NCBI RefSeq assembly: GCF_028858725.1
Contig: NC_084764.1
Span: 19,705,501-19,769,500, forward strand
Reading direction: 5' to 3'
From: Colius striatus
Lineage: Eukaryota; Chordata; Aves; Coliiformes; Coliidae
DNA length: 64,000 bases
How positions within the stretch are numbered: position 1 is the first letter of the stretch; each line of letters starts with the position of its first letter. Made by a program: the position numbers and the translations under genes. Under the pieces are notes generated by a model, which was not told the DNA's origin, searched no databases, and saw only the letters and a list, made by a program, of their open reading frames with translations. Below, in pieces: positions 1 through 64,000 of the stretch.

Positions 1-689
1 AGCTATGACTAGAGAGTAGTTATAACCATTTTCACTCACAGGACTGAACCCTAGTGAGATCTAGGCTATGGACAAAAAACCAGAGCAGGAAGCAGATCAA
101 AAGGAGGATTAAAGGGAAAAACAAAGCAATCATAAAGACTTTTGAAACAAAGAATGGTGGCAGAAGATAACCTTTTAGTCCACGTCTTTAACTGCTGTAT
201 GGTAATTGCACATAGAAAACAGTGGAATGCTTCACTTGATATAAAGTAGTAGAAAACACTAGTTCCGAATATTAAAGGGATCAGAAGCAGATAGAGTTTC
301 TGCCAATCAACACATACGAATATTGCATTTCTGCAGGCATATTTAATGTTTCATTTCCTGAGGCAGGCCTTCATTCTTTCCCCAGACATGGGTCAACTCT
401 GAGACAGACAAATACAAAAAACAAACCAAATGTATTCTTTAAAGACTCAATCATAACGTGAGGGTTTGTAATTTTTGGAGACACTATTCCTAGATTGTTC
501 AGGCAACAAATGAAAGGCTCACCTACACAACCTGTTGAACAGTGATTCTCATTTCACCACATAATTACTGTGTGATACTTGCATACCTACAACTGGTGCT
601 GTGGTAACGTATTCTACCTTTCCAAAGTTCTGCTGGGGGTGGAATTTCAGAGGATGGGTAAGAAAAGAGAAAATATTAGTTTATTTAAG

Positions 690-2049
690 AACAATGTCAC
701 CCCAGTATTCAAAAAGAGCAAAAATGAGGAGCTGGGAAATTACAGGCCTCACTTCCCTCCCTGGAAAGGTGGAGAAACAGCTTATCCTGGATGTATTCTC
801 TAAACACAAGAAGGAAAATAAGGTTATCAGGAGGAGTCAGTATGGATTCATTAAGAGGAAATCCTGTTTGACCAACCTGATAGCATTCTACAAGGACATA
901 ACTAGCTGGGTAGATGAGGACGGAGCAGTGGATATTGTCTACCTTGACTTCAGTGGGCCTTCGATACTCTCCCATAACATCCTTATAGGGAAGCTCTGGC
1001 AGTGTGGCTTGGATGAGTAGATGGTGAGGTGTATCAAGAACTGCCTGAATGACAGAACCCAGAAGGCAGTGATCAATAGCACAGAATGGAAATGGAGGCC
1101 TGTGGCCAGTGGAGTTCCACAGGGATCAGTTCTGAGGCCAGTCTTGTTCAACTTGTTCATCAATGGCCTGGATGAGGGCACAGAGTGTACCCTTAGCAAG
1201 TTCCCTGATGACACCAAACTGGGAGGACTGGCTGATTCCCCAGAAGGTGGTGCTGCCATTCAGTGGGATGGGCTTGAGAGTTGGGCAAAGTAGAACCTCA
1301 TGAGGTTCAACGAGGACAAGTGCAGAGTCCTGCACCTGGGGAGGAACAACCCCATGCACAGGCTGGGGATTGACCTGCTGGAGAGCAGCTCTGCAGACAG
1401 AGACCTGGGAGTCCTGGTTTACAAAACATGAGTCAGAAATGTGCCCTCATGGCCAAGAAGGCCAAAGGCATTCTGGGATGCATCAAGAAGAGTGTGGGCA
1501 GCAGGTCAAGGGAGGTTCTTCTCCCCCTCTGCCCTGATGAGGACTCATCTGGAGTCCTGTGACCAATTTTGGGCTCCCCAGCTCAAGAGGGACAGGGAAC
1601 TTCTGGAGAGTCCAGTGGAGAGCTACCAAGATGATCAGGGGACTGGAGCAGCTCTCTTACAAGCAATGTTGAGAGACATGGGGCTGTTTAGTCTGGAGAA
1701 GACTGAGAGGGAACCTTACAAACACTTATAAATACCCAAAAGGTGGGTGTCAAGAGGGTAGGACCTTTTTTCTGTTGCACCCAGTGACAGTACAAGGGGT
1801 GATAGTCACAAGTCTGAATAGAGGAAGTTCCACTTGAACGTGAGGAAAAACTTCTTCACTTGGAGTGTGAGGGATCCCTAGCACAGGCTGCCCAAGGAGC
1901 GTTTGGAGTCTCCTTTTTTCTAGAGGTTTCCAAGCTCACCTAGACACGTTCCTGTGCAATCTGATAGAGGTGAACCTGCTGTAGCAGAGGGATGGACTAG
2001 ATGACTTCTAAAGGTCCCTTCCAACCCAAAACCATTCTGTGATTCTGTG
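690..2049 (+). mobile_element. CR1 LINE, 5'-truncated, decayed reverse transcriptase
   Basis: Broken plus-strand frames show CR1 ORF2 hallmarks in order: a GNYRP-like block, YLDFS (RT motif A, its second half lost), SGVPQGS (motif B), and FPDDTKLGG where an intact copy has F/L-ADD, so one residue of the catalytic motif C has changed. In-frame stops occur at 1018-1020 and 1291-1293, and there are several small indels. The 3' end is the CR1 hairpin region followed by two ATTCTGTG octamers at 2034-2049. The 5' part, including the endonuclease, is absent. An inactive fossil inside RALGAPA1 intron 1, antisense to that gene. Confidence 0.93.
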
Positions 2050-4063
2050 TGGTGAAAATTACCTCAGAAAAGACCCAAAGGAGCATTGATAGACCTCTTA
2101 TTGTTACCCTTAACACACAATTAATACTAAAAGCATATCTTTGGAATACAGTTATAGTTTAGAAGAGCAGGATGAAAGCAAAAAAATCCTTGACTTTGCA
2201 ACTTTTCTAGCAAATGCATTTAACCCAGACTTCTTCCAAGATCACACTTGATAAGTGTAATCAAAGGCAAGTTTTTTGAGTTCAAACCGAACAATTAACA
2301 ACAATTGAAATATTGTAGTAAATTCTATTGCTTCAGATGGAAGAAAATGAAAACATAGCATTTTATTCAATGGTAATTTTGTCCTGGCATTGCCTGAGAA
2401 TTATACTTATTTTTAAAAACCTACAAACTAATTCTGTTAATGCTGAGAAACAGCTTTCCTTCTAAAGGAGAGAAAACACACTTGTGCATCTATTATGTCT
2501 GCCACCTAGAGAAAAGAGAACACCTGCTCATCATCAAAGGACACCTATAGGGATTCAGTAAGTTGCTGGTCCAGAAGTTTAGAACCTTGCATTGGTCAAG
2601 AAGTTTGGAAGTCCTTATGCCTATTCTGACCAAGAATTGCAGCAAGAAGGAGGTAGGGTAGAAAAAACAGTAGATGCAGTGTAGACATAATAACAGAGAC
2701 CTTAGAAAGGTTTTATCTGGAAATCACCTAGTCTGGCCACCTGCATACATCATTGCATTTCGCAGCTACCTCTATATCAAAAACAATCCACATGGCTAAC
2801 ACACAAAGAGACCACTGCTTCCCTTCATTACTTTGGCATTAAAATTTGTAGCTATACACTGCTGTTATAGCTTTCTTCATTAATTAAGGATTTGACCTTT
2901 TTTTTTTCCTAGGGAAATCTTTACAATGTTCCGTTCACCTTTATCCTTGTCATCAACTAAAGATACAGCTCTTCATTTCTCTCATCTTAAACCTTTTTCT
3001 CCAACACTCCAAGGTCACTCTATGCTCTCCAAAAGTATCATGAGTGTTGAATACAAAGGTAATAATAATTTTCTCTACATGGAGCATATGTACGTCCTTT
3101 TCACATAGAGCCTTGAACAGGGAATTTGCAGCAAGTTCCTTGCCTGCTTTGGCCACTCAATCTTTTCTGCCTTTTTAAGAAGGGAGACATAGCCTTATAT
3201 TTACATGCAGTGGGATTACACAGTAACAGCTTTCCTCCTTAACTTACAGTGCAATTATTTATTTTCAAACGAAACAACTTTGCATTCTCCTATCACAGCT
3301 TCATGTAACTAACAAAACTAAAGTATTCCTTCTCTTCTTGTTACTTATGCCCAGATTGGAAGGAAGGAAGGAATCAGAAATATATCTGCTACCATATAAA
3401 ATAGTTTAAGTTTCTCAGAATGGAGAGGGAAAAATGTGACATTACTGTATTCCAACAATATAAGAACTATGTCTTTTATTGTACAAAGGATAGTCTTAGT
3501 ACACTAAAACTGAGATTTCAAGCATCATTTATGAAAGCTCTTTGTCAAGAAAATGCTGGTTCTCTTCATGTTTCGCAACTGCAAGAAACACAGATCTTTG
3601 CTTATTTTTCTTAATAATTTTCTGTAACTTAAAAATCGTTACAAATCTGATCTCTGCATTAACTGCATGTGTTCAGTGCTTTTGGTTTGGTGGGCTTTTT
3701 TAAGGAGAAAATGACATTAAAGCACAGACACCCTAGACCTTCTCTGCCCTTTTCTTCCTCCCATAAAACTTGGCTTAAAGTAGCTTTAGGTTTTTTTCTA
3801 GGTTCAGCATTAAGAAGGTAAGCTAAATTTTTGGTTTAAATTTGAGAAGCTTATAGATTTCTGTTGAATTTTGATGCATGGAACAAGAGGTGCAAACTAA
3901 AAATGGAAGACTAGTTATCTAAGCTATTTGTTTGACCCTCATTAGAAAAGCATTCAAGTACCAGATAAACTGGAACACATACTTCTATTAAACCTGTTGA
4001 AATTTGGAAGTTCTACTATCCCCCACCTTATAAGACTGAAGCTATAGTATAAAGAGGGTTAAA

Positions 4064-4135
4064 GAAAAAAAAAAAAACCAAACAAAAAACCACCAAAACC
4101 AAACATCAACCAAACCAAAAAATCCACCTCTTCTG
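4064..4135. repeat. A/C-rich low-complexity tract
   Basis: A run of A is followed by irregular AAACC/CCAAA units. Similar tracts occur at 6340-6376 and 7700-7752. In RALGAPA1 sense they read T/G-rich. Confidence 0.7.
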
Positions 4136-7100
4136 CCAACTTCTGCACTTACATGTGATTGTCCTTTTATTAACTAATTTTCCTGTATTTTAAATGGCCA
4201 ACTCTTTTGAAGGTCAACTGCTAAAAACTTTCTGAAAGATTATATTTTTTTCAAGTATTTCAGTAAGATATTCAAAACTGACATGCCCACAGTGATCATT
4301 TTAGGAAGAGAAGATTCTAAGCCAAAATTTTATGACAGGAAATTTGTTCTGACACAGAACTCTGATGGAGAGAGAACTTATTTGCTCTCATACTTTTACT
4401 ATGGTTCAATTATCAGCACATCCCTTTTTAACCAGGAATGATTTGCATCCACAAAAGTATTTCAATAAAAACCTAACTCTTTTATAGGAGGCAGATATTA
4501 TTTGAATAGCATATCATACTTTGAATTACACTGCAAGAGTATGACCTCAGAGAGCTTAAAAAATTACTTTGATGGATGTAAAACATGAACCAGAAAAAGC
4601 AACACAGATTTTCACTGTATATTTAACTTGTAATGGACCACCTGAGCCATATTATGCAAAGTTTATGATTTTACACATAACAACACTCCAATGCTCTGCA
4701 GGAAGAAGATCTCAATGGGCTTTAACTTATACATAATTTGCCTTCCCTGTTTATTGTTTCCTACATATTACCTTTTAAATTATTATAAGTTAATCCACAA
4801 CATCTGTTACGTATTTATAAATTAGTCGAATTAGCAAGGGAAATGCATCTATACTTTTGCATCGATATTTAGATGACTGCTTCCTATATGAAATTACAAT
4901 ATTACAAAGCAGGTAAACTTGTACTTTCTGCACAGAACCTTAAAGGCACATAATCCAAATACTGAATTAAACTAAAATAAAACTCTCCAGACAGGTCTTA
5001 GATAATACATTAACTTTTCTACAGGAACATTCATGTTCATCAGTTCACACAAAGCATTGCAGAAATTTACCCATGAGTTTAATACAATAGCCTACACTAT
5101 TACAGATCAAGCTGTGGTTAATTTTACATTTGATTTCAGAATGTAAAAGTATGTTTATACATAAAATTGTTGCAGCACATAGCATCACAAAATCTTATCC
5201 TGTCTCATTCTGAGACTCACTAGCTTTTAAGACACTTTCCCTCATCCTTAACCAAAAATAAAATACCAGTGACAGCTGCAGCAAACAATGACCTGGAAGG
5301 CAGCCTGCCTTCTATTTTTGTAAAGTGGAGGCCTGCTGTAGATTGAAGTGTTCAGTATCAATTCTTAGAACAAACTGGTGCCATCAGGAAGCAACAGGTT
5401 TCTAAGTACCTTAAATTTCAGTTAACATATAGTCAAAATGGCCGATAGAACTTACTCTTTCTTAGCTCCCCAAGAAGAAAAATTCAGCAGCTGCTTTACA
5501 GCAAACAGTGCAGAGGTTTGGTTACATATCAATAGTCTATCAAATTAAAAAGCGTGTAATTTAGAAAGGTGAAGTGCAAAACCTCCAGAACTAACTGATG
5601 GCTCTGGCACGGTTAACAGACCATCAAAGTAAGACAGATCTGATAACAAACCACAATGTTTCGAACAGTGAGCTATAAACGCAGTTCTATTAAACAAAGG
5701 GCTTCATGTTAGCCCTTACTGTTTCAGATCACTATTCAACAAAATCAATTTTTTTTTAAAGGTAATTTTGTCTAAGAAAATATTCTTGAGGCTTTTGGTA
5801 ATGCAAAAGGAACACATGGATTTCTATTTTGCATCAGATAAGCACCAACAAACATCATCTACATAAAAATTTCAACACCAGTGCTCTACAGGAATGGATA
5901 GAATTAGCTGACCTTCTCAAAGCTAATTCTTTCAGGTTGCTTGCAGATTCCAGGAAAATTTACACTAGTAAACTTTCAAGAAATGCTTCCATACAACTCA
6001 TGCATGTTTCAGAACTTAAGCTTTTATTTAGGCAACTTTAAACACTTCCATTATTAAACACTTATTTTCATTCCAAACTTCCAGAAACCAAACCCACACA
6101 GACCTTTCCTTTGCATCCATACGCTTTAGCCTGAGGCTTTGATCTGCCTCCAGCCCCTACCCTGGCAGGCAAGCAGCACTGGCCACTGGTGCTCTCTGCA
6201 AGCCAAGTGTAGCCTTAGCCAAAATCCTAAAGTAAAGAAATTCTTCAGAACATCAAGTAAAATTTCTTAAAACTGTGCTCAACACACAGCCAGATCCCTG
6301 AATTACAGCATTGACATGTCCACTGCAGTTAAAATTACCACACACAAAAAAAAAAACCCAAAAAACAAACAACCCGACAACTCATGCCAAAAATAATACA
6401 GCTCTGCATATCCTCAGAAACTTCTGGAACAGATATCTCCAAAGGAAATTCTAGGCAGCTAGGCTTGCTACAGCTTCTCACTAGTCTCTCATTCAATGAC
6501 CACAAAACATCTTTTATTTATTATAGTATATAAGTGATATTATAATGAGTGATGTTGATGATGTGCAACACCAATAAATGCTATCCAGCTGAAGCATTAG
6601 GGCTGACTGCCAGTGAAATAGATTTCTTAAATTAAAATCCTTTTAGACAAATGCAATCTCTTTTTAAGTATATTGTTTAATATTAAACAATATATCATCC
6701 TGTTCCATTCTGTCCAATACAGCTTGACTTCTCCCTTTCAGAGATTGCTTACCTGAGATGTTGAGCACTAACCAACCAAGAATTAAACACCAAAATTAAA
6801 AATAAAATCAAAACCCTACATTTCAAATAGTCTGTTCTCTTAGCATTACATTTTCAAGCATTCTCTCCATGGTTCCGGAGATACAAACAGTATACTTTAG
6901 AAAAAAAAAAAAGAACTGCTATATGATTTTTTTTTTTACTCAGGATTAACAGACTACAGGCCTCTAATTGCTATTCTACAAAAAAAAAAAAAGAGGGGAA
7001 AAAAAAGTGTCTTAAGAATTCAGACCTAAATCATACACCAAGTATATTAATTTTACTCACACAAAGTAAAGTTACACAGAAATCATTAAATATTTAGGGC

Positions 7101-7699
7101 TTTTAGTTTCGTTTGGTTGGTTTTTTTAAATACATATATTTGCAAATTCTGACAAACTACAAATTCAACAGGTAGCAGCAATCTATTTGATATCAAAACT
7201 AGAACAAAATAAGAAGTCAGTATTTTTAAGATATGACATTATGAAAGGGCCACATATCTAGCTGCCTTAATTATTTTACAGAGTATTAATTTATAGTATT
7301 AATATGGTATTAATTTACAAAGTTCTCAAAGCACTGTTTTAACAAAAGGACAAATTATTTGATGTTTGACGGATTACTAGAACAAACCTTTATAAACTAT
7401 CATTTTAAAACCATACAATTTTAGTTTGATGTTAAAGTCTCATTAAACAGTGCAATATTATTTCCATGTTACTTCCTCTTAATGGTCACTAAAAAATTAA
7501 TTTGCTGCTAATTCACTAGACACTGATAAAAATACATATTTTTCTGGAAAATCACTGGCTTCACTCTGCACACAATACCCAATTCTGTAAGGTACACTAC
7601 GTGCCTCTACTTCCATCTACTAGAAAAGTCTGTGATCACGCCTGCACTAAACTACAGCTGGCAGCCTTTTTTAAAGGTACTTCCCTGAAGGAAGGAGAA

Positions 7700-7752
7700 A
7701 ACAAACAAACAAAAAAACCCACAAGAAAAACCCCAAACAAAACCAAATCCCC
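7700..7752. repeat. A/C-rich low-complexity tract (AAAC units)
   Basis: AAAC repeats pass into AAACCCC-like units. They generate a lysine/threonine/proline-rich chance frame at 7601-7783. Confidence 0.7.
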
Positions 7753-10700
7753 AAATACAACTCAAAAGGATCAAACCTCTTAAAACAGATAGTTCCAGCT
7801 CTTTCAAGAAAAATACCATTGGAGGAAATCAGTGAAATGCATATTACCTTCACTTACAGATTGCTATGTCCCAGGAGACAATTTTTGTTAGCAATATTAT
7901 TTATTACTACTTGGAGGTCTCCTAAAGGCTTTAACCTCTATAAAAAACAAAATCGAAAAAACTTACATGACATGCATAAATGGTCAGGTATAATTATTTA
8001 CTTTAACAAATTATTTAATTAATTCTGAATTAGTCACATGAATTGAACTGAATTTTAATTAGTTCTTGAACTATGAAAAAGGCTGAACAGTGGTATACTG
8101 AGGCAGAGCAGAGAACCTGCCAGAGAGAGGACACTAGAGAGAAGTGGCAAAAAGCAGTTCTCTACAAAACAGTTTCAGCAATAAAACAGAAACAAGGCAT
8201 TTCTATTGTAACTGACAGTCTAGAACTCCAGAGCTTCCCTGAGCCAAAAATCTTTTACTGTTACTTCAAATTTTATAGGCCTTAGTAGACTTTATTTCCT
8301 AATTTTTTTTTAATATATGTTACATATTTTTCACTGTCTGCCCGTACAGAAAAGGATTCCAAAGCTTTCAATGGCTTTTCACAACATAGCTTTACTCTCA
8401 TCCAAGTCATTCCTGTCACTAAATCTTCTATACGCTGACTATGGCAATAAGACTACGAAAACTTCAGTGATATTTGGTGTAAGGTACACCACTGTTTTAC
8501 AAAGACACAAAACTCTCTATATTCCTTATGCAGTCAAACTAATTTGCATTTTCTATTAAACTTAAACCAAGTTGTCACCAATGACAAGATACTTTTTCCT
8601 GAAATGATACAATTCACTGCATTCCAAGTTATCTTGTAAAAGGTATTTAAATAGTTCCAACTAAAGTATGCTACTCTTAATTTGTTAAAAACAACCATCA
8701 CTTTCCTTTGTGATATCCATTTGCTTAGCTTCGTATTAGGTTTCTGAAGTGATTCAGTCCCTTCTGACCTTTACTAACAACCACATTATACTATCTTAAA
8801 TATTTTTAGATGATGCCTGAATTGCACCATTGCCTTGCAGGATCAAACTGTCAATCTTTCGCCATAATGAAATGGTTTAGATTTCTCCTCTTTGGCTAAC
8901 AGACAACCAGAAGTCTATCATTCACAAGCACTCTGCCTCTCTTCATGACTATTCTGTTATTTTAGCTTACTGTAGAATTACTGCTTTGGATGCCTTGATC
9001 AAACAGAGACAATATAAACTAGTACTCCCTTTCCTCCCCTTAAGTTTTAACCATGAATTCAAGGCCATGCTTCAGTTTATCACTGCTGAACCAAGGACTG
9101 GAAAGTACAGCAGAAAACCGTAACTCCAGTCCAATACACCTCAGCTTACTGAAAGGATTTTAAGTTGAAGAGAAAATTCTCCTCTTCTCCTGGATGTGAA
9201 AGAGTAGAGAATTTGCTTCTGGACAGTATTTTAGTCTCCAACACAGGGGTTTTAACAGGGGTCAAAAGTAATAAACAAGACAAATAATTTTGCATTCATT
9301 GAGATGCTGAACAGAGTTGAACTGAGATTGCCTCCTTTCTCCCCTCAGATAGTCTGTTAGCAATAACTAGCTCGGCTCCCACAAGCACATGGAAACCCGC
9401 CCATTATTATGCTCGGGGAGTTGTCACTGAAGAAAAAAGATAAACAGGAAAATGCAGGACTACACTGCTCAAGCTGCAGGATGGTGCCTGCATGTGAAGC
9501 CACCTTAAGTGGAAGTCTATCTTACATGGGCACATTACTTTTTTAACCTAGCCCTGCAGACTAGTCAAAGAAACAACTGGAGAAGAAATAGCACTAGAGC
9601 TTATGCTTTGAAAGCCAGTTTACAGAGAAAAGGAATTTAAGAAATAAGGCAAAGAGGTGATTGTAGCAAAAGATACATTTAAAATAATCTACTACACACA
9701 CTTCTTTTGCACTACAGTAGGAACACAAAAAGAAATATCCTACCTCCTCCTGGAAAAAATTTTGGTTTTATACCTTGTCCATCTAAGAGTATCTGCATAA
9801 TGACAAAATCTTGTAGATGCATACAAGACAGAGCAGCTAAAGAGTAGTGCTATGCTTTTCCTTACTTACACTGTATTGTCCTAAATTGAGTGAAAGGATT
9901 TATGGGAACTGAGCCTCAATGGCTGAGGTATGTGCATGTGTGAGGAGGAAAAGAGGAATAGCTACCACACTGAAACATGCAGCAGCAGATTTAGTCTGTC
10001 CTACAGCCAGTAAGCAGAAACCTCAGATTAGATAAGAATGTCTGCTTGACGTAGAGTTCATGGCTTGAATCTCACAGGATTCACCCAAGTATTAACAAAA
10101 CTGAAGGAAAATCTTGTAAATAAAAGACAAACAACAACATCGAATCTAGAACATATCAGATAAAAATCACACAGATTGTTTCACAGACTAAAGCAAACTA
10201 GAAATACTCAGCATACTTTAGCCAGGAAACATAAATTCAGAGAGGTACTTAATTTCTTTGTAATGCCTTTTCCTCTTAAGTTTCAAATGATGAAGTTGCT
10301 AAAAACAAATATAAATCAACATAAAGCAAGCCACATCTGGCTCCTTAAGAAGAATGGTAACATCTGAGTGAGACGAGAATATATCTGAATACTGAAGTGT
10401 CCTGGATAGCTAGCTACCCAATTGTTCTCCATTTCAATAGTCTAAGTAATTATTATGTTGCATAAAATGTCATGCAGCAGCAGATGCTGCCATACAGGAA
10501 CATGTGTTCCTTCAAACATCAACACAAAAGAAAAAAAGGGACCATTTTTTCCTCTGAAAGGAAAGAATCCAGCTTTGGAGAAATGGACAAGCTACTTAAA
10601 TACCCCAAGACTGTGGGCAGAATCCAAAATAATCCATTTGGTGCTCTGTGCTAAATACAGAATGCAGTTGCCCTTGACCCAGCCCAGCTCATATATTGAT

Positions 10701-11575
10701 AGACCTTCAGAAGAAAACATGCCTTTACAGAATTTAAGAGCCCAAAAGATGCTTTGGAGCAAACTACTTTTTTTTCAAGGACAGCTTGATGACAATGACT
10801 TAGATTTTTACAAACACGTGCAACTAATAGATACTTCAGAATAGTCAATTCTGGGGTTTTTCCATTATTCTTCCATTAAGCGTTTATTCCATATAAACAC
10901 AACTTCTAATTTCCTTGCCAGGTTAAAAAGCTGTCACATGGAACCACACAGTACTTAAGCGCTTATGCTCCCCTCCTTGAGCAACTAGCAAATATAAAGT
11001 GTTTCCAGACTATCTGTATGAATGCTCATCTTCATCTGCACCAGTAAGCACTTATTGTTTTAACTTGAAAACATACAGAATCGTAATTTTTTACTGTAAA
11101 CATTTAGGAGAAATGGATTAGGTCCAACATTAGCGCTCACCAGCCACTTCTATTTAAGCCTACTGACTTAGCAGCGTGTATATAGCTCTAGAGAATAATT
11201 AAGGGGGGAAGCACATCAGCTTTTCGCTTCCATCCACGGATGCCACACGAATTCCACCTTCGCACGCGGTGGAAGTGTACGTGTTTCAGTACAACAGCAT
11301 GAGAAAAGCATTCCCCGCAGTGCCGCCGCGTACAGCGGCCCCCAACCTACAGCTGAAACCTCGCCGGCACCAGCCCCGCGATGCCAGGAGCAGGGCCCTC
11401 CCTCCGGCCGCCGTGCCGAGGTGAGGCTGGGCGTGGTGGAGTCTCTCCCTTGAGCAGAGCCCCGTGCCCAACCCCTGCCTCTTAGCCCAGACGGTCTTCC
11501 CAATGCAAAGGGTGGGGGCTAGTGGTCCCGCAGCCCTTGCGCTGTAGCCCGCTCCCTCCCTCCCGGCCGCCTCAC

Positions 11576-11681
11576 CGATGAGGACGCGCAGGTGCTTAAG
11601 GCGAGTAAGCGGGTCCTTGCGAGTGTCCAGCACCTTCTGCGTGGATTTCCGCACGTCCCCGTGCGGCTTCTTGGAGAACAT
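11576..11681 (-). CDS. RALGAPA1: RALGAPA1 exon 1, coding part (Ral GTPase-activating protein catalytic subunit alpha-1)
   Basis: The minus-strand frame from the ATG at 11681 gives 35 residues beginning [20 protein letters not shown], which I recognise as the N-terminus of the RALGAPA1 (GARNL1/TULIP1) family. The exon ends one base into codon 36 at a consensus donor, G|GTGAGG (intron starts at 11575). The protein is the catalytic subunit that, with RALGAPB, stimulates GTP hydrolysis on RalA and RalB; its GAP domain is at the far C-terminus, outside this window. The frame stays open upstream to 11843 because of GC content, so the start rests on family similarity; G at -3 is favourable. BRMS1L lies divergently to the right, as in other vertebrates. 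Confidence 0.93.
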
Positions 11682-11944
11682 CCCGCCGGCCCCGGCCCCG
11701 GCGCCGCGCTCCAGAGGCGGACAGCGGCCTCCCGATCGGCCCGCTCCTGGGCCCCTACATAGCCAGCGGCGGCAACGCCGCCTCCTCCTGCCTCCGACTC
11801 CGATGCGGCGGGAGCGGAGTAGAAGGGCGCGGCGCGGAGCCAACTCCCCGTGGGCCCGGGGGGGGGCCGGGCCTAGACTCCCCCTTCCTTCTTCCCTCGT
11901 TCTCCTCCCGCTGCTTCACGACAGCCGTCAGGTACGACCCCAGG

Positions 11945-11959
11945 CGTCCCTATGGCAAC
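11945..11959. promoter_or_regulatory. RFX/X-box-like motif
   Basis: CGTCCCTATGGCAAC keeps one perfect RFX half-site (ATGGCAAC) and a degenerate partner; about 11 of 14 positions match the palindromic X-box. It lies 264-278 bp upstream of the RALGAPA1 ATG and 7 bp from a CRE. Confidence 0.5.
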
Positions 11960-11966
11960 CGCGCCG

Positions 11967-11974
11967 TGACGTCA
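11967..11974. promoter_or_regulatory. Palindromic cAMP response element (TGACGTCA)
   Basis: A perfect 8-bp CREB/ATF site in the RALGAPA1 CpG island, next to the X-box-like motif. Both are at positions typical of proximal promoters. Confidence 0.6.
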
Positions 11975-12000
11975 GAGCCGGCGCTTCCCAGCGCACCTCC

Positions 12001-12060
12001 GCGGCGCGGCGCGGCACGGCACGGCACGGCTCGGCTCGGCTCGGCTCGGCTCGGCTCGGC
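12001..12060. repeat. Pentanucleotide array (NCGGC)12 in three blocks
   Basis: Twelve uninterrupted 5-bp units: three GCGGC, three ACGGC, then six TCGGC. Only the first base of the unit differs between blocks and every unit holds a CpG. The array lies 320-379 bp upstream of the RALGAPA1 ATG, so it is promoter or 5' UTR. Confidence 0.97.
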
Positions 12061-12140
12061 TGGCGGACGGGACTCCTCCCGCGGCCGCCCGCCCGCTCAC
12101 CCGCCTGGGAACCGCCGTACGGCGGGAAGCCGCCTCTGCC

Positions 12141-15100
12141 CGGGGCTTCCAAGGGTTTCCTTACCAGAAGATGGAGAGCAAGCATTGGGGCACGACAGTT
12201 AGGGGCTCACTGCAGGGTCCTCTGCGCTACAGCATCTAGGGCAGGAAACTGCTATCAGCTTTTTAAAGTTATCCTGTCATGCAGCTACTTCTGGCTATGC
12301 TCAAACACTAAGGTGTAGCGAAGTAAGGAGAGAACCCCATGTGGAATAAGGCAATAAAATCTATGCAAGGACCACATTCACCACGGCAGTGACTCCAAAC
12401 CTTTACTCAAGCCTCAGTTGTGCAACAGGCACTAATGTGTCTCGTAGTTCCTCTTTCCACATCCGTCCTCAAAGTGCTGCAACTCCTCATCCCAAGCTCC
12501 TGCGTAGTAGCTTCCTCCCAGTTTTGCTGCCTACACCTTCAGCTGCATCAAGCCAAAGCCAACAGGCCTGGCTGGGTCCAGCATGTCAGTCTGGGCCAAC
12601 CTCACTGCTTTTGTGCCTCGTAGGGTGGTCACACCTGCGCTGCTCCCACAGCAAAGCCAGAAACGGGCCCAGGAGACCATGTTTGTCTCAGCCCCATACA
12701 CATCCTCACCAGTGAGGCTCACAACAACAGCTGAGGAAATAATACAAGTGGCCACCGAAATTCTGCTCCTGAGGGGTGAATAAGTAGTATTAAAAAAGCT
12801 CAAAATGTCTCCCAAGGACCTGACGTTGGTTTACAGTCACAAAATTTATGAAACAGAGAATTCTTGGACTTTTCAATAGACATCTGTTGATATCACTTAA
12901 GACTCATGATTTCCAGTGTCTCTGTTTTTAAATAGTCCTTGGTGCTAGAGTTTTACACTGAGGAAATCCAGTTTCCTGAGCTGAGTAATTGTAACAGCTG
13001 GAGGTTTTAAATATTGGTAATATTTAACTATTTGAGACTTGATATAAAATAATATCACCTGAGTACTTAAATGCATGACCAATAACAGTTAATGTTACAA
13101 GCATAGGGGCAGTGGGATTGAGACAGCTTCTCTACCTTTTCTTTGGAGAATTTGCTTGTTTTTCTGATTTTTTTAGTCATTAATTCAAGACAGCATAAAA
13201 GTAATGATCAGAGTTAAGACATCACCAAAATATTAAATGACAAGAGGGAGTGGTGTTTACTGGATAATAATGGCTTTTACAGAGAACCTCCTTGTACAGA
13301 GCACATTAGGCAGGAAGGGCATGTTTTATGCACAGCGAAAGCTGTTATTTTGCAAAGCCTTGACTCTGAAGCATGTGACTTCGATGCCTTTGATTATGCA
13401 TAGAGGACAAGGTCAGAAAACAGCAGGATTAGTTAGGGAGGGGTTAGGTTCTGCTGCATTCCAGGCAGCTACTACTGTACAAATTCTTTATGTTTCCACT
13501 TTAAAGAAAGAACTTTTCAAATATTTTTGTCCAGCCGTGAGGGGACCCCCATAAGGAAGTTAAACTGAACTTTTAAAGGAGTACTGCAGACAATTAAGTT
13601 CTTGCAGAACTTTTCTCCTCATCTTTTAAATCTCTGTAGGGCCCTACAAGGCATTCAAAGGAATAGGTCAACTAGGTCACATACATACCATCAACTAACT
13701 TCTCACAATTTATCCAGGATTCAGCTGTTGCCAAGTACTTAAAAAAACCCATAGGGCGTACTTTTTTGACATATCAAAGAAAGCACAAACCCTTCAGTTC
13801 TAGCCCAGTTCAATACTTCACATTTCAAAATAGAGTATGTTTTGGATTCTTGCATCTACTCGTCCAAGTTTCTGGGACTCCTGCGTTAGTAATAGTTACA
13901 CCACATTAAGGTACATGATTAAAAGTGAGTTCAAATCACTCAGAATTTCACTAAATACTTCGCTTCTCTTAGGTAGCCAGCTTGAATCTTAAGCCAGGTC
14001 ACTCAGAAGTGCATACTTATATTTCAATGAAGATCCATTTGCCCACATGGTCATTCAAGAGAAAACAATACATTTAAAAGATTTTTTAAAAATATTTCCA
14101 CTGCTTCTCCTCTCTTCATATTTAGCTCAAGAGCTGATCCTTTGAAGCTTTTCATTAAGTACTCCTATTTCTACTTTTCTATACTACCCTCCACACTTTC
14201 CTGCCTATGGGTATCGTCTTGCTTTTGAGAAAGAAGCCTCTCTAAATTGCACCCTGGGCATTAGGATGGCATGTTGTAATCCTCTAGGTATATGTCTTTA
14301 CCTGTGCTGCAGTATTGCTATTTGGAAACTAACCTGAGTAACAAAATTTTTGTTAATTGGCAACTATTTAATTTGAGGAAAAGACCCACAAACTTAGATA
14401 TTTGAGGTCTGAATAGTCAAAAACGCTTCTGTTTAGTACTCTAAACGGTTAGTTTAGTACTCTAGCACTAAACTAACATATGCTAACATATCAATCCTGG
14501 AGATGTTGACCACTTAGAACAAAGCAGTCAAACATCATATTCTGTAAGATATTCCTAATATGAGAATAATAGAAAAGCTAGCTGTTCCTTTGACAAAATC
14601 TGGTTCTTGTGCAAAACAAGCACAAATTCCCATTTCACTTCTACAACCCCTCATCTCACAGATGAAACCTTGAATCTATACACTTCTCTAAGGGAAAGAG
14701 CTCTTCATGGACTTGTACTCTCCTGAACAACCAATTCTTGCTTTTCTTTGTTAAGCAGTGTGAGCATTTGGTATAAAGTCAGAACACTGCAGTCTTTCCA
14801 AACACCAAAGATACCAATATTGAATATGTTTTTCCATGACCTACAGTATTAATGAAACCAGATTTCCACTGAATTTCTACTCTAGCCACTGAATGCCATG
14901 AGTCACCTCTCTCCACAACTATAAACCTCCCTTCACTTAGCCCTCCCCTACTTATTTGAGATGAGCAAGAAGCCCAACTGCAGTCAAGGCAACGTGTATA
15001 CAGGTTGGTGAGAAGGATAAAAGATAAGTTAGGCATTTGCGTCTGTAGGACACTAATAGAAGTTCTTTGTTCCAGATACTATTTCACAAAACCTGCAGAA

Positions 15101-15244
15101 ACTTGGTATCTTCAACACTTGTACTGTCATGTAAAATTAAATATAAATTAGACAATGGCTTCCAAAGTAGCAGAAAGAGTGCAAGTGGACAAAAAAAGGC
15201 CAACCCACTGCAGGTGTTGTTCTTCATTAGGCAGGGGTTTTTCT
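12141..15244. other. Intergenic spacer between the RALGAPA1 and BRMS1L promoters, left part
   Basis: After the CpG island the sequence becomes AT-rich. I see no exon with family similarity, no RNA gene and no clear interspersed repeat. Frames of about 105 codons (12389-12715, 13237-13554) have no recognisable features. Confidence 0.6.
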
Positions 15245-15250
15245 TCATTA
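15245..15250. repeat. Target site duplication, left copy (TCATTA)
   Basis: Directly repeated at 15894-15899, exactly bracketing the 643-bp LTR. Confidence 0.85.
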
Positions 15251-15433
15251 TGCGAGATGGGAGTGACCGGACACCAATGTGATGTGCATCAGCTCCGTTT
15301 TATTGTCACATAATCATCACTTATATACCTTTTCCAAATGCTGTATATGTGCTACAATTAATGACAATTAGTTAATACTAAAGATCATGCGCTATGCATA
15401 AGGCCTCAAAGTTTCATTTTTGTAACAACTCAG

Positions 15434-15501
15434 ACACCAACCTCATTGTGTTAAAACACCAGCCTTATTGCACTTGAAACATCAACCTTATTGTGCCTAA
15501 A
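15434..15501. repeat. Three tandem 22-23-bp units inside the LTR U3
   Basis: Units at 15434-15455, 15456-15478 and 15479-15501 share the pattern ACACCAACCTTATTGTG plus a TTAAA/TTGAA/CTAAA-like end. Short tandem blocks in U3 usually act as enhancer repeats. Confidence 0.75.
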
Positions 15502-15625
15502 ATACCACCCCATCTGTTTGGCCCTCAGTTAGTTTTCTCTAACAGTAGACTATGTTTTTGCTTACCTTACATTTACTTAACTTTATACATATGTTGCAAT
15601 TTGTTAGTCAGGTGAATGCAATCAT

Positions 15626-15694
15626 ACAATGCTAAATTGAATGCTCTATTCAGTCGTCTAACAATGCTTAGTTTAATGCTCTATCCTGTCTTCT
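15626..15694. repeat. Two 35-bp direct repeats inside the LTR U3
   Basis: 15626-15660 and 15661-15694 share ACAATGCT and AATGCTCTAT blocks in the same order, with a few substitutions between them. Confidence 0.75.
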
Positions 15695-15893
15695 TGCTTT
15701 GACCTTGTTTCTGTTACAATCTGCAGTTTCAGTTTCCCCCTTGCTCAAGCTTGCTATCACATAGGCATTCCTTTCTTTTCTGCTGCAGAACTCAGCAAAG
15801 ACAAACTGCTGACTTTCTCTGTTTCTATCTAACTCCATAACATTTATTATAGCCCAGGCCCAACAACCCACAAAACTAAACCCAACCCAACAA

Positions 15894-15899
15894 TCATTA
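15894..15899. repeat. Target site duplication, right copy (TCATTA)
   Basis: Matches 15245-15250 perfectly. Confidence 0.85.
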
Positions 15900-16758
15900 T
15901 CTAAGTTTTGTTTCCTTAACACACTAGGACTACGTAAGCCATTCTCAAAGAACAGAAGGGATATATGGCCTATCATGATGAGAGACTTTCATACACATGG
16001 AACTTATTTTCAACCGATGTAAGCATTACTAATTCCTGTCCAGTGCTGCCAGAGAATTTTGACTTCTGCTGTGCAAAGTCACCTCCAATTCACAATGTTT
16101 GAGTTCTAATGTAAGCACTAGAACCCATATCTGATATGAAAGAGGTTTTGAAATGTGATTACACTGATACAGTGGCAGTTAGAACAACTTCTCTTTTAAC
16201 CAAAAGTGCTCAGTCTCAAACATTGAGATGTTTTTGTTTTCTTCCCTGACTTATGGAACAGTTTTGCAACATTGACAAACCCACAAAAGAACTTCCAGAA
16301 GAAAAAAGCCCTGCAGAAACTCTGGAGCCTGTCAGCCTCTGTCAGGGGAGAGGCAATTTGGCACAGATTATTCCCTTTTTTATCAAAAGAAAAATTTTGC
16401 TCCCAATCTCTCTCATTATCTCACCTGCAGGTGTGACCAGAGTCTGTTAGAAGTAATTTCTCTTTGAGGTTATTTTGATTAGTAGCTTTAAGCTTACTTT
16501 ACACAATTTGCATCATATACCAGAATATTTTGCCTAAGTAATATGTAAATTGAGGGAGGAATATGATCCAGTAGCCTCCAAACATAGCTAGTAGTTTGCA
16601 CAGTTACTGCTACTCAAACTTCCTGCTGACCTTGTCCTGAAGGGAAAACAGTCTTTTTGGTGTTCTTGTGACTGATCTCCTAGTATTGCATGTTGAAATA
16701 TAAGGTGAAAAATCATACTTAATTTGATAGTGCATCCAGTGTATCAGCGTATAGTAAT

Positions 16759-17613
16759 GGCTGATTCCCCAGAAGGCTGTGCTGCCATTCAGCATTGGCA
16801 TTCTGAGTTGGGCAGAGAGGAACCTCATGAGGTTCAACAAGGACAAGTGCAGAGTCCTGCATCTGGGAAGGAACCACCCCATGCACCAGTACAGGCTGGG
16901 GGTCAAACTGCTGGAGAGCAGCTCTGCAGAGAGAGACCTGGGAGCCCTGGTTGATAATAAGCTAACTATGAGCCAGCAATGTGCCCTTGTGGCCAAGAAG
17001 GCCAGTGGCATTCTCAGATGCATCAAGAAGAGTGTGGCCAGCAGGTTGAGGGAGGTTCGGTTCCCCCTTTACTCTGCCCTGGTGAGGCCTCATCTGGAGT
17101 CCTGTGTCCAGTTCTGGGCTCCGCAGCCCAGGAGGGACAGGGAAGTGCTGGAGAGAGTCCAGTGCAGGGCCACCAAGATGATCAGGGGACTGGAACGTCT
17201 TTCATATGAGGAAAGGCTGCAGGAATTGGGGCTGGTTAGTCTAGAGAAGAGACTGCAGGGGGCATCTCATTAATATTTACAAGTTTCTAAATGGTGAATG
17301 TCAGGAGGTTTGGACATCCCTTTTTTTCTGTTGTAGCTAGTGACAGGACAAGGGGTAACAGAAGGAAGCTGGAACACAAAAAGTTCCACTTAAACATAAG
17401 AAAGAAACTATTTTACTTTGAAGCTGAAGGAGCCCTGGCACAGGCTGCCCAAGGAGGGTGTGGAGGCTGCTTCTTTGGAGGTCTTCAAAACCCACCTGGA
17501 TATGTTCCTGTGTGACCTGATCTAGGCTGACCTGCTCCTGCAGTGGGGTTGGACTAGATGATCTCTAAAGGTCCTTTCCAACCCCTTCCATTCTATGACT
17601 CTGTGATTCTATG
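16759..17613 (+). mobile_element. CR1 LINE, 5'-truncated, C-terminal ORF2 and 3' end
   Basis: It begins inside ORF2 just after the catalytic motif ([12 protein letters not shown] region). A mostly open frame runs from 16779 to 17273 with the usual [39 protein letters not shown] and [14 protein letters not shown] segments. It is then frameshifted near 17265 and ends in three octamers (ATTCTATG, ACTCTGTG, ATTCTATG) at 17590-17613. RT core and endonuclease are missing, so it cannot move by itself. Confidence 0.95.
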
Positions 17614-19734
17614 ATTTCTTTTTGATACCGGATAAAAATTCTTTCAAGTGCCATAATTTGATTTGCCAGAGTTCACAAACACCTCAGTGTTACCACTTCA
17701 TTCTTAATCCATCATGCAGGTGAGTCCCAAGAACTGCTTAAACCTCATCTTTGGATATATTTCTCTCATGATTCTTCTGTCATTGTTAATAATGCATACT
17801 GATAGACCTGGCTAATATGTTGATGTCCTGTCCCCTTTGAGGACCTTGCCTCACAATCAAACCTGTGATAACCAGTCCAAGATAAACTACATCTTCAAAC
17901 TGGGTGAAACTCCTAATGAGGAGATATTTAAGATGTAATGCACTATATTGGATTAAACACAGTAAAAGCTCCTTCATCGCTGCTTCTCATTGAAGGTTTC
18001 ATCTACATCTTATTCTACTGACTCCCATTATTTATCTTTGTCTTTCTCTTTACAATTTTCTTCTTGTCAAGAAATATTCAGTTACTATGCAGTTACTCAC
18101 TACAACAAAAGCTGACAACTAGGTTGATAATCAGAAAGCTAGTAACTGCTTTTCAGTTTCTAGAATGATACATGTTTCCGCTCCACTGTCTCCAGGTGTA
18201 AAATCACAGGGCTGATTCCTTGGAGTTTTTTTGAAGATGTCTGGTCTAATACCGACCACGCTGGTGCCAGATTCCACTTTTCTGTGTGTTTCACAGATGT
18301 GATTCAATAGACAGATTCAGATTATTTGCTAAAGTGCCCAGATCAAGCCCTAAGAAGCTGATGCCTGCGTTTTCCTATCTTCAAACAACCCTCTCTTTGC
18401 CAAACTCTTTCCCATCTGTCAAGGTCTGTGCTGGCCAGCATTTTATTTATAATGATAGTTATTGTGTCCAAATTTTTTTCAGTACTTGCTTTCAACAGAA
18501 TTGCCAGTTTTGAATTTTACATTATTGCCAATTGTCCCTGTTAATTGACTATGTCTCTTTCCAATTGTTCAAAAATACCACATACCAGCTGTTAATCCCC
18601 GCTTCCTCATTAAATGCAAAGCTGAGTTGATGAGGGTAGTGACAATTACTTTCTTCTTAATTGCTATTTTACTCTGAAGAAGGGTTTAAGTCATGATCCA
18701 GAAAAAAAAATCATAGCTTTGTAGGCACCTAATGCTTTCTTTCACTTATATTCATAAAATGTTCAATCTATGGACTGGTCCTCTAGCAGCTGACTCGATT
18801 CCTAGCTGAGGCACACAGTAAGATACAAATCTTTGCAAGTCCTCTAATAAGCCACCCAGAATTTTCTTTCCCCCCTCTCCTTCTAGCACACACCTGGCCC
18901 TAGACAGTTGATTAAGATAGGTGTTGTCACTTTATACGTTAAAGGCTTACACGGGATCTGATTATTTAACTTTATATTTCTGGCAACAAATGAAAAGCAC
19001 CCGCTAGGGCTGTGCCACCATTTATAGTTCCTAGAAATACCTTTTTCTCATAGTTTTTCTAGCACTTTGGACAGTCAGGTTAACTTCAACCTGTACTTTG
19101 TTGATTTTTTTTTCTCCTCAAGACAGTAAATGTTTTGTATGGCTTTAGCAGTTATCCTGCTTCTCCTGGCTACAAACTGAATAGAAGTAGCATGTAAAAT
19201 TGTGTATTACTAAAAAAAAAAAAAAAAAAAATTGGCTCAATTCTGGTTGCTAATTTCCACCGTGGCATGGGAACATTGATTTCCCTTTGAAGCTTATTTT
19301 TAGCTTTCTTAGATATAGATCCAACTGTTTGGATAGGAAGTTACAGTAAGGCCAAAGGTTTCCTCATTTCCTGCCATTCCTTTCCCTGCAACTGTTTCCA
19401 GTAGTTTTATTTTTTAGTCCCAAGCATTTATTTCTAGTCTATGTTGCTGGTCCAAAATCCAATACTTGAATTCAGGATTGTTGGACTTTTTACATTTCTG
19501 ATTGCTTTTTGCTAAATCTCTACAGATCTCTTAAGATAAATTTCTGATCCAGTTTGTGAAACTCACTGGTTTTCTTTGGGGATGTCTCCAGCTCGTTTCA
19601 GGCCTCTTAACTCCTTTCAGCCATTTGAGTATCAGACATTGCTACTAATGCTTTTGCCACATTAGCTCAAATAAATACCAGCTTAAAAACCAGTTCTTCG
19701 ATAATCACCCCGTAAGTTCTTTAAACTTTAAAAC
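17614..19734. other. Intergenic spacer, no gene recognised
   Basis: AT-rich sequence with an A20 run at 19212-19231. I see no exon-like similarity, RNA gene or clear repeat. Confidence 0.6.
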
Positions 19735-19935
19735 CGGCACTCGGCCAGATTTTAGGGTCCTCCAAATTGTTCCTAAACGGAAAAACCTCAGAACAACTTC
19801 TTAAACAAGGTCGGCGCCGCAGTCCCGCCGCTTCTGGGAGGAGCATGCGCGGTGAACTCCGTCGGCAGCTCCCCTTCCTCTTCGCCTAGCGTCGCTGTGC
19901 GCTGCTGGGGGCGAGTGGGAGGGGAGACCCAGAGG
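19735..19935. promoter_or_regulatory. Isolated CpG cluster, candidate orphan promoter or enhancer
   Basis: About a dozen CpGs crowd into roughly 130 bp (19810-19930) inside otherwise CpG-poor sequence, 1.65 kb upstream of the BRMS1L ATG. It contains GCATGCGC, an NRF1-like half-site, at about 19844-19851; a CCAAT-type motif lies just to its right near 19940. No coding frame of note starts here: the ATG at 19845 gives only a few codons. It could be an upstream BRMS1L promoter, a noncoding RNA promoter or a CpG-rich enhancer. Confidence 0.45.
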
Positions 19936-21029
19936 AGAGGCCCAATAAAGTGCTCGGGGAAAGTGAAGGCAGGAGAGGGTAACATTCCTTCAGCTAGTAC
20001 AGCTGCCTGCTGCTGCAGATGTATGAAAGGGCTCCTTCCTGCGCCTGCTGCAGTTTTTAGAAATCATAGGCATTTCCTGTCATAGTTATTAAAAATGGCC
20101 ACGGGTGTGGAGAAAGCATGCCAGGTTCTGCTGAGTCCTTAGTTGGCCACAAAGCCAGAGACAACAAAAACAGATGTTTGTGCAGTTAAGAACTTGATGT
20201 TCTGACTAATGTTTTTGTGTTCCTGGAGAAGAGGTGGCACACCTAAAACACTTTTAGTGAGGACACAGTGAAATTAGTTGCTTTGGCTATATAGAGAAAA
20301 CAAGTGGCTAACATACAGCAACAGTTATTGTGGGTGAGGTGGGCAGCTATTGCCTTAGAAGTCCATAGGGAAGCTCAGAAGTTATTAGCTGCTCCCTAGT
20401 CTAACCTGCATAATATCCTTCCAGACTGCAGAGAGAGAGACTAAATCTGAATCTCTCAATATGAAAATTTGTACTGCCAGGCAAACACAACCTTGACTTC
20501 ATTGGAGCAGCATATCATACCCCTGAGACACAGTTTCTCTGCTGCCCCTTTCCCTGGCCCAGATATCAGAAGTGAGCCTATATTTACTTGCAAGCAAGTT
20601 CACCTTCACTCCAAAGGTACTGCCTATGCTTACCTACAGGCCACAACTGTGTATTTCATCGCTTTTTAGGATCCCTGCCAGACTTTCCTGTGCATGAACA
20701 TGTCTTGAAGTGAAGCTAATCAGTCTTTCACGGCAAGGGGACTGTTGGGACAGCATACATCTATTCAGTACATCTTCTGGAGAACAGTTAACATCATCTG
20801 GCAAACAAAAAGTACTGATACTCAACAGCCAAAACCCCTATCCCAGCCCTGTGCAAATTGTATCATATACATTTAGTCTCTTTTCATGTCCACTCTCAAC
20901 GATTGCTATTAGCTATATGGAACCAAGTCAAGTTAGATTTCATTTAAAAGACTCTCACAGAATGAGAAACAGACAGAAAGAGATTCTGGCTGTCATCCAC
21001 AAGCACCTCTGTCCTCAGCCTACGGGAAA
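19936..21029. other. Spacer between the CpG cluster and the BRMS1L CpG island
   Basis: Moderate GC with no recognisable gene. The long plus frame that starts at 20710 runs unbroken through this spacer, the CpG island and BRMS1L exon 1, and reflects composition rather than a gene. Confidence 0.55.
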
Positions 21030-21387
21030 GATGAGAGGGAGGTGGCCAGCCGCAAGGGACGCCGTGCCAGGCCGCAAAGCTCCCGGGCAGCAGTATGGAT
21101 ACGGAGTTGCCAGGCGGGCGGTGCGGGCAGGCGGGAGGCCTCGCGTCTTCCATCTGCTGTTCCGTCAGGGAACGGCAACAGTCAAACCCACGGGCTCGCA
21201 GGCCCACTCCCCGGCCCAGGCCACTTGCGGGACTCGCCGGCAGGCGCGTAGCGCAACTAAACTCTGGCAGACCGCGACAGAACCTCTCAGTGACGAGCAG
21301 GTCCGTGAGTGCTCCGGGATGAGGGCCGGGCGCCCCCTCACGGCCGCGGCGCGGCGCCAGCCCCTTGCCCTGCGCCTCGCCCCGCGG

Positions 21388-21407
21388 ACGACAATTCCCA
21401 GCATGCC
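21388..21407 (+). promoter_or_regulatory. ZNF143/THAP11 (SBS-type) promoter motif
   Basis: ACGACAATTCCCAGCATGCC differs in one base from the start of the well-known ACTACAATTCCCAGCATGC element bound by ZNF143 and THAP11/HCFC1 at housekeeping promoters. It sits 173-192 bp upstream of the BRMS1L ATG, the usual range. Confidence 0.8.
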
Positions 21408-21579
21408 CTGCGCGCGGCCCTACGCTGGCTGTTGGCGGGGCTCGGCCAGTGGGGAAGCGAGGAGGGCGTCGGGCGGGGCAGGCTGCGCAGGCGGGGAGGG
21501 GAGGGGCAGCGGGCTGGCGGCAGCGGCGGAGCGGCGGCGGCGGCGGGAAGGGCCGTCCCGGGTCGCGGCGGCGGAGACG

Positions 21580-21715
21580 ATGCCAGTCCATTCCAGGGAG
21601 AAGAAGGAGAACAACCACGATGAGATGGAGGTGGACTACGGGGAGAACGAGGGAAGCAGCTCGGAGGAGGAGGAGACCGAGAGCTCGTCCGTGTCTGAGG
21701 AGGGGGACAGCTCAG
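21580..21715 (+). CDS. BRMS1L: BRMS1L exon 1 (residues 1-45 and first base of 46)
   Basis: Starts [20 protein letters not shown], the family N-terminus. The rest is a run of Glu and Ser, the acidic tail typical of BRMS1-family proteins. The ATG has A at -3. It ends TCAG|GTACTG. The frame stays open upstream with no stop, so the start is chosen by similarity. Confidence 0.95.
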
Positions 21716-24700
21716 GTACTGCGGGCGCCCGCTGGGCAGCACGTCAGAGTGGCGGGAGCCGCGGCGGTTCCCTCACCGCCCAGCGCGCTGCTCTCCGCAA
21801 GAGACCGGACCCAACCCCCCGGCTCCGGTGGCTGCTGGTGCCCACCCCCGCCTTGACCCCGCCCACCCCCGCCGCTCCAGCCCGGCCCGGCCCGGCCCAG
21901 CCCGTGCGCCAGCCCTGCGGCTCGTCTTCGGGCCGGCGGCCGCGGGGAGGGGCGCGGTGGGGCGCACGGGCACGGAAGCTCCCCTTGGGCCTGAGCCGCC
22001 GGCTCCGGAGCCGGCTGACCCCCGGGCTTGGCGGGCCGGGCCGCTCCGCGCCGCGCCGTGGAGGTGCTGTGGGCTGTATCATGCAGGGCTCGAGTGCGTG
22101 GACAGTAGCAGGGGTGTTCACTAAGGTCTACACTTAAAAGCTTGGCGTACTACATACGTGTGCGTGCATGCACCCAAAACACAGGCATACATGTGTTGTA
22201 CATATATACGCATTTTCTCGTATGCAGAGTCATGAGTTTCAATGTGGTATTTTGAGACTTGTCTTCGAAGGGGCATTGGAAGCCCTGCCAGTACTATTGG
22301 CCTCTTTTGCAGAGCGTTTCAACCTCTATTCTGTTGAATGTCGCCTCCTTTTTCCATAGCTTCCTCTGGACTGGAGATTTTGAATTAGTGGGAATCTTAT
22401 TTCTAGGCTTAGTTTCTCTGTGTTAGAATAAGATTATTGGCTTGTAATTACAAGGAGTAAATCATAAAGTGTTCACTTAATGGAAAATGTGCTGATTATC
22501 AGATGCATACATGGGTGCTCTGGAGTCACCAGGGCTTCATACATAAGCTCCTTAAGGAGAATCTATGTCACTAGAAACATTAGCTGAAAAACAGTAGCTT
22601 TATTCGGTGGTCCTAAGGTGTTTCTGACAGCTTAAGTGATTTACAGGGTCTGTTAGGATCCTTTTCCATGCTTGTACTAGGCACATTGACTGGTGTGTGA
22701 GCGTTAGGGGAAGGAGTGGAATGCCATGGACTAGACAAATTAGACAACTGTGAAATTTTATTTTTACATACGTTGTCTTGTGATTGCTTTGTGTGTGTGT
22801 TAAAGTCCTCAATGTACAGGTAATTCTTCATTTTTGTTAAAAAATCTGGGAAATCTTGAATGTTGCAGGGAATGGCCTGTTACAGTGGTTTCATGTGGAC
22901 TTGTGAAATTTGCCATTTTCAGGTTGTTCATGGGCTAGCAAGGTGCTGGAGCCCCACAGGTGTGGTACAGAGACAGCCAAGCTGACACTGCAGAACTAGA
23001 GACTCAACCAGTGCTGGGGAAATGTGGCTGCCATGCTGGGAGACAGTGTATTCACTGCCTTAGACCATGATCGAAGTTAATACTTGCTCTGCACCAGAGC
23101 TGATCCCACAGTTAGAGGCTGTGGTTAATCCAGAAATCCAAGTAATCTGCCCATGGCTTATACAGAACTTTTTGTGGGGGTTTTTTGCTTTTCCCTCCTT
23201 TTTTCCCATTTTACAAATTAGGCTGATGATCCATGATTGGCCACTTGGACTGAATTGCTAGCTACTACTGTCCTGCGTCTCATCCCTACCCACTTCCTGG
23301 TATGCGGTGCTTTCCTGTCCCCTTTCTTGCACTCTTCCTCTTTCAATGTTTGTTGTGCCTTTCTATGCTAAGCTGTCAGAAAAATAACCAATTAAAAAGG
23401 TATCTAGTAAAAACTTCATTGAGATGCCTGATATGTAAACGGGAGGCACTGGTGATTATGTAAACCAGTCGTTACATAGACTGCAGCTCAATAGCAGCAT
23501 AAGTCATAAATTGCATTTTGTGACAATACGTAAACACATCCAACTTATGTCAGTTAACTGGACACCAACAAGTTTCTGTGAATTTGGAAATAATAATTTC
23601 CAAATAATAATTTCACCAGTCTTTGACTGGTGAACTGTGGGTCACATCCAGGTATGGGCTTGAAAGGGTTGACAAAATTAATATAAATTAAGTGATTTTA
23701 TTTCTGTCTATATTAGCAACTGTTTTGTCAAAATAAGAATAGAAAATAAGTAGTTCTGAATAGACCATGCTGAGACCCCTACATCTCCAAAGCAGGGACT
23801 GAATATGTTTGATTGGAAGCTACTGAAGGACAAGTCATGATCTCAAACCCTTGTGTTCTCCCTATATTTTGGAACACATTTGGCAGGTTTTGGGAATGAA
23901 GTTTTGGGTTTTATTTGATAGGAAAAGAACTTGGTTTGTGTTCATTGAAACTGCTGCAAATTGTCCCAGTACTTGTTAAGCTGGACCAGTCATGGGACTA
24001 CCTTCATAGATAAACTCTACTGAAACTTCAACATACATGCACAAATTTTGTAAATAGTTTGGTTGTTGTAGGTGGAGAGTTTATTGATATAATTATAGAT
24101 TTGCTACTAAGGAAGGCTGATCATTCTTTCCTAACCCTCATTCTCTCAAAGGCCAGAAAAATGTGCTTAAACCATCTCAGTTATTTTGATGAAACCTAAA
24201 CTTAGGCAGCATTAGTGTGTGCTGGTGGTTATGCTGGGGAAAAAAATGAACTTGAGTGGGCTGGAAGTAATCATGCTTTAAGCTGGAAAAGCATATCTGA
24301 TTATATCCCTGTTTACACAACAATCTTCTCTGTTCCTTTCAGATGTGACTTACAAAAGTGTGCTACAGTTATTTTATTGGACTAAAGAGAATATTGTATT
24401 TTGGGAAAGGAATTCATGGAGATAGCTTTTTACAAAGTTCTGGTGTGAAAAGCTTGTTACATCTTTCAGGGGAAAAAAGAGAGTGTTAGGGAGGAATACA
24501 CAAGCTTCTCGGGCAGTAGATGAGTGAGACGGGGTTGTGAAAGACACCCTGATGAGTTCCAGGAGCAGCACAGGGTATTGTAGCCTTCTGATATGTATTG
24601 TAGCTGTTCTCTTTTTAGGGGAATGCCCTTTGTTCTAACGTGTATTGTAGGTAGACATGCACGCACCCACACACAGACACACACACACACTCACTCATCC

Positions 24701-27700
24701 TCACAACAGATGTAAACTTAACTCTTCCTCTCCTCTGACTCCCTGTCTTTGGCAAAGAGAGGATTGTCTCTGTTAGTTCCAGCTTTGAAGTTTACTCTTT
24801 TTCAAAACTTGCATTTACTCCTATTTCTGGTTGTACTAAATGATATTTTTAAAGAAAACTTCGAAGTTTACATGTCCTCAAAGACACTTTGATGATTTTT
24901 TTATTGAAGGCAAATAATTTTGTTGTCTTGCCCTTGTCTCAGTTTCTTCTGGGATTAGGGAGGAGGAAGGAGGAATTGTGTTTTGAGTGAATTTAGTCTG
25001 TGAATGTTTCTTTAAAAAAAATACAAGAATCTCTCCAAGTAATTTCTGTTCCATTCCACAGAGAAATGCTTTTAATAGAGCACTTAAAAAGTGATGATGG
25101 CAGGAAATTGAATGCTTGTCTCATTGTCTTGAAAAATATGAATGTACTCCATGGAAGCATATTGCACATACAGAGATGATTAACACTGCAAGAAATGTCT
25201 TAATTAAAATAAGTAATAATAATAAAAAAAAAGAGATTTGAAGTAAAGGATTTTTGTTTTATAGATGTGTCATGTACTTGCATTCTGCTTTTTTCCTGCA
25301 TTTTTTAATGTGGAAGACGCAGTTAGACAAAGCATAAACTTGTCCTTGAGAGCTTGAACTGTTTCTATCTTGTTCTTTTTGATGCTGTGTGTTTAGTATA
25401 AGTTTTTTTATTGATCAGGATATAAAATAGCATATTAGTGATGATTAGTGATTAAAAAAGCCACAAGTTATGCTTACCATCCCAGATGAGAATTTTGGCA
25501 TTTTTTAGAGTGCTTTATATAGGCCACAGCTTATAAAAAAAACCCCCTGTTTTAGACAGCGTTACATTTTTAGTGCTAGGGGCTTTTTTTGTTTTTAAAC
25601 CAAGCTGCTCTAGTTACTGTCTTGGACTGCTTGAATATAGTAGGAAAAGAATTACTGTGATTTTTTAAAATGTTTAAAAATGCCCTAAATACTTTGTGCA
25701 GTATGAAACTTCTTGGGAAATCTGAAGTATTGAGACAGGATCGGCATATTAGCAAGTGTTTTAATATGAAATGAGGAATCTTCTGCCTCTAGTGCTATAA
25801 ATTTTCATCTGGAAAGTCCTGAGATTTCATCCTTTTTTGATACTTTTTCAATACTGCATGTTCCCTAATCTGTATGCTGTCCCATGCCATGGGGAAGAAT
25901 TTCCATAACTGGGGAATTAAAGATATTTCAGGACTCAGAAATTCTTCCTTATGAACGTTACCAGAGGCAGAATTAAAATGATACAATTGAAGAATGGCTT
26001 AGCATGTGAATTGTCATTCAGTATGATGATAAGTAGGCTGTAAACTTCCAGGCAGAAAGTCAAAGACTTTGGAGTGTACGCGTAGCTGAGGGGACTGGAG
26101 AGAGCTATGTGCAATTTCAAGGTCTACAAGAGTCAGCTGTGCCCTCAGATACCAATGCTTTATAGTTGCCTTGCAACATGAGTTTGAAATGTAAGATCCA
26201 GTGCCCTTCACCTCAGTGATCACCACAGTGATCCTCAGCCAGCATTGCAGTTCTAATCTGTTTTCTTTGATTTGTAGTTTCTAAACATACACAGTCAATA
26301 AAATCCATGTTAATTTAAGGAAAAGCTTCTGAGTGAATTCCCTGCTAAAACAGAATTACAACCAAAAGAATATCTGAACATGTCTGAAACACATATTTGA
26401 GAATAAAGTGGACGAGCTATTGATATCCCAGTGCTTGCTCCTGTCTGTCTTTGTGAGGAAGTACCTTCACTTTTTAAAGCAGCTTTATTTCTATAGTACA
26501 GAAATGCTTTAGACACCTCTTTGAGTAATACAGCTGCTACATTCCTTAAATTTGGCCAAGCTGAAAGTTGTCCAATCAATTTTAGCTTGAGTATTATGTC
26601 AGACAGCCAAGTGAAACTTTGCTCTTTAATCTGATTTTCAACTTTATTCCAGGATTCAGGATGTACCTTACTTTTAAGAACAATATTTTAAAATAAAATA
26701 GTATCTCTTAACCTGATTCTCTCTCTTTCCCAACCCTCCCAGTGTGCTGAGCATTCAGTGTATTTATCATGTTTTGAAACTTGGTACACACTTGTCTTTT
26801 TTGTTTGTACTAAATATAAGGTAACAAACTGCAGTAGGTCTTAGGTTTGGACTTGGAGATACCATTGTAATAGAGATTAATACTGTCCTACTGCCTGCTA
26901 GTTTTCATGTCCAGGCAGAGAAGGCTAGTGTAGTTTTTAGTCTTAAGAGTTTGTGATGATTCCAGGAAGAAGTTATGTGAGGAAGACTTCAGACATGAGG
27001 CCTGAGTGGAAGATCTGAGTTAATCAGATCCTCCAAAGTAGCTATGCTTGCCCTGAAGCTACATCTTTCACCTCATCACCTTTGCAAATTGCAATCCTCT
27101 TTGTAAAACAATAAGGATGAACGCTTACATGCTGCTTTCTGTAGCTGATCTAGGAGACATAAAGCAGCTGAATATGTCAGTTGTAAAAATGTGAGTAAGG
27201 AAGAAGCAAAAGGCTCAGATTTGTGTGGGGTCTAGAAGAGTGAGTCCAGGCAATCTCTGCTTGGCTCAGGATCCTACTCTGCATTTCTGTCAGGAGTCAA
27301 CATGGACTCCTTAGGACAGCCCCTTCTCTGAAGCACTTGGACTTTTTGCACCAGTTCGGCCCCAGTTCCCCTCTGCCTGGCCATCCCACCTTGAGGTCTT
27401 CCACTGGTTGATAATTGGTTAGGTGTACCATAACTGTAGAGGGCTAATTTCTGGAGATACTGCTGCTATAAAGCTGTCTCAGGACATCTTCAGCTTCTGA
27501 ATATGGCTTTTTTTTTTTTTTTTTTTTTTGATGTCTTCTGGGAAGAGTGGGAAAGAGTGAAAAAAAAAAAAGGAAATGGAGGATACAACTGATGTTTAGT
27601 AACATTGGATGTCACTATGGCAAATGGCAAAATTTTTGTCCCAAAAGTATTTATTATACTTCAACGTTGTGTTCACTAGGTAAATGAAGAAAAAAAATTG

Positions 27701-30700
27701 TAATATAAATTAAACAAAGTCTGTGGAAAGAATTTAATGTTAATTACTATTGCTGCATAAAAACATATAAAATAAGTTTCTGCAAAATTCTGCACTTTGT
27801 AGGTGTCGTGGTTTAACTCTGGTGAGCAGCTAAGCACCATGCAGCCACTCGCCCACCTCTCTCCATAGTGGGATGGGGAGGAGCATTGAGGGGGAGGAGA
27901 AAGTAAAACTTGTAGGGTGAGATAAGGGCAGGATAATAACTAAAGTAAAATATAATAAATAAATAATAGTTGCAAAGGAATATAGTAAAAGAGAGAGAAA
28001 TAAAAGACAAGTGATGCCCAGTGCAGTTGTTCACTGACCAATGCCTGAGCAGCCATCTGCCCCGCCCCACCAACTCCCCCGTTTTTGTACTGGATATGAC
28101 ATCTACGGTATGGAATAGCCCGTTGCCTATTTTGGGTCAGCTGTCTCAGCCATCCTTCCTTCCAGCTTCTTGCCAGCAGAGCATGGGAAACTTGAGAGCT
28201 TCCCTTAGGATAAGCTCTAATTAACAACAACTAAACCATCAGTGCATTATCAAGATTATTCTCACACTAAATCCAAAACACAGCACTACCATAGAATGGT
28301 AGGGTTGGATGGGACCTTTAGAGATCAACTAGTCCAACCTCTGCAGAAGCAGATCAACCTAGATCAGGTCGCATAAGAACATGTCCAGGTGGGTCTTGGA
28401 AGACCTCCAAGGAAGGAGACTCCACAACCCCTCTGGGCAGCCTGTGCCAGGGCTCCCTCACCTGAACAGTGAAATAGTTTTTCTTATATTTAAGTGGAAC
28501 TTTTTGTGTTCCAGCTTCATCCTATTACCACTTGTCCTGTTGATAGATACAATAGAAAAAAGGGATGTCCTAACCTCCTGACACCCACCCTTTAGATATT
28601 TGTAAATATTAATGACATCCTCCCTCAGTCTTCTCTTTTCTAGACTAAACAGCCCCAGTTCCTGCAGCCTTTCCTCATATGGAAGATGTTCCAGTCCCCT
28701 GATCATCTTAGTGGCCCTGTGCTAGACTCTCTCCAGAAGTGCCCTGTACCTCTTGAGCTGGAGAGCCCAGAACTGGACACAGGACTCCAGATGAGGCCTC
28801 ACCAGGGCAGAGTAGAGAGGGAGCAGAACCTCCCTCAACCTGCTGGCCACTGTACTGGCTTCTGAGAAGAAAATTAACTATTCCAGCTGAAATCAGGACA
28901 GCAGATTGGAAAATGTTTCATTAGAAATGGAGTAATTTTAAATGGTCATTAGGTTGAACTACAGATATTTCTACATGAATATTTAATCTTCAAAGAACTC
29001 TCCAAATTGTACAGGTTGAAACATGGTTTCAAAACCAAGTGTTTCCATTTTTTTTTTTTTAAGGCTATTAATAATGCAGAACCTTGAATTTTTTATGACA
29101 AATGTAACATTGAACTGTGCTTGCTTTCCAGGTATTGCTTTTGCTCATAGTCACTCAGGATACACTTGATACACAGTGCTGGCTAACAACCCTTATTGCT
29201 CTATTGTGCTTGTAGTCTGGTATGATATACAGTGTTTAGTTTTTCTGTTTCATTCTTAGGTACACTTTGCTTTACTAGCCATAAAATTTAACCTCTTGGA
29301 GTCTTACAGTGATGTTATTTCTTCTTTTGAGGAAGAAAAGGTGTTGTTTATGGGATTTCTTCTATAATTAGATTTAAGTTTCTTACTTTGTAGCTTATAT
29401 GGCAAGCAGTTTCTCATATTCTGCTATAAGGTAATATAATGGATAATCTTCTCATGTCTAAAATTCAGGCTTGCTTCAAATTCATTAGAAGCAAAATATG
29501 CAGTTTATTTGGTTATACATTAGATCATTTGAAACAAATTACCTTTTTTTTATTCTTAGAAATGGATGATGAGGACTGTGAAAGAAGAAGAATGGAGTGC
29601 TTAGATGAAATGTCCAATCTTGAAAAGCAATTTACAGATCTTAAAGATCAGTAAGTATTTTAATTTTTTAAGTGGCTCATGTGAGGTTGCATTCCATGAG
29701 AATATTGTGTGCAGCTGGTGTTTCTTGTCTTTCATATATGTGGATGCTACTTCTGGAGAAGTGTAAGGATTGGATATTTTGAAATTACTTGCTCTAGAAT
29801 ACTTTTATTTCTTTGTTTACTGTTTTGCTTTAATAATTATTTTGAAGTGTTGTTGCATCAAAATTGATACCAATTAAAGATTCTTGTGATTACTGCGAAC
29901 TGGATACCAATACTAAAAAGGATGTAAATACTCTCTGTTGGTAGTTTGTCATAATATCTATAAGAGTAGTAAAGACCTAGTAAGTAAAAGTGATGATATT
30001 AATAGCCACAGTTAGTGAAAAGTCAATCTCGTTTGTATTAGAGCCAGTCTTTTGTATGTAGTTTAAGATGACTTTTTTCCACATGTATCCAGACAAGCTA
30101 GATACATCTGTTCCAATTTAAATAGGTGGTAAGTTGGCAACTAACTTAATCAGTTGCCTGTCAAGTCAAACTTTGAGGAGACATTATTTATTCTTGGGCA
30201 TGTATTTTAATTGCAAATCTAGTCAGTTGTCATTACATTTCAGATGCATATTTATATTGTGAGATAATTCTTTATATTACAGAACTGAGACATACAACTT
30301 GCTTTACCTAACAGGACACTGTGAGGTCTAATAGGGTCTGGAAAGAATTTCCCAACAAGCAGTGTCTAGAGAAGACTGTTTGTCCTGCTCTTCTTTTTGG
30401 GATGAGCATAAAGCAACTTGGGAAATGGAAGCAACTCTTCCATCAAGTCCTACTCTTCCATCTGTTGGACAGCTTGGAAAACTGGCAGCATTTTTTGGAA
30501 ACAAACATTTAAGGAGTGAATATGAAGAAAAGTGGTTTTGGGAGGAAGGAAACAAGTATTTTTTGATTTTTAGGGATTGTGAATGGTGTTTGGGAGGTTG
30601 TAAGGCTGTGATGTATGAGGAGGAAAGCATTGTGTAGATAAACATGTAAAAGAATGAGATAAACCAGATTTACAGTGGTTGATAGCAGTTATCCATTTTA

Positions 30701-33700
30701 GGCAAGTCATTATTTGAAAGTACCAAATAAACAATTCTAGTCCATCAGGTCTTGTATGGTACCAATTGTTGGCAGCACCCAGTCCATAACTGCTTGCTCT
30801 GATGTAGCTGGAACTCGGTACTTTGTAATCAAATGTCACGTGCACTGCATAGCCATACTTATGTTCTAGCTAAATAATTCTATAGCTCTGTGTTAACCAC
30901 TGTTGTGCATAGCATACTCATCAAGGTTTGAACCCAGCAAATTGGGTTTGGATCAGCTGTGGGCTATATCAGTTAAGTTGCATGGATAAGTTGCATGTAT
31001 CACTAACAGATTGTGCATAAGAAGAGGGGAGCGATCACTCACTGTTGCTTGGTTAGGTACATGTGCTTGAACTATGGAGCTGTCATCACAGTAAAATTAA
31101 CAGGCTGATGAAAAATGGACAGTAAATATTTGTCAAGAAGATCTTGATGTATCAATGTATACATGAGCTTTCTCCTGTAATTCATTACTTAACCTACGCA
31201 CTTTAAACAAGTAAAAAAGCACCGTCCCTATCCCAAACATATCTGTAATATCTGTGTAAACAGAGACAACAAAGATATGTTTACCTGTGTAAACAGCTAG
31301 CATCTGATATGTTCATAACACCTATAACAGAGTTGGTACATGTTTACCTTCTTTCTACAGCTTTTGATTGTGCCATGCAAGGTTAAAAATTGAAACAGGT
31401 AAAGCTGCTTATATTGATTCTGCCATTGAACACTTTTCCAGATATCAAAGACTGGAGCTTTATTGTGATTTAAATATATTTAATTGATATCACATTAAAT
31501 TATTCAAAAAAGCAAGCAAGTTTCTTCCTTGTCTACCAGGAAATATCAGCTTTTATAGAAGGAATGAATTTTAAATAAAATAAAAATATTTTAAATACAC
31601 TTTCTTTTGGCAGGAGTGGAAGCTGTCAGTCACAATTTTTTCCATGATATTTGTGGTGGTATATAATATGTGGATTTTCACAGGAGCTGAAGTAAGGGTT
31701 GCTTCAATAGGAGTCTGCCTTTCGTTTTGCCTTTATTTATGGTAGAGTGGGAGCAGATACGTAAACATGCAAGCAAATGGGCTTTTCCACCCACAAAATG
31801 TGTATCTTTCTCTCCTATGATGTAAGGCATATTTGGTGTAGCACCTTTTCCTGTCTTCTCCTGTGTTGATTCCTACTCCATCTTAATTATACTAATGGCT
31901 ATGCAATTTTCTTCTTCTTTCTTAGAGATGGAGGTGCATTTCATTTTATCTTTACTTTTTCTGCACTTCTGATTGTCTTCATGTGTTTTCCAGAAGGGCT
32001 TAAAAGACATGAGGAATAATGTTAAAAATGAAAATATGTATCGGAAAATTCAATGGTAACAAATCTTTACTTCAGTGGATGTTCCGTAACATTAACAGAG
32101 GGATCCAGAATATTTCTTTTAAAAATGTTTCTTCTGATTAATTTTTTAAAAAATATATTCTATTTATTTTAAGACTGTACAAAGAAAGATTAAGCCAAGT
32201 GGATGCAAAACTGCAAGAGGTCATAGCTGGAAAAGCACCTGAATATTTAGAACCATTGGCAGCTTTACAAGAAAACATGCAAATCCGAACCAAGGTAGCA
32301 GGTAGGCATATAGAATGAGTGTTGCTGTTTCAACGATGTAAACTTTCTGTGCATTTTAAGGTCAATCTTCTTTTTTCTTTACAATTGTTAAAGGAATGTG
32401 TTTTGAACTTAGAAGTACTATGGCATAGTTTTAAATGCAAAACATTTTTTAAATCAAAATGAGTAGGTTGCTTATCTTGTTGCACAAGTTGCCTGATATC
32501 ACACTAAAAATACGCTTTGCTTTATATTTCACTTCATGACTGGCTGTGTAGTAAGCAGAGAATTATTGAATTAAAAACAGTAATAATTTTTATTAGTCAT
32601 AAGATTTAGGATCGAGTCTGTACATTGGTCACTGTTGAAATGACCAATGTAGGTGCTATCTCATGAACTGCTTACTATGTCATCATAGATTATCATGGTT
32701 TTCCTGTTCTTCTAGTCTGTGTTTCTTCTACTCTTCTGCTCTCATCCTGCTGTTCAATCCAGGGAAGGAGGAAAACCCTTGACACCAGCAACTTCTATCT
32801 AAGCTCCTTTTAATTATTAAAATTAGTGTTTAGATGGGCTTTTATGCTTCTAGCAGAAGCGGTCAAGAACTCTTATCTTCTTCTGGGAAACAACCGTATA
32901 GTCATTTTGATGATATTATAGGAAGACAAAGTTCTGTACTTTTCTGTTGTACATTCATTTCATGTTACAACTTTACTCCTTTAGGAGTAATTCCCGTGTC
33001 TATGGGTTACCTAATACAGGCTGTCAGAGAGGCAAAAGGCAGAGAGTCATGATCTCACTAGCCAGGGAACCTATGCCAGTGTCTTTTTTAAAAAATTCAG
33101 AAGAATGGTGCAGGCAAACTGGAAAGTGGCAAGCCTGCTTAGACTTTTTGTAGTACTAGTGCTGTTTCAGTGCTACTCAGTATTTCTTCATTTGTACTTT
33201 GACTTCAGGCTATGAAGAGAAATTGAAATCTTTTTCTCAGCTGGTGACTCAGAATTTGTGGATATTAGGATAGCCCAAAATTACTTGATTAGTCCTATGT
33301 AGCCCATTTGGACTTCACAGAAGGTTTACAGGTCAACTTACAGAAGGTTTGATACAAAAGCAATATTAGTCCAGGCTTTTTATTTTCAGTTTTAAATGTG
33401 GCTGACTGTCAGTGCTTTCATGTGGGTGGGTATGGGTAGGCAGAATATTACACATTCTCCTGATTTGTCTTCAGCAGCACCAAAAAAACATGTTCCAATC
33501 TAAAAAGAGCCCAGGGTATAAAGTACAAAATTTCCCTGAATGTGAGATTAGGAATCAGGAGACTTTTTTTTTTTTCCCCCCTTTTTGTCCTCAACTGAAT
33601 GAGACTGATAAAATTATTTCACAGAAAGCATGAAACAATGGAACAGGCTCTTTTGTTCTTGGTGTTTGAGAGCCTTAACGGAAGTGGGTAGAAGCAGGAC

Positions 33701-36700
33701 TTGTGCTCCAGCAAATAACTCCTAAGAACCTGCTTGTTCATGAGAGAGGAGAGGACGGAATGAGGAAAAAAAAGTTTAGCTAAACATAGTATAGGGGTCT
33801 ATGGATATGATTACATCTGTGGTAGAAAAGACACTCTGCTCTCTAAAGGCATGGAGCACTATACACACCAAATATGAATCTTGACTAATTCAGCAAGTCA
33901 GAAATACAACTGTTTCTTTTAGAAGTATTCATACCTATACTGCTTGATTTAAGGCACATAAGCAGTGATTATAAATTGGTACACCTAGATATGCCAGTCA
34001 GGCATAAATATTGAAAAAAAGAAAGAAAAGCAAGCCAGCAGGATTTAAGGTGTAAGAAAAGAACATTTTGAATTCTAGATCAAAAGTGACCTCACAGCAG
34101 AAAGATGATTGACACAATGCTTTGTTGTTTGTTTTTCAGAGAATTTGCCATTAGCAGTATTGTTCCTCTTGTACTGTATTAATTTATAGTCAAATGAATT
34201 CTTAGGGAAGTTGTTTTTCTGGGTTCTTCAGTTGCTGTACAGCACTGACATGTGTGCAAACTTAACTCCTCAAGATGGTAATGTGGAACAATTTAAGTAT
34301 TTTGTACTGAATGCATTGCATTATTAAATCAAGTTCTATCTAGACTTGCCAGGTATTGGATTTCAGATACCTCTCAGCTGTCTGTTTAGTGGCCACATTT
34401 TCAGAAATGTATAAGAAGTACTCCTAGCAGTCAGAAGCAGTATTGTTATATTGCAAGGTGGTGTTATTTCGTTACAAGAACGAAAGACAGTCTTGTTAAT
34501 TGATGTGATTTGTTTAGGCCATGCATTACAAAGTAAGCCTTATTTCAAATATTCATTTGGAAAGCTTATTCTTTCATTTAATTTTCTAGATATTTAAGAA
34601 CGCTTAAACAAAAAACCTAAAATTTCATGGATTTGAAAAGTGAGGCTATCCAGGATAATTTGATCAGAAATATGAAATAGACCTATTTTGTAAAGTTAGC
34701 ATGTCTGCTGGTGTAATTTGTTGACTAGTGGGGGGAAAAAGTTAAAATACCATTTATTTTTCCTCAGATCTTCAGAATTAATTATTACTTGTTCTTATTT
34801 TTAATCTGTAAAGCAGCTGGCTACTGCAAGTGCCTAACATAATATAGCAGTATTTTCCAGTATGTATGTGTTTTAGTTCTTGAAGGCGGTCGTAATTTAA
34901 GAGAATTCTGAAATTGAATATTAGCTAAGGAAAGTAACATTGCTGTAATTTGTATGATTACAGGTATCTATAGAGAGCTTTGTCTGGAATCTGTGAAGAA
35001 CAAGTATGAATGTGAAATTCAAGCCTCTCGACAGCATTGTGAGGTTGTGCGAGCTATTTTATATTGATAGCTAATCTCTTCTAACTTTACTGTGTGTCAG
35101 TGCATGTTTTTATTATTGCTCTTATTTGTTATTTAAATGCAATTGCTTTGTGATATTTAAGCCTATCCAAGAGGTTGTTCAAAGCATATAAAAATCGGCT
35201 TTGTGTTAATTTGGCTTTGTGTGTAAGTATAGTTAAGATATTTTTTTTTAACAGATAATTTCTTATTAATAGATTCCCACATTATTTTCTTTTACCTTTT
35301 TTGTAAAAAAATTGACAAGAACAGTAACTAAAGTTTATGATACAATTTTATCATAAAGCACCTTACATTTTAACTATAACAACAGTAATAGTAATCATGG
35401 TGATGATGGTGTCTTTTTAAATGCCTTGGACAGCTAGTGATACAGTTGTCATTTCAAAAGCAGTTACAGCAAAAATGTATTTCTCTCCTTGAACAAAAAC
35501 ACTCATGAGGTTCAACAAGGACAAGTGCAGAGTCCTGCATCTGGGAAGGAACAACCTCATGCACCAGTACAGACTGGGGGTCGAACTGCTGAAGAGCAGC
35601 TCTGCAGAGAGAGACCTGGGAGTCCTGATTGATAATAAACTAAACATGAGTGAGCAATGTGCCCTTGTGGCCAAGAAGGCCAATGGCATCCTGGGATGCA
35701 TTAAGAAGAGTGTGGCCAGCAGGTCAAGGGAGGTTCTGCTCCCTCTCTACTCTGCCCTGGTGAGGCCTCATCTGGAGTCCTGTGTCCAGTTCTGGGGTCC
35801 CTAGCTCAAGAGGTACAGGGAAGTGCTGGAGAGAGTCCAGCACAGGGCCACCAAGATGATCAAGGGACAGGAACATCTTTCATACGAGGAAAGGCTGCAG
35901 GAACTGGGGCTGTTTAGTCTAGAAAAGAGAAGACTGAGAGGGAATCTTATGAATATTTACAAATATCTAATGGTGGGTGTCAGGAGGTTGGGACATCCCT
36001 TTTTTCTATAGTAGCTATCAACAGGACAAGTGGTAATGGGATGAAGCTGGAACACAAAAAGTTCCACTTAAATATAAGAAAAAACTATTTCACTGTTCAG
36101 GTGAGGGAGCCCTGGCACAGGCTGCCCAGAGGGGTTGTGGAGTCTCCTTCCTTGGAGGTCTTCAAGACCCACCTGGACATGTTCCTGTATGACCTGATCT
36201 AGGTAGACCTGCTTCTGCAGAGGTTGGACTAGGTGATCTCTAGAGGTCCCATTCAACCCTACCCTTCTATGATTTCAATTTAAGCATCTAAATACTGAAT
36301 ACTGTAGTGGAAGTACTGAAGTACGTATATGTCCAGTGCTGTAATAGTGCTGCTTATATGCTGAGGTTTGTATCATAGCAGTCCTCAGCCCCCTGTTACT
36401 GGTGTTAAAGTTCTTTTCTTCTGAGTGGTTCACCATATTCCTGAAGTCCATAGCTCCTGCTATACCAATAAAGCAAGAGTGTACTTTAAAAAACATTCAG
36501 TTTTCTTGATGCCTCAGGAGAGAACAAGGTAGAATAAAGGACTTCTTATTACTGATGGTCTTCATTCCTGTGAATACTCCTGAGGTTGGATGGGATCTTA
36601 TAACACTTACAGGGTTTCTCATTTGTGATTAAGTGATTTACTTTGGTTATGTGTTATCCCTCTTTAAGGTGGTCCTTGTCTCTTGTTTTGCTGTTATTTG

Positions 36701-39700
36701 AATTCTTCAGAATTCAAATATTCACCATCCAATAAGAGTGTCTTGAGGGAAAAGCTCTTTAAAGTCGGTGGTGCTTCTTGTAGAATTGCTGTTCCACTGG
36801 AATATAACCATTCAGCAAGAATGCCTCTGATGCCTGTAACAGCTTTTCATACCTTATTTGTCACTGTTTTTTGCTTGAAGCAAAACAGATGTCTAAACAC
36901 AAACAACATTTCATTTAAAAATAGTCTTGGAGCAGATAACACTCATTTGACATTTCAGGTATATGTAAGACTCTTCCAGCTTTTCAGTTCCACTGGGCTA
37001 GGGTTTTTTTTATATAATTAGGGGTTGAAAAATATGAAAGGAGGTCTTTGGAAGTAAATACTTGGTACGTTGGTAACATTTTAGCGATTTAAATGTTGGT
37101 TAAATTGTTGGTTAACCATTTAAATGTTGGTAACATTTACCAAGTAAATACTTAGTAACATTTGGAAGTGCTGGATAGAGTCCAGCACAGGGCCACCAAG
37201 ATGATCAAGGGTATAGAACATCTTTCATACGAGGAAAGACTGCGGGAACTGGGGCTGTTTAGTCTGGAGAAGAGGAGACTGAGGGGAGATCTTATTAACA
37301 TTTACAAATATCTAAAGGATGGGTGTCAGGAGGTTGGGACATCCATTTTTTCTATAGTAGTTAGCAACAGGACAAGTGGTAATGGGATGAAGCTGGAACA
37401 CAAAATGTTCCATTTAAACATAAGAAAAAACTATTTCACCATGAGAGTGACGGAGCAGTGGCACAGGCTGCCCAGAGGGGTTGTGGAGTCTTCTTCCTTG
37501 GAGGTCTTCAAGACCTGCCTGGACATGTTCCTATGCGACCTGATCTAGGTGAACCTGCTTCGGCAGGTGCGTTGGACTCGATGATCTCTAAAGGTCCCTT
37601 CCAACCCTACCATTCTATGATTCTATGAAGTTGAAGGGAATGGTAAACATGACAGCCATTTAGTAGGACATGGGTTTTGTTTTCATCTATTCCTCAACTG
37701 TTTTGCTTCACTCTAGTATACTAGCTTGAATATTGGTAAAGTTAAGTTTCTGTCAGTATTTTATGCTCTGGTCAGGAGCAGTTGAAATGCAGACATCTGA
37801 CTTGTCTCTAGGGGCTACCATTTTGGCAGATGGTAGAAAATAGCTAGACACAGTGACTTCAGCTGCTTAAGCTCTTTTTTTCAGTAAGTCCAAGCCCTCT
37901 GTTTTTGTGAATTGTTAAGAGATGTTGCTCTGTGGAAATGAACTCTAAAATGTAATAATGATCTGTATTTCCTTCTTGTGTTTCAGGATCTGTGCAAGCT
38001 TATGAAAGAACAGTAAATTTATTTCCTTGAGATTTGGAACTCAGCTTAATTCCAAGTTATTGGTTTACAGAGTTTAGTGTTTTTTGATGCTGCCTTTAAA
38101 AAGTTAACTGATGTATATAGATACTGTGCAATTTTTATATCAGTCCTAAGTGGTGGGCTATAATTGAGAGCAATTTACTACAAAGTTGATTTTCTCATTC
38201 TGAAACACAGAGATAGAAGTGTAGACCACGCAAAATGCTATAGAAAGTTCATGTCAGAATATGTTTCTGTTTTTCTTTCTATATACAAAAGTGCTAATGA
38301 TGCCCTTGTCACTGAAGGCAGTATTAATCTGTTTCGATCAGATATGGCCTTTTAAAAGGATGAACTACCTAGCTTTTCTAAAGCAGTAGTTTAAAAGTGT
38401 TTCTCACAGCTTTAAGGTAATCAATTTTAAGTTTCATAACTATCTAGATTATTTTATGTGCTTGATAAATTCTTCAGTGTGAATGTATTTTGTCAGATCT
38501 GTGAAAACAGACAATTATAAATACTGTGGGTATAGCTGATAATTCTCTATAAATAACTGCAGGTTTATTAATATTAGCATCAGCTTAATGAAAAGCTTCC
38601 CATTAAAACATTAACTTTTCTCATTCATAATGAAAGATGGCATAGAGGTCACTGCTTTAGTTACCCATTGCGAATAAATCTTTGCTGTCCAAAAGGAAAA
38701 TACTGCAATTGTGTCAAAATGCAGTTATTTTGATGATCTAGCCTGCATGCTTTTTTATGCTAGATTATTCTTGGTACTTATACTTGGTAACTCTATTTAA
38801 ACTTATTTCCAAGTGAGCTTTAGGAGCAAGGATCTCATGCTGAAAAAGCAGATAAAGGGATGTGTCTTAAGCTTTATGGCTTCTGAAAAATTTTCACCTA
38901 AAGCTACTTTACTTCTCCTGGAGCTTTACATTATTGTTTTGTGTATTTAGATGGTGGAACTTAGTAGTGTAAAAATGTGTAATTTCTTGCTTTTTTAGAG
39001 TGAAAAGCTTCTGTTGTATGATACTGTACAAAGTGAACTAGAAGAGAAGATTAGAAGACTTGAAGAAGACAGACATAGCATTGACATTACCTCAGGTGGA
39101 TGGAAATTCAAAATTGTTGGGGTTTTGTTTGATTGATTGGTGTTGCTTTTTTTTTTCTTGAGTGATTTTTTGTTTTGGTTTTTTTTTAACCTTCTGGTAC
39201 CTATTGATTATGACTGTATACGTAGTATGTCTGGTGGCTGCAGGTTATCCAGTAGAATGCTATTCTGCTTTAGACTTTGGGCAGGAGGTTGAATTTAAGC
39301 TTAAAACAAGCTTTAGTCTAGTAATTGTCAATATTCCTTGTGCATTTAGAGGATATTAATCTATGACCCTATAATCACGTAACACTTTCGTTCTGTTTGG
39401 AAACAGCATCTCACCAGAAGATGTGTTATTTTTCATTTTTGGTCAATGTTTTCTCCTATAATAAGAGCTAAACATGTAAAGATTTCTGATTCTTGCATGT
39501 TCTTACCATGTCTTTTCAGAATTATGGAATGATGAGCTACAGTCAAGGAAGAAAAGGAAGGATCCATTTAGTCCAGATAAGAAGAAACCTGTTGTTGTTT
39601 CAGATATCCTTTTACTGAAATAATTGTTCTTTCTAGTATTGTTTTATAGTTAGTCTTATTAAATATGTCACTAATAACAAGTAAGTGATAATGCATTCTC

Positions 39701-42700
39701 AAAATTGTTTTTTGCATGGCAGGTGTTCTAATTCAGAATGGAGAAACCATGTTGACACTTCCCATTATGAAAGTTGAAGTTAAGATTCACTTTTTGAAAC
39801 TAATACTTAGATAAGATAATATTTCTAAAATTCGTCTTTTTAAATCTACAAAATAGAGGTACAAGGCAAATGCAGAAAAAGTTAGGCACTATATGAAGTA
39901 TAACTGGACTTGTGTAAATTTTCCTGTATAGCTTTCCTTCTCCCATTGAGACATCTTTACCTCAATTTATTTCTTAATTCCATAGACTTTAGAACCCTCT
40001 TTGCTTAAAAGTTTAAGATTTCAAGAGTAGAGACTGTTGAGATGTGGTATGTTTGGGGTTCCCGTAGAGTATGTATAATATGTAAGAATTTTGCATTGAT
40101 AATTTTTCATGGCCAAATGAACCTTTTAAGGTATAACATCTAAGAGACTGTATCATCCTTCTCCAGGTAAAGGAAGAGATTCCTTTGCACACCAAGCAGT
40201 CTCTCTACTCCTACCCCTAGCCTAAAATTTTTATAGGATAGAGATGTGATGGCTTAGAAATAGGCAAAATCATGGAGACTACCTAAATGAGACCAGTTTC
40301 TAAGTATTGACATTATATGGTATAAAGTCCAATTTTCATTGCTAAGCTGCTGAAAAAAAATCCTGCTACTTTGGCAAGGTTTTATAACATTAGGAGAAGG
40401 TAGGAAGGAAGCAGTTTCTTTAAAAACTGTCATTATTGGGATACTATCCTTCAGATCATCACAGATGGATGACTTGTCCTAATGACACCTGTTCTTTTAT
40501 TAGAATGCCTCATAAATTTGGTTTAGTAGAGATGTGTTTTAACTAGTGCTTAAAAGCCAGGGGGTATTAATCAATGCAGGTACAGGTGGCCTCATTAGTT
40601 TCACTCCTTTTAACAATTTAAGTGCCAGGTTGTATGAAAGTGCATTTTCTTTAGCTCTCTCTCTCCCCTTGTCTTTAGGAATACTGTGAAAATTATTTTT
40701 TTAAAGCTGATAGTGTAGATGCTGATTTGCAGTTGGATATTGATATGGCAGTGACATTTAGTTGTAATCTGTAGTATAATTTTTTGAACTGATAGGCATG
40801 GAATGGTATCACAATTGTTTCACTTATCCTCATCTTAAACTCTAGTAGTCCAAATACCTACATGTTATTACTTATATCTCTTAATTTTTAAAGTGTGCTT
40901 CTAGATTGCATGATGCAAAGATGCATTCGTTGTTGCTGAGCTTTCACTGCACATAGGTATTCTTTGTGTGAAAGATTGGCACAACAGAGCTACTAATATC
41001 CTTTTATAAATATTAGAGTATTTTTATTATTGCTGTTTAAAAGAGTTTTCCCTAACTTTTCCACGCCCCTATATAGTTTATATGTTACAAGACCTTGATA
41101 TACTTGAAGACTGGACAACAATAAGGAAGGTAAGATGAAAGGATAAATGCTGTGGGTTTTGTTTGGGTTTTTATCTAGTCCTTTTGCCTTTTAAAAATCT
41201 ATTCAGAGTTTTGATAATGTAAAAAAAAATTTACATATTTTTATTTCTTCAGTAGTCAGCTAATCATTCCAGTTCAAGCTATGTTATAGCTAGTTTTTCT
41301 GATTCTACCCAAATCATGCAGAGGAATCCAATAAATTATCGGAAGAGGTTATCTCTGAAATGGTTAGTCCATAATCCATGATAAAGTAAGCCTGAAACCT
41401 GTGTCAAGAGGATCTGCTTTCTCATGGTCTAGCATAATTGGATAGAAACTATGATAGAATAGTTTGGTAGGATTTTGTTATAAATTAGTATTTTTTTAGT
41501 ATGTCATATTTTATGTTGTCACATAATTAACAGTTTAATTTTTGAAGATTTCTATGCTTCAGCCTTTCCTTAGATAATTTTTAAAAATAAAGTGAAACAC
41601 TGTGTGTTTCCCAGATAAGAGAATCAAGATTTACAGAAAGAGAAATTTGTTTGATCAATACATGTGTTTGAAAAAATGAATTGAGTTTTTAAGTGCAGGA
41701 TGCCTTTTTCGGATCTTTGTCACGTTGTTAGAGTAACTTGCTGTAATGAAGTGCTATCTTTGCCTTGCACTTGCAGTCAGAAAATTTCGCCCAGTACCCT
41801 AATACTTCCAAGCTTATAGAACAGCAAACTACTTACGTGAATTAAAATACTTGTTTGGAAAGGACGTGCTGTCAGTTTCCATCCTCCTTTATACTTATAC
41901 ATGTTTCCTAAACAAGATGTAAAATGGGATGCCTATGTGAAAATTTGTCTGATTTTTCTCTTTGAGTTGCATCAGAGGAAGAGACACAAACTTCCCTCAG
42001 TTTCTTTGCTGTAGTGTAACGTTATTTTGAACAACAGAAACAAACCCATAATCTACTCAGGATTTTGTCTTTTCTGGAAATAATTTTAAAAAAAACCAAA
42101 AAGCAAGCAAGCAGATAACCCCAAGAAATTCCTAGAGGGTGTTTTTTTAAACCTACTTTAATACAGTATGTGATATAGAGTTCACATAAGAGAAAATTTG
42201 TGAGTTTGAGAGTATCATGTATAAATAAACCCAAAAGGTTCATGTAGCATTTTGTTTCTCAGAGTGACTTAATGTAATTTTGTATTTTTTTGCCAATTAC
42301 ATGACAGCCATTTGGATGCTTTAGTTAGAAACCTCCTGAGTCGTTTGAAATCAGAACTTGGTAAAGAAGGTGATTTTATTTAGTTAGCAAGTCACCATTG
42401 AGCACACTTTTAGATTTGTTCTGACTGTGAGTTTTGATGTAAATGCAAGTATCCTGAGCTATGTTGCAAATAACTTCACAATTAAAGCTGGCAGTAAAAA
42501 GAAAGACTATTCTTGCTGATTAACTTCATTTTCCTTTGTGTTTCAAGGCAATGGCTACACTGGGGCCACATAGAGTAAAGTCAGAACGTAAGTAAACATT
42601 ATCTGGTTCCACAAGACAGAACTTGCTGTGTGCAACGACGCAAACTGCATCTAGGCAGATGATATTTATTTTAGCCCTAGTACAGTGACGGAGGATGAGG

Positions 42701-45251
42701 TGAGGTAGCTGCAAGATGAGGCATTTGTCTTTGCCCTCCTTCAGGTGCTGATGCTTGTAGCTCAGTTGCTGTTAGTGTGTTGAAACCTGAATTCTAGAAC
42801 ATTATCGACAAGAATGTAGACTTCAATGACATCAACTAATATCAGCAAGCTATGCCAGTGTTTACACAAGATGAGGCAGGAAACTGAGACCGTCTGGACT
42901 TCAGGGCTACATCCTAAAAAATGCTCATGCTCACTGCAAGCTAAAACCCTAAAAAAAGTAGAGCTGTGGGAAAGGAGTGGTGGCTGGTGTTTGTCACTGG
43001 GGTGAGAAGCACATTAATGCTCAGTGAGGAGGAGAAGGGGGAAGAGGCAAGCGGGTGTGGTGCATTTCTTCAGCACGGTATTACTACTTGTGGTGATGTG
43101 CAGATGAAGAGGTTTCAGGTTCTGCCATTTAGAGTCTCTGTATTGGGTTAGTCAATTTGTGAAAATTCATGTCACAGATATGAAGGTTGTGGGAAAGAGC
43201 TTCTGAGAGACTACGTTTGCTAATGGAAAAAAAAGGTATTCTGTGTAAATAACTTGATTGCAAGTGCATTTAAATATCTGACTTCTGCTAAGCCAATATT
43301 AAATGACTTTTATTGCTTATTTTAGCACCTGTCAAGTTAGAAAAGCATCTACATAGTGCTAGATCTGAAGAAGGAAGACTCTATTATGACGGAGAGTGGT
43401 ATGGACGCGGACAGACCATATGCATTGATAAGAAAGATGAATGTCCTACAAGGTAAAGATTACTCAGTTTATGCTGCTCTGTATATTCATGTTAATAGAT
43501 ATGATGATGGTATTGAAGGATAAGGCTTACTGGGAAATACTGCTACTTCAGTAATGTTTATTAGTTCGACTTGGAAGGCAGACATTATCAAAGAAGGTTG
43601 AGTGCTGAACTTCTGAGAGAGGCTGTTAAGGCTGGACTTTACTGAGGGTAATGAGAAGTTTATCAAGTTAGGACCTCACTAACAACGTAAACTCTTACTT
43701 GTTTCTGAGTATCCTTTGAGGAAAGTTTTTTGAGTGTCTTGAGATTTTATTAATTGGATAATTTGATCTGTTGAGCCACTCAAAAATAATTATGGAAAAC
43801 CACTTTATACCGTTAAAGGTATGCATTGTTTTCAGTTGATTAATGCTCTGAAAGTCAAATGTTGGAACTTAAAAAATTGTATTTCCTTCTCTTAACAAAG
43901 ATTCTACCTGAATATGGTCTAATTGTTACAGTGCAAATTTAGTTGAATGTTTAAGAACTAAATGCAGTTTTTCTGCATGGATACCAATTGTAAATTCTAA
44001 AAGGTGCTTATATTTAAAACAATTTATGTGTCTTAACTTTTACTGAAAAAGGCTAGTCAGTCTAGAGCATGATGTTGATTAAATATGCACAACTACCCAG
44101 GAAAATTGACTTCAACTTCACATAGCAGTATTTTACTTCTTCCCTGTGTATGGTGAAGGGTAACAAGTTTTGCTGTTTTTCCAGGATAGGAACAGGAAGG
44201 TATTTTGGTAAACTATGTATTCTTTCTGAATTAAAAAAATTCTGAGTTAGTCTAGCAGAGCATAGCATTTGTACTGGGCAAAGAGATCTTAGTAACCAGG
44301 CAAAGAAGAAGGCAAAGGCTGGTGCTTAACAGGGTAATCGTATAGGGGAAGTTTCCCAGCCTTCCAAGATGTCAACAGCTTTAAAGGCTGAAGAGTTTTC
44401 TGGAGAGTGTTTTATCATACTCGGTATGTGACATATCTTTCTTCCATTAACTGTTTTAGTTGCTGATTTTGAGCCTTTTTTGTCATTAGTTCTAATTGAT
44501 TGGGGTTTTTTTTTCTTCTTTTCCTAGGGGATATGGGAAAGGGGTTGTGTTCACTGTTTTTATTAAGGTCTACCACAAGGATCATAAAAGTGGGATTCAT
44601 CGAAGAACGATTCAGTGAATCGGGCTTTAACTTTATTTCTTATGGTCTTGGTATAATGACTATCAGTTGAATCCTTTGTCTGCTTTAAGTCTTGGGCTTT
44701 GATCTGTTTAATTTTATTCCAAATTCTTTGTATTCAAAGTAATATCTGGATATGTTTTCCAGTTGATCTGGTTTTGGTTTTTGTTTTGTTTAACATGGGT
44801 AGTCTATTGTTGTGTTTTCATTGGATGACTTGTTCTTCTAAACAATTAAAATATTTGTACACATTAACAATTTTCTCACAGGAAAGGAAAACAGATAGAT
44901 GGCTGAAAAATTAAAGCCTTTGCTAAAGACACATGCAGTCACCAAAGAATTCTGTTACAACTATCTTTATGATGGAGCTAGTAATTTTTGGGCCTAGCAT
45001 TTAGAACTAATGCTTGTTTTCATTTACTGTATGGAAATACAGCTGCAAATTTGAGGTTGTTTATTAGCTTGCAAGGTTTCTAAACTTGTTTTTCTTCCCC
45101 TGACCCTTCTTCCCTCATTTTCCGTAGTGCCATAATTACAACTATTAACCATGATGAAGTTTGGTTTAAAAGACCGGATGGAAGCAAGTCCAAGCTGTAC
45201 ATTTCTCAGCTACAGAAAGGAAAATATTCAATAAAGCATAACCACAACTGA
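21580..45251 (+). CDS. BRMS1L: BRMS1L gene, ten coding exons (SIN3-HDAC corepressor subunit)
   Basis: Ten exons (21580-21715, 29560-29650, 32174-32301, 34964-35043, 38999-39095, 39520-39603, 41065-41129, 42548-42587, 43326-43452, 45128-45251) join in phase to 972 nt, 323 residues plus stop, which is the length I know for the family. The product is breast cancer metastasis suppressor 1-like. It is a nuclear SDS3/BRMS1-family subunit of SIN3-HDAC complexes that helps recruit HDAC1/2 to repress genes. Seen in the sequence: an acidic serine/glutamate-rich N-terminus (about 24-50), heptad-rich coiled coil in the Sds3-like region (about 54-175), a basic nuclear-localisation-like stretch (187-200), and a conserved C-terminus with EVWFKRPDG. 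All introns are GT-AG except intron 6, which is AT-AC. Three CR1 copies and one LTR lie in introns 1 and 4. Confidence 0.97.
24664..24698. repeat. CA microsatellite
   Basis: Mostly CA dinucleotides with a few substitutions, in BRMS1L intron 1. Confidence 0.85.
27508..27529. repeat. T22 homopolymer
   Basis: Uninterrupted T run, followed about 30 bp later by an A11 run (27560-27570). Confidence 0.95.
27804..28900 (-). mobile_element. Solo LTR (TGTCCTG...CGACA type), interrupted by a CR1
   Basis: The plus strand begins TGTCGTGGTTTAACTCTGG and ends GCTGAAATCAGGACA. I recognise this as the reverse complement of a widespread avian ERV LTR that starts TGTCCTGGTTTC and ends TAAACCACGACA. The LTR is split: 27804-28290 and 28853-28900 are its two parts (about 535 bp together), with a CR1 between them. 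The region of the TATA box is degraded. Flanks (GTAGG and GCAGA) give no convincing target duplication, so it is older than the LTR at 52846. Confidence 0.85.
28291..28852 (-). mobile_element. CR1 LINE 3' fragment nested in the LTR
   Basis: Reading the minus strand, it starts in the C-terminal ORF2 region (GGCCAGCAGGTTGAGGGAGG) and ends in the CR1 hairpin plus a single ATTCTAT unit. LTR sequence continues on both sides; TAC is present at both junctions (ACTACC before, TACTGG after), which would fit a very short target duplication. It lies antisense in BRMS1L intron 1. Confidence 0.93.
29560..29650 (+). CDS. BRMS1L: BRMS1L exon 2 (residues 46-76)
   Basis: Encodes [20 protein letters not shown] followed by an LEKQF-type heptad segment, the start of the Sds3-like coiled coil. 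Acceptor TTCTTAG|AA, donor GATCA|GTAAGT; both splice codons restore Glu and Gln. Confidence 0.97.
29651..32173 (+). other. BRMS1L: BRMS1L intron 2
   Basis: GT-AG intron of 2.5 kb with an AT-rich 3' end. Open frames near 30321-30645 show no similarity. No repeat or RNA gene is recognised. Confidence 0.85.
32174..32301 (+). CDS. BRMS1L: BRMS1L exon 3 (residues 77-118 and first base of 119)
   Basis: Encodes [20 protein letters not shown] and then [12 protein letters not shown], part of the Sds3-like domain and coiled coil that mediates dimerisation and SIN3 contact in this family. Acceptor TTTTAAG|A, donor GCAG|GTAGGC. Confidence 0.97.
32302..34963 (+). other. BRMS1L: BRMS1L intron 3
   Basis: GT-AG intron of 2.7 kb. 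A T/C-rich run sits at 33565-33587. No repeat or gene is recognised. Confidence 0.85.
34964..35043 (+). CDS. BRMS1L: BRMS1L exon 4 (residues 119-145)
   Basis: Encodes [20 protein letters not shown] and SRQHCE. Acceptor TTACAG|GT is strong. The donor that keeps the family frame is GAG|GTTGTG, a poor match after +2. A much better-looking GTGAGG lies 6 bases upstream but would break the frame with exon 5. Confidence 0.93.
35502..36273 (+). mobile_element. CR1 LINE, 3' third, in BRMS1L intron 4
   Basis: It starts abruptly at the [15 protein letters not shown] segment of ORF2, has the frame open to a stop near 35802, then continues in a second frame (35823-36011) to a CR1 3' UTR that ends ACCCTTCTATGATT. 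It is closely similar to the inverted copy at 28291-28852 over about 560 bp. Confidence 0.95.
37164..37628 (+). mobile_element. CR1 LINE 3' fragment, second copy in intron 4
   Basis: Begins GGAAGTGCTGGATAGAG. The frame 37162-37548 keeps the full CR1 ORF2 C-terminus, ending LDMFLCDLI. The 3' end has two perfect ATTCTATG octamers at about 37612-37627. Same subfamily as the neighbour at 35502. Confidence 0.95.
38999..39095 (+). CDS. BRMS1L: BRMS1L exon 5 (residues 146-177 and first base of 178)
   Basis: Encodes [20 protein letters not shown] and [12 protein letters not shown], charged heptads that finish the coiled-coil region. Acceptor TTTTTTAG|AG, donor TCAG|GTGGAT. Confidence 0.97.
39096..39519 (+). 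other. BRMS1L: BRMS1L intron 5
   Basis: Short GT-AG intron of 424 bp with a T/G-rich tract near 39118-39190. Confidence 0.9.
39520..39603 (+). CDS. BRMS1L: BRMS1L exon 6 (residues 178-205 and first base of 206)
   Basis: Encodes [20 protein letters not shown] then KKKPVVVS. The two basic clusters (about 187-191 and 198-200) look like a bipartite nuclear localisation signal. Acceptor TTTTCAG|AA. It ends TCAG directly before ATATCCTTTT, a U12 donor rather than GT. Confidence 0.95.
39604..41064 (+). other. BRMS1L: BRMS1L intron 6, U12-type AT-AC intron
   Basis: The 5' end ATATCCTTTT (39604-39613) is a perfect minor-spliceosome AT-AC donor. The 3' end has the branch-site-like TTCCCTAAC (41048-41056) with its branch A about 10 nt before the terminal AC (41063-41064), and no long pyrimidine tract. 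Only these boundaries restore the family sequence across the join (Gly-Pro-Tyr-Ile-Val-Tyr-Met). The interior holds no gene or repeat that I recognise. Confidence 0.93.
41065..41129 (+). CDS. BRMS1L: BRMS1L exon 7 (rest of 206, residues 207-227)
   Basis: Encodes [20 protein letters not shown] and K. PYIVYML is a strongly conserved Sds3-family block. The exon follows an AC acceptor and has a consensus donor AAG|GTAAGA. Confidence 0.95.
41130..42547 (+). other. BRMS1L: BRMS1L intron 7
   Basis: GT-AG intron of 1.4 kb. No gene or interspersed repeat is recognised. Confidence 0.85.
42548..42587 (+). CDS. BRMS1L: BRMS1L exon 8 (residues 228-240 and first base of 241)
   Basis: A 40-nt exon encoding [13 protein letters not shown]. 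Acceptor TTTCAAG|GCA, donor GAAC|GTAAGT. Small, but phase and similarity both require it. Confidence 0.93.
42588..43325 (+). other. BRMS1L: BRMS1L intron 8
   Basis: GT-AG intron of 738 bp. Nothing recognisable inside. Confidence 0.88.
43326..43452 (+). CDS. BRMS1L: BRMS1L exon 9 (rest of 241, residues 242-282, two bases of 283)
   Basis: Encodes [20 protein letters not shown], then [21 protein letters not shown], the conserved C-terminal region. The residue after EWY is Gly here. Acceptor TTTTAG|C, donor ACAAG|GTAAAG. Confidence 0.97.
43453..45127 (+). other. BRMS1L: BRMS1L intron 9
   Basis: GT-AG intron of 1.7 kb. No gene or interspersed repeat is recognised. Confidence 0.85.
45128..45251 (+). 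CDS. BRMS1L: BRMS1L exon 10, terminal coding part (residues 283-323)
   Basis: Encodes [20 protein letters not shown], then [20 protein letters not shown] and TGA at 45249-45251. Acceptor [20 protein letters not shown] and the [13 protein letters not shown] tail are hallmarks of the family. Confidence 0.97.
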
Positions 45252-46665
45252 CAGTTGCTACCTGGATAGGAAACAAGTGGTATTGCTGTGCTTGATGTGC
45301 CATGGGGTGAAAGTTGTATTTAATAGTGTTTTGTATTCCTTATACATTTACAGCAGTATCTGATGTGTATTTGTCATGCTGTATGTAAATTGCATATGGA
45401 TGGCCTTCAGGAACCTGAGGATGTTAAGTCAGGTTGACAGACATTTTACTTCTGAATTGGGTCCAGTGCCTAAGATGTAAAGTATGCTCTTCAAGTATAA
45501 TGGCTCAGACTTCTCATATTTGTAAAACGTGAAAAAAAAATAATAAAAAAAAAAGATGTGTGTTTTTTTCCATTGGTGAATAGTTGGTGTGATAAAAATG
45601 ATAACCATAATTACCAGCAATTTGCTTTGTTTCCAGTGAACATGTCATGCTTCTCTTGTGGATGTAAATTTAGCCTGTTCAGCTGTTGCTTTTGAATAGA
45701 CTGTGACATGCATAAGCATTCTTTCATCCAAAATAGGCTGATGTATTAAAATTATTGCCCTCAATGGCTCTGCTAGTACTGTGTTATATTTTGTAAGGTT
45801 TACTATATTGCTTGTAATGAGACAAAGCCAATATTTTGAGCTACATTTTTTGAGGAGCACTTTTCTAGTTTAGGATCCTGTTCTATAGTAAACAAATCGT
45901 TGGTGATTTTTTTTCTTCTTCCTAAGATTGCCAGCAAAATTTATGCATAAAGTAGACAGTGTTTCTCCAACCTGTGTTACATGTAGCCCACAAAGAAGGA
46001 CTGTGGGGATGATAGTGTAAATACTGTTGCATGCTCTGCTTGTTTGGTTCACAGCTGTATGAAATACTATGAACCTTTCTTTCAAAAGGAAAATATTTCC
46101 CAAAAATTGTCTGTCTGTAAAAATTTACACTGACTTTTTCACCAAACACTATTTTCCGAATTTCTGTACCCTACTTCATCTTATTGTATAACAGAACTAT
46201 TTAATGCAGCTCAGAAAGCTGAATTTCTCTTAAATCTTACTGTTTAAGCCACAAAGAAGTCCTAAATCTTTGTTGTGATGTGCTTAGATCATCAAGAATA
46301 ATAGAAAATGATTGCTGAAGAATTACTAATGAGTTGGTTATGTGCACTTTAATCTCCAATTACACTGGTTCTTCTTGGAGAGAGAGAACATCCATTTGCT
46401 TTAAATGATCACAGTAAATAAGTATTTTTATTGTAACATAGAAGTGGTTTATTCCTGTATTAATTGTCTCTTAGTGCAGGGTGGTAACTACTTTCCAAAT
46501 GCCAAATCAGTTTCTGCGGAATGATGCTTTTCTACAATTGTATGACATTATTAATCAAATGTACATAAAGTATCAATTGACATGTTGGCTTTTAACAATA
46601 TGACCTGTATGTATACAGTTGTTTGATAAACTTTTTTGTAATAAAATATTTGTATTTTTTAACTT
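45252..46665 (+). other. BRMS1L: BRMS1L 3' UTR
   Basis: AT-rich sequence after the stop codon with no open frame of note on the plus strand and many short T runs. An A-rich stretch at 45530-45555 contains an early AATAAA. The better 3' end is the AATAAA at 46640-46645, followed by a T/G-rich stretch. The length of about 1.4 kb is inferred. Confidence 0.65.
46640..46645 (+). terminator. BRMS1L: Candidate BRMS1L polyadenylation signal AATAAA
   Basis: Canonical hexamer followed by TTTGTATTTTTT as a downstream U/GU-rich element. Confidence 0.6.
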
Positions 46666-47342
46666 AGTATATAAATAAATGATCTGTGGTAGAGGACATC
46701 TTTTATGTTATTTTGCTCTTTGGTTTTCTAGTCTTATTGGAATTGCTGATATACCAAATGCTGAAGAGAAATCTATTTAAGTTTTCAGATGGCCTAAATC
46801 GTTTTAAAGACCTTTGACTTCTCTTTGTATTTGAGAGTTTGTATGTGTAGATTTTGTTTGTTTTTACTTAAAAAAAAATTTAATATTTTATGGAAGTGCC
46901 ATTCTGTGCTGTTTATTAATCAAATGTAAGCACTCCCACTCCCCACTCTTAGCTGTTGGTGTGCTGAAAGCATTTTTATTTAGGGCATGCTGAGCACCCT
47001 AAGCTGTTTTCATGGTTCACCTCTTCCTTCTTTCCTGTGTTCTACACCTCTGTAGCTTCAGTTGATTATTTCTAAAACTGTTTCTAATCTGATCTCCTGG
47101 GGTCTGGAGCTTTGCTTTGTACACCCCTGCAGTTTGGACCAACACTTGGTGAGTGCAGCGTCTTAGTTTGTAGTAAACATCGTTCCTATCAACATGACAG
47201 GCAATAAGCATAGCAATATGGGTTAGTCATCCCAAAACATATTTGGTACATATCCAAAGTGCTACATATCTTATGTATCTTTTAAATGTTTGAATAGTGG
47301 TTTAACTCGCTCCATCATAAAATGTCAGAGGTGTCTTCAGCA

Positions 47343-47415
47343 GACTGTCGGCACTTGCTCTTGTTGAACCTCATGAGCTGGCTGAGATCCCACTGAATGG
47401 CAACACAACCTTCTG
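47343..47415 (-). mobile_element. Small internal CR1 fragment
   Basis: Minus-strand sequence matches the CR1 ORF2 segment from PEGCVAIQWDL to LMRFNK, with a deletion of about 30 bp between them. It lacks the 3' end, so it is a leftover of a larger old copy. Confidence 0.75.
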
Positions 47416-49762
47416 GTGATACAATATGTGGAAAGGCAAGTAAATGAAGAGTTAATAGGCACTGAATGAGACACAACTTTCTGATGTGTAGAAAAGGCTT
47501 CGATATCAATAGTTATGTTTCAGAGAGGACGTGGTTTGGTTTTTGCCAATCACATGAAGCAAGCTGATCTCTCATCTTTCGCACAATGAAGGACCTGGTA
47601 TATTTAGTTGAAATGCAATTGATTTAACCTGCAAGAGTTAATGCATAAGTATCCTATGGAATTTAGCTTGGGTGTCTTGTAACAAGCAACTCTGAAGCTT
47701 TTCAAAGACACTTGGATTTTGACACTTTGTTGCAGTGTTTTTAAAACTATAAAAATTGGCTATTAATAGTCCATGGAACATGTAAGCCAAGGGCTGCATA
47801 GCAGGTCACCACCCCCATCAAGTGGCAAATATGTACTAAAATTTTCATTCATTTTGAAAACCTATGGTGTCTGCAACCAACAGACAGTTTCAATGTGTTC
47901 TAGGTGGGGTTTTCTTTTGGTTTTTTTTGGTTTTTTTTTTTCCTTTGAAGTGGAAAGAAAAAAATAGGTTTTTGGCTTTTGCCAAAAAAGAGGAGTACTA
48001 ATACTGCTACCAGTCTCCTGGAGAAGTTCTTCTGTTGGGTTTTTTGTCTCTTTTTTTTTTTTTTTGAGGACAGGGAGAAAATGTAGGGAGAAAACATATA
48101 ACTCACATTAAATAGCTAAAATCTTCAGGGCTTTTATCTGTATCAGGTTTGTTGGAGCCTTCCACTGTTCCTCATAGTAGCTATGCTTGCTTCTGTTTCT
48201 GCATGTGACAGCCCTCTCCAAATACCCTTTTAGAAGTGGCCAAGTAAGTACTGTTCCAAGGGTACTTCATTGTTCCTAAGAAAGGCTTTCACAAGGCCTG
48301 TCTCAGTTGGGAGCATGGCTACCACTGGAATTTAGACCAAGTAGCTGATATTTTTACCTTGGGTACCTGAGGTACCTCAGCAGCCTGACAGGGTGCTGAG
48401 TGATGCATACTTCCAGGTGGCATGGTAAGTGCCTGGTGTCTGGAATGATATCAGTGTTCCTAAAGCATATGTGTGGGTCAGCTGAATATGTCTGTAGTAA
48501 GTCAGTATGGGATTTGCAGTCTACCATTTGAATCAAAAGCATAGCATGTATTCAGTAAACCTAATGTTTCCTGGAAATGCTAGGCTAACTGTACTTGCAT
48601 GGCATCGTGTGTGCTTTTATTTTTCTGTGTGGAAGGTTTGGTCTCGGTGGAACAGATGTGACTTCTGACATAAAACTCGTTTCTGTTTTTTCTGGAACTG
48701 CCAGACTGGAAAGCTAAAAAGTAATGTGCTGAGCTGACTCCTGTTTTAGTGTGCTGACTCCTGTAGGCCCCGTTGCTAGAAGTCTGACTTTCCCAAACAT
48801 TGTATGAAGAATGCTGAAACTGAGCTGAGAGATTCCTAGCAGGCAGAGGACCCAAAGTTAGGTGCGGTGCTGAATGCAATTTTGAAGAAATTCCAGCTCC
48901 AGAATAAAGTTTGGAGAGGTAAATGGAATAAATGAAGTGTGTGTCAAACACCAGCATTTTTGAAGTGCTAAGATGGATAGCTTTGCCCTAGTTACCTTGA
49001 GCCTTGAGTGGGTAACTTCTGATAGGAAAAAAATACTGTATGATTTTGTAAGCAAGGATTGTTTAATGTGGCAATGGGCTCAAAAAACCCACTTTAGAGG
49101 TAAGCTTTTAGAGGTAAGTTTGGCATTTCCAAGCTTTAAAAGTGTCAATAGTACTCTTCCAGTATGGTTTATGTGTATGAAAGAATATAAATATGTAGGT
49201 TTCAGGTCACTTAGTAAGGTGGTAGTCTCCAAATTCTCCCAAACCAGTGTATTCAGATGTCTTAGCTACAGACATGACTTGCTGCAAGATCTGACTTGCT
49301 AGACTTTGTAAAGATGCAGGTTATGTTTTGGGAGATAGTAATTTCTTTGAGCAGTAGGAAAACACAGAAAGCATCCAGTGTCTATGAGGTGGTTAGCAGC
49401 AGTGGAACTTGTATGCTTTTGGGTTTTTTTTAGTATGTCAGTTCAACAAGAAATCCTTTAGACATCACTGTCTCCATGAGTAGAAACAATCTGAAACACA
49501 GCAAAACAAATGAAAATAAGGTGCATTTTTTCTTTGAACAGGACAAGATTATGGTATCCTTCTTATAAGTCATCTGACTCGATTGGCTCGGGTATGAATA
49601 TACAATCTGCATTCCCTCTTCTGCCGGGGTGTGTGGTGGCATACCCTGGCTCCTCTGTTCACAGCCCCAAGCTACTGAAGCCTGCAGGTGGCAGCATCTT
49701 TATGCTGAAGTTACTGAACAGTCCGTAACAGAATTTTCTGTCTAGATCCTGACAGATTTGGG

Positions 49763-49800
49763 GTTTTTTTTTTGTTTGTTTGTTTGTTTGTTTTTTTTTA
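49763..49800. repeat. (TTTG)n low-complexity tract
   Basis: A T run, then about five GTTT units, then a second T run. Confidence 0.9.
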
Positions 49801-50194
49801 CTCGGTTTCTTTTAGTTGTAGCAACACTACAACTGGTTTTAATCCTAATGCATGCTAATTAAGGGATATTTGGAAAGAACAGATAGTGCCCAGAGTTCTA
49901 AAGAGGGATTATCTTTTGCTACTATATCGTAAAAGAAAATTGCTATGTAAAGCCTTAGGAAAGAACAGAAATGGATTAGATGCTTTCTAGTTGCTATGGA
50001 AACCAAATATGTAATTAAACAAAATGAAATATATTACAACACTTACACTGATGAAAGTACTTACAAAAGATTGGACAATGAATGAGTGGTTTATATTGCA
50101 ACACCAAACCAAAAACTAAACATAGAGTTCAGGTTTATTTTTCTAATCCTTAGTTAATTAAAACCAAAAATGTTTTGTTTCCTAATATGAATCT

Positions 50195-50367
50195 CAGACT
50201 TGGAAGGGACCTCTAGAGATCAGCCAGTCCAACCCACTGCTAAAGCAGTTTCACCTCAATCAGATGGCACAGGAACATGTCCAGGTGGGTTTGGAATCCT
50301 CCAGAGAAGGAGACTCCACACCCTCCCTGGGCAGCCTGTGCCAAGGCTCCCTCACCCTCACAGTAAA
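50195..50367 (-). mobile_element. CR1 3' UTR fragment
   Basis: Starts with the CR1 hairpin region (TTGGAAGGGACCTCTAGAGA) and runs back to the CTCCCTCACC segment near the end of ORF2. The terminal octamer is eroded. Confidence 0.9.
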
Positions 50368-51054
50368 TCTACAAAAAGGAATGTCAATAATAATAACCAA
50401 TCAGTAAAGCAGTGCAGATTTGCACCAAATTAATAGCATTAATATTATGTGATGCTAATGATACAATGAAATGAATACCAGCACATGATTTTTGGGGAAA
50501 AAAACCCCCAACATTATTTTATGAGTATGAATTGTTTAATGACACTTGCTGTAAAATAACTTTTAACACATCACTTTAATGTTTCTTATTCTACAAAAAT
50601 ATATTAGCAGTTTCATGCCCTTGCTCTATAGCTAATAAAGGCAATTTCTTAAAGAAAAATATGTCAAAAGAACTTTCCTTTATTTGGGGAGTAAGTGCTG
50701 TAGGTTTAGGATTTCAAAGGAGCTAGCAGTTAGTGCCAGCTGCCAGAAGAGGGCCCTTTGAGGTTTCTCATGAAATACTATTTATTTTTAAAGTTTAGCT
50801 CCAATTCCCAGAATTTTATTTTTCTTTCTTGTATCATAACATTTCACTCTTTGAAGATCAGAAATGTTGAAGTAATTGTTACCTGTTAGTGAAGATAAAG
50901 GTGACCCCATTCTGCCATTTGTAACTCAAGGAGACACCTTTCCACAGAGGGATCTCTTAAGCTTAGCACCTGTCTTAATGTGTGGCTATTAGAAGTGGGT
51001 GGAAATTGTTTGGCTTTGTGTTTTACACCACCACCATGAAACCCAAAATTTGCG

Positions 51055-51100
51055 TATGTGTATATATATACACATATACACACACCGTCATATATACATA
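51055..51100. repeat. TA/CA microsatellite
   Basis: Alternating TA then CA and TATACA units. Confidence 0.85.
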
Positions 51101-52840
51101 GGGAAAATGATGGCTCATAATTCTTATCATTATTGGTTAGAGTGAAAGAAAGGAAAGAAGATTGTAAGAAATCTTGCACTCAGACATATGATTTCAAGTT
51201 CAGGTGATTTCCACAAAACAGGGCTAAAATATCAGTCTGTTCTATGCAGACAGTGTTTCTCTTAAAAGTGTTTATGTGGTACATCTTCACTTGCTTGCCA
51301 GGCTTCAGTGTGAAATGAATTGTCTTATCCTTTCTTACAGTCCTGATGAGCTTACTACCTGCCTTCATTTAGCACACCGATTCCCAGGGCTCTGCACCTC
51401 CAGGTGGAAACAGCAAGACATGTCAAAAGGTGTCACAGAGCCAGCCCTGTAGCAGAGGCAAGAGGAGGCCAGTGTACCTGCTGACTCTAAAACAAAAGGA
51501 AAAAAGGAGGGAGAAACATAGTGTGTTCTTGGCATTTTCTGGAATAGGAATTAATTTCAGATCTGCCTGTCTGCCTTTTATTCCTACAGCAGCCAGTTGT
51601 TTAAAAGGAGTGTGAGGTGGGGGGCAGAGAAACCCCAAAATGGAGTGGAGATGAGCCAGAAAACCATTTGGGCAGGTATACTTAACATGTGTTTTAGCAA
51701 AAACTTTGTTTAATTATTAAGAAACAAGCTTCTGGTTTGTAATATTATGGAAACTTTTTCTTAGGCAAGTGAAGACTCTGAAGTAAAAATGTTATGTTTT
51801 ATTAATACTATGAAATTTATCTTTGTATCTAATAAATATTTCAAACTTTGGGGTTTTTTTCCTGAACCTAGATGGGATTTTATGTTTTGTATGCCGTCTA
51901 TTCCTGTCTTCTATGGAAGATGGTGACATTTTCCTGAGAAATAATACCTGCAAACCAAAAAATATTAAAATAAGAGTGTCACCATGAAATCAGCGTTAGA
52001 ATATGGAGCTGAGATTTGCATCTCCAATGGTGTATGTTAAGAGATCCTTGTTAGGCATCAAGAGACAAGATGACCACACTGTGGGGAATGAACTCCAACT
52101 AAAGATATTAGGTTCAGTTAGAAGAGAGAAACAACACAACTGAAGTGATAAAACTCATTAAAACACTCAGAAAAAGATCTTATTGGATGCCTGAATCCTC
52201 TGATCTGCTGTGTACTCTAGGAATGGATTGCTTGTCTTATCTCCTTGCTTGACTGCTTTGGCCTACCTACCTAAAGGCTTCATAAGACATTCCTGCACCA
52301 CAAGCAATTTATTTATGACTAGAAATCATGTATTATCTTACAATAAAGTGGAACTGTCAAAATTCACCTCTCCTCTTAAATGACTATGTGCTCCTATGCT
52401 ATGTTCCAACGGTGTGTGTTTATGACCTGTAAAATACCAAATTCTTATTCTTCTGTGGCTATCACTACACTGATCTTATGAGTGATATCACAAATTATTT
52501 GACCCTTAAACCATCTATAACTTCCTAAAGGCTGAGATAGTTCACTGCTCTCTTGATCCCTAACTTTCTTTTGACCAACCAAATAATTTTTAGCCTTTCT
52601 TATCTTGGTAAAATGTTTGTAAAAATCTTTCTTGTTTAGTTTCCAACTCAGCTTTTGTTTGTTTTCATGCAAGGTCACAGATGAAGTATTGCGGTCAGGG
52701 TACTCATTTGGTGGTCGATGTGTCACTTCTAAAGCAGTTGGTGTAGTTTCCACTACAGGTACAAAACTACATGTTGACCAACGGAGCTATGGTGACCACG
52801 ATGTATGAGAGGAGGCAAAAAAGAATCTGAGAAAGGCTAT

Positions 52841-52845
52841 GGGGT
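52841..52845. repeat. Target site duplication, left copy (GGGGT)
   Basis: Matches 53271-53275 exactly and abuts the LTR start. Confidence 0.85.
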
Positions 52846-53270
52846 TGTCGTGGTTTTGTCCAGCCGGGGACAAAGAGCCACGAGGGTGCTTGCTCACTCC
52901 TCCCCCTGCCGGTGGAGCGGGGAGGGGAACCAGAGAAAAAGGGGGAAAACCTGCATAGGTTGAAATAAGAACAGTTTAATAGAACAACAATAAGAAGAAA
53001 CAAGTCCAGGAAAAACAGTTTTAACAGTAAATGAGGGGCTATACAAAAGGAATGGTGCTGCAGCTGCTCACCCCGACACAACAGCTCCCGACCGGCAGCG
53101 GAGCCCGCGGTTCCGCAGCCCCGCCCCCGACTATCTCCCTGCCTGTATGTACTGGGCATGATGTCAGTATGGTATCGAATACCTGTTGGCCAGTCTGGGT
53201 CAGCTGCCCATGCTGTGCCCCTTCCTACTTCCTCATCAAAGGTAGCTCTATCCTAGCCCAAACCAGGACA
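52846..53270 (-). mobile_element. Solo LTR, same superfamily as the one at 27804
   Basis: The plus strand begins TGTCGTGGTTTTGTCCAGCC and ends CCTAGCCCAAACCAGGACA, so the LTR reads on the minus strand from TGTCCTGG to CCACGACA. It has perfect 5-bp target duplications. Shared landmarks with the LTR at 27804 are the GTTTAATAGAAC-type segment, the ACTGGGCATGATGTCA-like segment and GGTCAGCTG. It is 425 bp and uninterrupted. No retroviral genes are present. Confidence 0.9.
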
Positions 53271-53275
53271 GGGGT
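53271..53275. repeat. Target site duplication, right copy (GGGGT)
   Basis: Matches 52841-52845. Confidence 0.85.
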
Positions 53276-53773
53276 ATAGCTATGTTGGTTGAGGAGCCAG
53301 CTGTGTTCTCCATCTAGTCTTGCTCTGTCCTGAGCAGCAGTATTGCTGTGCAGCTGCTGTACAAGATCTCCTCTTCCACTGTCTGGTGTTGGTTGTGGAT
53401 ATGTATATTGCAGATGAGTGAGATGTGCCAGAGGCAGAAGAACACTGGACTCAGGGATCCATGTCAACTGAGGTAGATGCTTTGGGTGTGATGTAATTAT
53501 CAAAGAAATTAAGGTAATCTTCAGGGCTGGTATTTTCAGTCTTTGCCACTCCTAAATAGCAGAAATGCAAACCATCATATCTTTGTGTCAGCAGAGGTGA
53601 ATGTATTACGGAGAAAGTTTTAAACACACAAAGGTAAGAATTGTTTGCCCTTTGTTAATAAAGAAGTACAAGTTTCCTTCTAGTGTGGAAGCATTACCTG
53701 GTGGGATGTCTCCAAAATAACTGAATTTTTCCACTGGTAAAACACAGATATAATTTATTCTTTGTACAAGAGG
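53276..53773. other. Unique spacer between two solo LTRs
   Basis: About 500 bp without gene or repeat that I recognise. Confidence 0.6.
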
Positions 53774-53778
53774 TATGT
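53774..53778. repeat. Target site duplication, left copy (TATGT)
   Basis: Matches 54749-54753 exactly. Confidence 0.85.
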
Positions 53779-54748
53779 TGTCATGGTTTAACAAGGAGCT
53801 ATTTTTGCTTGGTAACAGGGGGAGGGGGTTGCAGTGAAGACCCGGTAAAGAGTTTTTGGACTCTCCCCTGGCTCCTGGGTTCAGACCCACCTCCGGCCCG
53901 GCTGGGCCAATCTGGTGCCTCTGTGATCACTACTTAGGGACAGAAATTTGAAGTGCTGGCAGGAGGTGTAAGAGTGGTACAAGATGGAGGTGACCACGTG
54001 GACCCCACAGTCAGAGAAGGAGGAGCACTAGACCAGAGACCCCTCTGCAAGCCATGGTGAGAATGCAGGCTGTACCCCTGAAACCCATGCAGGGCCATGG
54101 CAGGACTGAGAGCCACCAGCAGAACTGTGTGAGCGCACTCGGTTGGGTGAGGGACTGTGTGGGGAGGCAGCTGGGACGCAGGCCGTGCTGGAGAGCCTGT
54201 GGGCCCCAGAGCAGCCCCACACGAGAGGCAGAGAGGAGCTGCAGCCTTTGGGATAAATGCATGCTGGAGCAGCCCATGCAGGGCTGCTGTGTGTGTGAGG
54301 TACCCCATGGAGGAGTAGGGAGGACTGGTTCGGAGCCCACCTGTCCTGAGGAGGGACAAATGGCAGAAGCTATCCGGAATAGACTGACTGGAACCCCCAC
54401 TCCCTGCCCCCCTGGGCCGTTCATGGGGGTAGGACCTAAAAACACTGGGATCAGGACTCTGAGCCTGGGGAAGAGGGGAGAAGTGGGGAGAAGGTGGTCT
54501 TAAAGGGCTGGTCGGGCTCTTCATTGTTGTACCACTCTGAGTTGTTTTATTTTGGTTATGTTTTGGGGTTTTAGGTTTTAGTTGGTATTGCATTAAATTA
54601 TTTTCTGTTTTCTTCCCCAAGCCAAGTAGCCTGGTCTGTTTTGTCCTGGACCTTAAATGGCAATTAAGCTCTCCCTGCCCTTTGGCAATCCTCAGGTACT
54701 TGAAGCTAATCGTGGTCTTTTGTTCCCGGATGGGCCTAAACCATGACA
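53779..54748 (+). mobile_element. Solo LTR of 970 bp with 12-bp inverted termini
   Basis: It begins TGTCATGGTTTA and ends TAAACCATGACA, perfect 12-bp inverted termini, between 5-bp direct repeats TATGT. An ATTAAA signal at about 54592-54597, roughly 150 bp from the right end and followed by T-rich sequence, suggests plus orientation. The middle is GC-rich, which leaves long chance frames (149 codons on plus at 54054-54503, 271 codons on minus at 53934-54749). I do not recognise these as retroviral proteins. Confidence 0.88.
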
Positions 54749-54753
54749 TATGT
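54749..54753. repeat. Target site duplication, right copy (TATGT)
   Basis: Matches 53774-53778. Confidence 0.85.
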
Positions 54754-57700
54754 CTACAAAATCATTCTCTTCTATCAGGGTCTTATCAATGAGAAGTAAC
54801 CTTGGGGCACCAGAGCTGATGGTGCTGTGCTGTCACAGGTTATAACGACTTATGGGCAGGACTCAAAGCAGCAGTTTTGCAGCTGAATCTGCGCTTAGCC
54901 ATGTTGGGTCATTACAGCCCAGCCACTGCCTTGCTAAGTTGCCTCAATACTGATGGTGCCCTAGAGATGAGGAATTTAATGCCAGCCCAGCCCCTGAAAT
55001 GGTGTGTGGTTTTTATCTGTTTTCTCCCTAAGCTCCCGCTGCTTGTTTCGTACCTCTGTTGCTAGCCTTTCTGGAAACTGGAGGCAGCCTGCAGAATGCA
55101 TATGGTGTCATCTAGTGGCAAAAGCAATTGTTCGGTATGCAAAAAATAGTAGCAACTACCTACTGACACATGTCCAATAACCATTAATGGTAATACATGC
55201 AAATACCTTCAACAATCTGTGAAAGGGCCAGTCCCTGCACTTGGGTGCTGATGACATTCCTTGGGATATGCAGCTGCATCTCTTTAGTACCTGTCCAAAC
55301 ATGGATGCCTGTGAATCAGGGATGTTGTAGCCTCCTGTAGAGGATGACTCCATCTGTGTGATTGATCTTGCCTCAAAATCCTACAAGTTCTCTGCATGTG
55401 GCTGTTCCTACTTGTAGAGCAGCACTTTCTCAGTAGGAAGCCATGAGATTTAATATGTTCAACACTGATTTGTCCAATAATTTGGTTATGGGAAGCCTAG
55501 AACTAACAAACGTAGCCAGTTATATTACACAGTATGTATTTTGAGCCCAGCGTAATAAACAAGTTATTTTGAACTAAAGACTGTGAAGTGGGATCCAGTT
55601 CTTAATCATACAAGGACTATTTTGTTGGAACTGTTATTGAAGTACATAAGTAATTTGAGTGAAGCAAAGTCTGTGCATGGTATGTAGTGAACAGCTGACC
55701 ATTTTATTTTTTTACAGTTTTAACATCAGAAATAAAATAACATTTTCTAAGCAGATCATTTTGGTTTCAGGAGCTCACTTCTGCTAAACAGCCTAAAACT
55801 CAGCACCTGTGGAAAAAGTTGAGCTGCTGTGATAAAAGGTACTATTAATTGCAAAACATAGTTTCTACATTCTTGTATTTGTCCAGGTTCTTTTATTCTC
55901 TGATTGTGTGGTCTTGCTGCTTGTATAACTAGAGTACTCATTAACTCTCTAAATAGAAAGCAAAGGAAAGATTTTGGGGCTGAGATGCTTTTTTGTGGGG
56001 GTTTTTTGTTTGCTGGTTTTTTGGGGGGGTTATTTGGTTTTGGTTTTTTTTTTTTTAAAATTCTTTCTTCCAATGTTTCCTTTTTAAATATGTTCAAATG
56101 CATACAAATATTTCTAATGATTAGGAGTAGTCAGCCAATTCCAACTTGTCTACAAATGAACCATTTTTAATCAGCTTTCATGTGAATTGGGCTTTATCAT
56201 AAAACTTTCACACGCAACTCTTGAGAAAGCTGTTTCTCATTCTAAGTAATGCTTTGTGGTTTTGTTTTGTTATTTTGGGTTTTGTTTTTATTTCTTTTTT
56301 TCCCCTTCCAGTGGTATAAATAGCCCAGTATTGTTTAGAATAATACAGAATAAAAATATTTTCCTGCCCGTATAGGATTCAGGATGTGGGTTGCTTTATT
56401 ATTGTACTTTATAAGACAAGAAAGATTTTGTTACAGAGGACTAACCATATCCCACTAGTATTTGATTTTATGAAGGAGGCCATCACAATGAGAGCTGTCT
56501 CCTGATACCTAATATCAGGCTGATCTCATTATCTCTGATTTTAACTTTGGGAACATACCTAAAAAGAATGTTAGCAATCACAGCTGGTGGCAAAGTTTTG
56601 TGAAAATTTTCAGCACCACCATCTTCTGGGACTTGGCATCCCTTCCTTGGAAGGAGTGATTCCAGTGTGGGTGAGCCACTTTCCTTGCCCTGAGGTTACA
56701 AACCTCACCAGAACTGGGCAGCAGAAGCACTCCTGATGCTTTAAACACAAGAGGCAGAAGATGTCATAGCTGGTGGAACTGGAACAAGAATGACCTTAAA
56801 CCTCAGTCTTCAGGATTTCTCTGCATCCTTCAATAGCAAACACACTCTCACACACTCTGTAGCACTTTACTTTCTCTGAAACCTTTTGCTGCCTTGTCAG
56901 CAAAATTAAAGCTAATGAAGTTCAGAAGTTGTTAAGGACTGATGGACAAGCAGGTAGTATAGGTAAATAAGTCTCAATTTCATTAGAAAACTCAGCTAGG
57001 CATATGTACTTAATATTGAAGACAGTGAGCAAGCAAGCAAATCAAAGCCAGGGATATGGTTCTGATTATTTTATATCTTTGTTCATAACTCTTATCATGC
57101 TTTATGAGTTAATTGTAAAGTTAATCATAAATATTCATACTGGTGACTGTTGTGTATGTTTGTTTTCTAAAAGAGGAAGACATCTAATATAATTGCATAA
57201 AGAGTATTATTAACATATTTTAATGTTTTTTATACATATATCAGCATGTTTAGGAATTTAATTTTCATTGTTGTTACAACAAGTTTAATAGATACTAATT
57301 GATAGATTACTAGACAGATTGCAATAGATAATAATTTTCTTTAGGAGTTTTTTTTTCGGCATCGTGGGGTGTTCTTCATTAAAGCAGATAAATAAGCAGA
57401 ATTTAGAGATTTGCAGCTTGGCCAAGTGACAGGGGGTTGCCACATGCCCCGGGAAGGCGAGCAGGCCCACTCTGGCTTTGGTGATCCCAGCCAGGAGATG
57501 GCTGCACACCAAGCGGTTGGTAAGCCGTGTCACAGTTACCCTGAGAAGCTGCAACCCTGTGCTGCACTTGTTTGGCAGCTTATATGTTGTGTTTATAGCT
57601 TTGCTTTCAGGCCTGTGCTGAGCTGCACATATGTCTTGGCCGCAGGATAAATGTTGCCAGCAAGCTGTGCTGATGAAGCCTGGAGGCACCTCCTGTGGTG

Positions 57701-60700
57701 ATTAAACCACCTACCTGTCCTTGTCTTTATCTGAAAATGTGGCAACAAGTTTTCCTGTGAATGTCCATTTTGTTTGGCAGTAGAAATAGATATAATTGTT
57801 TTAAGAAAAATCCCCCAAAAGCTTAAAAGCCCAAAATGGGATAGATATCCACAGAGCATAGTGTTCACTGATTGGAGACTCATCTGATGCTATGCAGCTC
57901 AGGATTCCCAGCATCTGAAGAGATATAAAATCATCTATGCTATCCCTTGCTTTTTTATAGTATTAGCTCCACTAAATGACATTTTAAGTGATACTTCAGA
58001 GAGTCTGAGTACCTTTCTTATCAGGATCATAAAAAACCAGGGCCTCTTGGTGGAGAGCAATGGCACGCTAATTTTGAGAGAGAAATGTAAAACCAACTGA
58101 TACCAGATCTGTGTTACTGGTATGACTTGCAGAGGGTAAAAGTATGGAGAAAAAAAGACTACTACTCTAGTTGTTCTGAATGCTTGCTATTAAATTCCAG
58201 ATGTTTAGCTTCTATTTTTTTATGCTGTGGATAAATTTTATTTATGTTCTTTTAGCTCTGTACACATCAGGTACACTCAAAATACAAGGCCTGGTCCTGT
58301 ACCTGAGAAAGCTGTGGATTAACTTTTGCATTCTTGAAAGATCTTACTGATATGGAAATAATACTGCAGAGGTATAAAATCTGCTTGTGTGGGTGTGCAA
58401 GTGCTGGAGTATCAGGCTTTTGGTGTTTAGAGAAAATGAAGAATTACCTGCAATCTGTCCAATCTTGTATTTTTAACTTCTATGCTGCAGTAGTGCTAGA
58501 GCTACTCAGACTCTGTGTTATTGATAAGATTCCTTCCGTTCTGGTAGGTACAAGTGTGAGCTATAGCATCTGATGAAATTATCAGTCTGTGATTTAAAAA
58601 AAAAAAAAATCCTAGTTTTACACCTGCCAACAGAACATGGGGAGTGATGTGACCAGCTGTGAAGCGTGTGCAATGTTAATTTTTCTGTGAATTCAGGGCT
58701 GGGTATCAGTACATAGAGGAACGTGAAGTCCTTCTGGCAGAATGATGGCCAAAGGACCACATCTCTCATGTATTGCTCAGTTAAATGAAATCCTCTTTGC
58801 AGTTTGCCACTGAGTCTTGTGAATGGTGGGGTGAATAATGGGAAGTGAACTCCTCCATGCCTAGTGCCTATCTGAATGTGCCTCAGAAGACAGCCTGAGG
58901 CACCTGAGCTTTTTGGTCCTTGGCTTAGGAAGCATGAATGTGTGCTTTTAAGAGCTGCATAGTAAGTTGAGTTCCTCTGCAAGATTCTTGATTTTGTGGA
59001 ATGATATAAGTTTCACAGCAACTTTTCTTGAATAAGCAAAATTATTGAATTAAAAGTAAAAATATGAATGCAATTGATTCATTAGCATTTGCATATCTTC
59101 CTTTTAAAGCTGTTTTTCAGTTTGAATTTGTGTGCAGTGAATACTCCCTTTTAGCAGCTATTATCTGCTATTAATTTGTTAACATTCATGTCCCATAATC
59201 CAGAAGCACAAATTCTGTGGTTTTTTTGAATAAATATGTGTGCGGACTTTTGGTATTTTGAGCATAAATGGATACTTGGTTATTTGGTTAAGAAAATCTG
59301 CTACTCTCATTGTGCTATTTCCTTGCAGCTGCAGACGATATAAAAAAATACTTGACCAGCGAAAGTGTGTGCAATCTCTTTGCTGTACTGTTGCTATACA
59401 TAAGTGATAAATGTTTACTGGCATTTGTTAGTAAATCCTCAGATGCTCAGTACAGTGTGATAGCCTTGGTTTAAAGACAGCTTCATATGTAGTGCATTGT
59501 GACTGGGAGAGAATGCTGATACGGGCATCTGTGTGTTAGATTTCTTCAACTACATTGTCATCAGGTTTTCCTGGATTTTTTTATGAAAAGAAACTGTGGG
59601 TTAATCCTCTGTATTTTTTTCTTAAGTATAAAAATCACATATTTCCAGAACCAAAGCTGAAAAAAACCCCACCAAAGGGAAGTTACCTTTGGATTTTAGT
59701 TACATGTTAGAGAGATTACTTTGCCATGTAATGCAAACTGTTTTACAATATAGCAGGCTTTTCCCCTAAAAGCAGAGAAATACACTTGGCTATTATCAAC
59801 AAATGTTTGTGAGTACTAAACTTATTTTAAAAACCACCACAACAATACCTTTTTGGAATGTTATTCAAGCTTCTTCATCTTTAGGTCTTGGGTCTCCATG
59901 GTTGTCAATTGCTGATATCAACCTGGCTAGCTGGGATCAGATGTCCAGTGTGTCTGTAGATGTCATCTAAAGTGCACTTATTAAAGATTGTCTGTATCAA
60001 TACAGTGCATGAAGGTAAAGCAGAGAATGAATAATTCTCATGTTCTTTGATGTGTATCTCCTTTGGATTATGTATATTCTAATATGAGATGTTGATATTG
60101 CCAGTTAAAGACAGTTTAAGTGGCACTTTCTAACTTCTCCTTTTTTTTTTTTTGTTTGATTGGTTTGGTTGGGTTTTTTTTGTTGATTGGTTTGTTTTTG
60201 TCCTTTCTTTTTTTCACTTGGATTCTCATTGCATAAGGCTCTGTCACCTTGCTTTAGCTGAAAAGTCATTAAGTAGATCTTTCTTAAGATTTATCCATAA
60301 CTGCCTTAGGTTTGGAAAAATGATTTGTAGGTAATGATGTATTCTGGAAAATCTTCTGCTCTGTAATCATTATGAGAACCGAGCTGTTAAGCAACAAAAG
60401 TTGTTTATAGTCATATGCCAGTTTGTATTATGCTTTATTTTTCTCTTGGTTGCTTGATTCAGACCTTTTAAAAATTACTAGTAACAAGTACAAAATTATG
60501 GGAAAAAAAAAAAGTATTCACACATATCTTGGTAATAATTAACCTTAAAAATAATAGTTTAAAGTCCTAAGAAAAAAATTAATACAGAAAAAACATGGAT
60601 ACTTCTGCATACACACAGAAACAAAGGCATTATTACCTTTTCAGTTATTCGTGTTAAGTCTCAAGAGAATCGTTTATAGTCCTTGTGCCTCAGAGTAACT

Positions 60701-61570
60701 GTAGATACTAGAAATGACAACCACTTGTCTCGTCCTAGAATATATTTCAACTCTTTTGAACTTAAACTGTAGACTAGTTTCAACATCTCACCCAGTGATC
60801 TTTTGATTTCTATCTTTAATAGTCATGCAATGGGCTTGTGATGTTGCATCATTTAAAATGCTTTCAAAATCACATGTTAAAAGGATAAAAATGCAGTATT
60901 ACACATTGTCCTCCTATTTATGAGATTTCCTGAAAGACCTAAAATTTCACCCTGCAGCAGTTTCTTCTCCTTCTGTCTGTTTCTTCTGAGAATGGAACAA
61001 GGTATCTTGACAGAAAGTGGTTTTTGGATGATTAGTTGGTTGATTTATTTTTAAGTCTTTGGTATACTGGAACTCACAATAAAGTTCCTAAAAGAAAAAT
61101 GAAATTAAATATCTTTTCTTGTTTAAGTCCCTTAGTAAAACATCCTTATCAAATGTACTTCTGTGTTTTCAGGGTCATACTGGCCTCTGATTATCTTATA
61201 CAATGCACACAGAAAATGAATATATGCTGATAATATAAGTTAATTATTAAATCCAAGGTTTTCTATTATTCTGACAAGAAAAGGCTGCAGAAACCTTATA
61301 GAAAAACAGACACACAAATATTGAGCATCCTCATTATCCCATTCTGATTTATGTCCTGCACTGTTATTTGTGATTGGCTTCCCTATGATTAGAATTGAAA
61401 AGTAAACCAAATCTCACCGATACAAGAAAGATTAAAAAGTACAAGCAGAAACATTAACCAAAGTATTCTAGTCTATGTAACTGATTGCATACCACAGAAA
61501 AGTATTTAAAAACATTTCATATGGTTGTTAAGACAGTTGTATGGGAAACAGCTTCAGTCACTAAGTGAAA
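54754..61570. other. Intergenic region, no gene recognised
   Basis: AT-rich, with T/G-rich low-complexity tracts at 55995-56060 and 60140-60210. The frames at 57285-57689 (minus) and 58518-58982 (minus, 154 codons) lack any recognisable domain. No interspersed repeat is clear. Confidence 0.55.
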
Positions 61571-61780
61571 ATCATAGAATGGTAGGAATTGGAAGGGACC
61601 TTTAGAGATCATCTAGTCCAACCCCCCTGCAGAAGCAGATCCACCTAGATCAGGTCCCATAGGAACATGTCCAGGCTGGTCTTGAAGACCTCCAAGGAAG
61701 GAGACTCCACAACCCTTCTGGGCAGCTTGTTCCACTGCTCCCTCACCTGAACAGTAAAATAGTTTTTTCTTATATTTAAT
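61571..61780 (-). mobile_element. CR1 3' UTR fragment
   Basis: The plus strand starts ATCATAGAATGGTAGGAATT, the inverted CR1 tail with its octamer, and runs back to CTTATATTTAA just inside ORF2. It is well preserved, about 210 bp. Confidence 0.95.
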
Positions 61781-62353
61781 TCCACAGATTAATATATTTC
61801 TTTTTTTTCAGGTTACAATGTGGGAAGTCTTGACTTTTTCTCCATGCTGATAAAAATTAAAAATCTTGCAGCTCTTTGCAGGATGTGTATAATCTGCTAT
61901 GTCCAACTGCTACAAAAAATAAAAGCCTCAACTGTTGTTCGCCAAGTAGGCATTTTCTGCTTTAAAATACATTATAAACTCAGGTTCACATCTCTTTGCA
62001 AAAGTATTATTAGGGAAGCACAAGCCTAACATTCCAACGTAATTTGCACTAAGATAATACACCCACAGATATGTGTATTTATACACACATGTAAACCTGC
62101 ATGTATATAAAACTATACACCAGTCTTTCCAAAGGAGACTGCAAACCTACTGTGCTACATCCCACAGGTAACTGACCCTCTAAACTGCTTATCCGCTCAA
62201 ATTTATCACAGCTCAGAAATAATCTTATTTCAAGAAATGAAGTGTTTTGTCCATGGCTGTATGATAGTACATTATTACTGAAGGTATTTTATAAGCACAG
62301 TTACTTGGTGCAGGATGCACTTGTCTGTAGGAACACAGGTTTGGATGCTTTTT
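61781..62353. other. Spacer between two CR1 elements
   Basis: AT-rich sequence with short TA/CA alternations near 62070-62120. Nothing else seen. Confidence 0.6.
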
Positions 62354-64000
62354 GGTGACCCCACAGCAAAAGCTGAGGATACAGAGAAGGCCGAAGTACT
62401 GAATGCCTTCTTTGCTTCAGTCTTTACAGCCAAGGCTGACCCCCGGGAAGCCCGGTCCGGCAAGGATAACAGGATGGCCAGGACAGCAGAGGAGTTGCCC
62501 TGGGTGGAAGAGGAAGAGGTTAAAGACTTGTTGGCCAGCTTAAGGCTCATAAGTCAATGGGTCCTGATGGGATGCATCTTAGAGTGCTGAGGAAGCTGGC
62601 TGATGTGATTGCTAAGCCTCTCTCCATCATTTTTGAACACTCATGGAGGACGGGCAAGGTGCCTGAGGACTGGAGAAAGGCCAATGTCATGTCAGTCTTC
62701 AGAAAGGGCAGGAAGGACGACCCAGGAAACTACAGGCGGGTCAGCCTCACCTCTATCCCTGGAACAGTGGTGGAACAACTCATCCTGAATGTTATCACTG
62801 AACATATGAAGGATAAGATGGTTATCAGGGAGAGTCAACACGGCTTCACCAAGGGGAAATCCCGTTCGACCAACCTGAGATCCTTCTATGAGTGCATAAC
62901 TGGCTGGCTAGATGAGGGGAGAGCAGCGGATGTCATCTACCTTGACTTCAGCAAGGCTTTTGACACTGTCTCCCACAACATCCTCATCAGAAAGCTCAGG
63001 CAGTGTGGCTTGGATGAGTGGACAGTGAGGTGGATTGAGAGCTGGCTCAATGATAGAGCCCAGAGGGTGGTGATCAATAGCACAGAATGGAGTTGGAGTT
63101 CCATAGCGATTGATTCTGGGGCCAGTCTTGTTCAACATCTTCATAAACGACCTGGATGAGGGGACAGAGTGTACTCTCAGCAAGTTGGCTGATGACACCA
63201 AACTGGGAGGACTGGCTGATTCCCCAGAAGGCTGTGCTGCTATTCAGCGGGATCTCGACGGGCTTGAGAGTTGGGCAGAGAGGAATCTCATGAGGTTCAA
63301 CAAGGACAAGTGCAGAGTCCTGCACCTGGGAAGGAATAACCCCATGCACCAGTACAGGCTGGAGGTCGAACTGCTGAAGAGCAGCTCTATAGAGAGAGAC
63401 CTGGGAGCCCTGGTTGATAATAAACTAACCATGAGCCAGCAATGTGCCCTTGTGGCCAAGAAGGCCAATGGCATCCTGGGATGCATCAAGAAGAGTGTAG
63501 CCAGCAGGTCAAGGGAGGTTTTGCTCCCTCTCTACTCTGCCCTGGTGAGGCCTCATCTGGAGTCCTGTGTCCAGTTCTGGGCTCCCCAGCTCAAGAGGGA
63601 TAGGGAAGTGCTGGAGAGAGTACAGCACAGGGCCACCAAGATGATCAGGGCACTGGAGCATCTTTCATACGAGGAAAGGCTACAGGAACTGGGGCTGTTT
63701 AGTCTGGAGAAGAGGAGACTGAGGGGAGATCTTATTAACATTTATAAATATCTAAAGGGTGGGTGTCAGGAGGCTGGGAAATACCTTTTTTCTATAGTAG
63801 CTAGTAACAGGACAAGGGGTAATGGGATCAAGCTGGAACACAAAAAGTTCCACTTAAATATAAGAAAAAAATATTTCACTGATCCGGTGAGGGAGCCCTG
63901 GCACAGGCTGCCCAGAGGAGTTATGGAGTCTCCTTCCTTGGAGGTCTTCAAGACCTGCCTGGACATGTTCCTATGGGACTTAATCTAAGTGGACCTGCTT
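62354..64000 (+). mobile_element. CR1 LINE with most of the reverse transcriptase, leaves the window at the right edge
   Basis: It starts in ORF2 upstream of RT (TAKAEDTEKAEVLNAFFASVF), so the endonuclease part is missing. A frame covers 62557-63159 and carries the RT fingers and palm with YLDFSKAFDTVSHN (motif A, 62938-62980). Another covers 63110-63988 and has LADD (motif C, 63185-63196) and the full C-terminus ending LDMFLWDLI with a stop at 63986-63988. Two breaks disable it: a frameshift near 62540-62555, and a net loss of about 17 bp near 63095-63110, compared with the copy at 690, that removes motif B. The 3' UTR continues beyond the window. Confidence 0.96.

Follow-up and report, generated by a model that had tools for sequence, protein, structure and literature searches.

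Sequence evidence for a minor-class AT-AC intron in the BRMS1L gene of Colius striatus

The BRMS1L locus and its exon 6/7 junction

The window, a 64,000-nucleotide stretch of Colius striatus contig NC_084764.1, contains a complete BRMS1L gene of 10 exons on the + strand (21580-45251; Table 1), with a product of 323 aa. The gene is identified by a full-length match together with a characteristic domain: the spliced product is 98-100% identical to the bird and reptile BRMS1L proteins at the top of the listed homologues (99-100%, as rounded values, to those of Patagioenas, Crocodylus, and Porphyrio), and residues 60-180 form an Sds3-like domain (Pfam PF08598, E 1.6e-22). A search of PDB with the full protein returned 10 matches, none with a best stretch covering residue 206, the glycine at the exon 6/7 junction, and a 50-residue query across that junction found no match there. 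Intron 6 has AT-AC ends, while the remaining eight introns are all GT-AG. Skipping of exon 7 would shift the reading frame owing to its length of 65 nt. Mammalian isoforms with seven additional residues were at one point suspected to arise at the exon 6/7 junction; an alignment of 24 proteins places this insertion between exons 8 and 9, and it is unrelated.

Table 1. Coordinates of BRMS1L exons and of intron 6 splice signals in the window
Feature	Position	Strand	Basis
BRMS1L coding exon 1, start codon to donor	21580..21715	+	product identity to bird/reptile BRMS1L
BRMS1L exon 2	29560..29650	+	GT-AG flanks
BRMS1L exon 3	32174..32301	+	GT-AG flanks
BRMS1L exon 4, weak GT donor GAG/GTTGTG (exon/intron)	34964..35043	+	
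BRMS1L exon 5	38999..39095	+	GT-AG flanks
BRMS1L exon 6, ...KKKPVVVS + G, phase 1 end	39520..39603	+	
BRMS1L intron 6, probable AT-AC minor (U12-type), 1461 nt, phase 1	39604..41064	+	junction pairing, cross-species read-through
U12-type 5' splice site ATATCCTTTT	39604..39613	+	
Second perfect ATATCCTTTT inside intron 6	40996..41005	+	
U12-type branch site TTCCCTAAC, with 41055 assigned as the branch A	41048..41056	+	
AC 3' splice site	41063..41064	+	
BRMS1L exon 7, 65 nt, starts GCCCCTATATAG	41065..41129	+	
BRMS1L exon 8	42548..42587	+	GT-AG flanks
BRMS1L exon 9	43326..43452	+	GT-AG flanks
BRMS1L exon 10, up to stop codon	45128..45251	+	

Exon 6 ends at 39603 (...GTTTCAG), and the intron that follows starts ATATCCTTTT and ends TTCCCTAACTTTTCCAC. 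These boundaries were examined in a junction scan that paired last exon bases 39560-41089 with first exon bases 41000-41099 for introns of at least 29 nt. A single pair, 39603/41065, restored the family sequence, and its terminal dinucleotides are AT and AC; as the sole tested pair that rebuilds the family protein, it places AT-AC ends at a real exon junction. As a control, donors after positions 39560-39699 were combined with acceptors before 40900-41128; of the 195 GT/GC-AG pairs so formed, 11 keep the frame open and none gives the BRMS1L family sequence. The initial annotation had proposed that only an AT-AC intron joins exons 6 and 7 in frame and in agreement with the family, and among the pairs tested this holds for exactly one; its coordinates, AT start, and AC end were exact.

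Donor, branch site, and spacing

Vertebrate AT-AC introns of the U12 type combine a ATATCCTT donor, a TCCTTAAC-like branch site, and a close AC acceptor (PMC2831892), and intron 6 has the same arrangement. Its extended donor, ATATCCTT with C at +5, agrees with the U12 consensus quoted in PMC2831892 at 8/8 positions (+1 to +8), in keeping with its earlier description as perfect. The branch site TCCCTAAC matches the TCCTTAAC consensus from the same source at 7/8 positions, the departure being C for T at one position of TTCCCTAAC, so that the earlier description of it as close to the U12 branch site likewise holds. The distance from the branch A at 41055 to the last intron base at 41064 is 9 nt; the earlier figure of about 10 nt was slightly off, though the short spacing fits the U12 type as had been argued.

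Taken alone, these motifs carry no significance. RTATCCTTT occurs three times in the 64 kb against 1.74 expected, and TTCCTTAAC with at most one mismatch 23 times against 23.8 expected; since such counts are near chance, they were not taken as proof. The donor and branch motifs are significant once homology fixes the position of the junction. By a first-order estimate the probability of ATATCCTT at one given position is 2.2e-5, and only 21 of 3183 AC positions (0.7%) are preceded at 8-20 nt by the A of a TCCTTAAC motif carrying no more than one mismatch. A scan of the window against Rfam gave no match at gathering thresholds.

Intron-encoded residues in vertebrate homologues

The first homologue search listed the best 120 of 1308 BRMS1L homologues, and 189 listed homologues in total were examined at the junction. 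The cross-species evidence consists of proteins, from which codons rather than bases are read. A clean VVVSGPYIVYM junction is present in 130/189, whereas 59/189 are wrong at the exon 6/7 junction and include intron-encoded residues. All 56 of the listed read-throughs that keep PYIVYM have Arg directly before it, which implies that the intron ends in C or A and not G. On the donor side, in all 21 proteins where a complete exon 6 leads into Asp, the next residues are Ile-Leu (19) or Thr-Leu (2), as expected from an ATATCCT donor; both Thr-Leu cases are wild-sheep or hybrid-sheep records. This recount was made without D(I/T)L in the pattern, the first tally of 24 having been circular in that D(I/T)L was itself searched for; three further donor read-throughs in that tally lie outside the recount pattern. 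The query of the third search was a composite that contained the expected residues, which enriches its tallies for them; counted by itself, the first search gave Arg in 18/18 and D(I/T)L in five. A branch-site signature (LT, IT, or FLN starting 4-6 residues before the Arg) is found in 51 of the 56 acceptor read-throughs and absent in five, compared with 325 of 15871 other positions in those proteins (2.0%). Another 11 non-clean proteins have Ala, Val, Gly, or Ser, rather than Asp, directly after an intact exon 6; these were joined to an upstream AG and are uninformative about the donor.

Mammals, birds, ray-finned fish, and the coelacanth are all represented among the read-through proteins. 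Translated intron ends fit AT-AC in both mammals and fish, the comparison proposed by the initial annotation, so that the intron type is conserved at the orthologous vertebrate position at the protein level, which is informative only where a prediction is faulty. Because read-throughs arise only upon failure of the gene finder, and a species whose intron had turned GT-AG would look clean, a clean sequence, as seen in 130 of the proteins, does not itself demonstrate AT-AC ends. The expectation that GT-AG gene finders misplace this boundary was well founded, with a direct consequence for databases: 19 of the best 120 of 1308 homologues carry junction errors. Such errors in turn preserve intron ends like fossils and can be mined where the DNA of a species is not at hand. 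Among proteins from contigs shorter than 3 kb, 12/14 have a clean junction and two (P0262 and P0300) read through; contigs of this size fall far short of the ~24 kb that the gene occupies here. Viral and prokaryote collections were screened with protein scans and junction patterns for contaminating vertebrate DNA, and none was detected; the acceptor pattern does retrieve the window once.

Class of intron 6, proposed pathway, and related introns

Several annotations imply that the major spliceosome uses nearby GT-AG sites to yield a slightly different protein. The 11 open-frame GT/GC-AG pairs (e.g., 39596/41046) would permit this, and comparable products are annotated in Anser (VVYSLTFPRP) and Tyto. 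Yet each such form loses conserved exon residues, gains intron-encoded ones, or both; the extra residues vary among species, the clean form predominates among the listed proteins and those from the shortest contigs, and a gene finder limited to GT-AG would be expected to yield just such faulty junctions. This reading is accordingly very improbable. Judged by terminal dinucleotides alone, intron 6 could also belong to the major (U2-type) class, like the AT-AC introns of sodium channel genes, but those introns have G at +5 (PMC2831892), whereas intron 6 has C; with the full ATATCCTT donor and the U12-like branch site at a 9-nt spacing also arguing against it, we assign membership of the U2 class a negligible probability.

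The donor copy at 40996 raises a different alternative, namely two competing minor donors, a primary one at 39604 plus a decoy within the intron, with a common branch site and AC. The second ATATCCTTTT is perfect, and only 0.004 such copies are expected within intron 6 (first-order model, a post hoc estimate). Against this, the translated intron of Furnarius figulus has N-I-F-L in place of the N-I-L-L of the window, indicating loss of the C at +6, and a chance ATATCCTT is also found at 20413. Competition between donors is very unlikely, and there is similarly little prospect that the copy binds U11 and slows splicing, or diverts it into a nested AT-AC intron, thereby tuning BRMS1L in this bird lineage. 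Mainly on account of its absence in Furnarius, the copy is probably due to chance. From its first base to the end of intron 6 is 69 nt, and a nested intron of that size, if used, would mean that the mRNA retains 1392 bases of intron 6.

Donor, branch site, 9-nt spacing, and translated intron ends across vertebrates together indicate that intron 6 almost certainly belongs to the minor (U12-type) class of AT-AC introns and goes back to an early vertebrate ancestor; its splicing in this bird we infer from sequence, not from bird RNA. A rare splice type called from sequence alone was in this case validated. The established minor splicing pathway provides the basis for a proposed mechanism. U11 would recognize ATATCCTTTT, and U12 would pair with TTCCCTAAC, leaving the A at 41055 bulged. 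U6atac, U4atac, and U5 would join after these steps, and the AC nine bases past the branch A would serve as the 3' splice site. Joining of GTTTCAG to GCCCCTATA would then rebuild VVVSG/PYIVYM across exons 6 and 7, with neighboring BRMS1L introns presumably handled by the major spliceosome. Splicing of intron 6 is thus predicted to depend on the U11, U12, U4atac, and U6atac snRNPs.

Human BRMS1L has already been named as a minor-intron gene, with splicing and expression that rise upon anisomycin treatment (PMC3728624), and published HeLa data are consistent with limiting U6atac holding down its expression. The gene is orthologous, and the intron ends translated in mammalian read-throughs at this junction match; the relevant text of PMC3728624 names the gene without intron number or subtype, and the regulation was seen in HeLa, not in birds. 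By analogy, intron 6 may be a rate-limiting control point in this bird as well. Vertebrate U12 introns are highly conserved (PMC2831892), and although AT-AC ends are indeed rare, the novelty initially attached to that rarity was overstated: the BRMS1L AT-AC intron is ordinary, ancient, common to mammals and fish, and already recognized in the human gene. Depletion of CENATAC in HeLa affected 92% of A-type minor introns, which are mostly AT-AC (PMC8280824), which would make BRMS1L a candidate readout for birds.

The paralogue BRMS1 has an intron at the same codon position as BRMS1L intron 6, and the comparison, also proposed at the outset, gives a divided answer at the residue level. Varanus BRMS1 reads PLVSDILLS over the exon end, consistent with an ATATCCT donor, and in Caretta BRMS1 Arg precedes PYIVYM, which suggests that both reptile introns are AT-AC. 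Six mammalian BRMS1 predictions, in contrast, include the translation of a TTCCTTGAC-like branch site. Their last intron bases, decoded from residues, are AG or CG in five and xG in one, the end most likely being AG. These acceptor-side residues suggest a switch from AT-AC to xT-AG in the mammalian lineage, and BRMS1 may therefore exemplify subtype switching.

Exon 6/7 junction of BRMS1L

The whole of BRMS1L lies within the window, and its 972-nt coding sequence, 323 codons plus the stop, is free of internal stops. The predicted product contains the Sds3-like domain PF08598, and its identity to the BRMS1L proteins of Patagioenas fasciata monilis, Crocodylus porosus, and Porphyrio hochstetteri, as rounded by the tool, is 99-100%; these matches make a bird the probable source. 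Eight of the nine introns have GT-AG ends, the remaining one being intron 6, a phase 1 AT-AC intron. The initial annotation had held that exons 6 and 7 can be joined in frame only at these ends. This is borne out within the ranges covered by a script that paired all last-exon bases in 39560-41089 with all first-exon bases in 41000-41099, the minimum intron length being 29 nt: the single pair 39603/41065 gives back the 20-residue family sequence. Among 195 nearby GT-AG or GC-AG pairs tried, the frame stays open in 11, each with residues lost or gained.

Positions of features in the window
Feature	Position	Strand	Remarks
BRMS1L	21580-45251	+	10 coding exons
BRMS1L introns 1-9		+	lengths 7844, 2523, 2662, 3955, 424, 1461, 1418, 738, 1675
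Intron 4 donor	35044-35053	+	GAG|GTTGTGCGAG
Intron 6	39604-41064	+	AT-AC
Branch base of intron 6	41055	+	second A in TTCCCTAAC
Internal donor copy	40996-41005	+	ATATCCTTTT
Short open frame	11577-11681	-	start codon at 11681
Open stretches	565-1728, 16758-17512, 35493-36199, 37159-37545, 62524-63985	+

The donor of intron 6, ATATCCTTTT, matches the U12 consensus ATATCCTT (PMC2831892, excerpt) at 8/8 positions and the branch site TCCCTAAC matches TCCTTAAC at 7/8, confirming the perfect donor and near-consensus branch site proposed earlier. The base taken as the branch A lies nine positions upstream of the last intron base. U12 donor and branch motifs alone are frequent within 64 kb; at the homology-fixed junction the chance of the donor is about 2e-5, and a comparable branch site lies near 0.7% of AC positions. 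The major-class AT-AC introns of sodium channel genes all carry G at donor position +5, according to the excerpted text of PMC2831892, whereas BRMS1L intron 6 carries C, which argues against a major-class AT-AC intron of that type.

The AT-AC call on intron 6 is correct, and the feature is an already known one, found here in another species. In the excerpted part of PMC3728624, where minor introns are drawn from U12DB, BRMS1L is suppressed in HeLa cells and its splicing and expression rise with anisomycin, an effect read as consistent with limiting U6atac. Among the papers listed in text searches for BRMS1L or BRMS1 with U12 or the minor spliceosome, apparently none besides that one concerns intron 6. 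By the figures of PMC8280824 (excerpt), AT-AC introns account for 24% of the minor class, and splicing of the A-type members is reported to require CENATAC; 94% of human minor introns are conserved in chicken, as quoted in PMC10639083 (excerpt).

Intron residues in misjoined BRMS1L proteins

Because no vertebrate DNA besides the window was found in the scanned DNA collections, the mistakes of gene finders were used as a test. Among the best 120 of 1308 BRMS1L matches, exons 6 and 7 are joined cleanly in 101 (one of these, P0121, fell outside the search pattern and was scored by eye) and not in 19, in line with the earlier expectation that gene finders misplace this boundary. Another search, whose query was a composite read-through sequence, listed 120 of 196 matches and raised the total to 189 distinct listed proteins, 130 clean at the junction and 59 non-clean, the latter showing residues encoded by the intron or other faults there. 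Read-through is visible only after a failed prediction, and a species switched to GT-AG would appear clean.

Exon 7 starts at the second base of a glycine codon, so read-through at an AG acceptor would give a residue with a G-initial codon. Arg (CGN or AGR) precedes PYIVYM in 56/56 non-clean listed proteins that keep this motif (it is absent from the remaining three), and the last intron base is therefore C or A. In 51 of the 56, Leu-Thr, Ile-Thr, or Phe-Leu-Asn begins four to six residues ahead of the Arg, matching what a (C)TTAAC branch site would encode, as against 2.0% elsewhere in the same proteins; five lack this signature. Its presence in 26 of 30 distinct sequences means that one sequence was not counted repeatedly. 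On the donor side, exon 6 is complete in 32 non-clean listed proteins, counted without presuming donor residues. Asp comes next in 21, always as Asp-Ile-Leu (19) or Asp-Thr-Leu (two), as a G|AT ATC CT donor would read. Ala, Val, Gly, or Ser follows in the other 11, where exon 6 seems to have been spliced to an AG lying before the true acceptor, so that these are uninformative on the donor; three more D-I-L proteins, with a variant exon end, lie outside the donor-count pattern. The composite query held the expected residues, biasing its matches towards them; in the first search alone (best 120 of 1308), Arg is found in 18/18 and D(I/T)L in five.

Read-through occurs, among others, in mammals, teleosts (e.g., Caranx, Cyprinus, and Oncorhynchus), sturgeon, paddlefish, coelacanth, and five birds (two Anser, Eurystomus, Tyto, and Furnarius). 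The question of whether the intron is AT-AC in mammals and fish is thereby answered in the affirmative at the protein level, by matching translated intron ends in faulty predictions. The 17-residue intron translation of Furnarius figulus equals that of the window in the same frame, so the end of intron 6 is alike at the protein level. Of 14 listed proteins from contigs <3 kb (sources 'lgn' or 'jgi'), two read through (P0262 and P0300) and 12 are clean, most simply as spliced transcripts.

The paralogue BRMS1

GPYIVYM is found in 95 of the 120 BRMS1-type proteins listed among 132 matches, and the reptile and mammalian junction readings come from P0234, P0239, P0129, P0132, P0156, P0174, P0205, and P0229. 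Varanus BRMS1 reads KKPPLVSDILLS across the exon end, an ATATCCT-like donor, and Caretta BRMS1 reads LTCPSRPYIVYM, implying an intron end in C or A, reptile evidence that is thin at one protein per intron side. Five mammalian BRMS1 proteins have F-L-D-P..., a TTCCTTGAC-like branch site, and then a shifted-frame Arg codon that spans the junction (two intron bases, one exon base) and hence gives an AG or CG end; Chlorocebus BRMS1 reads SLTPITGPYIVYM in frame, which makes the last intron base G. On a plain reading, these six mammalian introns, each with a TTCCTTGAC-like branch site, would end in AG. On the question of whether BRMS1 shares the AT-AC intron, the ends seen in Varanus (donor) and Caretta (acceptor) look AT-AC-like, and the acceptors of the six mammals probably do not. 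The simplest history, as judged from protein sequences, would have the U12 intron predate the BRMS1/BRMS1L split, with AT-AC retained in BRMS1L and reptile BRMS1 and the mammalian BRMS1 intron shifted to an AG end, possibly by a subtype switch. U12 subtype switching is a described process (PMC2831892, excerpt). A cat BRMS1 isoform, P0201, continues with G-M-S-P after the exon, which could reflect either a GTATGAG donor of the major class or the start of a different exon.

Internal donor copy and other observations

The donor sequence recurs within intron 6, where 0.004 copies are expected, with 69 nt from the first base of the copy to the intron end. Furnarius has N-I-F-L where the window has N-I-L-L; the C at +6 is lost, so the copy is not conserved there. 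The splicing enhancer of U11-48K and U11/U12-65K is built of donor-like repeats. U11 binds this conserved enhancer in both mRNAs (PMC5473595, excerpt). An enhancer-like role for the internal copy is supported by nothing in the present data.

The intron 4 donor fits the usual major-class donor weakly, and extra residues stand at this junction in three cetacean predictions (protein alignment). On the reverse strand, the short open frame encodes 35 residues before a GT donor and is a putative RALGAPA1 first coding exon, presumably divergent from BRMS1L. The forward-strand open stretches resemble LINE reverse transcriptase fragments, which we take to be probably CR1, in keeping with a bird genome.
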